Positions 1-64,000 of a DNA stretch of 64,000 nucleotides are shown here, in pieces. The DNA comes from Aquibium carbonis. GTDB taxonomy: Bacteria > Pseudomonadota > Alphaproteobacteria > Rhizobiales > Rhizobiaceae. The stretch spans positions 62,001-126,000 of the forward strand of contig NZ_RWKW01000056.1 of the NCBI RefSeq assembly GCF_003970795.1, in the 5' to 3' direction. Position numbers and translations under genes: made by a program. Under the pieces are notes generated by a model. The model was not told where the DNA came from, did not search any database, and saw nothing but the letters and a program-made list of their open reading frames with translations. The first letter of the stretch is position 1. Each line of letters begins with the position of its first letter.

Positions 1-1331
1 GAAGCGGCGATCGCTGCGCCGAGGGCGCCCGTCTCCCTTGCTTCGGCGACCGTCACGTCGACGCCGAGGCCATCGGCAAACATCTGCGGCCAGTGCGGCG
101 AGCGCGAGCCCCCGCCCGAAAGCGCCGCGGTCGAGAACCGCACGCCGGCCTCGGCCAGGACTTCGACGTGGCGTCGATGCTCGAACATGACGCCTTCGAA
201 GATCGCCCGAAGCAGGTGCCCTTCCGCGTGCCAGCCGGCCACCCCGAAAAAGCCGCCGCGCTGATGCGCGCCGAGGCGCCCGCCATAGAGAAACGGGTGG
301 AACAGGGGATCATCCGGCCGGGGCTGGACTTCGCCGATGGCCTTGTTGACGAACGCGAAAGGATCGTCGTGGTGACCGCCCCGTTCGATCAGCGTACGCA
401 CATACCATTCGAGGTTCGCCGCCGAGGTCGCGCTGTTTTCCATGTTGAGGAAGCGGCCGGGCTTGTAGGCGGCCACCATGAAGACCCGTTCGTCACGCAC
501 CGGAGCGTCCGAGAACACCTGGTTGATGGACCAGCTGCCGGCGACGATGGAAGCGGCGCCCGCGCCGATCGCGCCTGAGCCGAGCGCCGAGGCCACGACA
601 TCGAAGTAGCCGGCGACCACCGGGGTCCCCTCCGCAAGTCCCGTGGCCGCCGCCGCTTCTCGTGTGACGGTTCCCACGACACCGGACGGCTGGAGAAGTC
701 GCGGCAACAGGGACGCGGCGTCGTCCAGCCCGTAGAGCGCCAGAAGCTCGCCGTCATAGGTCGCCTCCGGCAATCGCAGCAGACCGGCGCCCGACATGTC
801 CGATATCTCGCTGGCCCGCTCTCCGGTGAGGTGGAAGGTCACGACATCCTTGGCAAACAGAAGCGTTCCCGCTCTTGCGTAGAGGTCGGGCCTGTGACGC
901 TTGAGCCAGGAGAGCAGCACCGGGGTCTGCGAGGGCCAGGGTCGCTGCAGCGCGATCGCATGGAGCCGGGCGCCCGATTGCGCGTCCAGTTCCGCCGCGA
1001 GCGCGGCCGCTCGGGTGTCGAGCGACTGGATGCCGATGAGGGCAGCACCTTCTCGATCGAGCAGGTAGAGACCGTTGCCATGCCCCGCCGTGCCGATCGC
1101 GGCGATCTGCCGGGGGTCGATGGCGGCTGAAGCGATGCAGCCGGCGATGGCGGTCCTGGCGTTGCGCCAAAGCTCCGGCAGCGAGCGTTCGACCATGCCC
1201 GCCGCGGGCTTGTGGGTTGCCCCATCGACGCCATGCGCGGCGAGTTGCCGGCCGCGCGTGTCGAACAGCACGGCCTTGATGATGGTGTTTCCGGCATCCA
1301 GCCCGAGGAGGTAGGGACCGCCATCAGCCAT
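1..1331 (-). CDS. FGGY-family carbohydrate kinase (C-terminus beyond window)
   Basis: ATP-dependent kinase for a sugar or polyol, cytoplasmic. Translating the minus strand from the ATG at 1331 gives an uninterrupted frame of about 443 codons running off the left edge. The N-terminus has the phosphate-binding strand LGLDAGNTIIKAVLFD, followed by a GTAGHGNGLYLLD stretch and SLDTRA, typical of the FGGY N-domain. The C-domain has the glycine-rich ALSGGGSRSPHWPQMFAD motif. The start overlaps the stop of the upstream aldolase gene by 8 bases, so the two are probably translationally coupled. A GlpD-like dehydrogenase, SorC regulator and ABC importer in the same operon resemble ery (erythritol) loci, where EryA is an FGGY kinase. 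The substrate cannot be fixed from sequence; xylitol, ribitol or erythritol are all possible. Confidence 0.9.
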   Translation of the reverse strand, partial: MADGGPYLLGLDAGNTIIKAVLFDTRGRQLAAHGVDGATHKPAAGMVERSLPELWRNARTAIAGCIASAAIDPRQIAAIGTAGHGNGLYLLDREGAALIGIQSLDTRAAALAAELDAQSGARLHAIALQRPWPSQTPVLLSWLKRHRPDLYARAGTLLFAKDVVTFHLTGERASEISDMSGAGLLRLPEATYDGELLALYGLDDAASLLPRLLQPSGVVGTVTREAAAATGLAEGTPVVAGYFDVVASALGSGAIGAGAASIVAGSWSINQVFSDAPVRDERVFMVAAYKPGRFLNMENSATSAANLEWYVRTLIERGGHHDDPFAFVNKAIGEVQPRPDDPLFHPFLYGGRLGAHQRGGFFGVAGWHAEGHLLRAIFEGVMFEHRRHVEVLAEAGVRFSTAALSGGGSRSPHWPQMFADGLGVDVTVAEARETGALGAAIAA

Positions 1332-2166
1332 GGTTGTAGATATCCCAGGCGGCATCTCCGTCCACGCCTCGATGGATGATCGCCATCAGCGCATCGACGA
1401 CCGCCTTCGGGTTCTGGTGCTGGTAGATGTTCCGGCCGTAGACCATCCCCTTCGCTCCCTGCTTCATGAGGGTCGAGGACTTCCCCAGCACCGCCTTCAA
1501 ATCCTCCCGTCCGCCGCCGCGCACCAGAACCGGTACACGTGCGGCCTCGACGACGCGATGAAACTCCTCCGGATCGTCGGTCGGGTCGGCCTTGACGATG
1601 TCGGCGCCCATCTCGGACGCGAGACGAACCAGCGCGACGATCTTGTCCGCATCGCCGTCCACCTGGTATCCGCCGCGTACGGCGTTCGGCAACATCACCA
1701 GTGGTTCGATCATCAGCGGCATCCCGTAGCGGTGGCAGGCCGCGCGCACGCGGCTGATGTTTTCCACGCACTGGCGAAACAGCTCCGGCTCGTCCGGCAG
1801 CATGAACAGGTTCACCACCACGCAGGCCGCATCCATTTCGAGCGCGCCGATGATCGGCTCGTCGTGGTTCTGCAGCATCGCCCACATGACGCGGTGCCGC
1901 TCGGGGTTGTACGGATTGCCCATGTCGATGCGCATGACGAGCGCCGGCTTGTCCTTCTCTGGTCGGCCTTGCAGCAGGTCGGCCTGGCCATAGGACATCT
2001 GGATGGCGTCGGGTTTTGCACGGACCAGTGTGTCGATCACGCCCGCCATGTCCTCGAGCCCGACCAGAAAGCTCGGCTCGTTGCAGACCCCGTGATCGAC
2101 GGCGACGTCGAGACATTTTCCGTTGTTGAACAGCCGGTTCATCCTGGCCTTGGTGCTCAGCCGCAT
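1324..2166 (-). CDS. class I aldolase, DhnA/LsrF/FbaB-like
   Basis: 280-residue TIM-barrel aldolase. AVDHGVCN (about residues 22-29) matches the start of the DhnA/LsrF barrel. K192 in DIVKADPTD is the likely Schiff-base lysine, and LVRGGGR (214-220) is the phosphate-binding loop. I chose the ATG at 2166 (MRLSTKARMNRLF); the frame stays open further upstream, but that part lies inside the dehydrogenase gene and looks like shadow sequence. The start overlaps the dehydrogenase stop by 10 bases, and the stop overlaps the kinase start by 8. In context it would cleave a ketose phosphate made by the kinase and dehydrogenase into DHAP and an aldehyde. That pathway is inference; the family assignment is firm. 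Confidence 0.87.
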   Translation of the reverse strand: MRLSTKARMNRLFNNGKCLDVAVDHGVCNEPSFLVGLEDMAGVIDTLVRAKPDAIQMSYGQADLLQGRPEKDKPALVMRIDMGNPYNPERHRVMWAMLQNHDEPIIGALEMDAACVVVNLFMLPDEPELFRQCVENISRVRAACHRYGMPLMIEPLVMLPNAVRGGYQVDGDADKIVALVRLASEMGADIVKADPTDDPEEFHRVVEAARVPVLVRGGGREDLKAVLGKSSTLMKQGAKGMVYGRNIYQHQNPKAVVDALMAIIHRGVDGDAAWDIYNHG

Positions 2167-3887
2167 TGGTCGCTCCTGTCGTGGTTTCGTCGTTCCAGCA
2201 TCTCGCGCGAGACGCCATGATAATCCGCCAGGTCGCGGATGAATGTCTCGATCTCGCGGGACGTCCGATCTTGCGTCCAGCCCAGTTCGCCGGCCATCGC
2301 GGCTGCGACGCGCGCAATGATCTCCAGCGAGACGTCTCCGCGGATCGCCAGCGGCGTGCGCCGCAAGAGCATGTCCTCGATCCTCGCCACGTGTTCCGTC
2401 CGCGTCAGGTAGACGATCTCCGCCGCCGTGATCTGGCAATCGTCCGCGAGGGCCACGTCGTCGTCGCGGCCGATACAGAAGGAAAGCACCTCGTGGGCGC
2501 GCGTGCCGTAGGCATCAGCGAGCCAGACGGCACGCTTGGCGTCGATGCCGTTGCGGGACGCGAGTTCTTCCACGAGTTCGCCTGTGGCCGCCGGAAAGCC
2601 GGCCCCGCCGCCAATCGCAAGCGTGAGGGTGTCCCGAACGCGCTCATGCCCGAGTTCCGCCAGCACGACATCGGCGGTCTGCGCCGCAAAGGCGCGAAAC
2701 GTGGTCCATTTGCCGCCGATCATGCAGAATTGCGGAACCTTGCCGCCCATCGGCTTGACGAAATGGCCCCGCGAGATGCGCCCGGTGAATTCCTGGTCGC
2801 TTTTCGGCAGCGGGCGTATGCCGCTGAAGCTGAAGACCACGTTGGTGGCCGACAGGGGAACCGTCGGGAACACTTCGCGCACAGCCTCGATGATGTAGTC
2901 TCGCTCTTCCGGCTCACATCGGACGCGGTCGGCCTTGTCGACGCGGATGTCGGTCGAACCGGCAAGCACCTTGCCGAGATAGGGAAACATGATGCAGACG
3001 CGGCCGTCGTCATTCTCGAAGAAGATCATGTGACCGCCCAGCGTGTCATAGAGCGCCGGGCAATCCAGGATCAGATGCGATCCCTTGGTGCCGGAGACAA
3101 AGGTTTCGGCAACGTCGTCGCCCTCCGAAAGGCTTGCCAGCGCCTCGTCCAGCCAGGCGCCGGTCGCATTGACGACGGCGCGCGTGTTCACCGGCACCGT
3201 GGCGCCTGTCAGCCGGTCGACGAGCCTGTAGCCATCGCCGGATCGCGTGATCTCGGCATGGTTCAGCGCCACGCTTCCGGGCGCCAGACGCGCCGTATCG
3301 AGGACGAGTTCGACGCCGAGCCGTTCCGGATAGCTGATCCAGGCATCATGGTAGGTCGCGGAGAACCGCAATCGTGGCGATAGCCCCGGCCACAGCCGCA
3401 TCGTCTCGCGCGCGCCATGAAAACGGTGCTTCGGCATCAGGCGGCGGTGCCGCGTCGTCCAGTCGTAGAGCATCAACCCGATCTTGATCGGTAGCACGCC
3501 GCGGCTCGCTGGCCGGCTCGACAGGCCGAGAAATCCGGCGGCACCGTTCATCAGGCCCGAAAACACCCGCGCGATTGGAATGGTCGTCGGAAGCGGCCTC
3601 ACCATGTGGGGCGCGTTCACCAACAGCGCGTCGCGCTCGCGCAGCGACTCCCACACCAGGTCGAATTCGCCGTTCTCGAGATAACGCAGCCCGCCGTGGA
3701 TCATGCGCGACGGCGCCGCGCTGCACCCGGAGCAGAAGTCGTTCCGCTCGACGAGCAGCACTCGAAGACCCTGCAGCGCCAGTTCCCGGTAAACCCCGAT
3801 GCCGTTGATGCCGCCGCCCACCACGACGACGTCGAAAGCACCGTCCTGGCGCAACTGGTCGAGGGTGTCGTCTCTCTGTCTGGGCAT
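2157..3887 (-). CDS. FAD-dependent glycerol-3-phosphate dehydrogenase family protein (EryB/GlpD-like)
   Basis: 576 residues, the usual length for GlpD. The N-terminal dinucleotide-binding motif VVVGGGINGIGVYRELA (about 20-36) and the GlpD hallmark MIHGGLRYLENGEF identify a flavoprotein that oxidises a polyol phosphate at the membrane and passes electrons to quinone. IRPLPKSD and GGKWTTFRAFA match the C-terminal part of the FAD domain. The stretch CSGCSAAPSR differs from the serine-rich segment usual in GlpD. The gene sits between an aldo/keto reductase (55 bases upstream) and an aldolase. With the FGGY kinase, the likely substrate is a phosphorylated polyol such as erythritol 4-phosphate rather than glycerol 3-phosphate. 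That preference is inferred from context only. Confidence 0.9.
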   Translation of the reverse strand: MPRQRDDTLDQLRQDGAFDVVVVGGGINGIGVYRELALQGLRVLLVERNDFCSGCSAAPSRMIHGGLRYLENGEFDLVWESLRERDALLVNAPHMVRPLPTTIPIARVFSGLMNGAAGFLGLSSRPASRGVLPIKIGLMLYDWTTRHRRLMPKHRFHGARETMRLWPGLSPRLRFSATYHDAWISYPERLGVELVLDTARLAPGSVALNHAEITRSGDGYRLVDRLTGATVPVNTRAVVNATGAWLDEALASLSEGDDVAETFVSGTKGSHLILDCPALYDTLGGHMIFFENDDGRVCIMFPYLGKVLAGSTDIRVDKADRVRCEPEERDYIIEAVREVFPTVPLSATNVVFSFSGIRPLPKSDQEFTGRISRGHFVKPMGGKVPQFCMIGGKWTTFRAFAAQTADVVLAELGHERVRDTLTLAIGGGAGFPAATGELVEELASRNGIDAKRAVWLADAYGTRAHEVLSFCIGRDDDVALADDCQITAAEIVYLTRTEHVARIEDMLLRRTPLAIRGDVSLEIIARVAAAMAGELGWTQDRTSREIETFIRDLADYHGVSREMLERRNHDRSDQCG

Positions 3888-3942
3888 GGCTTGTCGTTCG
3901 CCGTCGCGAGACGGCGTTGGTCCTTGCTGTTGGGCTGTTCGT

Positions 3943-4938
3943 TCAGGCGTCGAGGTCGATCAGGTGCCGCTTCGCTGCCTCGCTTATGGTCCGGATGTCG
4001 GTGCTCGATAGGCGGATGCGTCCGGCCTTCGCATTCTCCCTCGCCTGCTCGGGATTGCGAGCGCCGCAGAGCGAGAACGTGATTCCCGGTTGCTGGATGG
4101 TCCAGGCTATGACGATCTGCGACGGCGTCGCCTCATGCGCGGCCGCGACTGGCGCGATCTCCGCCATCAGGCGAGCCACCTTTGCCCGGTTGGATGTCGA
4201 GAACCGCGGATTGTCCTTGCGCAGGTCATCGCCCGTAAACGTGCGCTCCGGCCCGATGCGCCCCGACAAGAGGCCCAGCGCCGGCGACGAATAGGAGAGG
4301 GTCGAGATCCCGTGCTTGGCGCAGACCGGCAGGAGCGTCCGCTCGATGTCGCGCTTCACCATGCTGTACTCTTCCTGGATCGCGTCGAGCGCCCCCGTCG
4401 CCACATAGGCGTCCAGTTCGCCGGTGGAGACGTTGCTCGCCCCGATGGACCCGATCTTGCCCTGCCGTTTCAGGTCCAGCAGCGCGTCGACCGTTTCCTC
4501 GATCGGCGTGGTCGGATCCTGCCAGTGAGTGATGTAAAGGTCGATGTGGTCGGTGCCGAGGCGGCGCAGACTTTGCTCGACTTCGAAGAAGATCGACTCC
4601 CGCCCGAGATGGCGATGCACCGGCCTGCCGTCATAGTCGAAGAAATGATTGCCCTTCGTCGTGTGCCAGACGAGACCGCATTTGGTCGCAAGCACGACCG
4701 AGTCGCGCCGGCCGGCGATCGCCTTTCCGACGATCTCCTCGGAAAGTCCTTGCCCATAGGCTGGCGCCGTGTCGATCAAGCTCACACCTTCGTCGATCGA
4801 GGCCTGGATCGCCTCGATCGAGGTCCGCTCGTCGGTCCCACCCCACATCCAGCCCCCGATGGCCCAGGTTCCCAGTCCGATGGCGGATGCCTTCACGCCG
4901 GAACGACCGACCTCGCGTATCAACATCTCATGCGACAT
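3943..4938 (-). CDS. aldo/keto reductase
   Basis: 331-residue NAD(P)-dependent oxidoreductase of the AKR TIM-barrel family. The catalytic tetrad is visible: D56 and Y61 in IDTAPAYGQG, K86 in LATKCGL and H138 in LYITHWQDP. GLGTWAIGG near the N-terminus and SIGASNVS in the second half are typical. The start overlaps the SorC regulator stop by 11 bases, so it belongs to the same transcript as the transporter and the polyol enzymes. It may reduce the aldehyde released by the aldolase or interconvert the sugar and the polyol. No specific substrate can be assigned. Confidence 0.92.
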   Translation of the reverse strand: MSHEMLIREVGRSGVKASAIGLGTWAIGGWMWGGTDERTSIEAIQASIDEGVSLIDTAPAYGQGLSEEIVGKAIAGRRDSVVLATKCGLVWHTTKGNHFFDYDGRPVHRHLGRESIFFEVEQSLRRLGTDHIDLYITHWQDPTTPIEETVDALLDLKRQGKIGSIGASNVSTGELDAYVATGALDAIQEEYSMVKRDIERTLLPVCAKHGISTLSYSSPALGLLSGRIGPERTFTGDDLRKDNPRFSTSNRAKVARLMAEIAPVAAAHEATPSQIVIAWTIQQPGITFSLCGARNPEQARENAKAGRIRLSSTDIRTISEAAKRHLIDLDA

Positions 4939-5914
4939 TCTGAAAAGGCTCCAAGGTTTCGAGCACCGATGCGGCGGTCTCCTCGTCGACGATGAGCGTA
5001 TCGAGGAACCGGCCGTTGAGGGCAGCGCGGATCGGCAGTACCTTGGCTGGACCGGCCGCGACGCCGATCTTGCGCGGGCACTGCTCGAGTTCGCCCGGCG
5101 CCAGCGCGACGAGGCGCGAATTGAGCGGATGATCGGCGATGGTCCCGTCCTCCCGGATCAGATGCGCCAGGAACTCCCCGCGCGCGCCATTGCGAATGAG
5201 GTCCTCCCGGTCGAGGTCGGGAACGGGATGCAGATCGTAGTAGCTCGAGCCCGGCGTCACGATGGAGCCGATGCCGACGAGTGCGATCGTCGCCTTGCGG
5301 GCCAGATTGAAGACTTCCTTGATGGACGTCATCTCCATCAGCATGTCGCGCTGGTCCTGGTTTTCGGCAAACAGCGGCGCGTGCACGAGCATCGTGCGGC
5401 CGCCCAGACGTTCGGCCAGGCGCGAAGCCAGATGGTTGACGTCTGTGTAGAACTTGCCCTGAACGCCGCCCGTCAGCGGCACCACCGTCACATCGAACCG
5501 GCGTTCCGGTTGCATGTTCTCCACCACGGCACTGACGGCCCGCCCGCCGGTGATCGCGATCACGTCGCCATCGCGCAAGGTTTCGAGGACCTGGTTCGCG
5601 GCGGCGCGCCCCACCTGCTGCAAGGTCGTGTCGGGACTGCCGGCGACGGCCGGCGTGACGATGCTCGACACGCCCCTGCTGTCCGTGAGCCGCTTTTCGA
5701 GCTCGACCAGACGCTGGAAAGGACTCTCGACGGAAATCTTGACCATGCCGAGCTTGCGGCCCTGGGCGATCAGCCGATTCACCTTGGAAGCCGACAGGTT
5801 CATCGCCGAGGCGATGTCGGACTGTTTCATGCCGTCCATGAAGTGGAGCATCAACACGGTGTAGATTTGCCGGATCGCTTCGAAATCGTCCTTGTTGTCC
5901 GTCATGTCAGCCAC
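4928..5914 (-). CDS. SorC/DeoR-type sugar-binding transcriptional regulator
   Basis: 328 residues. An N-terminal helix-turn-helix (about 32-55, QSDIASAMNLSASKVNRLI) is followed by the SorC effector domain, with TPAVAGSPDTTLQQVGRAAA and a conserved VGIGSIVTPGSSYYDL region that binds a sugar phosphate. It resembles EryD-type regulators. The start overlaps the permease stop by 8 bases, so the regulator is transcribed with the genes it probably controls. A perfect inverted repeat at 9618-9728 upstream of the operon is the best candidate operator. The effector is unknown; a phosphorylated intermediate of the pathway is expected for this family. Confidence 0.9.
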   Translation of the reverse strand: MADMTDNKDDFEAIRQIYTVLMLHFMDGMKQSDIASAMNLSASKVNRLIAQGRKLGMVKISVESPFQRLVELEKRLTDSRGVSSIVTPAVAGSPDTTLQQVGRAAANQVLETLRDGDVIAITGGRAVSAVVENMQPERRFDVTVVPLTGGVQGKFYTDVNHLASRLAERLGGRTMLVHAPLFAENQDQRDMLMEMTSIKEVFNLARKATIALVGIGSIVTPGSSYYDLHPVPDLDREDLIRNGARGEFLAHLIREDGTIADHPLNSRLVALAPGELEQCPRKIGVAAGPAKVLPIRAALNGRFLDTLIVDEETAASVLETLEPFQNVA

Positions 5915-6929
5915 GTCGCTTGTTGATGTAGTGATCGATCGTCACCGCGCTCAGAAGGATCGAGCCGCGGATGATGTCCTGCCAGTAGACCGAGACGTCG
6001 AGGAGCGCGAGCGAACTCGACACCACCGAAAGCAGGATCGTGCCGAGGATCGCGCCCAGGATGGTGCCGGTGCCGCCCGACAGGCTGGCGCCGCCGATCA
6101 CCGCGGCGGCGATGACGTTGAGTTCCATGCCGATGCCGAAGGTCGGCTGCGCCGAGCCGAACCGGGCCATGTAGATGATCCCGGCCACGCCGCAGAGCCC
6201 GGAACAGAGCGTCGTCGTCAGGAACACGACCTTCTTGGTGCGGATGCCGGAATAGGCCGCCGCCTTCTCGTTGCTGCCGGTGTAGAACACCTTGCGGAAC
6301 ATCGTCGTCCGACGGAGCAGGAAGTCGAAGACCAGGACGACAACGACGAAGATGACGATGACGACCGGAATGACGCCGATGGACCCCTGGCCGATGAACT
6401 TGAATTCGGGCGGAAGCGTGTAGAGGCCGATCGGTCGCCCACCGGTGCCGAGCAGGCAAAGCCCGCGCGCGATCACCATCACCGCCAGGGAGACGATGAA
6501 GTGGTGCAGCCCGACGCGCGTGACGAAGAAGCCCATGCCGGCGCCGATCGCCGTGCATGCCGCGATCGCCATCGCGGAGGCGATCCACGGATCGACGCCG
6601 TTGAGGAAGAGCAGGCCTGCGATCACCATCGCCAGCGCCGTCACCGAGCCCACCGACAGGTCGATACCGCCGGAGATGAGCAGGATGGTCATGCCGACCA
6701 CGACGATCCCCTCGACAGCGAAGGCCATCGCCATCGCGCGCATGTTGTTCCAGGTCAGGAAGTAGGGCGATGCGAACGACATCGCGATGAACAGGACGAG
6801 AATGATCAGGATCAGCCCGGTCTCGCGCATCCGCAGCAGCCGCCTGATGGTCCCGGCCGCGCCGCTGCCGGTACGATCCATCTTCTCCGCCTGCGGCGTT
6901 GCCATCGTCGTCGTTTCCTCCGCCTTCAT
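5907..6929 (-). CDS. ABC sugar transporter permease, RbsC family
   Basis: 340-residue integral membrane protein with about nine to ten hydrophobic segments, the first at about residues 37-57. The motifs [12 protein letters not shown] and [19 protein letters not shown] are signatures of the RbsC/BPD_transp_2 family of monosaccharide and polyol importers. It would pair with the fused ATPase encoded directly upstream (4-base overlap) and the periplasmic protein at 8540-9559. The annotated ATG at 6929 gives a charged cytoplasmic leader of about 35 residues; an internal ATG (MATPQAEK) is also possible. Confidence 0.92.
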
Positions 6930-8458
6930 GATGCCAGCCGCCGTTCGTTGCCGACCGAGGCAAGGTACATGATCCGATCTTCCGTCATCGCTTCACCCGT
7001 CACCTCTCCGGCCAGGCGCCCCTCCCGCACCACCAGCACTCGATCGCACACGCCGATGAGTTCGGGCAGTTCCGACGAAATGACCACGATGCCGACGCCG
7101 GTTCGGGCGAGGTCGCGCAGAATCCGATGAATCTCGGCCTTGGCGCCGACGTCGACGCCGCGTGTCGGCTCGTCGAGGAAGATCACTTTGGGGTTGACGG
7201 ACAGCATCTTGGCGATCGCCACCTTCTGCTGGTTTCCGCCGGACAGCGACGACACCTGCTGGCCGACATGGCCGTACTTCAGGTTCAGCCGTGCGCCGAG
7301 TGTCTCGGCCTGATCGGCCTCCGCCCGCTCATCGATGATCCCGCCCCCTCTCGCGACCTGTTCGAGCTTGAGCGCCGACACGTTGGACGCGATCGACATG
7401 TCGAGAAACAGTCCGTCGCCCTTTCGATCCTCCGAGAGGTAGACGATCCCCGCAGCGATGCTGTCGGCATAGTGCCTCAGTCGCAGCCGCCGGCCGTGCA
7501 GCGTCACCTCCCCCGAGACCTCGCCTTCGAGACGACAGAGACCTTTGACGATTTCGCTGCGCCCTGCCCCGATAAGCCCGGCCAGACCGAGAATTTCGCC
7601 CCTTCGGAGCGAAAACGACACGTCGCTGAAACGGCTGCGCTCGGTCAGCCCCCGCACGTCGAGGATGATCTCGTCGGACTGTTCCTCGGCGGTCAGCTTG
7701 GGCGGATACAGGCTGTCGATCACCCGCCCGACCATGGCGCGGACGACGTCTCCGGGCGTGGTCTCAGCGACGTTCATGGTGGTGATGTACTGCCCGTCGC
7801 GCAGGACGGTAACGCGATGGCAGTTCTCGAAGATTTCGACCATTCGGTGCGAGATGTAGATGATGGAGATGCCTTGCGCGGCCAGCTTGCGCATGATGTC
7901 GAACAGCACCCGGGACTCGCGCTCGGTGAGCGCCGCGGTCGGCTCGTCGAGGATCAGCACCCGGCAGTCGAGCGTCAGCGCCTTGGCGATCTCGACCAGT
8001 TGCTGTTGGGAAATCGGCAGCGTGCCCACCAGCGCGGCGGGATTGATGTCGCCCAGCCGATGCAGGATTTCGCCTGCGCGTCGTTCCAGCGCACGATAAT
8101 CCATCAGCGGCGATCGGCTGGTGTTCGTAACGCCCATGAAGATGTTCTCGGCCACGGTGATGTCCGGGCACAGTGCAATCTCCTGATGGACGAAGCCGAT
8201 GCCGAGCTTCTGCGCCATGGCAGGCGACGTGATGTTGATCGGAACGCCGTCGAGCCGGATTTCGCCACTGTCGGGCTTCAGGATGCCGTCGACGATATTC
8301 ATGAGCGTCGACTTGCCGGCGCCGTTTTCGCCCGCAAGCGCATGGATTTCGCCGCGCCGTAGTTCGAAGTCCACGCCGCGAAGCGCCTTGATGGGACCGA
8401 ACGATTTGGTCAGCTTCGTGATCTTCAGAATCGGGTCGTCGCGATCGACGGTCGACAT
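6926..8458 (-). CDS. ABC sugar transporter ATP-binding protein, RbsA family (two ATPase domains)
   Basis: 510 residues with two ATPase halves, as in RbsA and XylG. The first half has GENGAGKST, the signature [15 protein letters not shown] and the Walker [12 protein letters not shown]. The second has a degenerate Walker A (GLIGAGRSE), normal in this family, and [16 protein letters not shown] chose the ATG at 8458 ([13 protein letters not shown]). The frame extends up to a GTG at 8500, but those upstream codons fall inside a strong hairpin (8489-8520), and the family starts near the ILKI strand. It energises the permease encoded at 5907-6929. Confidence 0.92.
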
Positions 8459-8488
8459 TCCGTTGGCCCTTGATTGTGCGGTAGGAAC

Positions 8489-8520
8489 CGGCATCCGCAC
8501 GGGCTTGCGCGCGGATGCCG
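8489..8520 (-). promoter_or_regulatory. intercistronic hairpin after the binding-protein gene
   Basis: CGGCATCCGC at 8489-8498 and GCGGATGCCG at 8511-8520 form a perfect 10-bp stem with a 12-base loop, between the binding-protein stop (8540) and the ATPase start (8458). No T-run follows on the minus strand. It therefore looks like an mRNA-stabilising or attenuating hairpin that raises binding-protein mRNA over the rest of the operon, rather than a full terminator. Confidence 0.6.
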
Positions 8521-8539
8521 TCTCGGATGGCTGACGACG

Positions 8540-9559
8540 TCAGCTTGGATCGCGGCCCTGCATGTAGGCATTGAGGTCGAAGGAGTCGGCGTTCTCCTTC
8601 GTGATGACCGCAAAACCGTTGTCGATGAACGGGATTTGCATGGGATTGTAGCCCGACACCTTGTAGTCGTTGAACGGGTCGAACAGGTCGGGGCGGGTCG
8701 CCAGGAACGTGGCGATGAAGCCCATGAAGCCCTGAACGCCCTGATTGGGGTTGAGCGACATGTGGATGTTGCCGGCCTTGATGTGCTCGAGCGTGGTCGG
8801 CGTGACGTCGGCGTGCATGATCAGCACCTTCGCCTTGGCCTCCAGCACGGCAGCCACCGCACCCTCGGCCGACCCCGCCTCCGGGATCCACATGGCGGCG
8901 AGGTTGGGGTTGGCCTGGAGGATCGAGGCCGTGGCACGATAGGCTGCGTTGGAATCCTGGTTGGTCGCCTGGCGACCGACCAGCTTCATGTTGGGATAGT
9001 TCTTCTCGAAATAGGCGATCAGCGCCGTCACGCGCAGATCGTGGTTGCTCTGCCCCGGATTTTCCAAGACCGCGTATTCGGCGCTGTCGCCCACCTGCTT
9101 GACGATTTCCTCGGCCGCGAACTTCGCCTCGGCGAGATTGTCGGAGGTGATGTAGGCGGTCCGTTTCGAGTTGGGCGAATCGGCCGCGAAGGTGACGACC
9201 GAAACGCCGCTGTCGATCGCCCGGTCGATCGGCTCGATGAACGGATCGGACTGCATCGGATGCAGGAGAACGCCAGACGGGCTCTTGACCAGATCCTGCT
9301 CGAACGACGCGATCTGCTTTGTGATGTCGTAGTCGGGCGTACCCGAAAAGACCGTTTGGCAGCCCATCGCAGCGGCTGCCTGCTTGAAGCCCTGATAAAC
9401 AGGAACCCAGTAGGGATGCGCCGAAACCATCACGTTCATGATGAAGGTCTCGCCCGGTTCGCACTGGAACTTGCTCTGTGCATTCGCCGCACCCGTCGAG
9501 GCGAGGACAGCCGTCGTCATTGCCGCGGCCAAGGGCCCGGCCAGTCGGATTTTTCTCAT
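8540..9559 (-). CDS. periplasmic sugar-binding protein of the polyol ABC importer
   Basis: 339 residues, periplasmic-binding-protein type I fold (Peripla_BP_4, RbsB-like). The start at 9559 (MRKIRLAGPLAAA) gives a clean Sec signal peptide ending near ANAQ and is preceded by the strong ribosome binding site TGGAGGAGACA. The frame stays open 21 codons further upstream without a signal peptide or binding site, so I reject the longer form. NVMVSAHPYWVPVYQGF and GVLLHPMQSDPF fit ligand-contacting segments of sugar binders. It is the first gene of the operon and is separated from the ATPase gene by a hairpin, as is common for highly expressed binding proteins. Confidence 0.92.
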   Translation of the reverse strand: MRKIRLAGPLAAAMTTAVLASTGAANAQSKFQCEPGETFIMNVMVSAHPYWVPVYQGFKQAAAAMGCQTVFSGTPDYDITKQIASFEQDLVKSPSGVLLHPMQSDPFIEPIDRAIDSGVSVVTFAADSPNSKRTAYITSDNLAEAKFAAEEIVKQVGDSAEYAVLENPGQSNHDLRVTALIAYFEKNYPNMKLVGRQATNQDSNAAYRATASILQANPNLAAMWIPEAGSAEGAVAAVLEAKAKVLIMHADVTPTTLEHIKAGNIHMSLNPNQGVQGFMGFIATFLATRPDLFDPFNDYKVSGYNPMQIPFIDNGFAVITKENADSFDLNAYMQGRDPS

Positions 9560-9617
9560 TGTCTCCTCCACTTTGGCTCTTGCCGCCACCCCGATGCTGC
9601 CAGCAACGCAAGATGTT

Positions 9618-9728
9618 TGCAAGAAATTTCACATCGCGAATATTGTCGCGACGACCCGAATACAATCAGCGGGCCATACGGCTGTCAAGCACATGTGAAC
9701 GAAATCGCGGACAATGAAATTTCTTGCA
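9618..9728. promoter_or_regulatory. inverted-repeat operator candidate for the SorC regulator
   Basis: TGCAAGAAATTTCA (9618-9631) and its exact reverse complement TGAAATTTCTTGCA (9715-9728) flank an AT-richer region containing TCGCGA-N6-TCGCGA (about 9634-9651). This lies 59-169 bases upstream of the first gene of the polyol operon. SorC-family regulators are tetramers that bind paired sites, so this arrangement fits. The rest of the 475-base gene-free stretch 9560-10034 holds an AT-rich island near 9927-9947, a plausible promoter for the plus-strand operon, and nothing else I could recognise. Confidence 0.6.
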
Positions 9729-10034
9729 GCCAATAGTCGGGGCGGCTCCAGCAATGGCGTTGGTCGTCCCTGACGGCTTGAGAGCCAAAGCTGGCGAAAG
9801 TCCAGCCGCGGCCACGCGGCGCTCGTCCGGAAGGGAGATGGCCGCATATTGCCCTGCGCCATGGGCTTCAGGTCATCGCCTTAGCCGTGAACGCCTTGAG
9901 CGTTGCCAGATCGGCAATGGCCGGTCCTAATCTTTCTACTTTATTCGAACGACCGGACGCCACATCATCTGCCCCGACCCGAGAGCTAAGCCGGCGCACG
10001 GGAACGCGCCAGGGTCCATCAACGGGAGATCGAC

Positions 10035-11069
10035 ATGCCTGAATTCCGCAGCACGCGCCGTCAATTCCTCCAGACTGCCGCCACGGTCGGCGGTCTGGTC
10101 GCCACCCACAGCCTGATCAACGTCACGCGCGCTTCCGCGCAATCGCCTGCCAAAGTCAACATGCAGCTCGGTTGGCTCGCGTCCAACGGCATTCTGGGCG
10201 AGGTCGTCGCCAAGGCGAAGGGCTTCTATGCCGAGCAGGGTGTCGAGCTCGAGATCACGGCCGGCGGTCCCAACGTCGACGGCGTGGCCAGCGTCGCCTC
10301 CGGTCAGGCAATGGTGGGACAGACGTCCTCCAGCCCCTCCGTCATGCTCGCCCGCTCCGCCGGCATTCCCATCAAGGCGATCGCGGGCGGCTACCAGAAG
10401 CACCCCTTCACCTATTTCTCGCTCGCCAAGGACGCCATCCGCGAGCCGAAGGACATGATCGGCAAGACCATCGCCACACAGCCGACGGCCTATATCCTGG
10501 CGCGCGCCCTTCTGGCCAAGAACGGTATCTCCGAAGACCAGGTGACGCTCGTCAACATGGGCGCCGACATGAACCAGCTCCTCACCGGCCAGGCCCAGGC
10601 CGTCACCGGCTGGCTCACCAACACCAATGCACTGAAGATCCTGGGCGACGACCGCGTCGACATGATGCTGTGGGACACCGGCATCCAGCTCTATGCGAAC
10701 GTCTATTTCGCCAACGACAAGGCCATCGCCGAGACGCCGGACGTGCTGGCGAAATTCATCACCGGTTCTGCGATGGGCTGGGGCTACGCCAAGGAAAATC
10801 CCGAAGAGGCCGTCGAGATGCTGGTCGCCGCCTACCCGAACCTCGACAAGGCGAGCGAGCTCGAAGCCGTCAAGCCCGTCCTGGAGTTCAGCTTCGGCGA
10901 AACCACCAAGGCGGATGGATGGGGCACGATGAACCGCGCCAACTGGGAAGCGCAGCTCAAGACCTATGCGGATCTCGACCAGTTCAAGGGCTCCGTGCCG
11001 ACGGTCGACGACATCATGACGCTGTCGATCCTCGAAGCCACCGCCGACATCCGCAAGAAGGTTGGCTGA
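10035..11069 (+). CDS. ABC transporter substrate-binding protein, NMT1/TauA/SsuA type
   Basis: 344 residues. A twin-arginine signal (STRRQFLQTAATVGG) at the N-terminus suggests Tat export, with cleavage near ASAQ. The mature part begins VNMQLGWLASNGILGEVVAKAKGFYAEQGVELEI, the usual opening of the NMT1/THI5/TauA family. A GGGAGATCGAC ribosome binding site precedes the ATG. It heads an operon with a TauB-type ATPase and a TauC-type permease. Members bind sulfonates, nitrate, pyrimidine precursors or aromatic acids. The adjacent CoA-transferase and amidohydrolase argue for an organic acid or an N-heterocycle here, but the ligand is not determinable. Confidence 0.9.
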   Translation: MPEFRSTRRQFLQTAATVGGLVATHSLINVTRASAQSPAKVNMQLGWLASNGILGEVVAKAKGFYAEQGVELEITAGGPNVDGVASVASGQAMVGQTSSSPSVMLARSAGIPIKAIAGGYQKHPFTYFSLAKDAIREPKDMIGKTIATQPTAYILARALLAKNGISEDQVTLVNMGADMNQLLTGQAQAVTGWLTNTNALKILGDDRVDMMLWDTGIQLYANVYFANDKAIAETPDVLAKFITGSAMGWGYAKENPEEAVEMLVAAYPNLDKASELEAVKPVLEFSFGETTKADGWGTMNRANWEAQLKTYADLDQFKGSVPTVDDIMTLSILEATADIRKKVG

Positions 11070-11073
11070 GGTC

Positions 11074-11889
11074 ATGAACGCGAGCGCGCTGGCCCGATCG
11101 GCCGCCATGCCCGCGGCATCCGAGGACAAGGCGAACGTGGCGGTTTCGGTTCGCGACGTCGACGTCGTGTTCGGCGAACGGGACAGCGCCGTCACGGCGC
11201 TGTCGGGGGTGTCGGTCGACATCCCCGCCGGCTCCCTCGTCACCATGCTCGGGCCGTCCGGCTGCGGAAAATCCACCCTGCTGCGCGCCATCGCCGATCT
11301 CGTGCCGCTCAGGTCGGGCGAGATCACCGTGCTGGGCAGGTCGCCGGAACAGGCCAGGCGCGAGCGCAACTTCTCCTTCGTCTTCCAGGACGCCACACTG
11401 CTTCCCTGGCGCAACGCCATCGACAACGTCCGCCTGCCTCTCGAGGTTGGCGGCGGCGGATCGGCCCACGCCGAACCCGCCGAACTGCTCGAGCTCGTGG
11501 GCCTCAAGGGACGCGAGAAGGCGCTTCCGTCCGAGCTCTCCGGCGGCATGCGGCAGCGCGTGGCAATTGCCCGTGCTCTCGTCTCGCGTCCGAAGATTCT
11601 CCTGATGGACGAGCCCTTCGGGGCGCTTGACGAAATCACGCGTGACAAGCTCAACGAGGAACTGCTCCGGATTTGGCGCGAGACCGGCACGACGATCATG
11701 TTCGTCACCCATTCGATCCCCGAAGCCGCCTTCCTCGGCCAGCACGTGCTCGTGCTCGCCTCCCACCCCGGCCGCGTGAAGGAGTTCGTGACGGTCGACC
11801 TTCCCGCGCAGCGCCACCTCGCCATGCGCGACACGCTCGAATTCGTGCAGATCACGGCGCATCTGCGCCGCCTTCTGGAGGAATGCTGA
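11074..11889 (+). CDS. ABC transporter ATP-binding protein, TauB/SsuB type
   Basis: 271 residues. Walker A is GPSGCGKST, the Q-loop is FVFQDATLLPWRNA (the LPW motif is typical of the nitrate/sulfonate/taurine class), the signature is LSGGMRQRVAIARAL and Walker B is ILLMDEPFGALDE. I prefer the ATG at 11074, preceded by GAGG, over an in-frame TTG at 11062 that overlaps the binding-protein gene. The stop overlaps the permease start by one base (TGATG). It powers the importer with the genes on either side. Confidence 0.92.
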   Translation: MNASALARSAAMPAASEDKANVAVSVRDVDVVFGERDSAVTALSGVSVDIPAGSLVTMLGPSGCGKSTLLRAIADLVPLRSGEITVLGRSPEQARRERNFSFVFQDATLLPWRNAIDNVRLPLEVGGGGSAHAEPAELLELVGLKGREKALPSELSGGMRQRVAIARALVSRPKILLMDEPFGALDEITRDKLNEELLRIWRETGTTIMFVTHSIPEAAFLGQHVLVLASHPGRVKEFVTVDLPAQRHLAMRDTLEFVQITAHLRRLLEEC

Positions 11890-12704
11890 TGGCCGACGTC
11901 GCACATCGATCCGCTGCCCTGCCGCAGAACGGTTTCTTTGGCTTCGCCGACCGTTTCCGCGACAAGCTGCCGGCGCTGCTGGCCGTGATCGGGCTCATCG
12001 GAAGCTGGCAGTTCGTCGTGTGGGCTTTCTCGGTGCCGACCTACATGGCGCCCGGCCCGTTGGACGTGCTGCGATCCTTCCGCGACGACGGCTGGACGCT
12101 GTGGAGCAATTTTTGGCCGACGCTGTTCGAAGCCGTGCTCGGCTTCATCTTCGGCAACCTCATCGCCATCCTTCTGGCAATCTGGTTCGTCCACTCGCGG
12201 ACCGCCGAAAAGGCCTTCTATCCGATCGCCGTCTTCATCAACACGATCCCGATCATCGCGGTGGCGCCGATCCTCGTCCTCATCTTCGGCAGCGGATACC
12301 TGCCCAAGATCATCATCGCCGCGCTGATCTGTTTCTTCCCGACGCTGGTCAACATGGTGCGCGGCCTGAAGGCGGTCACGCCCGCCACGCTCGACCTGAT
12401 GCGGGTTCTGTCCGCCTCGCAGTCCGAGATCTTCTGGAAGGTACGCATCCAGAGTTCCCTGCCCTTCCTTTTCGCCGCGCTGAAGATCGCCAGTACGACC
12501 TGCGTCATCGGCGCGATCGTGGCGGAGTGGATCGGCTCCAATTTCGGGCTTGGCGCGCTGATCATCGAAGCCACCTACAATTTCCGCTCGCCGTTGCTCT
12601 ACGCGACGGTCTTCACGGCGGCCTTGCTCGCCGTGATGCTCTTCACCCTCGTCTCGATCGCCGAGACGCGCCTCATCAGGTGGAAGGCGTCCGACGTCCA
12701 CTGA
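11889..12704 (+). CDS. ABC transporter permease, TauC/SsuC type
   Basis: 271-residue inner-membrane permease with about six hydrophobic helices and the EAA-type loop (LKAVTPATLDLMRVLSASQS region) that contacts the ATPase. The start chosen is the ATG at 11889, placed 7-8 bases after GGAGG. An ATG two codons upstream is too close to that site. The frame stays open well upstream within the ATPase gene, but that part has no homology-like content. It completes a three-gene importer. Confidence 0.9.
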   Translation: MADVAHRSAALPQNGFFGFADRFRDKLPALLAVIGLIGSWQFVVWAFSVPTYMAPGPLDVLRSFRDDGWTLWSNFWPTLFEAVLGFIFGNLIAILLAIWFVHSRTAEKAFYPIAVFINTIPIIAVAPILVLIFGSGYLPKIIIAALICFFPTLVNMVRGLKAVTPATLDLMRVLSASQSEIFWKVRIQSSLPFLFAALKIASTTCVIGAIVAEWIGSNFGLGALIIEATYNFRSPLLYATVFTAALLAVMLFTLVSIAETRLIRWKASDVH

Positions 12705-12741
12705 GACGGGACGGCCTGCCAAACGAAACCGGAGGAACATC

Positions 12742-14103
12742 ATGGTACCCGTGACCATCAAGGAAGCCGCGCGCGAAGCGAAGGTGGCCGACCGCTCTGA
12801 CGTCGTCGTGGTCGGCGGCGGACCGGCCGGCATTTCGGCGGCGGTATCGGCTGCACGCAACGGCGCCAGCGTCACCCTGCTCGAGCGCTATCCCTATCTC
12901 GGCGGCCTCGCCTCCGGCGGCATGGTGCTGGTGCTGGACGACATGCACAATGGCGAGGAAGTCACCGTGCGCGGCATCTGCATGGAGATGATCGACCGGA
13001 TGCGATCCTGGGGTCTGTGCGTCACCCCGCCGGAAGAGGATCTGAAGCCGGGCGTCCGCGAGACGGAGGCGATGTGGCGCAAATGGGCGCGCTGGGGCCT
13101 GTTCGATTTCCATACGCAGACGATGCCGCACCCCGCCTGCTTCGCCGCCGCCTTCGATCCCGACGCCTTCAAGCGCGCCTCCTACGCCGTCATCGGCGAT
13201 GCCGGCGTCAAGCTACGCGCGCATTCCTGGTTCTCCTCCGCGATTGTCGAGGACGGCGCCATCAAGGGTGTGGTCTGCGAGACCAAGGAGGGCCGCCAGG
13301 CTATCCTCGGCGACGTGGTGATCGATGCGACGGGCGACCTCGACGTCGCGTCGAGCGCCGGCGCGAAATCGCAGGAGAGCTCGTTCATCCTGACGACCGT
13401 CTCGCGCTGGGGCGGTGTCGACACCGATCGCGCCGAGGCTTTTCAGTTCGAGAAGCTGGAGGAGTTCGCGAAACTCGACCACGAGGCCAAGCGCATCATC
13501 GGCGGCTGCTGGAATTTCTGGTGGCTGAAGACACCGCTGCCCGGCGTGGTGTGGCTCAATTGCCCGCACGTGCCCAAGCTGCACGGGCTGAAGGTCGCCG
13601 ACTTGACCGCGGTCGAACTCGAAGGCCGCGCCCGCATGGAGCGCCTGATGACCTTCGCCCGCGAGAACATGCCGGGCTTCGAGAGGGCCTATGTCGTCGA
13701 CTTCGCGCCGCAGACGGGCGTGCGCCAGACGCGCATGCTGGAAGGCGAATACGTCGTGACCAAGGACGACGTGATGCAGCGCCGCCATTTCGCCGACACG
13801 GTTTGCCGCGGCCGCGACTACTACACGCCTTACCGCGCCATGCTGCCGCGCGAGGTCGACCAGCTGATCGTCGCCGGCCGGCACTATTCCGCGACGCCGC
13901 AGGCGCAGAAGTCGAGCCGTGAGATCCCGCCTTGCATGGCCATGGGCGAGGCGGCCGGCATCGCCGCCACCGTCGCGCTCAATGCCGGCGTCAAGGTCCG
14001 CCATGCTGACGTGGCGGCCATCCAGCGCCAGATGCGCGCGCAGGGCGCCGATCCGGGCGACGTGCCGTCCGAAAACGCCATGCTTCTGGAGGCCGCGGAA
14101 TGA
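12742..14103 (+). CDS. FAD-dependent oxidoreductase
   Basis: 453 residues. The Rossmann motif VVVVGGGPAGISAAVSAARNG (about residues 21-41) and an E in LLERYPYLGGLASGG identify an FAD-binding protein of the FAD_oxidored (GIDA/thioredoxin-reductase-like) superfamily. The C-terminal IPPCMAMGEAAGIAATVA is the second FAD contact typical of this family. GGAGGAACATC precedes the ATG. The stop overlaps the CoA-transferase start by 4 bases. It probably acts on the compound imported by the upstream ABC system, as a dehydrogenase or hydroxylase. The reaction is unknown. Confidence 0.85.
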   Translation: MVPVTIKEAAREAKVADRSDVVVVGGGPAGISAAVSAARNGASVTLLERYPYLGGLASGGMVLVLDDMHNGEEVTVRGICMEMIDRMRSWGLCVTPPEEDLKPGVRETEAMWRKWARWGLFDFHTQTMPHPACFAAAFDPDAFKRASYAVIGDAGVKLRAHSWFSSAIVEDGAIKGVVCETKEGRQAILGDVVIDATGDLDVASSAGAKSQESSFILTTVSRWGGVDTDRAEAFQFEKLEEFAKLDHEAKRIIGGCWNFWWLKTPLPGVVWLNCPHVPKLHGLKVADLTAVELEGRARMERLMTFARENMPGFERAYVVDFAPQTGVRQTRMLEGEYVVTKDDVMQRRHFADTVCRGRDYYTPYRAMLPREVDQLIVAGRHYSATPQAQKSSREIPPCMAMGEAAGIAATVALNAGVKVRHADVAAIQRQMRAQGADPGDVPSENAMLLEAAE

Positions 14104-15260
14104 ACCACCTCCCGCTCGACGGCATCAAGGTGATCGACTTCACCCAGGTGATGATGGGGCCGTGCTGCACCCAGATGCTCGCCGACTATGGCGCCGACGT
14201 CATCAAGATCGAGAAGGACAAGATCGGCGACCTGTCGCGCTGGTCTCTGGGCTCGGACCCGGACGGGTTGAACAACCCGATCTTCTGCTCGCTCAACCGC
14301 AACAAGAAGAGCGTCGCGCTCGACCTGAAGTCGGACGAGGCGAAGACGCAGGTGCTCGAAATCCTCGACGGCGCCGACGTCGTCGTCAGCAATTTTCGTC
14401 CGGGCGTCATGGAGCGGATGGGCTTCGGCTACGAGGACCTCAAGGCGCGCAACCCCGGCATCATCTTCGCCATCGGCTCCGGTTTCGGGCTCGAAGGTCC
14501 CAACGTCCACAAGGGCGGCCAGGACGTTCTGGCCCAGGCGATGACCGGCGTCATGGCGCGCAAGTCCGACGCGTCGCTGCCCACCGCCATCTACTCCACC
14601 GCGCTGTGCGACTACTCCGCCGGCATGCATCTGGTCCAGGGCGTGCTGCTGGCACTCCTGCAACGTCAGAAGACCGGGCTCGGCCAGGTTGTCTCCGTCT
14701 CGCTCTACAACTCCATGCTCGCCATGCAGATGCAGGAAGGCGCCGCCCACATGATGCGCGGCAAGGACCTGAACTGGGGCGCCTTTCCGCTGACCGGGGT
14801 CTTCGAGACCACCGACCGGCCGATCGTCATGGTCGGCGCCTTCAAGCAGAACCCGCTGCGCGACATCTGCGAGGCGCTGGAGATCGACGACTTGTCGACC
14901 GAGGAGCGCTTCGCCGATCTCGACCGGCAAATGGAGCACAAGGCCGAGCTCCAGGCCGTGTTCCGCAAGCGCTTCGCCGAGATGGGATGCGATCACTGGC
15001 TCGCCCGGCTGGAGAAGGTCGATATCCTCTGCGCGCCGGTGCGCACGCTGGCCGAGGCGCTCGAGGACGAACAGACGCTGGTCAACCGCATGATCCTCGA
15101 CGCCGGCTACACGCCGGCGGGCCCGATCCGGCTGATCGGCAGCCCGATCGACATGTCGGCGGCCCCGGTCGCGGTCCGGCAGGCGCCGCCGCGTCTCGGC
15201 CAGCACAATGACGAGGTGCTCGGCACCCTCTCCGGCGAGCGTCTCAGGGGCGTGGCATGA
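14100..15260 (+). CDS. CaiB/BaiF family CoA-transferase (class III)
   Basis: 386 residues, the usual length for formyl-CoA:oxalate and carnitine CoA-transferases. The N-terminus (GIKVIDFTQVMMGPCCTQML) and the ADVIKIEK, RNKKSVALDLK and SNFRPGVMERMG blocks are family hallmarks. D171 in ALCDYSAGMH lies where the conserved aspartate of the family is expected. It would load an organic acid with CoA from a donor thioester, producing the substrate for the downstream enoyl-CoA hydratase. The gene overlaps both neighbours by 4 bases (ATGA). Confidence 0.93.
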   Translation: MNHLPLDGIKVIDFTQVMMGPCCTQMLADYGADVIKIEKDKIGDLSRWSLGSDPDGLNNPIFCSLNRNKKSVALDLKSDEAKTQVLEILDGADVVVSNFRPGVMERMGFGYEDLKARNPGIIFAIGSGFGLEGPNVHKGGQDVLAQAMTGVMARKSDASLPTAIYSTALCDYSAGMHLVQGVLLALLQRQKTGLGQVVSVSLYNSMLAMQMQEGAAHMMRGKDLNWGAFPLTGVFETTDRPIVMVGAFKQNPLRDICEALEIDDLSTEERFADLDRQMEHKAELQAVFRKRFAEMGCDHWLARLEKVDILCAPVRTLAEALEDEQTLVNRMILDAGYTPAGPIRLIGSPIDMSAAPVAVRQAPPRLGQHNDEVLGTLSGERLRGVA

Positions 15261-16030
15261 GCGTCCGGCTCGACATTGCCGACCGCGTCGCGCGTGTCGT
15301 CATCGATCGCGCCGATCGGCTGAACGCCATCGATCCGGCTCATGAATCCGAACTCGAGGCCGCCTGGCAGGAACTCGAACGACGCCGCGACATCTCCTGC
15401 ATCGTCCTCACTGGTGCGGGTGAAAAGGCCTTCTGCGTCGGCGCCGACATGAAGGACGTCGGCAAGTCGGGACTGGAATACTGGGCCGACGCGCGGCCAT
15501 ATGGCTTCGGCGGCATCGCCTATCGCCGCACGCTGGACATCCCGGTGATCGCGCGCGTCAACGGGTACGCGCTCGGCGGCGGCTTCGAGATGGTGCTCGG
15601 CTGCGACATCGTGGTGGCTTCCGAGAAGGCTCAATTCGGCCTGCCCGAGGGACGGGTCGGGCGCATGCCGCTCGACGGCGGCATGGTGCTGCTCCAGCGC
15701 AAGATCCCGCACAATCTCGCCATGGGTGTCATGCTGACCGGCCGCCGTTTCTCGGCTGCCGAAATGGCCGGCTTCGGCATCGTCAACGAGGTCGCGCCGG
15801 CCGACCAGCTGGACCGGGTGGTGGACCGCTGGGTGGCCGACATCGTCGCCAACGCGCCGCTCTCGCTGCGCGCCATCAAGCAGACGGTCAATCGCACCGG
15901 CCACCTTTCTCCGGCCGAGGCTCAGGCGCTGCGGACCCCCGCCCTGGTTGCCGCGCTCGCCAGCGAAGACGCCACCGAGGGTGTGCGCGCCTTCAACGAA
16001 AAGCGTGCGCCGGTCTGGAAGGGACGTTAG
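15257..16030 (+). CDS. enoyl-CoA hydratase/isomerase family protein
   Basis: 257 residues of the crotonase fold. Oxyanion-hole segments are CVGADMKDV (about 68-76) and NGYALGGGFEMVLGCDIVVAS. FGLPEGRVGRMPLDGG occupies the active-site loop, where hydratases often carry a second catalytic acid. The gene starts with a 4-base overlap with the CoA-transferase stop, implying that the acyl-CoA made there is its substrate. Crotonases also include hydrolases, ring-opening enzymes and dehalogenases, so the exact chemistry is open. Confidence 0.92.
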   Translation: MSVRLDIADRVARVVIDRADRLNAIDPAHESELEAAWQELERRRDISCIVLTGAGEKAFCVGADMKDVGKSGLEYWADARPYGFGGIAYRRTLDIPVIARVNGYALGGGFEMVLGCDIVVASEKAQFGLPEGRVGRMPLDGGMVLLQRKIPHNLAMGVMLTGRRFSAAEMAGFGIVNEVAPADQLDRVVDRWVADIVANAPLSLRAIKQTVNRTGHLSPAEAQALRTPALVAALASEDATEGVRAFNEKRAPVWKGR

Positions 16031-16069
16031 GCTCGCCCTGACCATCATCAGGAGGAGCGACCCGCCATC

Positions 16070-16993
16070 ATGCATGCCGCCGTCTTGCGCTACTTCGTCG
16101 CCGTGGCGCGCGCGGGCTCGATCCGCAAGGCCTCGGAGGAACTGCACGTCGCCAGTTCCGCCGTCAGCCGCCAGATCCAGAAGATCGAGGACGAACTCGG
16201 CACGCCCTTGTTCGAGCGGCTTCCGAGCGGCCTGCGCCTCACCCGGGCCGGCCAGATCGCGCTGCGCCACGCACGCGAGACGCTTCACCAGTTCGACATC
16301 ATGCGCGGCGAGCTGGGCGACCTGAAGGGCAAGAAGACCGGTCGCGTCCATATCGCCTGCCTCGACAGCCTCTCGGTCCAGTTCCTGCCCGAACGGGTGA
16401 TGAGTTTCCACCAGCTTCACCCGGCGATCGACCTCAGGATCCGCAACGACAACTACAGCCAGATATTCGGCTTCGTCGCCGACGGCGATGTCGACGTGGG
16501 CATCACTTTCGATCTCGCCCGACCCGAAGACATCCGCCGCGTCGCGGGCGTGCCGATGCCGCTGATGGCCATGGTTTCGCGCAGCCATCCTCTGGCGAGG
16601 TCGAAGTCCGTCACCCTTCAGGAGTGCGCGCAGTTCAATCTGCTCCTCCAGCTCGACAACGAGGTGATGAGCTCGATGATCTCCATCGAACTCGCAGCTC
16701 TCGACCGCACCGGCCGCACGCTCGTCGCCACCAACAACCAGATGATGCTGAAGCCGCTCATCCTGGCCGGTGTCGGCGTCGCCTTCTTTACGCCGATCGG
16801 CCTCCTGAACGAACTGCGCGACGGCAGCGTCGTGGCCCTGCCGATCGCCGGTTCCCGTCTCCAGGAGCTGGAAATCTCCGTCATGGTTCCTCGCAACCGT
16901 CCCTTGACGGGCGCCACGCAGGCTTTCGTGGACTATATCGCGGCCGAACTGGTCGCCTACAGCAAGGACATCCACGAGGTCTTGAACCGATGA
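16070..16993 (+). CDS. LysR-family transcriptional regulator
   Basis: 307 residues, the standard LTTR length. The N-terminal winged helix-turn-helix (about 2-62) contains SIRKASEELHVASSAVSRQIQ, followed by LFERLPSGLRLTRAG. The C-terminal effector domain begins about residue 90. It lies 39 bases after the hydratase and overlaps the amidohydrolase start by 4 bases, so it is embedded in the operon rather than divergent. It likely controls this cluster in response to the imported compound. Its DNA-binding region closely resembles that of the LysR gene at the right edge of the window. Confidence 0.92.
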   Translation: MHAAVLRYFVAVARAGSIRKASEELHVASSAVSRQIQKIEDELGTPLFERLPSGLRLTRAGQIALRHARETLHQFDIMRGELGDLKGKKTGRVHIACLDSLSVQFLPERVMSFHQLHPAIDLRIRNDNYSQIFGFVADGDVDVGITFDLARPEDIRRVAGVPMPLMAMVSRSHPLARSKSVTLQECAQFNLLLQLDNEVMSSMISIELAALDRTGRTLVATNNQMMLKPLILAGVGVAFFTPIGLLNELRDGSVVALPIAGSRLQELEISVMVPRNRPLTGATQAFVDYIAAELVAYSKDIHEVLNR

Positions 16994-18387
16994 GCGTGAC
17001 CATCGCCGTCGAGCGCTATCTGCCGACGCCGGGACATGCGCCCGCATTGCGCGACGTCGTGGTCACGGCCGGCGCCGACGGCCTGGCCGTCACCGGCAAC
17101 AGCGTCGCCGGCCCTGGCCTGCTCGCGCTCCCCGCCCCCGTCAACGCCCACGACCACGGCTACGGCATCCGGCCCTTCGATTTCGGCGGCCTGGACGATG
17201 CGCTGGAACCTTGGATCCCGTTCATGCGGCTTCGCCCGCCCACGGATCCCTACCTGGAAGCACTCGTCGCGTTCGGCCGGATCGCCAGATCGGGTTGCGG
17301 CGCGACGATGCACTGCCACAATTCGCTCAACGTGGCGACGCTGGTCGACCAAGCGGGCCACGTGGTTCGGGCGGCGCGCGATGTCGGCATCCGGCTCGGG
17401 CTGTCCTGCCCCCTCCTCGACGATTCGCCCTTCGTCTATGGCGGGCTTCCGCAGCTGCTGCCGGGCCTTTCCGCTGCCGACTGCACGCGGGTCGAAAGTC
17501 TCGCGCCAACCTACGCACCGATCGCGGAGCAGATTGCCGCTGTCGACGCCATCGCCAAGGCGCATGACTCCGAGATGGTCGACGTTCAATACGGCCCGAT
17601 CGGCCCGCAATGGGCGAGCAACGCGCTCCTCGAAGCCATTGCCGACGCATCGGCGCGCACCGGCCGGCGGATCCACATGCACCTGCTGGAAAGCCCGCGC
17701 CAGCGCGCATGGCTCGACCGCAGGTTCCCGCAAGGGGTTGTGAAGTTTCTCGACGAGATCGGCTTCCTTTCGCCACGGCTGGCGGTGGCGCATGGCGTGC
17801 AGCTCCGCCGCGACGAATGCGAACTGCTGGCAGAGCGCGGCGTCATCCTCGCCAGCAATCCCTCGGCCAACTTGCGCCTGCGCTCCGGCGTCGCACCCAT
17901 GGAGGCGATCCGCGCCGCCGGGCTTTCCTGCGCCATCGGTCTGGACGGAACGGGCTTCGACGACGACCAGGACATCTGGCGAGAGATGCGCCTGTTCCAT
18001 CTCCTGCATGGCGGACGCGGGCTGGAACCAGCGATCCCGACGACCGGGATTTTCGACGCCGCGATCCTGCGCGGTGCCGCCGTCGTCAACCAGGCGCCGG
18101 CCCGCGATCTCGTGGTCGTCGACTACGCCGCCATGGTGGAAGACGCCATGTTCGATGACCTCGACGAGGCGCAGATGCTGCTCGGCCGCATGACAGCCGG
18201 CCAGGTGCGCGGCCTTGTCGTCGGCGGTCGCACGATCATCGAGAGCGGCCGACTGGTCACGGTCGATTTCGAGGTGGCGCATCAGGAGCTGGTCGCGCAA
18301 GCGCGCGCCGCAGCCGCGAAGCTCGGTCACCAGCGCGACAATGCCCGTTTCCTGTCGGAAGTGGTCCGGCGGCACTACGCGGACTGA
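16990..18387 (+). CDS. amidohydrolase family protein (cytosine deaminase / TrzA-AtzA-like)
   Basis: 465-residue metal-dependent hydrolase. The first metal motif is H54-x-H56 in PVNAHDHGYG. Further ligands fit HMHLLES and the histidine in AVAHGVQL, and IGLDGTGFDDD supplies the catalytic aspartate. The composite-domain N-terminus (VVVTAGADGLAVTGNSV) and a C-terminal VVGGRTIIESGRLV strand are usual for this group, which deaminates or dechlorinates N-heterocycles or opens cyclic amides. I start it at the ATG at 16990, which overlaps the LysR stop by 4 bases. The frame remains open much further upstream inside the regulator and is rejected there. The 3' end overlaps the convergent ferredoxin gene. 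Confidence 0.87.
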   Translation: MSVTIAVERYLPTPGHAPALRDVVVTAGADGLAVTGNSVAGPGLLALPAPVNAHDHGYGIRPFDFGGLDDALEPWIPFMRLRPPTDPYLEALVAFGRIARSGCGATMHCHNSLNVATLVDQAGHVVRAARDVGIRLGLSCPLLDDSPFVYGGLPQLLPGLSAADCTRVESLAPTYAPIAEQIAAVDAIAKAHDSEMVDVQYGPIGPQWASNALLEAIADASARTGRRIHMHLLESPRQRAWLDRRFPQGVVKFLDEIGFLSPRLAVAHGVQLRRDECELLAERGVILASNPSANLRLRSGVAPMEAIRAAGLSCAIGLDGTGFDDDQDIWREMRLFHLLHGGRGLEPAIPTTGIFDAAILRGAAVVNQAPARDLVVVDYAAMVEDAMFDDLDEAQMLLGRMTAGQVRGLVVGGRTIIESGRLVTVDFEVAHQELVAQARAAAAKLGHQRDNARFLSEVVRRHYAD

Positions 18388-18719
18388 TCGCCGGGCGGTC
18401 GAGTCCAGCCGGCCACGAGCGGATGATCCAGTTCCGTCCTGCGGGTCATGTCCCAGCCGCCGGGGGAGTGCCAGCCCGTCACCTCGTCCCCGAAAAAGTC
18501 GCGGTTGACCGCTTCGAACGGCTTGTGGTGCGGCTTCATCTCGCCGTCCCAGACAATCGCATCGACCGGGCAGATCGACAGGCAGAGCCCGCAATTGATG
18601 CACTCGTCGGGATGAATGTAGAACATCCGGCCGCCTTCGTAGATGCAGTCGACGGGACAGGCGGCCGTGCAGGCGCCGTCCTTCACGTCGATGCAGGGCT
18701 CGGTGATGATGTAGGCCAT
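18375..18719 (-). CDS. seven-iron (3Fe-4S/4Fe-4S) ferredoxin, FdxA-like
   Basis: 114 residues. Cysteines at 9, 17, 21, 25, 40, 43, 46 and 50 follow the spacing of Azotobacter-type ferredoxin I exactly (offset by one). C9, C17 and C50 would hold the 3Fe-4S cluster, and C21, C40, C43 and C46 the 4Fe-4S cluster. The C-terminal extension MKPHHKPFEAVNRDFFGDEVTGW is normal for FdxA-type proteins. It is a cytoplasmic electron carrier and may serve oxygenase or flavoprotein partners. Its last 13 bases overlap the convergent amidohydrolase gene. Confidence 0.9.
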   Translation of the reverse strand: MAYIITEPCIDVKDGACTAACPVDCIYEGGRMFYIHPDECINCGLCLSICPVDAIVWDGEMKPHHKPFEAVNRDFFGDEVTGWHSPGGWDMTRRTELDHPLVAGWTRPPGDQSA

Positions 18720-18829
18720 CGCGCCTGTTCGGTCTCCTCAACGCGAAGAGTGTTGCAGCCGTGGGCGTTCCAAACAATCATCGATTGTCGTCCTCTGCGT
18801 TGCCAAAAAGGCAGCGGAACGGACCCTCG

Positions 18830-19888
18830 CTAAGGCGTCTCGTAGCCGGTCATCTCCAGGTACCCGCGGCCGTCGTGACTGCCGCTCACGACCACCGACC
18901 CCTCCCAGTAGGAGACGGCCAGGTCCATCCAGGCCTGGCTGTTCAAGGCGGCCACCGTCACGTCCAGTCCCCGGTCCGCCAAGGTCACGCGCCAGCGGGT
19001 CGGAACGTCGCGGCCAGCGACCCGGCTCACCTCGAGAGGTGTCGCCTCCAGCGCGCCGTCGCCATAGGGCGTCGCCGTGCCGTCGGCCTCGATCCACGTC
19101 GCGGACGTGAAATCGCCGCCGGTCTCGTCACGCAGCCGAAAGCCCATCAGCTTGTCGCCGCTCGCAAAGGACAGCGAAAACCAGTCCCAGCCCGACTGGT
19201 TCTCGCCAAGCGGCTGCGACGACCATTCCCGGTCGAGCCAGGCGGAGCCGCGCACAGGCACCTCGCCCTCCGGCAATGTCAGCGTGCCCTCCACCTCGAA
19301 GAAGGGCTGCGAATAGTAGTGGCTCGCCTGTCCGGCCGCGGACTTGACCGAATAGCCGTCCTGGCCATGGAAGACGAACGGGCCATTGGCGCGCATCGTG
19401 ACGTCATAGGCGAAGTCCTTACCCGTCGCCGACAATTGCACCGAGCCCAGGAGGTCGCCCGCCATCCGCCAGTCGTCGATCCAGGCCTCGAAGGGCGCTG
19501 CCGTCACGCCGGCTTGCCCGGTCCCGCCGCGCCCGAAGCGCTCGGCGGCCTTGTGCATCGTGGCGCTCGTCACCGCCGCATGACCGAACCACACTTGCGG
19601 GCTCCCCCAGCCTTCTGCCTCCCCTGGCTTCAGCCCGGAGCGGAACAGCGTCCACTGCAGGCCGTAGGCGGTGCCGTCCGGACCCTCCAGGTTCGCGGTC
19701 AGGTACCACCACTCGATCCGGAAATCGGGATGCGCCCCATGATCCTGCGGGAAGGCGAAAGCGTATCCGGGCTGCGGCATGGCAAATCCGTCGGCATCTG
19801 TGCCGAGCCCGGCGAAACCCTGCGCGAGGGCCGCACCACCGCCGACGAGCCAGAAGAACAGGAGGAGCGAGCGGAGCTTAGCGTTCAT
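18830..19888 (-). CDS. AttH-like secreted lipocalin-family protein (CrtC/AttH superfamily)
   Basis: 352 residues. An N-terminal signal peptide (MNAKLRSLLLFFWLVGGGAALA) is followed by the AttH/carotenoid 1,2-hydratase-like double lipocalin. The conserved blocks are RIEWWYLTANLEG, YGLQWTLFRSGL, GSAWLDREWSSQPL and GWDWFSLSF. The ATG at 19888 is preferred over an in-frame TTG two codons upstream. It overlaps the permease stop by 11 bases. In Agrobacterium att loci a protein of this family is encoded beside an ABC exporter just as here. The function of the family is not established; a periplasmic role in lipid or terpenoid handling is a reasonable guess. Confidence 0.85.
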   Translation of the reverse strand: MNAKLRSLLLFFWLVGGGAALAQGFAGLGTDADGFAMPQPGYAFAFPQDHGAHPDFRIEWWYLTANLEGPDGTAYGLQWTLFRSGLKPGEAEGWGSPQVWFGHAAVTSATMHKAAERFGRGGTGQAGVTAAPFEAWIDDWRMAGDLLGSVQLSATGKDFAYDVTMRANGPFVFHGQDGYSVKSAAGQASHYYSQPFFEVEGTLTLPEGEVPVRGSAWLDREWSSQPLGENQSGWDWFSLSFASGDKLMGFRLRDETGGDFTSATWIEADGTATPYGDGALEATPLEVSRVAGRDVPTRWRVTLADRGLDVTVAALNSQAWMDLAVSYWEGSVVVSGSHDGRGYLEMTGYETP

Positions 19889-22277
19889 GGGCAAAGACCT
19901 TGAGCAGGCTCGCCGGCTCCATGCGCGACAGTCGCCACGCCGGCCACGACGCCGCCGCAGCCGCGGCGACGAGCGTCAGCAGAACCAGTTGGGCATATTC
20001 GAACGGGAACAGAAACATCGGCAGTTGCCAGCCGAAGGCTTCGACATTGACGACGGCGAGCAGCACCCAGGCCAGCAGCAGACCAAGCGGTATGGCAAGC
20101 ACTGCGGTCAGGAGCGCAAGCAGCACCGTACGCAGCACTTCCAGCCAGGCCAGTCGCCGTTGCGTCACACCCATCGCCCAGACAGGAGCCAACTGCGGGA
20201 GGCGCATTGCCGCCAGCGTCAGAAGGCTCATCAGGATGGAGAAGGCTGCGACCGCCAGCGTCAGCACGTTGAGCGCTCCCGTGACCGAAAACGTGCGCTC
20301 GAACACCGACAGCGAGAACCGCTTGATGGCCACCTGGTCGATGATCGACGAGGACGGCAGGCCGAACGCCTCGACGAGTGCACGGCGCAGTGTTTCGGCA
20401 TCCTCCGTCCGCAGCCCGAACCGCGCCGGCAGGACCGAAGGATGGGCTTGGCGGAACAAGGCTTCGGCGACGATCGCCTGGCCGATCGGATTGCCGTAGT
20501 CGCCGACGATGCCTGCGATGGGCAGCGTTGTGCCCGGTGCAACCGCCAGGCTGTCGCCGAGCCGAAGGCCAGCACGTCGGGACAGCTGCTCGTTGACGAT
20601 CACTGCTTCACCCTTCGCTACCTGATCCCAGGCATCGGGGGCAGCTTCGAGGAAGCGCCAGTTCTCGCGATAGGTCGCGCCAACCCGCGCGCCGTAGAGT
20701 TCGGCCGGCAGGCCGGCCAGTTCGGTCTCGACCGACAGGATCGGCAGAACTTCGTCGGCGCGCGCTTCGAGGAAGCGTTCCAGCGCCACTCGGTCCCGAA
20801 CGGCTGCCGCATCGACATAGAGTTCGGCCGACAGGCGCTGGTCGAGGAACCCGACGAAGGTCAGGCGGAAGCTCGACACCATGGTGGACACGCCCACATT
20901 CGCGGCCATGGCGAGCAGCAACGCCATCAGCGCCAGGCTGAGGCCGGGCAGTTGCTGTCGGCTGTCGGCCCAGAACCATAGCGCCAGCACGCCCGATGAC
21001 CAGGACTGCCCTACCTTGAGGATCAAGGCGAGACAGAGCGGCAGGGCAAGCGCGCCGCCGAGGAACAGGCATGCCAGGATGCCGAAGCCCGCCACCAGAC
21101 CCGCCCCCTGCAAGGACAGCAGGACGGCCAGCGCGAAAAGGCCGATTGCCGCCGCCCCCTGGAGCGGTCGCCCGCGACCCGATGCGACGGCCCAGGCTCT
21201 GCCCCCGGCGCTGGCCAGGATCGGCATGCGCGAAAGGCGCCACAGCGCGCCGGCTGCTGCCACGAGCGCGCCGCCAATGGCCATGGCGAGGCCCGAAAGC
21301 CACCAGGCCGGGCGAATCTGCAAGGTGCCGGCGACATCCGCGCCGTAGAGACCCCGGATCGTCGCCGCGACGTCGGGCAGCAGGACGGCGGCGACGAGGT
21401 AGCCGAGCACGATCCCGATCGCCCCCGCCAGCGTCGCCAGCACGACGAGTTCCAGCACCATCAGCACGATCAGCCGGTCCAGTGGCACGCCAAGCGCACG
21501 CAGCGTTCGTACCATGCCACGCCGCTGTTCGAAGGCGAGCCCGATCGCCCCATGGACGATGAAGATGCCGACCGCGAAACTCAGGAAACCGAAGGCCGTC
21601 AGGTTGAGGTGGAAACTGTCGGTGAGCCGGCCCACATCGCTCGCGCCGTCGGCGCGTTGCAGGACGAGATCCGGCGCCACCTCGGCCAGGGGCCGCTGCC
21701 GAATCGGCTGGGCCAGGGCCAGGACGAGCCTGCTGACGAGGCCATCCCGATTGAGCAAGCGTTGCGCGACGGCGATGTCGGTGATCGCCGTCCCGGGCGC
21801 AATCGACGCGTCGGAAATCACCGGGTTCGACAATTCGGCGCGCAGCAGTTCGGCGGATTCGGGATGGGCCACAAGGGTTCCCTCTCCCAGGAAGTCGGCG
21901 AGATCCCTGCCGGCGATGGCCGCGCTGGCCGCGGTGCCCCCCGGCGCCGTCAGAGGCTCGACACCGACGAGCCGCAGCGTAACCGCCCCCACCCGCAATC
22001 GCCCCTCGACGATCGGGCTGACCAGCCATCCGGCACGGCGAAGCGCGACGAACCGATCCTGCGGCATGGTTTCGCCGGCCGCCGGCAACAACTGGTCCAG
22101 CTGCCCTTCGCCCAGCGTCGCCGCTGCCGCGTCGTAGCTGGCGCGGGCTTCCGAGTTGATCGCCTGCACCCCCGACCACAAAGCGGTCGCCAACGCCAGT
22201 CCGACGACGAGTGTGAGAAACTGCAGGGGATTGCGCGCCCAATGCGAGGCGAGAGCGGCAAGCGTGGCGCCGGTCAT
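19878..22277 (-). CDS. FtsX-type ABC transporter permease (AttF/AttG-like fused protein)
   Basis: 799-residue membrane protein with two FtsX-type permease halves. There is an N-terminal helix (LTLVVGLALATALWSG), a large periplasmic region, three helices around residues 250-340, a central hydrophobic block about 375-430, then a second periplasmic part and three C-terminal helices. The layout matches large MacB/LolC-like or AttFG permeases of lipoprotein or lipid exporters. It overlaps the ATPase gene by 4 bases upstream and the AttH-like gene by 11 bases downstream, forming a three-gene operon. Confidence 0.88.
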   Translation of the reverse strand: MTGATLAALASHWARNPLQFLTLVVGLALATALWSGVQAINSEARASYDAAAATLGEGQLDQLLPAAGETMPQDRFVALRRAGWLVSPIVEGRLRVGAVTLRLVGVEPLTAPGGTAASAAIAGRDLADFLGEGTLVAHPESAELLRAELSNPVISDASIAPGTAITDIAVAQRLLNRDGLVSRLVLALAQPIRQRPLAEVAPDLVLQRADGASDVGRLTDSFHLNLTAFGFLSFAVGIFIVHGAIGLAFEQRRGMVRTLRALGVPLDRLIVLMVLELVVLATLAGAIGIVLGYLVAAVLLPDVAATIRGLYGADVAGTLQIRPAWWLSGLAMAIGGALVAAAGALWRLSRMPILASAGGRAWAVASGRGRPLQGAAAIGLFALAVLLSLQGAGLVAGFGILACLFLGGALALPLCLALILKVGQSWSSGVLALWFWADSRQQLPGLSLALMALLLAMAANVGVSTMVSSFRLTFVGFLDQRLSAELYVDAAAVRDRVALERFLEARADEVLPILSVETELAGLPAELYGARVGATYRENWRFLEAAPDAWDQVAKGEAVIVNEQLSRRAGLRLGDSLAVAPGTTLPIAGIVGDYGNPIGQAIVAEALFRQAHPSVLPARFGLRTEDAETLRRALVEAFGLPSSSIIDQVAIKRFSLSVFERTFSVTGALNVLTLAVAAFSILMSLLTLAAMRLPQLAPVWAMGVTQRRLAWLEVLRTVLLALLTAVLAIPLGLLLAWVLLAVVNVEAFGWQLPMFLFPFEYAQLVLLTLVAAAAAASWPAWRLSRMEPASLLKVFAHER

Positions 22278-22930
22278 GCCACCCGGCCCTGGCTCAGATG
22301 AATGTTGCGGCCCAGCTTGCCGGCTAGCCTCGGCGAATGGGTCACCATCAGCAGCGCCGCCCCCGTCTCCGCAACGAGCGCGAGAAACTGGTCCATCACC
22401 TCGTCGGCCGTCTTCTCGTCGAGGTTGCCTGTCGGCTCGTCGGCGAGGATGAGCCGGGGGCTGGCGGCAAGCGTGCGCGCGATTGCCACGCGCTGCTGCT
22501 GTCCGCCAGACAGTTGTTCGGGGTACTTGCGGGTGTGGGCTTCGAGCCCGAGCGCCACGGTCAACCGGTCGAGGCGGGACTTGTCCACGGCCCCGCCGAG
22601 GCGTGCCTGAAAAGCGATGTTGGCCGCAACGTCGAGCGACGGAATCAGGTTGAATTGCTGGAAGACGATGCCGATCTTCGTCCGCCGCAACGCCGCGCGT
22701 CGACGATCATCGAGACCGGTCACGTCCTCGCCATCGAGAAGAATGTGTCCCCCGTCGGCGCGGTCAAGCCCCGCGACCAGATGGAGAAGCGTGCTTTTGC
22801 CCGAGCCGGACTCGCCCGTCAGCGCCAGGCTCTCGCCCCGGTCCAGCGCCAAGGTCACACCGCGCAGGACCGGCACTGGTCCCTCTGGTCCAGGAAAGGA
22901 TTTGGTCAGGTCTTGGATATCGAGAAGCAT
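22274..22930 (-). CDS. ABC transporter ATP-binding protein, LolD/MacB type (AttE-like)
   Basis: 218-residue cytoplasmic ATPase. Walker A is GESGSGKST, the Q-loop is IVFQQFNLIPSL, the signature is LSGGQQQRVAIARTL and Walker B is LILADEPTGNLDEKT. The DEPTGNLD form is typical of the LolD/MacB/FtsE group that works with FtsX-type permeases rather than importers. It is the first gene of the AttEFGH-like operon and overlaps the permease start by 4 bases. Confidence 0.92.
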   Translation of the reverse strand: MLLDIQDLTKSFPGPEGPVPVLRGVTLALDRGESLALTGESGSGKSTLLHLVAGLDRADGGHILLDGEDVTGLDDRRRAALRRTKIGIVFQQFNLIPSLDVAANIAFQARLGGAVDKSRLDRLTVALGLEAHTRKYPEQLSGGQQQRVAIARTLAASPRLILADEPTGNLDEKTADEVMDQFLALVAETGAALLMVTHSPRLAGKLGRNIHLSQGRVA

Positions 22931-23037
22931 GTGCCCAAGCTATTGCGCGCGGGTCGAATGAAAAGCCGTCAGGCGGCATTTCTTCGGGGGTTGGCCTGGT
23001 GTCCGGCTGCATCCGGCGCCGGATGGATAACTCGAAA

Positions 23038-23721
23038 TCACCTGTGGCGTTCCGCAGGCACGGCCAGCCAGATCACGTGGCGCGCTCCACCACCGCCCCG
23101 CCGGGCGCGAGCCCGCGTTTCCTCGACGACGAACCCCGCTTGCCCGAGACGGCGGGTAAAACCGGAATCGGGCGCCGACGACCACACCGCAAGGACACCG
23201 CCGGGACGCAACGCCGTGCGCGCCGCCGCAAGCCCCGCATGGTCATACAGCGCGTCGTTTGCCTTGCGGCTGAGCCCCTCCGGCCCGTTGTCGACGTCGA
23301 GCAGGATCGCGTCATAGGCTCCCTTCGCAAGCCGGATCAGATCGATGACGTCGGTCTCGCGAACGGCGACGCGCGGATCGTCGAGACATCCCTCGAAAAC
23401 GCCTGCCATCGGCCCGCGCGCCCAGGCGACGACTTCCGGCACCAGTTCGGCGACCGTCACGCGCGCGTCCCTCGGAAGGTCGGCAAGCGCCGCGCGCAAG
23501 GTGAAGCCCATGCCGAGCCCGCCTATGAGAATGTGTGGCGCGGCGCGACCGCCGATCCTGGCGCAGGCAAGCCGCGCAAGCGCTTCTTCCGAACCGCTCA
23601 ACCGGCTGTTCATCAGTTCGTTGGTTCCAAGCATGATGGAGAACTCAGTGCCCCGCTGCTTGAGCCGCAATTCGTCGCCGCCGGGAACGCGGGCGCTGTC
23701 GAGGTGGATCCAGGGTATCAT
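23038..23721 (-). CDS. spermidine synthase-like methyltransferase-fold protein
   Basis: 227 residues. The Rossmann-type core shows ILIGGLGMGFTLRAAL (cofactor loop), VTVAELVPEVVAWA (acidic strand 2) and YDAILLDVDNGPEGL (acidic strand 4), matching the spermidine-synthase/SpeE-like superfamily. It is shorter than true spermidine synthases (about 280-300 residues) and lacks an obvious N-terminal beta-barrel domain, so it could be a methyltransferase instead. A GGAAGGGG site precedes the ATG. The gap of 107 bases to the next gene and lack of overlap suggest a separate unit. Confidence 0.8.
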   Translation of the reverse strand: MIPWIHLDSARVPGGDELRLKQRGTEFSIMLGTNELMNSRLSGSEEALARLACARIGGRAAPHILIGGLGMGFTLRAALADLPRDARVTVAELVPEVVAWARGPMAGVFEGCLDDPRVAVRETDVIDLIRLAKGAYDAILLDVDNGPEGLSRKANDALYDHAGLAAARTALRPGGVLAVWSSAPDSGFTRRLGQAGFVVEETRARARRGGGGARHVIWLAVPAERHR

Positions 23722-23893
23722 TCCCCTTCCATAGTCCGCCGCATCCGCCGCGACAACGCCGCTGCCGTCGACCGGGGAAAGGCATCGGCCGGATTACGGC
23801 TTGAACGCAGACGGTCCTCTCGTGCTATTGCGCCGTGTGAAACAAGTCCGCCGGCGTCCAGCGATCACCGGCCGGTTCGGGAGGTGACACGGC

Positions 23894-24646
23894 GTGCAGG
23901 AACTGGATTGCGTACGGGAAGGCGGCCTCCTCCTCCTGACCCTCAATGTGCCCGGCAAGAAGAACGCCCTGACGGATCTTCTGCGCGCCGAGCTGCAAAA
24001 GGCGATCGCGGACGCGCAGGACGACGCATCCGTCACTGCCATCCTCCTCAGCGGTGCCGCTGGCAGCTTCTCGTCGGGCGGCGACATCTCTGCCATGACG
24101 AGCGACCCCAAGGTCGCCAGGCGGCGCATGGCGATCCTGCACGACATCGCGCGCTTGCTGATCGCCGGGCGAAAGCCCTCGGTCGCGGCCGTGGCCGGCC
24201 CGGCATTCGGCGCCGGCTTCTCGCTTGCACTTTGCTGCGACGCCGTCATCGCCGATACCAGCGCGAAGTTCTGCGCCTCTTTCGGCCGCATCGGCCTGCC
24301 GCCGGATCTCGCGCTCGGCTGGACGCTGCCCAGCCGCGTCCCGGTCGCGAAAGCGCGGCAGTTGCTCCTGTCGGGTCGGGTCGTGGAGGCCGAGGAAGCC
24401 GGTGCGCTCGGCATCGCCGACGAGGTCGTCGAACCCGAGGCCCTCATGGAGACGGCCCGGCGCTGGGCGGCGGACCTGTCGGCGAACCTGCCGGGTCCCA
24501 AGGGGCACCTGAAAGCGCTGCTCGCCCTCGACACGCTCGACCGGGTGCTTGCCGCCGAAATGGAGGCCTACATCGCCTGCCTCGCCTCGCAGGAACACAT
24601 TTCGGCGCGCGAAGCGTTCCTGTCGAAGGGGAAGACGCGGACCTGA
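23894..24646 (+). CDS. enoyl-CoA hydratase/isomerase family protein
   Basis: 250-residue crotonase. It starts with GTG at 23894, set about 9 bases after a GGGAGGT ribosome binding site; no better ATG is available nearby. Oxyanion-hole blocks are FSSGGDISAM and GPAFGAGFSLALCCDAVIA. The C-terminal part has SRVPVAKARQLLLSGRVVEAEEA. It is isolated: divergent from the SpeE-like gene and convergent with the GGDEF/EAL gene, 6 bases away. The physiological substrate is unknown. Confidence 0.9.
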   Translation: MQELDCVREGGLLLLTLNVPGKKNALTDLLRAELQKAIADAQDDASVTAILLSGAAGSFSSGGDISAMTSDPKVARRRMAILHDIARLLIAGRKPSVAAVAGPAFGAGFSLALCCDAVIADTSAKFCASFGRIGLPPDLALGWTLPSRVPVAKARQLLLSGRVVEAEEAGALGIADEVVEPEALMETARRWAADLSANLPGPKGHLKALLALDTLDRVLAAEMEAYIACLASQEHISAREAFLSKGKTRT

Positions 24647-24652
24647 AGCGTA

Positions 24653-27136
24653 TCAGCCGCGACCGGCGCGCCGATCGACTTTCGGCTCCATCTGATCCAG
24701 CCGGCGCCGAACGATGTCCTCGATCGGCTCGGGCTTGTGGAACAGGTAGCCCTGCCCGAACTGCACGTTCATGTTGGCAAGGATTCCAAGGGTGGCCTCG
24801 TTCTCGATCTTCTCGGCGATGACGTCGTAGCCCAGCGAGCGAGCAACGCGGCTGATGGACCAGACGATCTGGCGGTCGAACCGGCTGGTCGGCAGGTTCT
24901 CGATGAAGGAGCCGTTTATCTTCAGGCTGTCGACGGGAAACCGCCGCAGATAGTCGAAGGAGGAAAGCCCCGCGCCGAAATCGTCGAGGCTGATCCGGCA
25001 GCCATAGCCCCGCGCCTGCCGCACGAACCGCTCCGCCGCTTCGAAGTTCGTGACCGCCGCAGTTTCGGTGATCTCGAACACGACGCATTGCGGGCTCGCG
25101 CGGCAATCCTGGACGAGGCCGTGCACATAGTCCCAAAGCGTCGCATCGCTCAAGGTCTGCGCCGAAAGGTTGAAGCCGACCGTAAGACCGCCGGGCCGCA
25201 TGATGTGTCCATGGTCGCGCAGCACCTTGGCGATGATCCAGCGGTCGAGCGCGGCGGCGCGCCCGAAACGTTCCGCGGCGGGAATGAAGACCCCCGGGGG
25301 CACGCTGTTGCCTTGCCGGTCGACCAGGCGCGCCAGGATCTCGAGCTTTTCTCCCGGCTCGGTCGGGCTGGCAAGCGAGCGGATTTCCTGACCATAGAGC
25401 CTGAGGCGGCCATCCTCCTTGGCATCGGCGATATCGCCGACCAGCCGCGCCGCGGTCAGCCGGGATACGAGACGGCCTTCGTCCTGGGTGTGCGCGATCA
25501 GACAGTTGCGGCCCGCCGATTTCGCGGCGTAGCAGGCATCGTCCGCATGGGCGAGCACGTCGGGCGCGTGCAGCCCCTTTTCGGACACGACGATGATGCC
25601 CACGCTGGCGCCAAGGCGGCGGTAGTTCGCGTTGCTGCCGAGATCGGCGCCGCGGATGGCCGCAAGCACGGCCTGCGCGTGCAACTGCGCATCGGCATCT
25701 CCGGTGCAGTCCACGATGGCGGCGAATTCGTCGCCGCCCAGCCGCGCGACGACCGATCCGGCCGGCAAACTGTCGACGATGGACCGTGCGATCAGCACGA
25801 GTGCGCGGTCTCCTGCGGCATGGCCTGCGAAATCGTTCAGCGCCTTGAAGTGGTCGAGGTCGATGTAGAGAAGCGCGAAAGGCGAAGCCTCCGCCATCAC
25901 GACGCGCGTTTCGAGAACTTCCTCGAATGCGGATCGGTTGAAGAGCGAAGTCAGAGAATCGTGGCGCGCGGCATAGGCGAGTTCGCGCTGCGTCTTCTGC
26001 TCGTCGGTCACGTCGAGCAGCGTGTGGACGAAGCCGCGTGTCAGGCCATCGGCGCGAGAGATGGAATTCGTCGTGCAGCGAACGAGGATTCCCTGCCCGT
26101 CGGCGCCTGGAAGCACGATCAGTCCGGCCGCCCGCGCATCGAATTCGGGCAGGCCGACGATCCTCGCATGCTGTGAGAAGAGTTCCTCGCTTTGGCGGCC
26201 GATCAAGCTGTCCGCGGCAAGCCCCAGCATCTCCGATGCCGCCGGGTTGGCAAAGGTGATGCGGCCCTCCTGATCGGCACTCACGACACCATCGCTGATG
26301 GAGGCCAGCGTCACACGCAGGCGGTGTTCCTCGATCCGCAGTGCTTCCGCCGCCATGACCTCCTCGGTCACGTCGCGCACCGTGCCGACAATGCTGCCAT
26401 GCGGCGCCGGATCACTGGAAAACCGGGCGAGGGTCTCAAGGTGCCTCACCTCGCCGTCCGGACGCACGATGCGGTAGCGCATCTTTCGATCGCCGTGATC
26501 GAACAGCGACAGGTCGCCATGAGTCCTGATCGCCTCTTCACGGTCGTCGGGATGCAGGAAGCCGATCCAGGTCTTGCTCGGGACGGTGCCCTCCTTCGGC
26601 GGCAAGCCCATGATCAGGTGCGTATGGACATCCCAGAAGCTGAACTGCGTACCGATGTCATAGTACCAGATGCCAGTGCGGCTGGCCGAAAGCGCCAGCG
26701 AGAACCGTTCCTTGACGGCCGACAGCGCCGCCTCGGATGCTTTCTGGCTGCTGATGTCGGTCTGCACACCGACGACCCTTAGCGGGTTGCCCGCCTCGTC
26801 GCGTTCAACGACGCCGCCTCGGTCGAGCACCCACACCCAGTGACCCGCCTTGTGGCGAAGTCGCATCTCCACTTCGATCAGGGGCGTTTCACCGCGCAGG
26901 TGTCGCTCGCCGGTGGCGATCGAGTTGTCGCGATCCTCGGGATGCATCAGCGTCACCCAGAGATCGCCTGTTTGCGGCAGTTCTCCCGGCTCGTAGCCGA
27001 GCATCCGGAACCAGGTATCGGAATAGAGGCAGGTACCGGCGGGCAGGTTCCAATCCCACACGCCAAGACCGGCCCGCTCCAGTGCGTGCGCCCAGACATC
27101 CGTACCAAGGGATTGAGACGCGTCGGTCACCCCCAT
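24653..27136 (-). CDS. PAS-GGDEF-EAL cyclic-di-GMP signalling protein
   Basis: 827 residues, apparently soluble. PAS/PAC domains span about 12-132, 142-262 and 265-380. A GGDEF domain (about 383-553) with intact GGDEF at 467-471 is followed by an EAL domain (about 560-815). The diguanylate cyclase inhibitory RxxD site is not present at its usual place before GGDEF. In the EAL domain the signature triad reads EIL (599-601), while the NLS, EITET, DDFGAG, KINGSF and GQGYLFHKP blocks are kept, so phosphodiesterase activity remains plausible. I chose the ATG at 27136, which has a GGGAG site, over an upstream ATG at 27178 without one. Confidence 0.9.
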   Translation of the reverse strand: MGVTDASQSLGTDVWAHALERAGLGVWDWNLPAGTCLYSDTWFRMLGYEPGELPQTGDLWVTLMHPEDRDNSIATGERHLRGETPLIEVEMRLRHKAGHWVWVLDRGGVVERDEAGNPLRVVGVQTDISSQKASEAALSAVKERFSLALSASRTGIWYYDIGTQFSFWDVHTHLIMGLPPKEGTVPSKTWIGFLHPDDREEAIRTHGDLSLFDHGDRKMRYRIVRPDGEVRHLETLARFSSDPAPHGSIVGTVRDVTEEVMAAEALRIEEHRLRVTLASISDGVVSADQEGRITFANPAASEMLGLAADSLIGRQSEELFSQHARIVGLPEFDARAAGLIVLPGADGQGILVRCTTNSISRADGLTRGFVHTLLDVTDEQKTQRELAYAARHDSLTSLFNRSAFEEVLETRVVMAEASPFALLYIDLDHFKALNDFAGHAAGDRALVLIARSIVDSLPAGSVVARLGGDEFAAIVDCTGDADAQLHAQAVLAAIRGADLGSNANYRRLGASVGIIVVSEKGLHAPDVLAHADDACYAAKSAGRNCLIAHTQDEGRLVSRLTAARLVGDIADAKEDGRLRLYGQEIRSLASPTEPGEKLEILARLVDRQGNSVPPGVFIPAAERFGRAAALDRWIIAKVLRDHGHIMRPGGLTVGFNLSAQTLSDATLWDYVHGLVQDCRASPQCVVFEITETAAVTNFEAAERFVRQARGYGCRISLDDFGAGLSSFDYLRRFPVDSLKINGSFIENLPTSRFDRQIVWSISRVARSLGYDVIAEKIENEATLGILANMNVQFGQGYLFHKPEPIEDIVRRRLDQMEPKVDRRAGRG

Positions 27137-27353
27137 TTCATGCTCCCGGCAATTCGCCTTGTCGTTGCACGGGACCATAGATGATATTCAAGAATGTCAG
27201 GTTAACCGCGAAACAGTGCTGCGAACCGGCAAAGTTGCGGGCGACGGCCGGCCTTGGAACGAGTGACCGTTGCTTCCGCGCCGGCGCCCGCGCCGGCGGG
27301 AAGGTTCTGAAATGCCGTCGGACGGAATGGACGACGCCTGCCGAGACAGAACG

Positions 27354-28274
27354 TCAACCGGTCTTGCGCAGCGCTCCTGTCCGCACCGTTTCGTTCGCCC
27401 ATTCGGTCGAGGCCTTGATGCCGCCGAGCGGAAAGAAATGCACCTGCTCGATGAGACTGCCCGGATTGGCGGCCTTGTGGGCGGCAAGATCGGTCAGTAC
27501 GTCGGTCGGCTCATAGGGCATCACGAGCTTGCGGATGTCCATGGCGCGGCGCTGGAGCACGCGGATGGACGGACCGACGCCGCACGCCATCGCGAACTTG
27601 ATCAGCGTCTGCAGCTTGGCGGGGCCGGCGATGCCGACATGGATCGGCAGCGCGATGCCCGCCGCCTTCAGCCGGTTCGCCCAGTCGATGACGGGCTGCG
27701 CCTCGAATGCGAACTGGGTCGCGATCGCCATGGCCGCGTCCGTCCGCTCGGAAAAGGCCTGCTTCCACTGCAGTGCGGAATCGACCTGCTTGTAGAACCC
27801 GTCGGCATCGATGTCCTTGTTCCCCTCGGGATGACCGGCAACATGCAGGCGCTTGTAGCCGTGCTTGTCGAACAGCCCGCTTTCCATGAGATCCATGGAC
27901 GAGGTGAGTTCGCCGTGCGGGTTGGTGACGCCGCCCGCCAGCAACAGGGCCTGGTTCACGCCGACGTCGCGATAGCGCAGGATCCAGTCCTCGAGCATGG
28001 CCTTGTCGCGGATGATGCGGGCCGGAAAATGCGGCATGACGGGATAGCCGTCACCCGAAAGCCGCGCCGCGGTCTCCACCATCTCCTCGATCGGGGTGCC
28101 TTCGATGTGGGCGATGTAGACCCGCGTGCCCCCGGGCAGAAGCGCCTTGAAGTCGTCGATCTTGGCCGCCGTGCGCGGCATGATCTCGATCGAATAGCCT
28201 TCGACGAAACTGCCGAGCAGCGCCTCCGAGCCGGCGGCGGGCGTCTCGGGCGATGCTTGTTTGAAAAAGGCCAT
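27354..28274 (-). CDS. metF: MetF-like methylenetetrahydrofolate reductase
   Basis: 306-residue flavin TIM barrel. VYIAHIEGTPIEEMVETAARL and LLLAGGVTNPHGELTSSMDLM correspond to folate/flavin-binding parts of MTHFR, and ATQFAFEAQPVIDW is the substrate-contact region. The ATG at 28274 follows a strong AAGGGAGGAAG site; an ATG at 28298 overlaps a palindromic operator and is rejected. In Sphingobium a metF gene beside ligM recycles the 5-methyl-THF made by aromatic O-demethylation, and the same pairing occurs here. I therefore infer a catabolic role, oxidising 5-methyl-THF, rather than methionine synthesis. Confidence 0.88.
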   Translation of the reverse strand: MAFFKQASPETPAAGSEALLGSFVEGYSIEIMPRTAAKIDDFKALLPGGTRVYIAHIEGTPIEEMVETAARLSGDGYPVMPHFPARIIRDKAMLEDWILRYRDVGVNQALLLAGGVTNPHGELTSSMDLMESGLFDKHGYKRLHVAGHPEGNKDIDADGFYKQVDSALQWKQAFSERTDAAMAIATQFAFEAQPVIDWANRLKAAGIALPIHVGIAGPAKLQTLIKFAMACGVGPSIRVLQRRAMDIRKLVMPYEPTDVLTDLAAHKAANPGSLIEQVHFFPLGGIKASTEWANETVRTGALRKTG

Positions 28275-28297
28275 GGTCTTCCTCCCTTGAGTTCTCA

Positions 28298-28305
28298 TGT
28301 ATACA
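28298..28305. promoter_or_regulatory. TGTATACA palindrome, operator candidate at metF
   Basis: TGTATACA lies 24 bases upstream of the metF-like ATG. It is one of four copies in upstream regions of this module (28298, 30071, 35804, 36026). The minus-strand context CGTGTATACATGA here equals the plus-strand context at 30071. Palindromes of the form TGTNNNACA/TGTATACA are typical of GntR-family (FadR/VanR) regulators. No such regulator is encoded in this window. Confidence 0.6.
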
Positions 28306-28550
28306 CGAGGCCGATGGCTGGCCGCAACCCGACTGCGACATGCAGCGACGCAATCCCGCAGATGCGCCCGTCATCCCAGGCCGCAGTTCGCGTCAACGAC
28401 TGCAGCTCCGTGCCGGGGCAGGCAAATGCATACATGGTGGCGCCGGCCTGATCGAACCGGGGTCAGCCGACTGTCCTTTCGAACATCGACGGCTGGACAA
28501 TGGCCCCATAATCATGTCCCGCCAACGTGTCGGCGCGCCATCGGATGGAC

Positions 28551-28584
28551 AAAAAGCGACGGGCGGCGGAATGACCCGCCGCCC
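28551..28584 (-). terminator. rho-independent terminator after the ligM-like gene
   Basis: GGGCGGCGG (28561-28569) and CCGCCGCCC (28576-28584) form a perfect 9-bp stem with a 6-base loop. On the minus strand this is followed within 5 bases by five T residues (28555-28551). It sits 45 bases after the ligM-like stop, so the O-demethylase transcript probably ends here and metF is transcribed from its own promoter. The remainder of the 354-base gap 28275-28628 holds only the metF operator and nothing else I recognise. Confidence 0.75.
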
Positions 28585-28628
28585 GCACGCGTTCTGCTGT
28601 TGGCACGAGCCGGAAAGGCGGCTCGACC

Positions 28629-30041
28629 TTATGCCGTTGCCTTCGTGCGCCAGCTGTCGGCGTAGTTGGTGCGCGCCTCGGCGGCGTAAGGCGTCTGCGA
28701 GACGCGAACGCGGATTTCGGTCTGCTTGTGCTTCTCGGCCGAGGTCTTGCCGGTCGGCTGCGGCTCGCCCCACTTCATCGTCAGCACGTCGCCGATCTGG
28801 ACGTCCTGATCGACCACACCCAGCGACAGCATGCAGCGCTCGTTGTAGGAATAGCCATTGAACATCGACATGCCGACCATCTTGTCGCCATGCATGACCA
28901 TGTCGGCGCTCGTGGAGGCATAGTTCGGCTGCGGGAAGTCGATCCACTTGAAGTGGTCCTCGCCCGGCTTGAAGGCCGACGCGATGACCTTCACGACGTC
29001 CTCGGCGTTCCACTCGAAGGTGACCTTCTTGCGGTTCTTCTGGCCCTTCATCTTGAGGAGCGCGTCCTTGCCGATGAAGTCGTTCTTCTTCCAGCCGATG
29101 TAGAAGTCGTAGCCGAGCTCGAACGGGTTGACGTAATAGTCCTCGATGTTGTCGGACACGAACGAACCGCCGATCGCGCCGGACGCCTCGTAGCTGTCGG
29201 CGCCGAGCCACTCGCGGTAATCCTTGAGCATGCCGTCACCGGTGTAGATGCCTGGCAGCGGCGACGGAATCCAGCCCGATTCCAGCGTGTTGGTGGAATA
29301 GGCGCGGCTGCCGCAGCGCACCAGATTGACACCGGCATCCTGCGCCGCCTGGAGAATGGCCGCCAGGATATAGCTCTTGTCCTCGTAGGGGCCCCAGATC
29401 TCGAGGCCCGGCGCGCCGGACATGCCATGGCGCAGCGCCTGCACCTTCTTCGAGCCGATGTTGATCCAGTCGACGTGGAAGAACTTGATCTCCTGGATCG
29501 GCCCGCCATTCATCTTCTCGAAGATCTTCGGCGCGTCGGGCCCCTGGATCTGGAACCGGTAGTGGGTGCGCAGAACGCGCTCGCCCTCGGGCCGCGACGG
29601 CGAGCGGGGATCGTGCTTGATGCGTACGTTCCACTTGCCCCAGGCAGCGCAGAACATCAGCCAGTTGGAGGTCGGGGCGCGGCCGACGAGGACGAACTTG
29701 TCCTGGCGCTCGCGGAAGATGATGTGGTCGCCGATGACATGGCCGTTGGGCGTGACCGGCACATAGTGCTTGGCGCGGTTCAGGTCGAAATTTCCGAACG
29801 CATTGATGCCGTGATAGGCGAGGAATTCCTCCGCCTGCGGGCCTTCCACGATCAGCTCATCCATGTGGTGCGTCTGGTCGAACAGAACCGCCGACTCGCG
29901 CCAGGCGCGCTGCTCGTCACGCCAGTTGGTGAACTCTGGCGCCACAACCGGGTATACATACATGCCGACTTTTGAATTGCGCAGAAGCTCGACGGGGTTG
30001 CCCGCCTTCTCCAAAACCGCCTCTAGACTGAATCTGCTCAT
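28629..30041 (-). CDS. LigM-like tetrahydrofolate-dependent aromatic O-demethylase (GcvT family)
   Basis: 470 residues, essentially the length of Sphingobium LigM. The N-terminal block VGMYVYPVVAPEFTNW and SAVLFDQTHHMDEL, then VGRAPTSNWLM, LRHGMSGAPGLEIWGPYE and NTLESGWIPSPLPGIYTG, match LigM/DesA far better than glycine-cleavage T-protein. R121 and Y248 fall at or next to the positions of an Arg and a Tyr that I recall as important in LigM. It would move the methyl group of a methoxylated aromatic acid to tetrahydrofolate. The start at 30041 follows GGGAGGAACCC. A longer frame to 30110 covers the operator and is rejected. The exact substrate (vanillate, syringate, methoxygallate or other) is unknown. 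Confidence 0.88.
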   Translation of the reverse strand: MSRFSLEAVLEKAGNPVELLRNSKVGMYVYPVVAPEFTNWRDEQRAWRESAVLFDQTHHMDELIVEGPQAEEFLAYHGINAFGNFDLNRAKHYVPVTPNGHVIGDHIIFRERQDKFVLVGRAPTSNWLMFCAAWGKWNVRIKHDPRSPSRPEGERVLRTHYRFQIQGPDAPKIFEKMNGGPIQEIKFFHVDWINIGSKKVQALRHGMSGAPGLEIWGPYEDKSYILAAILQAAQDAGVNLVRCGSRAYSTNTLESGWIPSPLPGIYTGDGMLKDYREWLGADSYEASGAIGGSFVSDNIEDYYVNPFELGYDFYIGWKKNDFIGKDALLKMKGQKNRKKVTFEWNAEDVVKVIASAFKPGEDHFKWIDFPQPNYASTSADMVMHGDKMVGMSMFNGYSYNERCMLSLGVVDQDVQIGDVLTMKWGEPQPTGKTSAEKHKQTEIRVRVSQTPYAAEARTNYADSWRTKATA

Positions 30042-30070
30042 CTGGGTTCCTCCCATGGTTCGTGGTGCCG

Positions 30071-30078
30071 TGTATACA
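30071..30078. promoter_or_regulatory. TGTATACA palindrome, operator candidate at the ligM-like gene
   Basis: TGTATACA lies 30 bases upstream of the ligM-like ATG (30041), in a 165-base intergenic region after the dioxygenase gene. The flanks CGTGTATACATGA match the site upstream of metF in reverse orientation. Its position over the expected transcription start suggests repression. Confidence 0.6.
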
Positions 30079-30206
30079 TGATCTCTGACCCAGCGGGCCG
30101 GAAATTGCAAGTGCGGAGTCGCCGCGCGTGCCGGGCGACGAACTCGGAAGTGTCATCGCGAGGTCAGTTTCGACACCGTCCGAGCCGGCTTCCGCCAGAC
30201 GCCGCC

Positions 30207-31169
30207 TTAGTCCGCCGCTTTCGTCACGGGCGGCGTACCGTGCGTGTGGAAGCTCTCGATGGTCTTCAACCCCCAGGCCTGGCCCTTCCGGCGATCGGTC
30301 TCGGTCCAGACCACCGTCTGCCAGTCGGGATCGAGGATCAGCCTCGCGCCGGCATTGGCGATCTCGACCCGGTTGCCGGCCGGCTCCCAGACGTAAAGGA
30401 AGAACGTGCCCTGAATGGCGTGTTTGTGCGGTCCGGTCTCGATGAACACCCCGTTCTCCAGGAAGACGTCGGCGGCGCGAAGGATATCGTCGCGGTGGTC
30501 GGCCGCATAGGTGATGTGGTGGAAGCGCCCGCGCGAACCCGAGTGATCTTCGGTGCAGGCCATGTCGTAGCCCTTGTTGTTGACCGTGAACCAGCAGCCC
30601 CCGATACGGCCATTGTCGAGCTGGATCAGTTCCGTCACGCGGCTGCCCATGGCCTGGACCATGAAGTCGCGCATCTTCGACACGTCGGTCGCGAGCAGGT
30701 TGAAGTGATCTATGCGGCGCGGCGATGCTCCACGGCCGTGGAAACGCTGCGCGACGTTCTTCAGCGCCGGCTTCTCGCCTTGCGGCGCGTCATACTTCAC
30801 CGTCTCCCAGTAGAGTTCGAAGACGTGTCCGTCGGGTGAATGGAAGCGATAGCTCGGGCCATGGCCGAGATCACCCTCCGTCCAGCCGATGCCAAGGCCC
30901 ATCCTTTCGATGACCGCCACCCGCCGATGAAGGGCTGCCTCCGACGATGTCCGGTATCCGCAATGCGCCATGCCGGTGGTGTCGGATTTCGTCAGCTTCA
31001 ACGAATGAAACTCGTAGTCGTCCCACGCCCGCAGATAGACGGAGTCCCCCTCCCGCCCGCTTTCGGTCAACCCGTAGACCCTGACGAAGAAGTCGAGGCT
31101 TTCCTCGAACCGGTTCGTCAGAAGCTCGATGTGCCCCAGATGCGCCACGTCGAAACACGGCTCGCTCAT
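30207..31169 (-). CDS. type I extradiol ring-cleavage dioxygenase (catechol 2,3-dioxygenase-like, VOC fold)
   Basis: 320 residues with two VOC modules. The iron ligands are H155 (IDHFNLLATD), H218 (FHHITY) and E269 (NRVEIANAG), spaced as in XylE. H250 (HKHAIQG) and Y259 (FLYVWEPAGNRVE) match second-sphere residues of XylE. At the position of the XylE acid-base histidine (KVHDIAF) this protein reads KGYDMAC, a tyrosine. It lies 41 bases after livF at the end of the importer operon and upstream of the ligM-like gene, so it probably cleaves the catechol produced by O-demethylation. Cytoplasmic, Fe(II) dependent by family. Confidence 0.87.
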   Translation of the reverse strand: MSEPCFDVAHLGHIELLTNRFEESLDFFVRVYGLTESGREGDSVYLRAWDDYEFHSLKLTKSDTTGMAHCGYRTSSEAALHRRVAVIERMGLGIGWTEGDLGHGPSYRFHSPDGHVFELYWETVKYDAPQGEKPALKNVAQRFHGRGASPRRIDHFNLLATDVSKMRDFMVQAMGSRVTELIQLDNGRIGGCWFTVNNKGYDMACTEDHSGSRGRFHHITYAADHRDDILRAADVFLENGVFIETGPHKHAIQGTFFLYVWEPAGNRVEIANAGARLILDPDWQTVVWTETDRRKGQAWGLKTIESFHTHGTPPVTKAAD

Positions 31170-31210
31170 GGTCCTGCCCTTTCATCTTTGCGCCCGCGGC
31201 GCCCACGTTG

Positions 31211-31926
31211 CTAGTCCGCGACGAGGTTGAGACCGACGAAGCGGTCGAGCGTCTCGCGATCGGCGAGGAGTTCACGCGACTTTGCCCGATGCGCGATCAC
31301 ACCGCGCTCGATCACCACCGCATCCTCGGTCAGGTCGAGCGCGACCTCCGCATGCTGTTCGACCAGCACCAGCGCCATGCCCTCGTCGGTCGCCATGCGG
31401 CGAATGGCGGCGGTCAGTTCCTCGACGATGATCGGCGCGAGCCCTTCCAGCGGCTCGTCGAGCAGCAGGACGTCCGGATTGGTCATCAGCGTGCGCCCGA
31501 TCGTCAGCATCTGCTGTTCTCCGCCGGAGAGCTGGTTGCCCATGTTGCCCTTGCGCTCCTGAAGCCGCGGAAACAGACCGTAGATCGAGGCGAGGTCCCA
31601 GCGGCCCGGCCGCCCGGCGACCGTCAGGTTCTCCTCCACCGTCAGCGACGGGAAGACGTCGCGCTCTTGCGGAACCCAGCCGATGCCGCGGCGCGCCCGC
31701 TGGTGAGGCGCAAGCGTCGAGACGTCCTGGCCATGGAACCTCACGCTTCCGCCGGAGAGCGGGAGAATTCCCATGATGGTCAGGATCATGGTCGTCTTCC
31801 CGACCCCGTTGCGGCCCAGAAGCGCCAGGCTGCCGCCGACGGGCAAGGCCACCGAGACGTGGTCGAGCACGATGCCTTCGCCGTAGCCGGCGCTGACGTC
31901 GGAAAGTCGAGCAGCGGTTCAGCCAT
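31211..31926 (-). CDS. livF: LivF-like ABC ATPase with an apparent 1-base frameshift near the start
   Basis: Branched-chain-amino-acid-type importer ATPase: GRNGVGKTT, QLSGGEQQMLTIGRTLM and VLLLDEPLEGLAP are intact. The natural start is the ATG at 31926 (MAEPLLD), overlapping livG by 8 bases. Reading from it leaves frame after about seven codons. Adding one base near 31905 restores a continuous N-terminus that reads on into SDVSAGYGEGIVLDHV. Without that, the first usable start in the main frame is the GTG at 31870 (219 residues), which loses the AGYG segment that normally stacks on the ATP adenine. It is either a real mutation or a sequencing error. The rest of the gene shows no decay. Confidence 0.75.
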
Positions 31927-32680
31927 GATGCGCCTGCCCCAGATAGACGTCGCGGACACGCTGGTCGGTGCGGATCACGTCCGGTTCGGCCTCGACGAGC
32001 ACGCCGCCCGAAACCAGCACGATGATACGGCTTGCGAACCGGAACACGAGGCTCATGTCGTGCTCGATGAAGAGCACGGAAATGTCGTCGGGAAGGGCCG
32101 CGATGACCGAAAAGAGCTCGGCGCTCTCGCCCTTCGGCACGCCGGCTGCCGGTTCGTCTAGCAGCAGAACCTTCGGCCGCGTGGCGAGCGCGAGCCCGAT
32201 CTCCAGCAATCGCTGCTGGCCGTAGGCGAGCACGCGCGTAGGCCGCGTGGCGACGTCCGAAAGGCGCAGCTGCACGAGGATGGCCCAGGCCTCCGCTATC
32301 GCGTCCTCGTGCGAGGCGAGACTGCGCCAGAACTGCCCGGCCATGCCCATGCGCTCGGTGACGGCGAGCGTGATCGCTTCGATCGGCGTCAGCGCGGGAA
32401 ACAGCTGGTTGATCTGGAAGGTGCGGGCAAGCCCCGCCTTGACCCGGTCGGCCCGGTCCAGCCGGGTGATGTCTTGCCCGTCGAGCAGGACGCGGCCGGA
32501 ATCGGGCGCAAGCTGCCCGGTGATCAGGTTGACGAGGGATGTCTTGCCCGCGCCGTTGGGTCCGATGAGCGCGTGTCGCGCGCCGCGCGGTAGCGTGATC
32601 GAGACGTCGCGCGCGACCTCCAGCGAGCCGAAGCGCTTGCGCAGGTTCTCGGTACGAAGGGCGAAGGTCTCCGTGCTCAT
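31919..32680 (-). CDS. livG: LivG-like ABC transporter ATP-binding protein
   Basis: 253 residues. Walker A GPNGAGKTS, the LivG-specific loop GLARTFQINQLFPALTPIEA, signature YGQQRLLEIGLALA, Walker B VLLLDEPAAGV and the C-terminal DVYLGQ are typical. The ATG at 32680 overlaps the permease (livM) stop by 4 bases. The signature reads AYGQQR rather than LSGGQQ, usual for LivG. It pairs with LivF on the two permeases for uptake, most likely of an aromatic compound given the neighbours. Confidence 0.92.
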   Translation of the reverse strand: MSTETFALRTENLRKRFGSLEVARDVSITLPRGARHALIGPNGAGKTSLVNLITGQLAPDSGRVLLDGQDITRLDRADRVKAGLARTFQINQLFPALTPIEAITLAVTERMGMAGQFWRSLASHEDAIAEAWAILVQLRLSDVATRPTRVLAYGQQRLLEIGLALATRPKVLLLDEPAAGVPKGESAELFSVIAALPDDISVLFIEHDMSLVFRFASRIIVLVSGGVLVEAEPDVIRTDQRVRDVYLGQAHHG

Positions 32681-33675
32681 CGCCGGACCCTTTCCCAGAT
32701 TTGCGCCAGGAAACCGAGAATGCCTTTCGGCATCACGAGGACGACGATCATCAGGAGGATGCCGATCCAGAAGTACCAGTATTGTGGATTGATCCCGGCG
32801 AGCTGGTCGCGCGCGACCATGAAGATGATCGCACCGATGATCCCGCCATAGAGGCGACCGGTTCCGCCGAGGATCAGCATCACCACCACGTCGGCCGATC
32901 GTTGGAAGGAGAGCACGTCGAGCGCCACTTGCGACGTGGTCTGGGTCAGGAGCGCCCCCGCCACGCCCGCCATGCCGGCCGAGATCGTGTAGATGACCTG
33001 CAGCCGGCGCTGGTGCGGCGCGCCTATGGCCGGCATGCGGTTCAGGTTTTCCCGGATGCCGCGCAACGAAAGGCCAAAGGCCGAATTCACGATGCGACGC
33101 GCGATCAGAACACCGATGAAGAGCACGATCAGCGTGTAGGAATAGGCCGTGTAGCCCCACAGGTCGTAGTCGAAGGTGCCGAAGATCGGCCAGACCGAGA
33201 CCCCCTGCAAGCCGTCCGTGCCTCCGGTCAGCCAGCTCATCGAGTTGGCGAGTTCCATCGTCAGCAGTCCGAGCCCGAGCGTGATCATCAGCAGCGCCAG
33301 ATGCTGGACCCGCACGATGATGAAGCTGACGAGGAAGCCGACGAGGGCCACGAAGGCGCCGGATATCAGAAGGCCTGTCAGCGGCTCGCCCCAGCCGGTC
33401 TTGGTCAGCAGGCCCGCCGCATAGGCGCCGAGGCCGAAGAACATCGCATGTCCGAGCGTGATGATGCCGGCATAGCCGAGGATGAGGTCGACGGAGAGCA
33501 CGAAGAGCGCCGCGATGGCGATCTGGCTCGCCAGCGTCAGGTAGGTTGGAAAGAAGAAGAACGGGATGAAGACGGCGAGCCAGAACGCGACCTCGAACGG
33601 GCTCCAGCGGCCCTGGCGCATGATCCAGGCCCTTGCGCCGTCGAGGCCGGTGTTGTTGGCGGACGGATCGGACAT
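32677..33675 (-). CDS. livM: LivM-like ABC transporter permease
   Basis: 332-residue inner-membrane permease with about eight to nine helices. The family motif GYAGIITLGHAMFFGLGAYAAG lies near residue 67, and the ATPase-contact loop is GLSLRGIRENLNRMPAIG. VMLILGGTGRLYGGIIGA is the second conserved block. It overlaps livG by 4 bases and follows livH with a 4-base gap. Confidence 0.92.
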   Translation of the reverse strand: MSDPSANNTGLDGARAWIMRQGRWSPFEVAFWLAVFIPFFFFPTYLTLASQIAIAALFVLSVDLILGYAGIITLGHAMFFGLGAYAAGLLTKTGWGEPLTGLLISGAFVALVGFLVSFIIVRVQHLALLMITLGLGLLTMELANSMSWLTGGTDGLQGVSVWPIFGTFDYDLWGYTAYSYTLIVLFIGVLIARRIVNSAFGLSLRGIRENLNRMPAIGAPHQRRLQVIYTISAGMAGVAGALLTQTTSQVALDVLSFQRSADVVVMLILGGTGRLYGGIIGAIIFMVARDQLAGINPQYWYFWIGILLMIVVLVMPKGILGFLAQIWERVRR

Positions 33676-33679
33676 GGCG

Positions 33680-34543
33680 TCAGCGCTTTCCGAACAGGCC
33701 GAGCGGACGCCAGAACAGCACGCCCACCATCAGGAGGTAGATGAGGAAGGAGCCGAGCTCGGGCACGAAGTACTTTCCCGCCACGTCGGCGATACCGAGC
33801 AAAGCTGCCGCGACGAAAGACCCGCCGATGGAGCCGAGCCCGCCGACGGCCACGACGATCAGCACGTAGATGAGGTAGTGAATGGCGAAGGTTGGATCGA
33901 GCCCGACGATCTCGATGGCAAGCGCGCCGCCGAGGCCGGCAAGGCCGCAGCCGAGCGCGAAGGTGATGGCGAAAATGGTGTCGACGTCGATGCCCAGCCC
34001 CTGTGCGACGCGCTGGTTATCGACGGCGGCGCGCACCTTGGCGCCGAAACGGGTGAACTCCAGTCCGAAGACGAGCGCCGCGGTGACGACCAGCGCGACC
34101 ACGATGAGGAAAATGCGATAGATACCGAAGCGCAGTCCGCCGATCTCCACCCAGCCGCGCAGCATGTCGGGGATCTGGATCGGCTGCTGGCCGGTCCCGA
34201 AGAGAAAGGTGGCGATGGAGGTCGCCACGAAGACGAGACCGACCGTGAACAGCACCTGGTTCAGTTCGCCCGACCGGTAGAGCCTGCGAAACAGCGTGCG
34301 CTCGCAGGCAATGCCGACCACCGCCGCCCCCACGAAGGCCGCGGGCAGCGCGACGAAGAAGGAGAGCCCCGCCTCGCGCGTCACCACGAGTGCGAGGTAG
34401 CCGCCGAGCATGCCGAAGGCGCCATGCCCCAGATTGACGAAATTCATCAGCCCCAGCGTGACCGACAGCCCCACCGACAGGACGAAGAGAAGCATCCCGA
34501 AGGCGAGACCGTCGAACAGGACGATCAGGAGATTGCCGGTCAC
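33680..34543 (-). CDS. livH: LivH-like ABC transporter permease
   Basis: 287-residue inner-membrane permease with about eight helices. The motif LMNFVNLGHGAFGMLGGYLA (near residue 32) and AVGGLGSIGGSFVAAALLGIADV are characteristic of LivH. The loop AVDNQRVAQGLGIDVD contacts the ATPase. It lies 39 bases downstream of the binding-protein gene and directly upstream of livM in the same operon. Confidence 0.92.
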   Translation of the reverse strand: MTGNLLIVLFDGLAFGMLLFVLSVGLSVTLGLMNFVNLGHGAFGMLGGYLALVVTREAGLSFFVALPAAFVGAAVVGIACERTLFRRLYRSGELNQVLFTVGLVFVATSIATFLFGTGQQPIQIPDMLRGWVEIGGLRFGIYRIFLIVVALVVTAALVFGLEFTRFGAKVRAAVDNQRVAQGLGIDVDTIFAITFALGCGLAGLGGALAIEIVGLDPTFAIHYLIYVLIVVAVGGLGSIGGSFVAAALLGIADVAGKYFVPELGSFLIYLLMVGVLFWRPLGLFGKR

Positions 34544-34582
34544 GTGAGCGCCGATTTCCGATTCGAGGTCAGGGACTTGGCG

Positions 34583-35764
34583 TCAGTTGTTCGCGCCGTG
34601 CAGCGGATCCTTCACGCCCTCGATCGTATCGATGATCACGTTCTGGAGCGTGCCGTCGACCTCCTGCACCTCGCGGATGTAGACGTTCTGCACGATGTCG
34701 CGCGTTTCCGGATCGATCGAGATCGGGCCGCGCGGGCTGTCCCAGGCCATGCCCTTGGCCGCCTCGACCAGCGCATCGCCGGACACGTCGCCATTCGTCT
34801 TCTTCAGCGCCTCGTAGATCAGGTGCATGCCATCATAGCCGCCGATGGAAAACAGGTCCGGGCTGCGGCCGTTGTTGGCTTCGCGATAGGCGGCGACGAA
34901 GGCGTTGTTCAACGGCTCCTCACGCTCGAGCGTGTAGTGGAAGGTGGTGACGATGCCGAGGGCATTGGCGCCCATGCTCTCCAGGGCCTCGGGATGCGTC
35001 AACTCGCCCTGGCCGAAGATTCGCGTCGCCGGCGGGGTCAGTCCGCGCTCGGACAGCGCCTTGCCGATCGCCGCCGGCTGCCCGCCGCCCGGAACGAAGA
35101 TGTACACGGCTTCGGGGTTCGCATCCTTCACGCGCTGCACGAAGGCCGAGAAGTCGGGATTGGCCACCGGCGTCTTGTCGGCGCCGATGATGCTGCCACC
35201 CGCCTCCGTAAAGCCCTGCGCGAACGACTTTTCCGCGTCGTGACCGGGGCCGTAGTCGGCAACCAGCGTATAGGCCTGCTTCACGCCGCCCTTTTCGAAA
35301 GCCCATTTTCCGAAGGCATAGTTGACCTGGGGAATGGTGACGGAGGTGCGCACGATGTAGGGCGACTTCTCCGTCACGACGGACGTCGCGGCGTTCATCA
35401 CCACCATGAGTTTCTTGGCCTGGGTCGCCACGTCGGCGGCGCCCAATGCCTCGGGCGTCAGTGCGAAGCCGGCGATGATGTCGACGCCGTCGCGCACCAC
35501 GAGTTCCTGCGCCAGGCGCTTGGCGACATCGGGGGCCGGGCCGCCAGTGTCCTTGCGCACGATCTCGATGGTCTTGCCATCCACCATGTTGCCGTTCTGC
35601 TGCATGTAGAGCTTGATGCCGGCATCGAGCTGGTTCGCGGCGTCGGCGAAGGGCCCGGAATAGGGCAGGATCACCCCGACCTTCACCGTTTCCTGTGCAT
35701 GCACACCGATGGACCAGGTCAGACCCGTGGCCACGGCAATGACGAACGTCGTTTTCGTTGGCAT
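34583..35764 (-). CDS. Liv-type periplasmic substrate-binding protein (aromatic compound importer candidate)
   Basis: 393 residues with Sec signal peptide (MPTKTTFVIAVATGLTWSIGVHAQ) and the Peripla_BP_6 fold: VKVGVILPYSGPFADAANQL, VIVRKD-like strand, FALTPEALGAADVATQAKKL and the late ISIDPETRDIVQNVYIRE segment. The ATG at 35764 follows GGGAGGAAAAC; a longer frame to 35812 would run through an operator and is rejected. Members of this family often bind lignin-derived aromatics in soil Rhizobiales. Together with the O-demethylase and extradiol dioxygenase that ligand class is the best guess. Confidence 0.9.
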   Translation of the reverse strand: MPTKTTFVIAVATGLTWSIGVHAQETVKVGVILPYSGPFADAANQLDAGIKLYMQQNGNMVDGKTIEIVRKDTGGPAPDVAKRLAQELVVRDGVDIIAGFALTPEALGAADVATQAKKLMVVMNAATSVVTEKSPYIVRTSVTIPQVNYAFGKWAFEKGGVKQAYTLVADYGPGHDAEKSFAQGFTEAGGSIIGADKTPVANPDFSAFVQRVKDANPEAVYIFVPGGGQPAAIGKALSERGLTPPATRIFGQGELTHPEALESMGANALGIVTTFHYTLEREEPLNNAFVAAYREANNGRSPDLFSIGGYDGMHLIYEALKKTNGDVSGDALVEAAKGMAWDSPRGPISIDPETRDIVQNVYIREVQEVDGTLQNVIIDTIEGVKDPLHGANN

Positions 35765-35803
35765 CTGTTTTCCTCCCAGAATGCAGCTTAAGCCGATCGT
35801 CAG

Positions 35804-35811
35804 TGTATACA
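35804..35811. promoter_or_regulatory. TGTATACA palindrome, proximal operator of the liv-type operon
   Basis: TGTATACA within the 10-base palindrome GTGTATACAC lies 40 bases upstream of the binding-protein ATG. It is the third upstream region in this module with the same core, indicating co-regulation of importer, O-demethylase and metF. Confidence 0.6.
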
Positions 35812-36025
35812 CGGGGAGCCCGAAATCAATGGGGGATCATGCGTGACGACGCGAATTCGGTCGCCCATCCGAGATCCGGCCGATCACGGGGAGGCGCTTG
35901 CAAAGCGGCAAAAGAAAGTGGGGTCGAGAGGGGCCGGGACCGGATGATCACGCTTCTCCCGGGCGCTAGAACTGCAGCAGGATCGCGAGACACCGATCCG
36001 TCGGCCACGTCCTGAATTGCTATAG

Positions 36026-36033
36026 TGTATACA
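36026..36033. promoter_or_regulatory. TGTATACA palindrome, distal operator of the liv-type operon
   Basis: A second GTGTATACAC palindrome (36025-36034) lies 222 bases, centre to centre, from the one at 35804, close to a whole number of helical turns (about 21). TATAGT directly beside it could be a -10 element on the plus strand. The 346-base gap 35765-36110 otherwise contains no coding sequence I can support; it seems to be the control region of the importer operon. Confidence 0.5.
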
Positions 36034-36110
36034 CATTCGCCGTCCATCCGCGAACGTCGCCCGGCGCACGATCCAGTTGAATCATCACGCGAAGTCGTTG
36101 AACCGTTTTC

Positions 36111-37007
36111 TCAGGAAGCCTTCGCGGTCTCGCGGACGGGGACGACATCGACCGCATGCGTGCTCGACTGCGGTCCCGACGTCCGCATCGTCCCCTTGAT
36201 CGGCGACACGTCGAAATAGTCCCTGCCCTGCGCCACCACCACGTGGTCTTCACCGGCGAACATGGCGTTCGTCGGATCGAACTCGATCCAGCCGAGTTCC
36301 GTCCCGCACCAGGCGCGCACCCACGCGTGCATGGCATCGGCTCCCTCCAGCCGCTCCTTTCCCTCGGGCGGAATCGTGCGCAGGAAGCCGCTCACATAGC
36401 CGGCCGGAATGCCAAGCCCACGCAGGCAGGCGATCATGACATGGCTGAAGTCCTGGCAGACGCCGTGGCGGTTCTCGAATGCCTCGAGCATCGGCGTCGA
36501 TACGGTCGTCGCCTTCGGATCGAAGCGCATGTCCCTATGGAGCGCCAGGCCGACCAGCTTGACCAGTTCCAGCACGCTGGGGCGATCGGCGACGAAGGCG
36601 CGGGCATAGTCGGTGGTGGCCTGCTCGATCGGAACCCGCGGCGAGGCACCGAGAAAATGGTGCGGCGACGATCCCGCCACGTCGCGCCAGGCGAACAATT
36701 CGTCGGCAAGCCTGTCGAGCGACGGCGATATGTCGAGGATGTCACCGGCCTGGCGGCGCTCGACCCGCGACTGCATGGTGTAGACGATCTTGCTGTGCGG
36801 ACGATCGAAGCCGACCTCCACGCAGGCATTGCCGAAGAAGTCAACGAAGTTGATCCATTCGTCGGGCTTCGGGACGATGTTGAGCGAACCCGCCACCAGC
36901 CGCTGCCGACCTGGAACATCCGCTGGCAGCAGCCTCGCGATATGGCGACCGGCATCGGCCGAGAAGTCGTAGCGATAAGCCATGCGCAGGCTGATGTCGT
37001 AGAGCAT
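36111..37007 (-). CDS. transglutaminase-like cysteine peptidase family protein
   Basis: 298 residues with the N-terminal beta domain (YDISLRMAYRYDFSADAGRH) common to bacterial transglutaminase-like proteins. The catalytic triad is C184 (HGVCQDFSHVMIA), H227 (AMHAWVRAW) and D244 (IEFDPTN). It is cytoplasmic by absence of a signal peptide. It follows the ATP-grasp/alpha-E gene after 12 bases and closes a three-gene operon. Such proteins may be peptidases or amide-bond enzymes acting with the ATP-grasp partner; no substrate is known for this set. Confidence 0.9.
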   Translation of the reverse strand: MLYDISLRMAYRYDFSADAGRHIARLLPADVPGRQRLVAGSLNIVPKPDEWINFVDFFGNACVEVGFDRPHSKIVYTMQSRVERRQAGDILDISPSLDRLADELFAWRDVAGSSPHHFLGASPRVPIEQATTDYARAFVADRPSVLELVKLVGLALHRDMRFDPKATTVSTPMLEAFENRHGVCQDFSHVMIACLRGLGIPAGYVSGFLRTIPPEGKERLEGADAMHAWVRAWCGTELGWIEFDPTNAMFAGEDHVVVAQGRDYFDVSPIKGTMRTSGPQSSTHAVDVVPVRETAKAS

Positions 37008-37019
37008 GGGTGAGCGCCC

Positions 37020-39425
37020 CTATCGCATGTACTTGGCGGAAAAGGCGTCCGAGAGCGCTGCGATGTCGGCGCCCAGCGCCTCCAGTTCGGCCGTGCCGAG
37101 CGTCTCGGGAAGCTGCAGTTCCAGTCCCGTCCGCAGCTTCAGCAACGCCCGTCGCAGCGGGGTCAGCGGCTGATGCGGATCCTGGCCCGGCAGATAGTCC
37201 AGGTGGCCGGCGATCTCGCCGAACTGGTAGACCACGGAGCGCGGGTTGAGGCTGTCCAGCGCGAGCAGGTCCACCACCGTCGCGCGGTTGGTCGCCACGG
37301 CGTAACGGCGTCGATGCGACATCACGCTGTCGCCGATCTCTACCGCCATGTCGAGGCTGCCGTCGGGCGCCTCCTCGTCGGCGAGAACCGCAAGCAGGTT
37401 GGCCATCGACAGCGACCGCTCCAGCGAGCGGCCGATGGTGAGAAACCGCCAGCCGGCGAAATGGTACATGTTCTCGTGCACGAGACCCGAGAAACCCGAA
37501 AGCTTGCGCAGGAGGATGCTCATCGCCCGCGACATGTCATCGCCGGGCTCCACCGTGTCCTGCATGGCGCGAACGGTCTTTGCGAGATCGGCCAGCGCCA
37601 TCCACCCGTCGGACGAAAACCGGTCGCGCACGTGACCGGCCGAACGTGCCGCCGAGGTGATCGTGGCGCCCAGCGCGCTCGGCATCTCGTCGGCGCGCGT
37701 GACGCCGAGCCCTTCGAGATGCGCCGCACAAAGCTTCAGCAACGGCGTCTCGGCCGTCGACGATTCCGCCAGCCGCACATGATACGCGCGCAAGACCCGG
37801 ACGAGGTTTTCGGTCCGCTCCACATAACGGCCGAGCCAGAAGAGATTGTCGGCCGCGCGGCTCGGCAATTCGCCAGGTTGCTGGCGCGCGAAGGCCTTGT
37901 CGTTGGCGGCATGCATGGTGTCGGACGGCACCGGCTTGTCGCTGACGATCCACACGTCGGCCGCCGTGCCACCCTCCTGCAGGGCAAGGGCCGCCGAGGC
38001 GGCGGTGCGGCCGATCCGGGCAAAGCCTCCCGGCATGACCTTCCATCCGTCGCGGGTGCGCGCCAGGAAGACGCGAAGGCTCATCGGTCGCGGCGCGAGC
38101 CGTCCGTCGACGAGAGCCGGGGTCGTCGACAGCGTCACCGCTTCCTGCCCGACGAGTTGGCCGGCGCCATGGTCGATCCAGGCCTCTACCGTTTCCCGCA
38201 TCTCGCGCGTGAAGGCGCCGCCGATCGCCGAAACGTCGTCGAGATCGAAGAGGAGACGGGTCGAGAAGGCCTTGCCGATGGTCATTCGCGCCGCGTTGGC
38301 CTTGACGTAGTCGCGCTCCGCCGATTGCCCGCACCACCAGGTGGCCACGTTTGCCAGCTTCAGAGGTTCGCCCAGAAGCGCCCTGCAGATGCGTGGCATG
38401 AAGGCGAGAAAGGCGCGCGCCTCCACGACGCCGCTGCCCAGCGCATTGACCAATGTGACGTTGCCGGCCCGCACGGCGCCGAGCAGGCCGGGCGTGCCCA
38501 ACCGCGAGCCCTCGTTGAGCTCGAGCGGATCGGCCCAGGCAGCGTCGAGGCGACGCCAGAGCACGCTGACCGGCTTCAACCCCGCAATGGTGCGCACCAT
38601 CAGTTCACCGTCGCGAACGGTCAGATCCTCCCCTTCGAGCAGCATGAGCCCGAGATAGCGGGCAATGTAGGCGTGCTCGAAATAGGTGTCGTTGTGCTGC
38701 CCCGGAGTCAGGATACCGATGGGGCTGTCGTCGTTTTCCCTCAGGTCCTGAAGCGTGTCACGAAACGTGCGAAAGAAGCCTGCGAGGCGGTGGACGTTCG
38801 CCCGGCCGTAAAGGTCGGAGTAGACACGCGCGGTGGCGATGCGGTTTTCAAGCGCGAAGCCCGCGCCCGAAGGCGCCTGGGTCCGGTCGCCGAGCACCCA
38901 CCACTCGCCATCCGGACCACGGCCGAGATCGAAGGCAAGATAATGCAGGAAATGGCCCGATCGCGGCACGACGCCGACCAGCGGGCGCAGCCACTCCTGG
39001 TTGCCGGCGACGATTGCCGGCGGCAGGTGGCCGTCCCTGACGAGACGGTTCTCCCCGTAGAGGTCCGCCACGAGCAGTTCGAGCAGATCCGCGCGCTGGA
39101 CGAGCCCCGCCTCGAGCGCCGTCCATTCGCGCTCGTCGATGAGGACGGGCACATGGCTCAGCGGCCAGTCGCGCTCGATCGCCTGGTCGCGCCCGTACTG
39201 GCGGTAGAACACCCCGGCATCACGCAGGTACTGGTCGCCGCGCGCGATCCGCTCGGCCAGTTCCTGCGGCTGCATCGCCGCCAGAGCCTCCAGATAGGCG
39301 CGCCAGACAGGCCGGATGGCCCGATCCGACCCCAGGAGTTCGTCGGGAATCGTGTCGGACGTCCGGTAGCCGGCGAGCAACTGGGCGATCGGATCCTGGC
39401 GGGCGGGTTCGACCTTCACGGCCAT
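37020..39425 (-). CDS. circularly permuted ATP-grasp / alpha-E domain fusion protein
   Basis: 801 residues. The first about 470 are a circularly permuted type-2 ATP-grasp domain (GVFYRQYGRDQAIERDWPL, WVLGDRTQAPSGAGFALENR, GILTPGQHNDTYFEHAYIAR, LLEGEDLTVRDGELMVRTI). The last about 310 are an alpha-E helical domain starting SRAADNLFWLGRYVERTENL. In many bacteria these are separate genes; here they are fused. It starts 4 bases after the large transglutaminase stop. ATP-grasp enzymes form amide bonds with carboxyl phosphates, so the operon may make or trim a peptide-like compound. No product is known. Confidence 0.9.
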   Translation of the reverse strand: MAVKVEPARQDPIAQLLAGYRTSDTIPDELLGSDRAIRPVWRAYLEALAAMQPQELAERIARGDQYLRDAGVFYRQYGRDQAIERDWPLSHVPVLIDEREWTALEAGLVQRADLLELLVADLYGENRLVRDGHLPPAIVAGNQEWLRPLVGVVPRSGHFLHYLAFDLGRGPDGEWWVLGDRTQAPSGAGFALENRIATARVYSDLYGRANVHRLAGFFRTFRDTLQDLRENDDSPIGILTPGQHNDTYFEHAYIARYLGLMLLEGEDLTVRDGELMVRTIAGLKPVSVLWRRLDAAWADPLELNEGSRLGTPGLLGAVRAGNVTLVNALGSGVVEARAFLAFMPRICRALLGEPLKLANVATWWCGQSAERDYVKANAARMTIGKAFSTRLLFDLDDVSAIGGAFTREMRETVEAWIDHGAGQLVGQEAVTLSTTPALVDGRLAPRPMSLRVFLARTRDGWKVMPGGFARIGRTAASAALALQEGGTAADVWIVSDKPVPSDTMHAANDKAFARQQPGELPSRAADNLFWLGRYVERTENLVRVLRAYHVRLAESSTAETPLLKLCAAHLEGLGVTRADEMPSALGATITSAARSAGHVRDRFSSDGWMALADLAKTVRAMQDTVEPGDDMSRAMSILLRKLSGFSGLVHENMYHFAGWRFLTIGRSLERSLSMANLLAVLADEEAPDGSLDMAVEIGDSVMSHRRRYAVATNRATVVDLLALDSLNPRSVVYQFGEIAGHLDYLPGQDPHQPLTPLRRALLKLRTGLELQLPETLGTAELEALGADIAALSDAFSAKYMR

Positions 39426-39429
39426 GACA

Positions 39430-42400
39430 TCAGATCCCCGGCGCGCGCCTGAGGTCGAGCGTCATGGGGAATTCGGGGTGCGGGGTTTCCGGCTGGGGCA
39501 TATAGGCCCCCGGTGTGTGACCGTGCGCCTCGAAGCGCGCGAGCCGTCGCGCCTCCGCCTCGTTGGCATTGACCGGAAAGGTCTCGTAGTTGCGGCCACC
39601 CGGATGCGCGACATGGTAGACGCAGCCGCCGATCGCCCGGCCGCTCCAGCTGTCGAAGACGTCGAAGGTCAGCGGCGCGTTGATCGGCAACACCGGGTGC
39701 AGGGCCATGGCCGGCTGCCACGCCTTGAAACGGACCCCGCCGACAGACACGCCGCCCGTCGAGGTCTTGGCCAGCGGCACGCGGCGGCGATTGCACGCGA
39801 CGAGATAGCGCTCGGGGTCGGTTGTCGTCAGCTTCACCTGCATGCGCTCGACGGAACTGTCGGTGTAGCGCACGGTGCCGCCGATCGCGCCGGTCTCGCC
39901 CAGGACATGCCAGGGCTCCAGCGCCTGGCGCAGTTCCAGGTGCACGCCCTCCACCTCCACCTCGCCGCAATAGGGGAAGCGGAACTCGGCCTGCGCTTCG
40001 TACCACTCCGGCCGCAACGTGAAACCGTGGTCGGACAGGTCGCGCAGCACGTCGAGGAAATCGTCCCAGACGAAATGCGGCAGCATGAGGCGGTCGTGCA
40101 GCACCGTGCCCCAGCGCACCGGCGTGCCGGTGAGCGGCGATTTCCAGAAGCGCGCGATCAGCGCCCGGATAAGCACCTGCTGGGCCAGGCTCATGCGCGG
40201 GTTGGGCGGCATCTCGAAGCCGCGAAACTCGACCAGGCCGAGCCGACCCGTTGGCCCATCGGGCGAATAGAGCTTGTCGATGCAGATCTCGGCTCGGTGG
40301 GTGTTTCCGGTAACGTCGATCAGGATGTTGCGCAAAAGGCGGTCGACCAGCCACGGCAAGGGCGGCGCAGCTTCGCCGTGGCTCGGTATCTGCGACAGCG
40401 CGATTTCCAGTTCGTAGAGCGAATCGTGGCGCGCCTCGTCCATGCGCGGCGCCTGGCTTGTGGGCCCGATGAACAGGCCGGAAAACAGGTAGGACAGCGC
40501 TGGGTGCCGCTGCCAGTGCAGGATCAGGCTCTTCAGGAGGTCCGGCCTGCGCAGGAACGGGCTGTCCATCGGTGTCGCGCCGCCGACGACGACATGATTG
40601 CCGCCGCCGGTTCCCGTGTGGCGTCCATCGATCATGAACTTGTCGGCACCCAGCCGCGACTGGCGCGCCTCCTCGTAGATCGCCTCGGTGGTCGCCACGC
40701 AGTCGTCCCACGTGGAGGCCGGATGGATGTTGACCTCGATGACGCCCGGGTCCGGCGCGACGCGAATGACGTTCATGCGCGGATCGACCGGCGGGGCGTA
40801 GCCCTCGATGTGGACCGGCAGCCCGAGGTCGCGCGCAGCTTCCTCCGCCGCCGCCACGAGCTCCAGATAGTCCTCAAGCCGTTCGACAGGCGGCATGAAC
40901 ACGCAGAGCCGGCCGTCGCGCGGCTCGACCGAGACCGCGGTGCGTACGGCGCCCTCGAGTTCGCCTGCGCTCTGCTCGACGCGGGTCTGACGCGCCTCGG
41001 CGGCGGTGAACGAAGCCACGGGCTGGGCCGCGCCGCCAAGGCCGTCAGTGCCCATACCCACCCCTTCCGAGGTCTCGGGACGACCGGTCGCGGTGCCGCC
41101 GAAGCTGGATGGATCCGGCAGCGGCCCTCGCTGTTCGGTGGGATCGGCGGGATTGACGAAGGGATAGTGTGAAGGCGCGATCCAAGGCAACGACCCGAGC
41201 GGCAGGCGGTAGCCGACCGGGCTGTCACCCGGCACGAGGAGTATGTATCCCCTTCGGCTCTTCCATTTCTCCGACCGCCAGCGATGGCCGGATGCCTTGG
41301 CCTGCCAGCGCTGCACCGGCAGCACGTAGCCGGACGGCTCGGTCAGGCCGCGTTCGAAGACGCGCGCCATGCGATGCCGCTCTTCGGGGTCCTTCAGCTT
41401 CGAGTTTTCCGGCGTGACGTTCTCGGGCAGGTTTGCCTCCCGCAGCAGCCATTCGCCCGGATCCTCGAAAGCGGGCAGCACATGATCCGGCTCGATGCCG
41501 AGATGGCCGGCGATCCCCTGCAGCAGCGCTTCGGCCTGTTGCTTGCTCACCGCGCCGATCCCGCCTTCCGGTGCAATCAGCGCCGGATCGTTCCAGATCG
41601 GCTTGCCGTCGCGCCGCCAGTAGAGCGAAAACGTCCAGCGCGGGAGTGTTTCGCCGGGATACCACTTGCCCTGGCCGTAGTGCAGGAAGCCGCCCGGCGC
41701 GAAACGGTCGCGCAGCCTGCGGATCAGTTTGTCCGCAAAGAAGCGCTTGGTGGGACCGACGGCTTCGGTGTTCCACTCGGGCGCCTCGAAGTCGTCGATC
41801 GACACGAAGGTTGGTTCGCCGCCCATGGTCAGCCGCACGTCGCCGGCCTGCAGCGCCGCGTCGACCTTGCGCCCGACCGCGTCGAGCGCAGTCCAGGACT
41901 CGTCGGAAAAGGGCTTGGTGATGCGCGGGTGCTCGGCCACCCGGGACACCGTCATCTCGAAGTCGAACTCGGTGTTGGCCTGTCCGAAATAGCCGCCCGA
42001 GATCGGAGCGGCGTTGCGGTAGTGCGGCGTAGCCGCCAATGGAATGTGGCTCTCGCCCGTCAGCAGCCCGGACGTCGGGTCGAAGCCGATCCAGCCTGCG
42101 CCGGGTAGGAAGACTTCCACCCAGGCGTGAAGGTCGGTGAAATCGTGCTCGGTTCCCGCTGGCCCGTCCAGCGCGACGAGATCGGGCTTCAACTGGATCA
42201 GGTAGCCGGACACGAAGCGGGCCGCAAAGCCGAGATGGCGCAGGATCTGGACGAAGAGCCAGGATGAATCGCGGCAGGAACCGGTTTCGACGGCAAAGGT
42301 CTCCTCGGGCTCCTGGACGCCAGGCTCCATCCGGATGACGTAGCCGATTTCCCGCGAGAGGCGAGCGTTGAGATCGACGACGAAATCCACCGTGCCCTTG

Positions 42401-42813
42401 GTGCTGCGGTCGATCGAGTCGAGAAAGGCCTGAAGCCTGGGCCCCGCCGGGTCCGGCCTGCGATAGACGTCGAGATCGGCGCGGATCTCCTCCGGGTATT
42501 CGAAAGGCCAGTTGGTGGCGCTCTCCTCCACGAAGAAATCGAAGGGGTTGTAGACCGTCATGTCGGCGACGAGGTCGACCTCGATCCGGAACTCCGTCAC
42601 CGGTTCCGGGAAAACGAAGCGGGCGAGCCAGTTGCCATAGGCGTCCTGCTGATGGTTCACGAAGTGCCCGGCGGGCGTGACCTTCAGCGAATGCGAGATG
42701 ACGCGGGTGCGGCTGTGCGGCGCCGGGCGCAGACGGATGATCTGTGGGCCGAGCGTGATGGGATTGTCGTACCGATACGCGGTGAGATGATGGATGGCCG
42801 CCTTGATGGACAT
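39430..42813 (-). CDS. large transglutaminase-like protein with C-terminal DUF2126 domain
   Basis: 1127 residues. The N-terminal transglutaminase part (about 1-290) has C180 ([13 protein letters not shown]), H229 (DLHAWVEVF) and D245 (IGFDPTSG). The rest is the DUF2126 region ([60 protein letters not shown]). The start at 42813 ([19 protein letters not shown]) matches the beta domain of the family and has an AGGGA site; a longer frame reaching 42969 adds non-homologous sequence. First gene of the operon with the ATP-grasp/alpha-E and small transglutaminase genes. Confidence 0.9.
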
Positions 42814-43147
42814 GTTATCCCTGCCGTTGGTCTTGGCGGAGTCGTTCCACATTCCGGTGCGATGCACAATTCGTATTGCCCGCACGGAGCCCGATTCCCC
42901 GATCTTTCGGGTTTTGCCGGCGCATGGTCCCCGTCGGTCGCTGCCGCAGCCACCAGGGCTGCTGCCCACTATGGATCGAACCGCGGCGCGTTGAGCTGAC
43001 GGGACCGGACCCGCTTCGGCCCATGATTGTCATTCTGCGAGGGCCGCTTTGCAAACTGCAATGCCCCCGCGGCGCGTTTTGCGAAATCTGGCCCGGCCTG
43101 CGCCTGAGAGACGTCACGCTCCTTTGATATCATTGAGTTTTTCAGAC

Positions 43148-43163
43148 TGGCACGGACGTTGCT
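43148..43163 (+). promoter_or_regulatory. sigma-54 (-24/-12) promoter of the chemotaxis operon
   Basis: TGGCACGGACGTTGCT matches the RpoN consensus TGGCAC-N5-TTGCW with no mismatch: GG at -24, GC at -12, spacing correct. It lies 64 bases upstream of the STAS gene ATG. About 70-100 bases further upstream, TTTGCAAA (43048-43055) and TTTTGCGAAA (about 43077-43086) form palindromic candidates for activator binding. The operon ends with an NtrC-family gene that could act here. The remainder of the 413-base gap 42814-43226 must hold the divergent promoter of the transglutaminase operon, which I could not pinpoint. Confidence 0.8.
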
Positions 43164-43226
43164 ACCCCTTGGCATGACGGCGCGAGCTTGTGCGCCCGTA
43201 CCGCGAAAGATGAGAGACGATCCAGG

Positions 43227-43568
43227 ATGCAAGCCCAACGAACCATTTGCTGGAAAGGCCACCTCACCATCCGAGAGGGCGCGCGCTCTGCCCGCGACTT
43301 TCTCGAGGCACTGTCCACCGGCACCGAAGTGACTGTGGATACGAGCGAACTTCGATCGGTGGACGTCAGCCACCTTCAGATTCTGGTCGCCGCGCATAAT
43401 TTCGCGCGCTGCCTCGGCAAATCGCTGGCGGTCGTGGCGCCGCCCGGCGGCTCGCTCGACATGGCCATGCGCAGCACCGGCCTCTCCGACCCGCTCGACG
43501 CCCGCCTCGTCCACCATGATGGCGCCTGGGCAGGCATTGCCTTCAACGGGGAAAGGGAAGCGGCATGA
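43227..43568 (+). CDS. STAS-domain protein of the chemotaxis operon
   Basis: 113 residues. The fold pattern CWKGHLTIREGARSARDFLE followed by EVTVDTSELRSVDVSHLQIL matches a STAS (anti-sigma-factor antagonist-like) domain; the usual phospho-acceptor serine is at VDVSHLQ. The frame is open to 43188 but the ATG at 43227 begins at the first strand. Its stop overlaps the CheY start by 4 bases. STAS proteins occur at the head of several alternative chemosensory operons in alphaproteobacteria, where their role is not settled. Confidence 0.82.
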   Translation: MQAQRTICWKGHLTIREGARSARDFLEALSTGTEVTVDTSELRSVDVSHLQILVAAHNFARCLGKSLAVVAPPGGSLDMAMRSTGLSDPLDARLVHHDGAWAGIAFNGEREAA

Positions 43569-43933
43569 GCAAGACGATCCTCACGATCGACGACTCCTCC
43601 TCGGTGCGCCAGATGGTCAGCCTCACGCTCGCCTCGGCGGGCTACGCCGTCATCGAGGCGGTGGACGGAAGCGATGGCTACGACAAGGCCACCACCGCTC
43701 CGGTCGACGCGATCCTCACCGACCTGAACATGCCGGGCATGAACGGTCTCGACTTCGTCCGCAAGTACCGCACGCACCCTTCCAGCCGCGGTGTTCCGAT
43801 CGTGTTCCTGACCACCGAGTCCGACGACGGCTTCAAGCAGCAGGCCAAGGCGGCCGGCGCCACCGGCTGGATCGTCAAGCCATTTCGTCAGGACCAGTTG
43901 CTGGCCGTCGTCAAGAAGGTCGCCGGCGCATGA
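43565..43933 (+). CDS. cheY: CheY-like single-domain response regulator
   Basis: 122 residues, a bare receiver domain. The acidic pocket is D9/D10 (TIDDSSSVRQ), the phospho-acceptor is D53 (LTDLNMPGMNG), the switch threonine lies in VFLTTESDD and the lysine in IVKPFRQDQL. It lies between STAS and CheA genes with 4-base overlaps on both sides and is the likely direct target of this CheA. Output could be a motor or a non-motility process. Confidence 0.93.
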   Translation: MSKTILTIDDSSSVRQMVSLTLASAGYAVIEAVDGSDGYDKATTAPVDAILTDLNMPGMNGLDFVRKYRTHPSSRGVPIVFLTTESDDGFKQQAKAAGATGWIVKPFRQDQLLAVVKKVAGA

Positions 43934-45972
43934 CCATGACGGACGCAAACGAAACCTTCCGCACGGAAGCGGCAGAGCTTCTCGAAACGCTCCAGGCCGG
44001 ACTGATGGAGCTGAAGCAGAGGCCGGCCGATCTCGGGCTGGTCGACAGCGTCTTCCGCGCGCTCCACACCATCAAGGGCTCCGGGGCGATGTTCGGGTAT
44101 ACCGCCGCCGCCACCTTCGTCCACGAATTCGAAACCGTCTTCGACGGGGTTCGCAAAGGCAGGACCCCGGCGAGCCCCGCCCTGATCCGCATCGCGCTTG
44201 GCGCATGCGACCACATTCACGCGCTGATCCAGTCACCTGACGCCAGCACCGCCGGTGGAGAGCCGATCCTCGCCGCGCTGCGCCAAGCGGTCGGCGACGG
44301 CGCCGACGAACCGGTCGATGCTGCCGTTGAACCATCCGCGTCGCATTCCGCTTCGGGCTGGAAGGTACGCTTTCGTCTCCCATCGGATTCGTTGGTCCTT
44401 GGGACCAACCCGGTGCTGCTGCTCGAGGAACTGTCGGCTTTTGGTTCATGCGACGTTCGCGCGCTCCTGGGCGGCGTTCCGGAACTCGGCGCCCTGGACC
44501 CCGAAGCCTCCTACCTCGGATGGGAAGTCACGTTGCGGGCCGACGTGCCACGCGAAAGCATCGAGGACGTCTTCATGTTCCTCTCCATGCCCAGCGAGGA
44601 TCTGGTGATCGCGCCTCTCGATGCAGCCGGACAGGACACGACCGGCAGCCTCGACGACGGTGACGACGAGAACATCGACTCGGTGGGGAACGCCGTCCCC
44701 TCCAAACCACGCGGGGCGGCGACCGGGGCCGGAAGGAGCGATGGCGGGAATGGGGCCAGCCCCGCCCGCTCCTTCCGGATCGACAAGGCGGGCACGTCGT
44801 TGCGCGTGCCCGCCGACCGGCTGGACTCGCTGATGGATCGCGTCGGCGAACTGGTCATCGCCCAGGCACGGCTCAGCCAGCTCGCCTCGACCTCCACGGA
44901 CCAGAACCTGAAATCCGTCGCCGAGGACATGGAGCGGCTGAGCGCCAGCCTGCGCGATACCACGATGGGCATCCGCATGGTGCCGATCGGCTCGCTGTTC
45001 GGACGTTTCCGCCGCCTCGTGCACGACCTCTCACATGATCTCGGCAAGGAGATCGACTTCGTGACGCACGGCGAGGAAACCGAACTCGACAAGACCATGA
45101 TCGAGCAGTTGGCCGACCCCCTGGTGCATCTGATCCGCAATGCCGCGGACCATGGTCTTGAAAGACCCGACGTGCGCCTCGCCAATGGAAAGTCCCCGAC
45201 GGGCACGCTCCGGCTCTCGGCCGTCTATGCCGGGGCGGAAGTCGCCATCTCCATCGCCGACGATGGCGCCGGGCTGGATGCCGAGCGCATCCGGGCCAAG
45301 GCGGCGGAAGCGGGCCTGATCGCCGCCGACCAGCCGATCACGGAACCGGAACTGTTCCAGTTGGTCTTCCATCCAGGCTTCTCGACCGCCAGGGAAGTCA
45401 CCGCGCTGTCGGGCCGGGGCGTCGGCATGGACGTGGTCAAGAAGACCATCGAGGGCCTGCGCGGGAGCATCGAGATCGCCAGCACGCGCGGCCAGGCCAC
45501 GACCGTGACGTTGCGCCTGCCGTTGACGCTGGCCATCATCGACGGCCTGCTCGTGCGCGTCGGCGATGGCCGCTACACGATCCCGCTTGCCGCCGTGGAG
45601 GAGTGCGTCGAACTTCCGCCGGAAGCCGACATCGCCTCGAAGGGCCGCAGCTTCCTCAATGTTCGCGGCGCGCTCGTGCCGTTCCTGCGGCTTCGCGACC
45701 TCTTCGGCACCGACGTACCCGCCGACCTCCATCCCAAGGTGGTGATCGTCTCGTCCGGCGAAACCCGGGTCGGCCTGGTCGTCGACCAGATCATCGGCAA
45801 CAACCAGACCGTCATCAAGCAGCTTTCGACGCTGCATGCCGGCCTGAAGAACTTCTCCGGCGCCACGATCCTCGGCGACGGCTCCGTCGCCCTCATCCTC
45901 GACGTGCTCAACCTCGTCGGATCCGGACAGGACAGCGACGAGAGCGCAAGATCCATCGGGAGGGCAGCATGA
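43930..45972 (+). CDS. cheA: chemotaxis histidine kinase CheA
   Basis: 680 residues. P1 HPt domain with phospho-histidine H46 (ALHTIKGSGAMFGY); a P2-like region about 145-235 (WKVRFRLPSDSLVLGTNP); an acidic/glycine linker; P3 dimerisation (VPADRLDSLMDRVGELVIAQ, about 295-360); P4 kinase with LVHLIRNAADHGLE (N box), DDGAGLD and GRGVGMDVVKK; and P5 CheW-like domain about 540-665. The ATG at 43930 overlaps the CheY stop by 4 bases. All kinase motifs look intact. Confidence 0.95.
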   Translation: MTMTDANETFRTEAAELLETLQAGLMELKQRPADLGLVDSVFRALHTIKGSGAMFGYTAAATFVHEFETVFDGVRKGRTPASPALIRIALGACDHIHALIQSPDASTAGGEPILAALRQAVGDGADEPVDAAVEPSASHSASGWKVRFRLPSDSLVLGTNPVLLLEELSAFGSCDVRALLGGVPELGALDPEASYLGWEVTLRADVPRESIEDVFMFLSMPSEDLVIAPLDAAGQDTTGSLDDGDDENIDSVGNAVPSKPRGAATGAGRSDGGNGASPARSFRIDKAGTSLRVPADRLDSLMDRVGELVIAQARLSQLASTSTDQNLKSVAEDMERLSASLRDTTMGIRMVPIGSLFGRFRRLVHDLSHDLGKEIDFVTHGEETELDKTMIEQLADPLVHLIRNAADHGLERPDVRLANGKSPTGTLRLSAVYAGAEVAISIADDGAGLDAERIRAKAAEAGLIAADQPITEPELFQLVFHPGFSTAREVTALSGRGVGMDVVKKTIEGLRGSIEIASTRGQATTVTLRLPLTLAIIDGLLVRVGDGRYTIPLAAVEECVELPPEADIASKGRSFLNVRGALVPFLRLRDLFGTDVPADLHPKVVIVSSGETRVGLVVDQIIGNNQTVIKQLSTLHAGLKNFSGATILGDGSVALILDVLNLVGSGQDSDESARSIGRAA

Positions 45973-46436
45973 ACGCCACAGCCACGACACGCACGGCCAT
46001 GCGCGCTCTCACGATGCGGCTCGACGACGAGATTTTGGCCATCGAAGCCGAAAGCGTCCGTGAGATCCTCGAAGTGGTGCCGATCACCCGCGTTCCGAAT
46101 GCACCGGAAGCCGTCTTCGGCCTCATCAACGTGCGCGGCAGCGTCGTGCCGCTCTGCGATTTCCGGGTCCTCTTCAAGATGGATCGTCGGGACCCGACCG
46201 AAGACACCCGCATCGTCGTCGTCGACGTTCAGCTGAACGGCGAACGCCTCGTCGCCGGGCTGCTCGCCGACAAGGTGCACGAAGTCGTCGACCTCGACGA
46301 CTCGGCGCGTGAGCCCGTCCCGCGCGTCGGCATGCGCTGGCCGCCGGACTTCATTCGCGGCATCAACCGGCACAACGATGCCTTCGTCATCATCCCCAAC
46401 GTCGAGACAATTTTCGCAACTCTCGCCGCGGCCTGA
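45969..46436 (+). CDS. cheW: CheW coupling protein (first copy)
   Basis: 155 residues. CheW fold: [44 protein letters not shown], then [30 protein letters not shown]. The ATG at 45969 overlaps the CheA stop by 4 bases. It would bridge CheA P5 and the tip of the MCP encoded next. The operon has a second CheW after the MCP. Confidence 0.93.
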
Positions 46437-46462
46437 CCGCCATTCAAGGAAAGACCCACAAG

Positions 46463-48196
46463 ATGTCAAAGACCGAGACCAAGAAGCGTGGCGCACTGAA
46501 GTCGATCGCCGCAAAGATCATCCTCATTCAGTCCGTTTCCTTCCTGGCGATCGCCGCGGTCGGCAGCGCCGGGTACTACGGCCTCAACGAGATGCACGAC
46601 AAGATCGTAACGATCTATGTCGACCGCGTCTTGCCCATGCAACAGCTCAAGGACATGTCGGATTCCTACGGCATCACGATCCCGACCGGAGCGGTGAACC
46701 TGAAGAACCGGGCTGCGGATTGGGGATCAGTCCAGGCCACCATCGCCGACGCCCGGGCGCTGATCAAGAAGGACTGGGATGCCTATCTGCAGACCTTACT
46801 TACCGAAAACGAAAGCGTGATCGTCGAGCGTCTGAAGCCGCATCTCGCGACAGCCGATGCGGCGATCGACAAGCTCGACCGCATCATCGTGGCGCGCGAC
46901 GCCGTCGCTCTCGAGGCGTTCATAGCCAACGATCTCTATCCGGCCGTGGAACCGGCATTGAGGGAAATCGTCGAGCTGAGCGCCTATCAGAACCAGACGG
47001 TCGAACGGCTGATGGGCATGTCGGAGGATCTCTTCAAGATGCTCTCCACGCTGATGATCGCGCTCGGCATCGGCTCCACCCTGGCAGCGCTCGGCCTCTC
47101 CGCATTCTTCACCCGCAGCGTCAGGCGCAACCTGGGCTCCGCCGTCACGCTCGCCAATGCCGTGGCCGCGGGCAATCTGGCCGCCAGGGCGGACGTTCGT
47201 TCGAACGACGAGATCCGCGATCTGGTCGATGCGCTGAACGAGATGACTGCCAAGCTGCGTTCTGTCGTCGGCGAGGTCACCACGGCCGCCCGCAACGTCT
47301 CCTCCGGCTCCGAAGAGATGTCGGCAACGGCCGAACAGCTTTCGCAGGGCGCAACCGAACAGGCGTCGTCGACCGAGGAAGCATCCTCCTCGATGGAAGA
47401 GATGGCGTCCACGATCAAGCAGAGCGCCGACAATGCTTCGCAGACGGAGAGGATCGCCCGCCAGTCCGCCGCCGATGCACTGGCCAGCGGCGAAGCCGTC
47501 AGCAAGGCCGTGGATGCGATGCAGACCATCGCCACCAAGATCATGGTCGTGCAGGAGATTGCGCGCCAGACCGACCTGCTGGCTCTCAATGCGGCCGTCG
47601 AAGCGGCCAGGGCCGGCGAACATGGCCGCGGCTTCGCGGTGGTGGCGTCGGAGGTGCGCAAGCTGGCCGAGCGCAGCCAGGCAGCAGCCGCCGAGATTTC
47701 CACCCTGTCAGGCGACACGGTCAAGGCGGCGCAGTCGGCCGGCGAAATGCTGAACCGTCTGGTGCCGGACATCCAGCGCACCGCCCAGCTCGTCGAGGAG
47801 ATTTCGGCCGCGACGCGTGAACAGAATGCCGGCGCATCGCAGATCAACGCCGCGATCCAGCAGCTCGACAAGGTGACGCAGCAGAACACCGCCGCGGCCG
47901 AAGAGATGGCGGCCACCTCGGAGGAACTGGCGAGCCAGGCCGAGCAGCTTCAGTCATCGATCGCCTATTTCCGGATCGACGAGGCCAACGCAGCGAAGCA
48001 GGCCGATCGGCCCGTCACCAAGCCGGCGTCCATGCCGCGGACGGCCTCCACCGAAGACCGCGACCTGCGGGAGGCGATTGCCGCACGCGCGCCGCATCTG
48101 GCATCCCGACGCCAGCAGAAGGGCGGGTTCAATCTGGAGCTCGACGCGGGCGGCGATGCCCTCGATGCCGAGTTCACTCGCCGCAACGCTGCCTGA
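46463..48196 (+). CDS. methyl-accepting chemotaxis protein
   Basis: 577 residues. Transmembrane helices at about 20-42 and 195-217 enclose a periplasmic four-helix-bundle-type sensor of about 150 residues. A HAMP domain (about 215-270) is followed by a signalling domain with canonical tip [20 protein letters not shown] (about 368-387) and [16 protein letters not shown]. No CheR-tethering pentapeptide is visible at the C-terminus (it ends RRNAA). This is the only canonical membrane receptor in the operon; the stimulus is unknown. Confidence 0.94.
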
Positions 48197-48210
48197 CGGG
48201 AGCCAGGACC

Positions 48211-48684
48211 ATGTCCGGAACATCCCAGTTCGTCACTCTCGGCGCGGCGGAGGAAATCTATGCCGCGCCCGTGGAAAAGGTCCAGGAGATCCTGGAATTG
48301 AGGCCGATATCACGGTTGCCCAACGCGCCCTCCAATCTGCTCGGCATGATCGACGTGCGCAGCGAAGGCATTCCCGTGCTCGACCTTCGCGCCACGCTCG
48401 GCCTGCCCCTGTCTAGGGATGACGAGAACACCCGCATCGTCGTGTTGCGGTTCAAGGCCGACGGCCGAGATCTGACGCTGGCGCTGAAGACCGACAGGGT
48501 CTTCGAGGTGACCGTGCTCGACGACGATACGCTCTCCCCGCCGCCGCCGACCGGGCGACGCTGGGACAGCCGCGTCATCGCGGGCATAGGACGGCGCAAC
48601 GGCGCCTTCGTCACGGTGCTCGATCTCGACCGCCTGCTTTCGTTCGCGGACGTCGATGGTCAGGGCGCGCCACTCGCCAACTGA
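48211..48684 (+). CDS. cheW: CheW coupling protein (second copy)
   Basis: 157 residues. It begins FVTLGAAEEIYAAPVEKVQEILELRPISRLPNAPSNLLGMIDVRSEGIPVLDLR, the CheW core, and ends with a VIAGIGRRNGAFVTVLDLDRLL strand. It lies 14 bases after the MCP gene. It diverges clearly from the first CheW, so the two may couple different partners, for example the membrane MCP and the soluble MCP-like protein at 50761-52458. Confidence 0.92.
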   Translation: MSGTSQFVTLGAAEEIYAAPVEKVQEILELRPISRLPNAPSNLLGMIDVRSEGIPVLDLRATLGLPLSRDDENTRIVVLRFKADGRDLTLALKTDRVFEVTVLDDDTLSPPPPTGRRWDSRVIAGIGRRNGAFVTVLDLDRLLSFADVDGQGAPLAN

Positions 48685-48725
48685 AGCGTAAAAGGTCAGG
48701 GCCTCAGGCCCGGCAGCCGGAGACC

Positions 48726-49607
48726 ATGATGCTTGCACGAAAGCAAATGCCCGAGATCGAAACGGGCACCGCGCAAAGCCTGTCGGACAAGGAGTTCGAG
48801 CGGCTGGCTACCTTCATCGGCGACAAGGTCGGCATCAGGCTGCCGCCCACGAAACGGCTGATGGTGGAAGGTCGCCTGCGCAAGCGCCTGCGCGCTCTGA
48901 ACATTCCCGACATGCAGACCTATTGTCGGCTGGTGATCGAGACCCACACGCTGGATGCGGAAGTGACGCATCTGATCGACGTCATCACGACCAACAAGAC
49001 GGACTTCTTCCGGGAGGTCGAGCACTTCGACCTGATGCGAAGCCGGCTGGTGCCGGCGCTGCTCGCCGAACGGGCGAAGGAACGCATGCCGCTCCTGAAG
49101 ATCTGGAGCGCTGCCGCATCGACCGGCGCCGAAGCTTACACCGCGGCCATGGTCCTGCACGACATGACCACGAAGCGGAACACGTTCCGCTTCGCCATTC
49201 TTGGCACCGACATCTCCACGGCGGTGCTCGAACAGGCGCGGTCGGGCATCTACCCCGCCGACATGATGGCGCCGGTTCCGAAGGACCTGCGCGCCCGCTA
49301 CGTCATGGAGCCGGTCCGCAAGACCCTTCGTCCGGATGTGAGGATCGTTCCGGAACTGCGCCGTCTCGCCTCGTTCGAGCGGCTCAACCTGATGGACGAG
49401 ACTTATCCCTTTGACCGGGACGTCGACATCATCCTGGTGAGGAACGTGCTGATCTACTTCGAGAAGGAAGACCAGAGTGCCGTCGTGAAGCGCCTGGTCG
49501 GGCATCTGCGGCCGCGCGGCTACATCCTGCTCGGCCATTCGGAGTCGATGGTGGGCAACATGCCCGGCCTGGCGCAGGTCGCGCCCGCCGTATTCCAGAA
49601 AATCTGA
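48726..49607 (+). CDS. cheR: CheR protein-glutamate methyltransferase
   Basis: 293 residues. N-terminal helical domain ([33 protein letters not shown]), then the SAM-binding domain with [32 protein letters not shown] (the usual GCSTGEEPYS loop is here [12 protein letters not shown]), [17 protein letters not shown] and [14 protein letters not shown]. It methylates receptor glutamates to set adaptation. Two adjacent ATGs (48726, 48729) are possible starts. Confidence 0.94.
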
Positions 49608-49615
49608 GGCCAACC

Positions 49616-50764
49616 ATGCGTGACGGCATTTCCGGGACAAGCCGCGTCAGCGACAGGATCCGCGTCCTGATCGTCGACGATTCCGCGTCCGTGCGCCAGG
49701 CTCTGAGCGACATCATCAACGCCGATCCGGACCTGGAAGTGATGGCGACCGCGGCCGATCCCTATATCGCGGCGGAGCGTATCCGGGCGGAAGTGCCCGA
49801 CGTCATCTTCCTCGACATCGAGTTGCCGCGCATGGATGGACTGACTTTCCTGCGCAAGATCATGTCGCAACGTCCGCTGCCGGTCGTCGTCTGTTCCAGC
49901 CTCGCCCAGGAGGGGTCGGAGGCCTTCATGCAGGCGCTCGAGGCAGGCGCCGTCGAAGTGGTGATGAAGCCGCGGATGGACGCGGCCAATTATCTGCACG
50001 AATCGCGCATGCGCATTTGCGATGCCGCCAAGGCAGCCGCCCATGCGCGGCTTCGCAGTATCCGCAGGCCAGCGCCGACCCTGACGGTCGAACCCAAACT
50101 CAAGGCAGACGCGATCATTCCGCCGCTCTCGGCTGGACGGCTGGCCGCCCTCCGCGCCACGCTGCCCCAGACAGACCCGATCATCTGCATCGGCGCGTCC
50201 ACGGGCGGAACCGAAGCGCTGCGGACCGTGCTGGAAGGCCTCCCCGCCTCTTGCCCGCCGGTGTTGATCGTCCAGCACATGCCCGAAAAGTTCACCGGCA
50301 CCTTCGCCCGCCGGCTGAACGCGCTCTGCCAGCCAGAGGTGAAGGAAGCCGAGCAGGGCGACTCCGTGATCCGCGGTCGCGCCCTGATTGCGCCAGGCAA
50401 CCGGCACATGCTCCTGCGCCGGACCGGGCGCCGCTACGTGGTCGACATCGTGGAAGGGCCTCACGTCTCGCGCCACCGTCCCTCGGTCGACGTGCTGTTC
50501 CGGTCCACTGCCCATAACGCCGGAGCAAACGCCCTTGGCGTCATCCTCACCGGCATGGGCGATGACGGCGCCGCCGGCCTGCTCGAAATGCGCGCCATGG
50601 GCAGTTTCACGATCGCGCAGGACGAGGACAGCTGCATCGTCTACGGCATGCCGAAGGAAGCGGTGGATCGCGGGGCCGTTTCGACGGTATTGCCGCTCGA
50701 TGCAATTGCCACCGAGATCATCAAGCGGACGCGCGACCGCGAAGCCCTGAAGGTCGTCCGATGA
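49616..50764 (+). CDS. cheB: CheB protein-glutamate methylesterase/response regulator
   Basis: 382 residues. Receiver domain with D67 ([12 protein letters not shown]) and C-terminal methylesterase with catalytic S195 ([10 protein letters not shown]), H221 ([14 protein letters not shown]) and D317 (TGMGDDGA). It removes receptor methyl groups when phosphorylated by CheA. It overlaps the next gene by 4 bases, tying the soluble MCP-like protein to the core chemotaxis set. Confidence 0.95.
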
Positions 50765-52458
50765 CCGCGCGCGCAAGTTCCGTCGAACCGGCCTTCGCGA
50801 CGGTTCTGAGCGACCTCGCCGAAAAGCGCGCGTCGATCGACGCTGCCGTGTCGAGCGCTGGAAACCGGCTCATGCGGTGCGTCGGCGACATGAACCGGAA
50901 CTCGGCGCTGTTCGAGGCGCTGCCGCGCGAGATCCGAAGCGTCGAGATGGATCAGGCCTGCCGCGACATCTCGTCGATCGGCGACCGGGCCCAGGAGATC
51001 ACCTCCGCCTTCGGACGCGAGCGCGAGACGATGGACGAGCTTTGGCGCGCCCTTGCCGCATCGGTCTCGCCGATCGCGGACCTGCAGCGCAGCGTCAAGA
51101 TGATCGGTATCCTGTCGGTAAATGCCCGCGTCGTCGCAGCCGAGCTCGGCCAGGTCGAGGGTTTCGAGGTTTTCACCGTCGACATCGATCGCCTGTCTCG
51201 CGAAGCCGGAGTGACGGTCAGCCGTTTCTCCGACCTGTTCGGCCGGCTGCGTGGCGACCTGCGGGCGGTCATCGAGAAGCGCCAGACCTTCGAGACTGCT
51301 CATTCCGCCACGCTGACCGGCCTTGGGGACAAGCTGGCCATGCATCTGGAACGGGTCGAGGACCGGCGACGGTCGGCCGCCGACATGGGGCAGCGCACGG
51401 GCGAGACGGTCCGGCAGATTTCGGCCCGCATCGGTTCGGTCGTGCTGTCGCTGCAGTCGGGCGACCGCATGCGTCAGCGCATCGAACACGTCGAACAAGC
51501 TCTCTCAGCCGGACACTCGGCGGGGATGGACCCCGGTCATGCGACGGGCCTGCCCGGCAGGCACGTCCTGGCGATCGCCGGTCTCCAGGCCGACCAGCTC
51601 CAGGCTGCCGTCGACGAGTACGACGCGGAGATGGCTTCGGCCGAGGACGCGCTTGCAGGTCTTGCCCGCGACGCCCTCGACATGGTCCGTTCGGCGGCAG
51701 CGCTGACGGGCAAGTCGAAGGGCGCTCAAGACGGTCCCATCGCGGCGCTCGCGAAGGAGTTGCATCAGGCGATCTCCCTGCTTCGGCGCTGCGCGACCGA
51801 GCGGACGCATCTCGATGCCCTTGCGGAAAGGATGGCGAGCGCCGTCGCCGAACTCCTCGCCCATGTCGAGGTCGTGCAGAACGTCGAGGCGGAGATGCGC
51901 ATCCTGAGCCTCAACGCGACCGTGAAATGCGCCCAGCTCGGCAGCCGGGGTCGTGCACTCAACGTCGTCGCCCAGCAGTTGCGCGACCTGACGATGGAAA
52001 CCGTGGCCTCGGCCGAGGCGGCCGTGGAGGCGCTGCGCGCCTGTGCGGGCGTGACGGCCCGGATCCGGGCCGACGCGAGCGGCGATCTTGCGCGCGAGAT
52101 CGTGGGGATCGAAGCCGCCGCGCAATCGGCCGTCGAACGGATCGCCGGCATCGAGCAACGAACCAGCGAAGCAGTCCAGACACTGGAGACGGAAGGACCC
52201 GACATGGCAAGAACCCTCAAAGAAGCTGCGGCCGACATCAAGGCCGGCCGCGTATGCGCTGCGGAACTCGCCGACCAGGCGAACCGTCTTGCCAGCCCGG
52301 ACGACGATCACGTGCCGATGGAGGGCGATGAACTCGTCGCTGCCTTGCTCGAGACGCTGGACCTGCTTCGCAAGGGCTACACGATGGAAGACGAGCGTCG
52401 CATTCACGACGCCTTCACGGCGAGGGTCGCCGAGAAGCGGGCAGGCATGGACAGGTGA
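50761..52458 (+). CDS. soluble MCP-like coiled-coil protein with two degenerate receptor-tip motifs
   Basis: 565 residues, no signal peptide or transmembrane helix, mostly alpha-helical and rich in Ala, Glu and Arg. Two segments look like the hairpin tip of an MCP signalling domain: about 113-149 ([18 protein letters not shown], then [14 protein letters not shown]) and about 378-415 ([18 protein letters not shown], then [11 protein letters not shown]). Both follow the pattern LxLNAxVxAAxxG...FxVVAxxxRxL of the canonical tip. The start overlaps the CheB stop by 4 bases. It could be a cytoplasmic receptor, a scaffold, or a decoy that binds CheW or CheA. No known family name is claimed. Confidence 0.75.
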
Positions 52459-52572
52459 CGGTGCAGCGGCGGCTTTCGGCCAGGCGACACCTGCCGTTTC
52501 GCCGATCCTTAAGAGATACCGGATATAACCCGCTCGACATGGCCGCGATGGCATGCAGGGCGGGGAAGACAG

Positions 52573-54039
52573 ATGCAGTTTCAGGCTGCGGGCGACAAAG
52601 ACGTGTCCAAGGAACGGCGACCGAGCGTCCTCGTGGTCGAGGACACGCCCTCGCTGTCGGCCACCTACCGCGCCATCCTCGAGAAGCAGAACTTCGCCGT
52701 GGAAACCGCGGCGACCGGTGCCGAGGCGCTTGAACGACTGGCACACGGCGCCTTCGATGCGCTCGTACTCGACGTGCGGCTGCCGGACATGACCGGGCTC
52801 GACGTGCTCGATGCGTTGCGCGAACGCGGCGACGAAACGGAAGCGGTGGTCATCACCGCCGACGGGTCCATCAATCTCGCCGTCGATGCCATGCGCCGGG
52901 GTGCCTTCGACTTCATCGTCAAGCCGCTCAACGCGCATCGGCTCGCGGTTACCGTCTCCAATGCCACGGAGCGGGCCCGACTGAAGGCCGAGGTCTCCAC
53001 CCTCAGGCGCGAACTCGGTGACGAATCCGGCTTCTGCCAGTTCATCGGCCGTTCCGCGGCGATGCAGACCGTCTACCGCATCATCCGCAACGCTGGTCCG
53101 TCGAACGCCACGGTGTTCGTCCTCGGCGAGAGCGGCACCGGCAAGGAACTGTGCGCGGATGCGGTGCACCGCTCATCGAAGCGCGCGTCCGGGCCGTTCG
53201 TGACGCTGAACTGCGCAGCCATTCCCAAGGATTTGCTCGAAAGCGAGATTTTCGGGCACGTCCGCGGCGCGTTCTCCGGCGCCACCGCCGACCGCAAGGG
53301 CGCCGCCCTGTCGGCCGACGGCGGCACGCTGTTCCTCGACGAGATCTGCGAGATGGACATCGCCCTCCAGTCCAAGCTCTTGCGTTTCCTGCAGAACAAG
53401 GAGGTGCAGCGTCTCGGGGAAGACAAGGTCCAGCGCTGCGACGTGCGCATCGTCTGCGCGTCCAACCGCGACCCGCTGGCCGAGGTTCAAGCGGGGCGCT
53501 TTCGCGAAGACCTCTACTATCGCCTGCACGTGATCCCGATCGAGCTGCCGCCGCTCCGCGAGCGTGGTGAGGATATCGTCGAACTGGCGGAATGGTTCCT
53601 CGCCCGCTTCTCCAGGGAAGAAGGCAAGGCGTTCAATGCCTTGTCGGCCGATGCTCTGGCGGCGATGCGGCACCACTCCTGGCCGGGCAACGTGCGGCAG
53701 CTGGAAAACCTGATGCGCCGGCTGGTCGTGCTGAACGACGGCCACACGATCGAGCTCCACATGCTGCCGGCCGACATCCGGGCTTCTGCGGCCACGGCCA
53801 CGCCCGGCGTCCATGGTCCCGCCGCGGATGCACGCCGTCCTTTGGCCTCGACGCCATCGCTGGCCGCCGCCGTTGACGCACCACCGGTCGTCGGGCCGCT
53901 CGAAGCGACCATCCGCGAAGCGATCGAACGCGCGATCACGGCCAGCGGCGGGTCGATTCCCAAGGCAGCACAGATGCTGGACGTCAGCCCCTCGACGCTC
54001 TACCGCCGCATCGAGGCGTGGGAGAGCGCGGCGCAGTAG
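52573..54039 (+). CDS. NtrC-family sigma-54-dependent response regulator
   Basis: 488 residues. Receiver domain (about 17-130) with phospho-acceptor D67 (LVLDVRLPDM). AAA+ domain with Walker A GESGTGKE (185-192), the sigma-54 contact loop GAFSGA (232-237, a T-to-S change from GAFTGA), Walker B GGTLFLDEI (250-258) and YYRLHVIPIELPPLRER. A Fis-type helix-turn-helix at the end (SIPKAAQMLDVSPSTLYRR). GGGGAAGACAG precedes the ATG. No partner histidine kinase gene is nearby, so CheA of this operon is the obvious candidate phosphodonor, and the sigma-54 promoter at 43148 the obvious target. Confidence 0.93.
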   Translation: MQFQAAGDKDVSKERRPSVLVVEDTPSLSATYRAILEKQNFAVETAATGAEALERLAHGAFDALVLDVRLPDMTGLDVLDALRERGDETEAVVITADGSINLAVDAMRRGAFDFIVKPLNAHRLAVTVSNATERARLKAEVSTLRRELGDESGFCQFIGRSAAMQTVYRIIRNAGPSNATVFVLGESGTGKELCADAVHRSSKRASGPFVTLNCAAIPKDLLESEIFGHVRGAFSGATADRKGAALSADGGTLFLDEICEMDIALQSKLLRFLQNKEVQRLGEDKVQRCDVRIVCASNRDPLAEVQAGRFREDLYYRLHVIPIELPPLRERGEDIVELAEWFLARFSREEGKAFNALSADALAAMRHHSWPGNVRQLENLMRRLVVLNDGHTIELHMLPADIRASAATATPGVHGPAADARRPLASTPSLAAAVDAPPVVGPLEATIREAIERAITASGGSIPKAAQMLDVSPSTLYRRIEAWESAAQ

Positions 54040-54044
54040 CGCCC

Positions 54045-54428
54045 TCAGAGCCCGCTCTCCGCCATCATCGACACATGCGCGGCCGCCACCTTCCAGCCGT
54101 CGGCGGTGCGCACCCAGCTCTGCATCTGCCGTCCGACCTCGCCCGGGAAATCGTCGCGGTGGAAGAGGGTCGACGCGATGGCGAAGTCCTTGCCGTAGGT
54201 GGTGATGACGGTGCGCGACAGCGTCCGTTCGAAAGGGGCCTGCGCCTTGCGGAAGGCGCGGATCTCCTCGAAACCGTGCTGCACCTCGGCCACGCCGTAG
54301 CGGATCGTCTGGTCCGACGGCAGGAACATCGCCTCAAGCGTGGCATTGTCGTTGGCCAGCAACGCCGTCTCGTAGGCCTCGAAGATGGCGGTCGCCTCAG
54401 CCAGCGTGTGCGGATCGTTGACGATCAT
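54045..54428 (-). CDS. AtzH-like (DUF3225, SnoaL-fold) protein
   Basis: 127 residues. FEAYETALLANDNATLEAMF, RYGVAEVQHGFEEIRAFR and the closing WVRTADGWKVAAAHVSMMAE match the AtzH/DUF3225 family of the NTF2-like fold. Relatives lie in cyanuric acid and biuret gene clusters, where AtzH has been linked to processing of carboxylated urea intermediates. It is the last gene of a three-gene minus-strand unit, 3 bases after the cyclo-ligase-like gene, and is convergent with the NtrC-family gene. Confidence 0.82.
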   Translation of the reverse strand: MIVNDPHTLAEATAIFEAYETALLANDNATLEAMFLPSDQTIRYGVAEVQHGFEEIRAFRKAQAPFERTLSRTVITTYGKDFAIASTLFHRDDFPGEVGRQMQSWVRTADGWKVAAAHVSMMAESGL

Positions 54429-54431
54429 CCC

Positions 54432-55205
54432 TCAGCCTTCCTGCCGGCGCGCCAGCATCCGGTCGCGCAGCCGCCCGAGAAACGGGATCGTGTCGAACTG
54501 GTCGGGCCTGACCATCTCCCAGGTCACGCCGGCCGGGCGCGGCATGTCGTTGCGCGTCTCGATCAGCTCGGCCTCGGTGGCGATGAAGTCGAGCGGGCTG
54601 TCATGCGGCTCGATCACCACGACGTCGTCCGGTACCAGCTGCAGCGAATGAACCGTGGTGGCGATTGGCGTCGCATCGCCGACCATGCCGAGTTCGCGAA
54701 AGATGCCGGTCTCGAGGTCGGCGAAGCCGGCGCCCTTGCCGGTGCGCCCTCCCCCGCGTCCGACGGCCACCGAGCCGACCACGCAGAAGTCGAGCGGCTC
54801 GACATCCTCGAACTCGATGCGCTCGCCATGCTGCATGAAGCCTTGCGCGGTCGCCGCGAGTTCGAACGAGACGCCGTCGGCCAGGAGCCGCTTGGGGTCC
54901 AGCCTCAGATAGGGGAAGTCGTGCGTCAGGTAGGGCACGGGCGTATAGACCGTCTTGCCCTCGTAGAGCGCGCGGATGCGGATCGGGATCTGCGGATGGT
55001 CGGGATTGGTCTTCACCGTGCGCGCCGCCTTCCACGCATCGGTCTGCGAAAGCCGCCAGGCGGCGATGTCGGCGCCGACGAAGTTCGGGATCATGCTCCA
55101 GGCGGGTCCGACGGCGACGCCGTGCTCTTCAAGCACGCGCCAGACGTCGTGGCGCACGATGTCCTTGGCCGTGTTGCGCCCGGCCCAGCGTCCCTGCTCA
55201 GCCAT
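54432..55205 (-). CDS. 5-formyltetrahydrofolate cyclo-ligase-like protein
   Basis: 257 residues. The glycine-rich loop [17 protein letters not shown] and the ATP/folate-contact segments ([33 protein letters not shown]) match the MTHFS/5-FTHF cyclo-ligase family, closest in style to the longer MTHFSD-type members. [20 protein letters not shown] supplies the N-terminal part. It overlaps the BiuH-like gene by 8 bases. A folate role is possible, but position between a ureide hydrolase and an AtzH-like gene suggests an ATP-dependent step on a ureide instead. Function unproven. Confidence 0.8.
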
Positions 55206-55878
55206 GCACCAGCTCCCGCGCGAAGGCCGTTTCGAGGTCCTGGAGCCTGGCGGCCCAGCCGACGATGCCGCCTTGCGCGACGATCATCTCGATCGCCGAC
55301 GCCTTGAACTCGGGAAAGTAGCTCTCCGTCGCCTCCTCGATCAGCAGGCATTCGTAGCCGCGATCATTGGCCTCGCGCATCGATGTCTGGACGCAGACTT
55401 CGGTCGTGACGCCTGCAAAGACGAGCTGCGTGATGCCCTTCGCCGACAGCGTTTCATGCAGGTCGGTGGCCCAGAACATGCCCTTGCCGGGCTTGTCGAT
55501 CACCATTTCGCCGGGCAGCGGCGCAAGCTCCGGGACGATCTGGTTGCCCGGCTCGCCGGCGATCAGAATGCGGCCCATCGCGCCCTCGTCGCCGATCCTC
55601 AGCCCCGGAGTGCCACGCAGCCGCTTCGCGGGCGGGCAGTCGGAGAGATCGGGCCTGTGCGCCTCGCGCGTGTGCAGAACCGGCAGCTTCTGACCGCGAA
55701 ACAGCGACAGCAGCGCCGCCACCGAGGGAATGATCGCGGTCAGTCGCGACACGTCGTTGCCGAGCACGGCGCCGAAGCCGCCCGGTTCGATGAAGTCGCG
55801 CTGCATGTCGATCACGACCAGCGCAACGTGCGCCGGGTCGAGGCTGAATGCGTAGGGGCGGGCGGAGACGGTGATCAC
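55198..55878 (-). CDS. BiuH-like isochorismatase-family cysteine hydrolase (diverged copy)
   Basis: 226 residues. Catalytic triad D24 (VVIDMQRDF), K129 ([10 protein letters not shown]) and C162 ([18 protein letters not shown]), with Q202 in AQGGIVG at the place of the substrate-contact Gln of biuret hydrolase. It starts with GTG at 55878, spaced 10 bases from AAGGAG. The frame runs on to 55956 but that part is repeat sequence. The C-terminal [19 protein letters not shown] differs from the BiuH-like copy at 57643, so its substrate may be a related but different amide. Confidence 0.85.
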
Positions 55879-55928
55879 GTGCGATACTCTCCTTGATGGC
55901 TGTGAATTGCAGCTGTCGCGGATGAGAG

Positions 55929-56070
55929 TACCCCCACCCCTGACCCCACCCCACAAGGGGGAGGGGGAGCGAGATGCGACATCGCCGACCGAAAGGTCTC
56001 GTCGGTTCGGTCGAACCGTGGGCTGCTGTGTCCCCCTCCCCCTTGTGGGGAGGGGTCAGGGGTGGGGGTA
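55929..56070. repeat. 142-bp foldback (inverted-repeat) element
   Basis: Two 40-base arms, 55929-55968 and 56031-56070, are reverse complements with one mismatch. Each carries the C/G-rich core CCCCACAAGGGGGAGGGGG or its complement. A second inner stem (CGACCGAA near 55986, TTCGGTCG near 56006) extends the foldback. Short palindromic elements of this base composition are spread through intergenic regions of many Rhizobiales genomes. It sits between the ABC ATPase gene and the diverged BiuH-like gene, and fills most of the 214-base gap 55879-56092. It may end or attenuate the upstream transcript. Confidence 0.85.
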
Positions 56071-56092
56071 AAGGCCGCGCGCAAACCCATCC

Positions 56093-57646
56093 TCAGTGCC
56101 CCGCCATGTGCTGGCCGATGGTGTTGCGGTCTGTCTCGCCGATTGGCGACACGTAGCTGATCGTGCCGCCCGACATCACCGCCACCCGGTCGGAAAGTTC
56201 GAGGATCTCGTCGAGGTCCTCCGAGACCAGAAGCACCGCCGCGCCCCGGTTTCGCTGTTCCATGATCTGGCTGCGGATCTCCGCCACGGAGGCGAAGTCG
56301 AGCCCGAAGCAGGGGTTGGCGACGATCAGCACGTCCACTTCACCGGAGAGCTCGCGCGCCAGCACTGCACGCTGGACGTTTCCGCCCGACAAGGCCTCGA
56401 TCGGCGAGTCGGGCGAGGTGGTCTTCACCCGATAGCGGCTGATCAACTCCTCCGCCTTGCGCCGCATCGGCCCCGGCGACAGCCACCAGCCGAGGCTCGT
56501 CATCGGCGGCTTGTCGAAGGCGCGGAATGCCATGTTCTCGGCCACGCTCATGCGCGGCACCGTGGCGTTTTTCAACGGCTCTTCGGGAAGACCGAACACC
56601 TTGAACCGGTCGAAGTCCGACCGCTTCGGCTCGAAGGCCTTGCCGTGGATGAAGATACCGCCGTCAGAGAGCGGCCGCTGGCCGGCCAGCGCCTCCACCA
56701 GTGCGCTCTGGCCGTTGCCCGAAACCCCGGCGATGCCGACGATCTCGCCCGATCGGATCTTCAGATTGACCCGGTCGATCGCCAGCCGCCCTTCCTCGTC
56801 CTCGGCACAGAGGCCGGCGAGTTCGAGCACGGCGGCGCGATCATTGTGCATGACCCGCTCAGCCCGCTCGCGCACCTCCGTGTCGCCGATCATCATGCTG
56901 CTCATTTCGGCGACGGTAGCCGTGCGCGCATCGCCCGAGCCGGTCAGTCGGCCACGCCGCAGCACGGTGAAGGAATCGCAAAAAGCCTTCACCTCCCGGA
57001 ACTTGTGGGAGATCATCAGGACGGTGATTTCGCCCCGCGCGGCCATCTCGCCGAGCAGGCCCAGAACCTCGTCGGCCTCGCCCGGCGTCAGCACCGAGGT
57101 CGGCTCGTCGAGGATCAGGAAGCGCTGGTCGAGATAGAGCAGCTTCAGGATCTCGAGCTTCTGCTTCTCGCCCGCCGACAACGTCGACACCTGCCTGTCG
57201 AGCGGCACCTGGAAGGGCATGCGCGCCATGAAGGCTTCGAGCTTCGGCATCTCGGCCTTCCAGTCGATGATCGTGGGCGCATCGGCCCGCGAGATGACGA
57301 GGTTTTCGGCCGCCGTCAGGCAGGGCACCAGCGTGAAGTGCTGGTAGACCATCCCGATGCCGAGATCGCGCGCGTCGCGCGGGCTCTTCACGTCGACCTC
57401 TCGGCCGTCGAGCAGCACCGCACCTCGGTCGGCGGCGTAGAAGCCCATGATGCATTTCACCAGCGTCGACTTGCCTGCGCCATTCTCGCCGAGCAGCGCG
57501 TGGAACGAGCCGGCCTCGACCCTGATCGACACGCCGTCCAGCGCCACCAGCGGCCCGAAGATCTTGGTCATGCCCGCCGTCTCCAGCGACGGCGCGCGTT
57601 TCGCGGTCGGCGCGGTCGCCGTGTCGGCGATCATCTGGGCGCTCAT
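56093..57646 (-). CDS. ABC transporter ATP-binding protein, BMP/nucleoside-importer type (two ATPase domains)
   Basis: 517 residues, RbsA/YufO-like double ATPase. First domain [27 protein letters not shown] (the HFTLVP form is characteristic of the BMP group), [18 protein letters not shown] and [16 protein letters not shown]. Second domain GVSGNGQS and [17 protein letters not shown]. The ATG at 57646 follows GGAGG and overlaps the BiuH-like stop by 4 bases. It energises the two permeases at 58376-60402. Confidence 0.92.
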
Positions 57647-58365
57647 GGCAGCGCCTCCAGGAAGGTCGCCGAGGTCGCCACCGCGCCGAACACGCCGCCC
57701 TGCATCTTGATCATGTCGATCGCCGCGAGATGGTTCTCGACCTTGGTCGCCGCGCAGCAATCCTCGAGCAGCAGGCACTCGTAGCCGCGGTCGTTGGCGT
57801 CGCGCATGGTGGTGTGGACGCACACGTCGGTGGTCACGCCGGCGAACACGATGTTGCGGATGCGCCGCGTCTGGAGCACGAGGTCGAAGTCGGTGGCGAG
57901 GAACGTTCCCTTGCCCGGCTTGTCGATGATCGCCTCGCCGGGTTCGGGCTGCAATTCGGGGATGATCTCCCAGCCCGGCTCGCCGCGCACCAGGATTCGG
58001 CCGCACGGTCCCTGGTCGCCGATGCCCGCACCGATGCGCTGCGAGCGCCAGCGCTTGTTGGCCGGCAGGTCGGAGAGATCCGGCTTGTGGCCCTCTCTGG
58101 TATGAATGACGAAGTAGCCCTTGGCCCGCATCGCCGCCAGCACGGTCTGGATCGGCCCGATCGGCTTGCGCGTCAGGGAAATGTCGTAACCCATTGAATC
58201 GACGTATCCTCCCGGTGCACAGAAGTCCGTCTGCATGTCGATGACGACGAGCGCGGTGTTATGCGGCCCGATGTCACCGTCGTACGGCCAGGGATAGGGA
58301 TCGGACGCCACCGTCACGGCGCCCGGCACGCGGGCATTCTCGACGCGTTCATCGACAAGGCTCAT
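57643..58365 (-). CDS. biuH: biuret hydrolase (BiuH-like cysteine hydrolase)
   Basis: 240 residues. D43 ([15 protein letters not shown]), K149 ([10 protein letters not shown]), C182 ([19 protein letters not shown]) and Q222 ([10 protein letters not shown]) match the catalytic Asp-Lys-Cys and contact Gln of Rhizobium BiuH as I recall them, at a constant offset of seven. [20 protein letters not shown] and [19 protein letters not shown] are also BiuH-like. It would hydrolyse biuret to allophanate and ammonia. The gene lies between a permease (10 bases) and the ATPase (4-base overlap), so uptake and hydrolysis are one operon with the allophanate hydrolase gene. Confidence 0.88.
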
Positions 58366-58375
58366 GGTCTGGTCC

Positions 58376-59296
58376 TCACTTGACGATCGACAGTTCGCCG
58401 GGCGCTTCGCGCGCCGCGCCCTTGGAGCGGGCCGAGGCGATCATGATGAAAAGGGTCAGGATGTAGGGGGCGGCGTTGAAGAAGTAGTAGCCCTGGCTGA
58501 TGCCGATCGACTGCAGCGAAGGGCCGATGGCGCCGGCCGCCCCGAACAGAAGCGCGGCGAAGACGCAGCGCACCGGATCCCAGCGCGCGAAAATGACCAG
58601 TGCGACCGCCATCAACCCCTGGCCCGACGACAGCCCCTCGTTCCAGCTGCCGGGATAGAAGAGCGACAGGAACGCCCCACCGACGCCGGCCAGAAACCCG
58701 CCTGCCGCGGTCGCGAGCAGTCGCACGAGGTCGACCGAAACGCCCATGGCCTTGGCAGAGGCTGCGCTGTCGCCGGTCATCCGCAGGATCAGGCCCCAGC
58801 GCATGTTGCGGAAGGCCCACCACAGGAACACCGCGAGCGCGATGCCGACGAAAAACAGGGGATTGACCTGGAGCGCCTGGGCGACGGAGGAATTTCCCGT
58901 CCAGTCACCGAGCGGAATGGCTTCCAGACGCGGCGCCGAAGGCTGGATGTAGGGCTTGCCGAAGAAGAAGGCGAGGCCAGTGCCGAAGCTCATGAAGGCG
59001 ATACCGACAGCAATGTCGTTCACACGGGGCAGCTTGCAGATCCAGCCGTGCATGGCGCCCAGAACGAGGCCCGCGCAGCCGGCCATCAGGACGCCGAGCC
59101 ATGGGCTGCCGGTGGTGTAGGAGCCGGCATAAGCGACCATGGCGCCGAGCACGAGATTGCCCTCGTGACCGAGGTTGATGCGGCCAGACTTCTCGGTCAG
59201 GCATTCGCCGAGCGCCACGAACATGAAGGGCGTGGAAACGCGGATCGCGCCGCCCACCATGGCGATCATCACGATGAAGAGATCGGCGCCCGTCAT
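58376..59296 (-). CDS. ABC transporter permease, BMP/nucleoside type (second permease)
   Basis: 306-residue membrane protein with about nine hydrophobic segments. [36 protein letters not shown] is the family hallmark, and [21 protein letters not shown] the ATPase-contact loop. The start at 59296 overlaps the first permease stop by 4 bases. It pairs with the permease at 59293-60402. Confidence 0.92.
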
Positions 59297-60402
59297 GTCC
59301 GGTCTCCCGTCGTCTTGGCTTGCAGGAAGGGGATGCGGCCGTAGAAGGTCTCGGACACCAGCAGCACCACGAAGATGATGCCCTGGAGCACCAGCACGGT
59401 CGCATCGGGCATGCCCATGCGCCGCTGGATCAGCCCACCCGATGCCGCGAGCGCGCCGAACATGATGGCGACGGGCACGACCGAGAGCGGGTTCTGGCGG
59501 GCCAGGAAGGCGACGAGGATGCCTGTGAAGCCGTAGCCGGCCACCAGCGAGGCATTGGCCTGGCCGTGCACGGCGGCAACCTCGTAGAAACCGGCGAGCC
59601 CGGCGCAGGCGCCCGCAATCGCACAACAGGCGACGACCAGGAAGCCGACCGGCAGCCCTTGCGCCTTGGCGGCTCGAACGTTGCCGCCGGTCATACGCGC
59701 GGCGAAGCCGAAGGTGGTGCGCGTCATCAGGATCCACAGCACCACGGCGAGGAGGAGCCCTGCCGCAAGCCCCCAGTGAACCGAGGTGCCGGGCATGGAG
59801 CCGACGCGATAGGCGTCGCCGATCGGCATGGTCGATGGCTTGTTGGCGGACGCGGGGTCGCGCAGCAGGCCTTCGACGAAGAAGTTCATGATGGCGACGG
59901 CGATGTAGGACAGGAGCAAGGACGAGATCGTTTCGTTGACGCCGCGATAGTGGCGGAGCCAGCCGGCGAACCCGATCCACGTCGCGCCAACGAGCATCGC
60001 CGACAGCGCCATGATCGGCAGCGTGAGAAATGGAGCAATTCCGCCGGTGACGAGCGGAATGGCGACGGCTGCGGCCGTGAAGCCGCCGAGCACCAGCGCG
60101 CCCTCCGCCCCGATCAGCGTCAGGCCGATGCGCGCCGGAATGGCGAAGGCAAGCCCGGTCAGGATCAGCGGCGCGCTGCGCTGCAAGGTGTTCTGGATGG
60201 AGAACGATGACCCGAACCCGCCTGTCCAGATCAGGCTGAAGAAGGTCGCCGGCGACTTGCCGAGCGCGATCAGAAAGACGGAGAAGAGCAGAGCGGAGGC
60301 GACCAGCGCGCCGATCGGGATGACCAGCGCCTCGACGACGCGCGCGGATTTCGGGCCGAGGCTGAAGGATCGCATGGCGGGTGGGGAGACGACGGCGGTC
60401 AT
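59293..60402 (-). CDS. ABC transporter permease, BMP/nucleoside type (first permease)
   Basis: 369 residues with about ten hydrophobic segments. APLILTGLAFAIPARIGLTLIGAEGALVLGG and RHYRGVNETISSLLLSYIAV are typical of YufP/NupP-type permeases of nucleoside importers. GGNVRAAKAQGLPVGF is the ATPase-contact loop. It follows the binding-protein gene after a 63-base gap with a hairpin. Confidence 0.92.
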   Translation of the reverse strand: MTAVVSPPAMRSFSLGPKSARVVEALVIPIGALVASALLFSVFLIALGKSPATFFSLIWTGGFGSSFSIQNTLQRSAPLILTGLAFAIPARIGLTLIGAEGALVLGGFTAAAVAIPLVTGGIAPFLTLPIMALSAMLVGATWIGFAGWLRHYRGVNETISSLLLSYIAVAIMNFFVEGLLRDPASANKPSTMPIGDAYRVGSMPGTSVHWGLAAGLLLAVVLWILMTRTTFGFAARMTGGNVRAAKAQGLPVGFLVVACCAIAGACAGLAGFYEVAAVHGQANASLVAGYGFTGILVAFLARQNPLSVVPVAIMFGALAASGGLIQRRMGMPDATVLVLQGIIFVVLLVSETFYGRIPFLQAKTTGDRT

Positions 60403-60430
60403 GGCTCACTCCGTGCTCGATACGAAAGTT

Positions 60431-60453
60431 GGGCGGCGATCTTGCCGCCGCCC
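60431..60453 (-). promoter_or_regulatory. intercistronic hairpin after the BMP binding-protein gene
   Basis: GGGCGGCG (60431-60438) and CGCCGCCC (60446-60453) form a perfect 8-bp stem with a 7-base loop between the binding-protein stop and the first permease. Only a short TTT follows on the minus strand. Like the hairpin at 8489-8520, it probably tunes downstream expression rather than ending transcription. Confidence 0.5.
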
Positions 60454-60465
60454 GCGGGCATCACC

Positions 60466-61569
60466 TCAGGTGATCGAGCCCTGCACGCCTTCGAGGAGGT
60501 AGTTCATGCCGTCGAGTACGGGGGCGTAGTTGTCCATCGAGCTCTCGATGACCACGTTCCCGGCATTGTCCTTGAGGGGGCCGACATAGATCGGCTTGCC
60601 CGCCTTCAGGCCTTCGATCGCCGCTTCGGCCGCCTTCACGCCTTCCGGTGAGGCGCCCGCGCCAAAATCCGAGTTGCGCAGCATGTCGTTGTGATAGCCG
60701 CCGGCGATGAAGTTCGGCAGCGGCTGGCCGGCGGCGAGCGCGTCGGCATAGATCTTGTAGATCGTCTCCCACTTGTACTCCGCACCGGTGATGAAGCCTT
60801 TCGGCGCCAGCGGCGCCTGGCTGGCGTTGTGGCCGCAGCTCTTCACACCGCGCGTCTCGGCGGTCTCGATGACGACCTTCGGACCGTCGACGTGGCAGGT
60901 GATGACGTCGCAGCCGGCATCGATCAGCGCATTGGCGGCTTCGGCTTCACGCACGGGCATCGACCACTCGCCGGTGAAGATCACCTGCACGGTCGCTTCG
61001 GGGTTGACGCTTTTCGCGCCGAGCAGCACCGAGTTGATGTTGGACAGCACCGACGGAATCGGCTTGGCGGCCACGAAGCCGATCTTGTTGGACGTGGTGG
61101 ACAGGCCGGCGGCGACGCCGTTCACATAGTGCGCCTGGTTCAGATAGCAGAAGTAGCTGCCGGCGTTCTTGGGGTCTGTCGCCTCGTTCCACAGCGGCGC
61201 CGCATGGCGGAACTCGACGTTCGGGTACTTCTTTGCCGTCTCCACCACGAAGGGGTTGTAGTAGCCGAACGAGGTGGCCAGCACGAGGTTGGCCCCGTCC
61301 AGGTTGATCATGGATTCCATCGACTGCGCGACGGCATCGGTCTCTGGCACCTTTTCTTCCTCGATGACGGTCACGCCCGGCACCTGCTTGAGGATGTCCA
61401 TGGCCACCGCATGGGCCTGGTTCCAGCCGAAATCGTCGCGCGGGCCGACATAGACGGCGCCGAGCACGATCGGCGTCTGGGCGCGGGCCAGGCCCAGAGG
61501 CAGAGCGCTCGCGGCCAGGCCGGCGGCGCCGGCCTTGAGCAGGGAACGACGGGATAGAATCGACGTCAT
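60466..61569 (-). CDS. BMP-family ABC transporter substrate-binding protein
   Basis: 367 residues. Twin-arginine-type signal (SRRSLLKAGAAGLAASALPLGLARAQ) then the BMP fold: IVLGAVYVGPRDDFGWNQAHAVAM, EEEKVPETDAVAQSMESMI, FRHAAPLWNEATDPKNAGSYF, and GHNASQAPLAPKGFITGAEYKWETIY. The ATG at 61569 has GGAGCC upstream; a longer frame to 61605 adds no signal peptide. BMP proteins usually bind purine nucleosides or related heterocycles; here enzymes for biuret and allophanate suggest a ureide or triazine-derived ligand. Confidence 0.9.
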   Translation of the reverse strand: MTSILSRRSLLKAGAAGLAASALPLGLARAQTPIVLGAVYVGPRDDFGWNQAHAVAMDILKQVPGVTVIEEEKVPETDAVAQSMESMINLDGANLVLATSFGYYNPFVVETAKKYPNVEFRHAAPLWNEATDPKNAGSYFCYLNQAHYVNGVAAGLSTTSNKIGFVAAKPIPSVLSNINSVLLGAKSVNPEATVQVIFTGEWSMPVREAEAANALIDAGCDVITCHVDGPKVVIETAETRGVKSCGHNASQAPLAPKGFITGAEYKWETIYKIYADALAAGQPLPNFIAGGYHNDMLRNSDFGAGASPEGVKAAEAAIEGLKAGKPIYVGPLKDNAGNVVIESSMDNYAPVLDGMNYLLEGVQGSIT

Positions 61570-61650
61570 GAGAGGCTCCAGTGTTTGAGGGAAACTTGGC
61601 GGCAAAGGACCCGGACCATCCGGCCCGGAAGATCGTGGATCGGAAAGGTG

Positions 61651-63483
61651 TCAGACCGCATGGGCACGCGCTCCCGTCGGCTGCGGCTTGTCCCTGTCGC
61701 GCAGGTAGCTACGCCAGCCGCCGAAACGGGTGATGTCGCGGGCGCCTTCGAGGCCGTGGGGCTCGCACAGGAACCCCTTGACCAGGCTGCCGTCGTCGAG
61801 CGCCAGGCTGCCGATCGCCAGCGGCGAGGGAATCCCGGCCATGAAGTCGCCGAAGGCGGCACGCGGCAGCGCCCAGACCTCCACCTCGATCGCCGCCCCG
61901 CCGCCGCGCTTGCGCACCATGCCGGGCCGGAACGGCGGTCCGCCGGCCAGCGCATGCAGCGAATAGTCCGGCGCGGTGCGGCAAGCCTTGAGAAAACGCG
62001 CGCCGCGCGAGGTCAGTTCGGGGTTGAGCGGCAGGCCCGACATATGCGCGCCGCAGACGGCGATCGCGATCTCGTCGGCCTCCACCGCGCCCGCGACGGG
62101 CCGGGTGGCCGGGCGCGGCCAGCCGGTCGCACCCAGCGTCCCCGTCTCGATCGCCATTGCGGCCGAGGCGGCGCGGTGATCCTCGCCCTTTCTCGCAAGC
62201 ACGGTCAGGCTGCCCGGCCGGCCGTCGCTGCGAAGCCCCGTGGGAACCGCGATGCCGCACAGGTCGAGCAGGTTGACGAAGTTGGTGTAGGTGCCGAGCC
62301 GCGAATTGGGGCCGATCGGGTCGGCCGCGATCTCGGAAAGCGTCACCACCGTCGGGATGGTCGGCACGCAAAGCAGGTCGACGTCCTCCATCAGCTCGTC
62401 GCACCGCCGCGCCAGCGCCTTCAGCCGGTACAGGCCCTCGAAGGCATCCACCGCCGTCAGCGTCAGTCCCGGCTCCAGCACGGCGCGGGTGGTGGGATGC
62501 AGCGTCTCGGGCGCATCGACGAGACGCTTGCCGACGGCCGCCACCCGCTCGGCCAGCCAGGCGCCTTCGTAGAGCATGCGCGCGACGGCATAGAACGGCT
62601 CGAAGTCAATCTCGGTCACCGAAGCTCCGGCGGTCCGCAGCCTGACCAGCGTCTCGCGGAAATGCTCCGCTTGCGCACTGTCTCCAAACGTTTCGAGCGT
62701 CGCCTCGTCGGGAACCCCGATGCGAATGCCCGGATGCATGGCGGTCAGCGGCCGAACCGGTACCGGCCTCGAATAGGCGTCGCGCGGGTCGAAGCCGGCG
62801 GCGATGCCATGGATTTCAAAAGCCTCCGTCACCGTCATCGCGAAGATCGAGATCGTGTCGAGCGTGCGGCAGGCCGGCACGACGCCGCTGCTCGACAGCG
62901 CGCCGAGCGTCGGCTTGAGCCCCACAATGTTGTTGAGCGCGGCCGGCACGCGCCCGGATCCCGCCGTGTCGGTGCCGAGCGAGAAAGCGGCAATGCCGCG
63001 CGCCACCGCCACAGCCGATCCCGACGACGAGCCGCCCGGCACGAGGTCGGGATCGATGGCGTTCCTCGGCACCGGATAGGGCGAGCGCACGCCGACGAGG
63101 CCGGTGGCGAACTGGTCGAGATTGGCCTTGCCGATCAGGATCGCGCCGGCATCCTTCAGCCGCGACACCACGAGGGCGTCGTCGCGGGCGGCATAGGCGA
63201 AATCCGGACAGGCTGCGGTGGTCGGGTGCCCCGCCACGTCGATGTTGTCCTTCACGACGAAGGGGATACCCCACAGCGGCCGCCCGTCGGGTGTGCCCAG
63301 CGCGGCAGCCGCGGCAAGGGCATCGTCACGCGTTTCCAGGATCAGGATTCCCGGATCAGCTGCGGCTTCCAGCCTGCGAAACGCCTCCGCCACGACGGCC
63401 TCCGGCGAAACGCCCTCGGCATAGGCGCGCCGAAGCTCGGCGAGCGTGAACGGCAAGTTCTCGATCCGGCTCGCCGCTTCCAT
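61651..63483 (-). CDS. atzF: allophanate hydrolase (AtzF-like, amidase signature)
   Basis: 610 residues, the size of AtzF (about 605). The amidase Ser-cis-Ser-Lys triad is K78 (FVVKDNIDVAG), S152 (PGGSSSGSAVAV) and S176 (TDTAGSGRVPAA), all 13 less than AtzF numbering as I recall it. The C-terminal domain (about 450-600, ending near SLVKGFLCEPHGLEGARDI) matches the second domain of allophanate hydrolases that completes hydrolysis to ammonia and CO2. It is the first gene of the ureide operon and lies 205 bases from a divergent LysR gene. Absence of a biotin-dependent urea carboxylase fits the biuret route instead of urea amidolyase. Confidence 0.9.
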   Translation of the reverse strand: MEAASRIENLPFTLAELRRAYAEGVSPEAVVAEAFRRLEAAADPGILILETRDDALAAAAALGTPDGRPLWGIPFVVKDNIDVAGHPTTAACPDFAYAARDDALVVSRLKDAGAILIGKANLDQFATGLVGVRSPYPVPRNAIDPDLVPGGSSSGSAVAVARGIAAFSLGTDTAGSGRVPAALNNIVGLKPTLGALSSSGVVPACRTLDTISIFAMTVTEAFEIHGIAAGFDPRDAYSRPVPVRPLTAMHPGIRIGVPDEATLETFGDSAQAEHFRETLVRLRTAGASVTEIDFEPFYAVARMLYEGAWLAERVAAVGKRLVDAPETLHPTTRAVLEPGLTLTAVDAFEGLYRLKALARRCDELMEDVDLLCVPTIPTVVTLSEIAADPIGPNSRLGTYTNFVNLLDLCGIAVPTGLRSDGRPGSLTVLARKGEDHRAASAAMAIETGTLGATGWPRPATRPVAGAVEADEIAIAVCGAHMSGLPLNPELTSRGARFLKACRTAPDYSLHALAGGPPFRPGMVRKRGGGAAIEVEVWALPRAAFGDFMAGIPSPLAIGSLALDDGSLVKGFLCEPHGLEGARDITRFGGWRSYLRDRDKPQPTGARAHAV

Positions 63484-63688
63484 GCCGTGTCAGCCCCGCG
63501 CGACGAAGGCAGCGCCGCAAGGCGTGCCGGGGCGGAAGAGATCGAAGGAGGAAAGGGACATCGCGGCGCCTCTGCAAGCACGAAAACCGTCTCCCGACGA
63601 CGTTGCAGATTTTGCCGTTCGCGAAAATTGCTATAAATTCACCATCCCGGTGCGTTCCTGGCACCGCGCTACGCAAGAGGCTGTTTTC
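63484..63688. promoter_or_regulatory. divergent control region, allophanate hydrolase / LysR
   Basis: 205-base intergenic region between the ureide operon (minus) and a LysR gene (plus). The AT-rich stretch around TATAAAT (63632-63638) is the only promoter-like part I can see. A LysR divergent from its target normally binds such a region; I could not define a clear T-N11-A site. Confidence 0.4.
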
Positions 63689-64000
63689 ATGAAACATTTG
63701 CAGGATTTCCGGCTGATCGAGGCGGTCGCGCGCGCGGGGTCCATGCGCAAGGCGGCCGAGGACATGAACATCACCGCCTCGGCGCTCAATCGGCGCGTCA
63801 ACCGCTTCGAGGACGAGTTTGGCGCGGAGCTCTTCGAGCGCCTTCCCGGCGGCGTGCGGCTCAACCCGGCGGGCGAGCTCCTGTTACACCACTACCGCGC
63901 CACGCTGTCAGACCTGTCGCGGGTGCAGGGCCAGGTGGCCGATCTGTCGGGCGAACGGCGAGGTCACGTTTCCATCGCCTGTTCGCAGGCCTTGCTGCCC
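63689..64000 (+). CDS. LysR-family transcriptional regulator (N-terminal part, cut by window edge)
   Basis: 104 codons are visible, in frame to the last base. HTH: MKHLQDFRLIEAVARAGSM, RKAAEDMNITASALNRRV, then ELFERLPGGVRLNPAG and the linker helix. AGAGG lies upstream of the ATG. It is divergent from the allophanate hydrolase operon, the classical layout for an activator of that operon. Its HTH is similar to the LysR at 16070-16993 (the RKA.E motif and FERLP.G.RL..AG). Confidence 0.92.
   Translation, partial: MKHLQDFRLIEAVARAGSMRKAAEDMNITASALNRRVNRFEDEFGAELFERLPGGVRLNPAGELLLHHYRATLSDLSRVQGQVADLSGERRGHVSIACSQALLP

Follow-up and report, generated by a model that had tools for sequence, protein, structure and literature searches.

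Soluble chemoreceptors contain the MCPsignal domain but no membrane part, and those of T. maritima (3g67 and 3g6b) form long antiparallel helical hairpins with a tip. In the phosphatase CheZ (PF04344), the D-xxx-Q motif is catalytic; as described in the available parts of the sources, the glutamine positions a water molecule and the acidic residue forms a salt bridge with a lysine of the receiver (PMC3035606, PMC7750401), and an AXXFQ motif precedes the active site (PMC7750401). Several rhizobial chemotaxis systems are without CheZ, according to the accessible text of one report (PMC8429497). In Sinorhizobium meliloti, CheT, which also carries a D-xxx-Q motif, is reported to enhance the dephosphorylation of one CheY and to have no significant homology to known chemotaxis proteins (PMC12654446). 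Could such a site also reside in a receptor-like protein?

Here, we analyze a stretch of 64,000 nt from Aquibium carbonis (the window), and in particular the product, termed X, of the ORF at 50761..52458 on the + strand, which has an ATG start and encodes a protein of 565 aa that is predicted to be soluble and to consist of tandem MCP hairpins. Like the soluble chemoreceptors, X appears to form long antiparallel helical hairpins with a tip, and the TM-score between 3g67_B and its first half is 0.65/0.78. Unlike them, it has two hairpins per chain, degenerate tips, a match below the Pfam cut-off and no methylation motif, while a D-xxx-Q site and a C-terminal motif are added. With CheZ it shares the D-xxx-Q, similar neighbours (A....D.T.QR in the family), a matching helix face and a helical hairpin, and many of its relatives share the C-terminal acidic-hydrophobic peptide as well. 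However, X has no match to PF04344, does not keep AXXFQ and has tandem hairpins with tips, and the protein of the window is without a CheZ-like tail. It also differs in size from E. coli CheZ (565 aa vs. 214) and from S. meliloti CheT, which is small. By description only, CheT resembles X as a rhizobial che-cluster protein with D-xxx-Q, whereas the available text describes no tandem MCP hairpins for it (PMC12654446).

Gene X is the last of an operon in the order STAS-cheY-cheA-cheW-mcp-cheW-cheR-cheB-X, whose other eight products were named by Pfam. That is, a STAS-domain protein (43188..43568; STAS_2, E 6.7e-11) is followed, also on the + strand, by cheY (43565..43933; a single receiver domain, Response_reg, E 9.2e-26), cheA (43930..45972; Hpt, H-kinase_dim, HATPase_c and CheW), the first copy of cheW (45969..46436; CheW, E 5.1e-31), a membrane MCP (46463..48196; 4HB_MCP_1, HAMP and MCPsignal), the second copy of cheW (48211..48684; CheW, E 7.4e-31), cheR (48726..49607; CheR, E 4.3e-55) and cheB (49616..50764; CheB_methylest, E 4.2e-67, and a receiver). 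Rhizobial clusters with an extra cheW are assigned to class F8 in the accessible text of PMC8429497, and we infer that the operon of the window belongs to this class.

The first-pass annotation of this DNA had described X as a protein with neither a membrane nor a HAMP region, and this description holds. No HAMP match was found in X by Pfam, and its maximum 19-residue hydropathy is 1.27, compared with 2.17 for the MCP of the same operon. In the X family, values above 1.6 occur in 29/92 members (maximum 1.89), compared with 108/110 MCPs. Based on these hydropathy figures, X is clearly predicted to be soluble, and all of its relatives are likely to be so.

A scan of 84,980 species (one genome each), in which loci were selected by the pattern [SA][LM]Q[ISV]GDx[TMI]RQ, yielded 483 stretches related to X, and the best 80 of them are referred to as L061-L140. 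These 80 come mostly from Alphaproteobacteria (Devosia, Aquibium, Mesorhizobium, Bradyrhizobium, Azospirillum, sphingomonads and others). Litchfieldella and a MAG labelled Stygiobacter lie outside this group, and the closest named relative among them is that of Aquibium sp. ELW1220, with 75% identity. When 61 related genomes were searched with the whole protein, 14 of them yielded 16 full-length homologues; all but the second copy of G004 were aligned, which gives 15 sequences. Among 297 genomes sampled from the order, a profile search found X in 28, namely the window and 27 others. After two overlaps were removed, these 15 and 27 members formed a motif-unselected set of 40 unique sequences. 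Note that L073 entered the 92-row alignment with its last 600 residues only, and was left out of the 80- and 68-sequence alignments. A second copy of X is present in the genus mates G002 and G004 (loci L030 and L127); L127 has its own che cluster and its X ends in DVFF, and L030 is without such a tail. Among plasmids, 14 records matched, and the four with annotation call the protein a hypothetical protein, a chemotaxis protein or a type VII secretion target; therefore, X has probably been overlooked or mis-filed. In our literature search, no title or abstract start describing such a tandem-hairpin protein was found.

Other che genes are located nearby in 78 of the best 80 loci, and cheB lies directly upstream on the same strand in 65. 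In the window, the start of X and the stop of cheB overlap by 4 bp (ATGA, 50761..50764, + strand), from which it had earlier been concluded that X is part of the chemotaxis system. The overlap is real but proves little alone, and its occurrence in 60 of the 65 loci with cheB directly upstream is a biased count, since the start codon nearest the cheB stop was chosen. It is the gene neighbourhood, with cheB directly upstream in 65/80 loci, that supports the membership of X in the che system.

Several genes around the operon are also worth recording. A sigma-54 response regulator (52573-54039, + strand), with receiver, AAA+ and Fis-type HTH domains, comes after X both in the window and in the Aquibium locus L061; elsewhere among the other 79 loci, it directly follows X only in L115, with a weak match (32 bits), and it could be either an insertion or an output specific to the lineage. 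The region 54045-60409 on the - strand encodes an AtzH-like protein, a hydrolase-like ORF and two isochorismatase-like ORFs (hydrolase and isochorismatase assigned by reading) near ABC-transporter-like genes, and may be a small cluster for the catabolism of ureide or triazine-type compounds. On the other side, a long ORF (39430-42969, - strand) is of transglutaminase type by eye, plus a second C-terminal region.

The protein can be divided into two halves. Half A (residues 1-262; 50761..51546, + strand) is an MCP-like helical hairpin with arms at about 8-129 and 135-253, and tip 1 (residues 113-149; 51097..51207, + strand) is marked by a helix break at 130-134 (DSSP) and by the hhalign alignment to the MCP profile. 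Half B (residues 263-515; 51547..52305, + strand) is a second MCP-like hairpin, and its tip 2 (residues 378-415; 51892..52005, + strand), the better preserved one, is indicated by Pfam MCPsignal, hhalign and 3g6b. X has no Pfam domain above cut-off. MCPsignal matches residues 347-493 with E 2e-5, the 24.9 bits being below the curated cut-off of 34.6, and tip 1 lies outside this match. In the 80-member alignment of the X family, 52 members match MCPsignal (Pfam, E<=0.01), and chemoreceptors are the best among the PDB sequence matches listed for X (3g6b, E 1e-4).

Family profiles were then compared by hhalign, each comparison being controlled by 120 column or heptad-phase shuffles; the MCP profile was built from 60 MCPs of related operons, out of 90 passing the filter. 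The profile of half A aligned with MCP signalling domains tip on tip with a score of 35.3 (E 2.4e-4), and that of half B did so with 65.6 (E 3.5e-9). The two halves aligned with each other over 184 columns, again tip on tip, with a score of 48.9 (E 1.9e-6), where the reversed control reached 29.1. In all three comparisons, 0/120 shuffles scored as high. X is therefore an internally duplicated MCP hairpin, and both tips are real, mutually homologous and degenerate. The two stretches that had been read as degenerate MCP tips are thus recovered by the family profiles, and in the comparison with the MCPsignal family that had been proposed for each half, Pfam itself detects only tip 2, below its cut-off.

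Tip 2 keeps the N, G-x-x-G, V and R of MCPs in most members of the X family. Tip 1 is looser, and most of the MCP tip residues are lost there. At position +4 of tip 2, however, the glutamate of MCPs is replaced by K/R in 79/92 members, and at position +5 alanine is replaced by C in 88/92. The MCP tip glutamate at +4 has a role in tip contacts. The K/R at this position argues against an ordinary array contact, and ordinary trimer-of-dimers contacts appear unlikely; X may dock on CheW/CheA by means of tip 2. Methylation-site motifs number 0 in X, and are found in 11/92 members of the X family and in 110/110 MCPs.

The AlphaFold model of the whole chain, based on the 80-member alignment, has a pLDDT of 90.5 and a pTM of 0.73 and consists entirely of helices, with a break at 130-134 that corresponds to tip 1. 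DSSP calls helix 326-439 continuous, with no break at tip 2; the chain probably turns there, as 3g6b, which is a hairpin, aligns to residues 283-500 of the model (212 residues, rmsd 4.0 A, VIA). Half A modelled alone, on an alignment of 68 sequences (that of the window plus 67 from the 80 loci), has a pLDDT of 90.7 and again breaks at 130-134. By Foldseek, 14/14 chains matching half A at E<=0.001 (nine PDB entries) are chemoreceptors, and VIA aligns 255 residues of half A with the E. coli receptor in entry 8c5v (3.0 A, Z 12.5). However, an unrelated Smc coiled coil ranks first for half A by VIA (Z 12.6), and the top rows for the whole chain are unrelated long helical proteins with Z up to 15.0; consequently, Z alone was not used as evidence. 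CheZ (1kmi) is absent among the Foldseek and VIA matches listed (50 each), which neither supports nor excludes a relation. The earlier proposal of two hairpins in one soluble chain is therefore supported by the predicted structures, and the structural check that could have refuted it comes out in favour of hairpins. The two hairpins may pack as a pseudo-dimer.

The best conserved stretch of X is LQxGDxxRQRxEH, which is located at the base of half A. It lies within the putative CheZ-like active site (residues 230-243; 51448..51489, + strand), where D235 and Q239 align with the D-xxx-Q of CheZ. Among the 15 aligned homologues, Q232, D235, R238, Q239, R240, E242 and H243 are invariant, as are L19, G34, L37, F138, N385 and R408. 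The D..Q pair is kept in 15/15 whole-protein homologues and in 27/27 loci of the profile search, that is, in 40/40 motif-unselected sequences, noting that both searches used queries containing the motif. Its invariance in L061-L140 is circular and was not counted, because the scan pattern contained the motif.

For comparison with CheZ, 25 usable sequences from 30 loci were combined with that of E. coli into a set of 26. When the whole X family was compared with CheZ by hhalign, the alignment was of no use (E 0.012, over half B). With half A, in a local and unconstrained comparison, the best alignment falls at the site, with the two D residues paired and likewise the two Q residues, and covers 46 columns with GDxTRQRIEH over QDxTGQRIxK. 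The score is 26.6, and 0/120 shuffles are as high (best 20.2), but the hhalign probability is only 7%, E is 0.005 for a single comparison, and the signal is confined to the 46 columns. The profiles of half B and of MCPs align to CheZ elsewhere, with 1/120 and 3/120 shuffles as high, respectively. In an hmmsearch with the CheZ profile, the catalytic columns lie within the best domain for 52/92 X sequences and for 0 of the 80 MCPs that gave a domain (110 searched). Over the whole CheZ profile, MCPs score above X (median best domain 10.2 vs. 1.9), the higher scores coming through generic coiled coil. When the D and Q residues were excluded from the calculation of the helical hydrophobic moment, their angles to the hydrophobic face were 111 and 173 degrees for X and 101 and 159 degrees for CheZ, and the D143/Q147 pair of E. 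coli CheZ was confirmed as the D-xxx-Q counterpart. The equivalents of D235 and Q239 in half B are R497 and A501 in the window, and mostly S/A/G and E in the family; therefore, only half A carries the D-xxx-Q. None of the sequences in the 80-member alignment matches Pfam CheZ (PF04344) at E<=0.01, and X of the window has no match to it at E<=1, nor to a CheC or CheX domain at the same threshold. Beside the site, AXXFQ is not kept, the window having SLQSG and the family mostly ALQ[IV]G.

Near the C-terminus, YTMxxERxIH is almost invariant in the X family (residues 540-549 in the window; 52378..52407, + strand), with Y540, T541, M542, E545 and R546 invariant in 15/15 homologues, and no library match covers it in X of the window. 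Many relatives end in an acidic-hydrophobic peptide, such as DDLFADALF, LDDIFF or DLDALMF. We scored C-termini with a CheZ-tail profile made from 25 tails, one of which (L034) was cut at the wrong place and left in, and took as threshold the 99th percentile of the scores of 3117 other ORFs (six frames, at least 150 aa). By this measure, a CheZ-like tail is present in 29/40 motif-unselected members, the other 11 being below threshold, and in 51/80 motif-selected ones. It is absent from X of the window (score -9.4), L002, L003 and L030, which are all far below threshold. A displacement of the tail by frameshift was considered, and inspection by eye of all three frames that follow X showed no tail in the window, L061 or L062. 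The MCPs of these operons are also acidic-tailed, and 17 MCP ORFs pass the same threshold; therefore, a tail of this kind does not point to CheY binding exclusively. Many membrane MCPs in the L061-L140 operons end in a peptide of the GGFDLDLDDGxDDLDGEFSRRGAA type, which could be a docking tail.

The D-xxx-Q site, together with the tail of the relatives, favours a phosphatase over a protein whose role is purely structural. In this respect the first-pass annotation was incomplete: its two MCP-like hairpins in a soluble chain stand, whereas the CheZ-like D-xxx-Q and the tail of the relatives had been overlooked.

The genomic context was also considered. No CheZ, CheC or CheX match was found in the genome of the window, so the phosphatase role is vacant there. 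Among the 297 genomes, CheZ is present in 13 of the 28 that bear X, compared with 177 overall, and 120 have no CheZ match. Since X and CheZ occur together in 13/28 genomes, X is not simply a replacement of CheZ everywhere. Mutual exclusion of the two, based on 0/14 among the X-bearing genomes of the 61 relatives, was dropped for the same count. The possibility that the genome of the window is without flagella was rejected, because FlhA and four flagellin matches are present; FliM (PF02154) was not found, and a second cheA is located on a different contig, with a flagellin match about 3 kb away. In genome G041, FlhA is located about 15 kb beyond X on the same contig, which suggests that the che system of X serves flagella there.

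Based on the above, we give about an even chance to X being a receptor-derived, single-chain CheZ-like phosphatase of the receivers of the operon, most likely of CheY-P, and possibly docked on the array. On this view, the intrachain duplication of an MCP signalling hairpin has produced a soluble helical bundle whose arms are about 120 residues long and which would be pseudo-dimeric. The D-xxx-Q of half A, at the base of the descending helix, would insert into the active site of CheY and position a water molecule for hydrolysis of the phosphoaspartate, as D143/Q147 do in CheZ. Half B, which has lost the site and kept the better receptor tip, may dock the enzyme on the CheW/CheA array, and the acidic-hydrophobic peptide of many relatives may tether CheY like the C-terminal helix of CheZ. 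X of the window has no such tether, and therefore may act only on CheY-P near the array or on CheB-P, or may be decaying. X is filed neither as a CheZ, in view of Pfam, AXXFQ and the tail, nor as an ordinary MCP, in view of its score and the methylation motifs. More tentatively, and as a claim that may well not hold, X could found a class of response-regulator phosphatases born inside the chemoreceptor fold, with one half catalytic, the other docking on the array, and signal termination built into the receptor lattice.

The MCP-like nature of both halves would also agree with X being a non-catalytic, receptor-like array member or regulator, whose tips bind CheW or CheA P5 and stabilise, cross-link or dilute the array, LQxGDxxRQRxEH being a dimer or partner contact. 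The first-pass annotation had likewise suggested that X could cross-link CheW-CheA rings or compete with the membrane receptor. The residues kept by tip 2 in most members, the conservation of X near cheB and the two cheW genes of the operon speak in its favour. We nevertheless regard it as rather unlikely, since most MCP tip residues are missing from tip 1, the +4 glutamate of tip 2 has become K/R in 79/92, and the methylation motif is absent from X and rare in the family, in contrast to all 110 MCPs. It also leaves unexplained the CheZ-like tail and why conservation is strongest at the D-xxx-Q, about 100 residues from tip 1.

That the tail is absent in the window, L002, L003 and L030 while the D-xxx-Q is kept could instead indicate a scaffold or buffer of CheY-P or CheB-P, in which the D-xxx-Q face and the tail bring receivers to CheB/CheR or to the array with no hydrolysis. 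Such a pseudo-phosphatase, most plausible in the tail-less lineage of the window, would fit the presence of CheZ in 13/28 X-bearing genomes, and CheT is described, in the available text, as binding CheR besides acting on CheY (PMC12654446). A pure binder, however, is not expected to keep both catalytic-type residues in 40/40 sequences, and we judge this explanation improbable. It is very improbable that X, with H243 as phospho-acceptor, transfers phosphate between CheA and the receivers or serves as a phosphate sink between them. This residue is invariant in 15/15 homologues and in 92/92 aligned sequences, outside the selecting pattern, and it sits on a helix as the phospho-accepting histidines of Hpt domains do, but X has no Hpt or HisKA match in Pfam at E<=1, and the flanks of H243 presumably have no Hpt features.

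The preferred reading, that of a CheZ-like phosphatase with a receptor-derived body, bears on the rhizobial systems without CheZ, in which the switch-off of CheY-P is only partly understood and for which X is a direct candidate for this step. X is widespread and operon-encoded, and would place a CheZ-like site in a receptor-like body. If a phosphatase class has indeed arisen from the chemoreceptor fold, a receptor-type hairpin could also be the ancestor of CheZ, which is likewise built of helical hairpins, as a dimer, and shows the same D-xxx-Q geometry.
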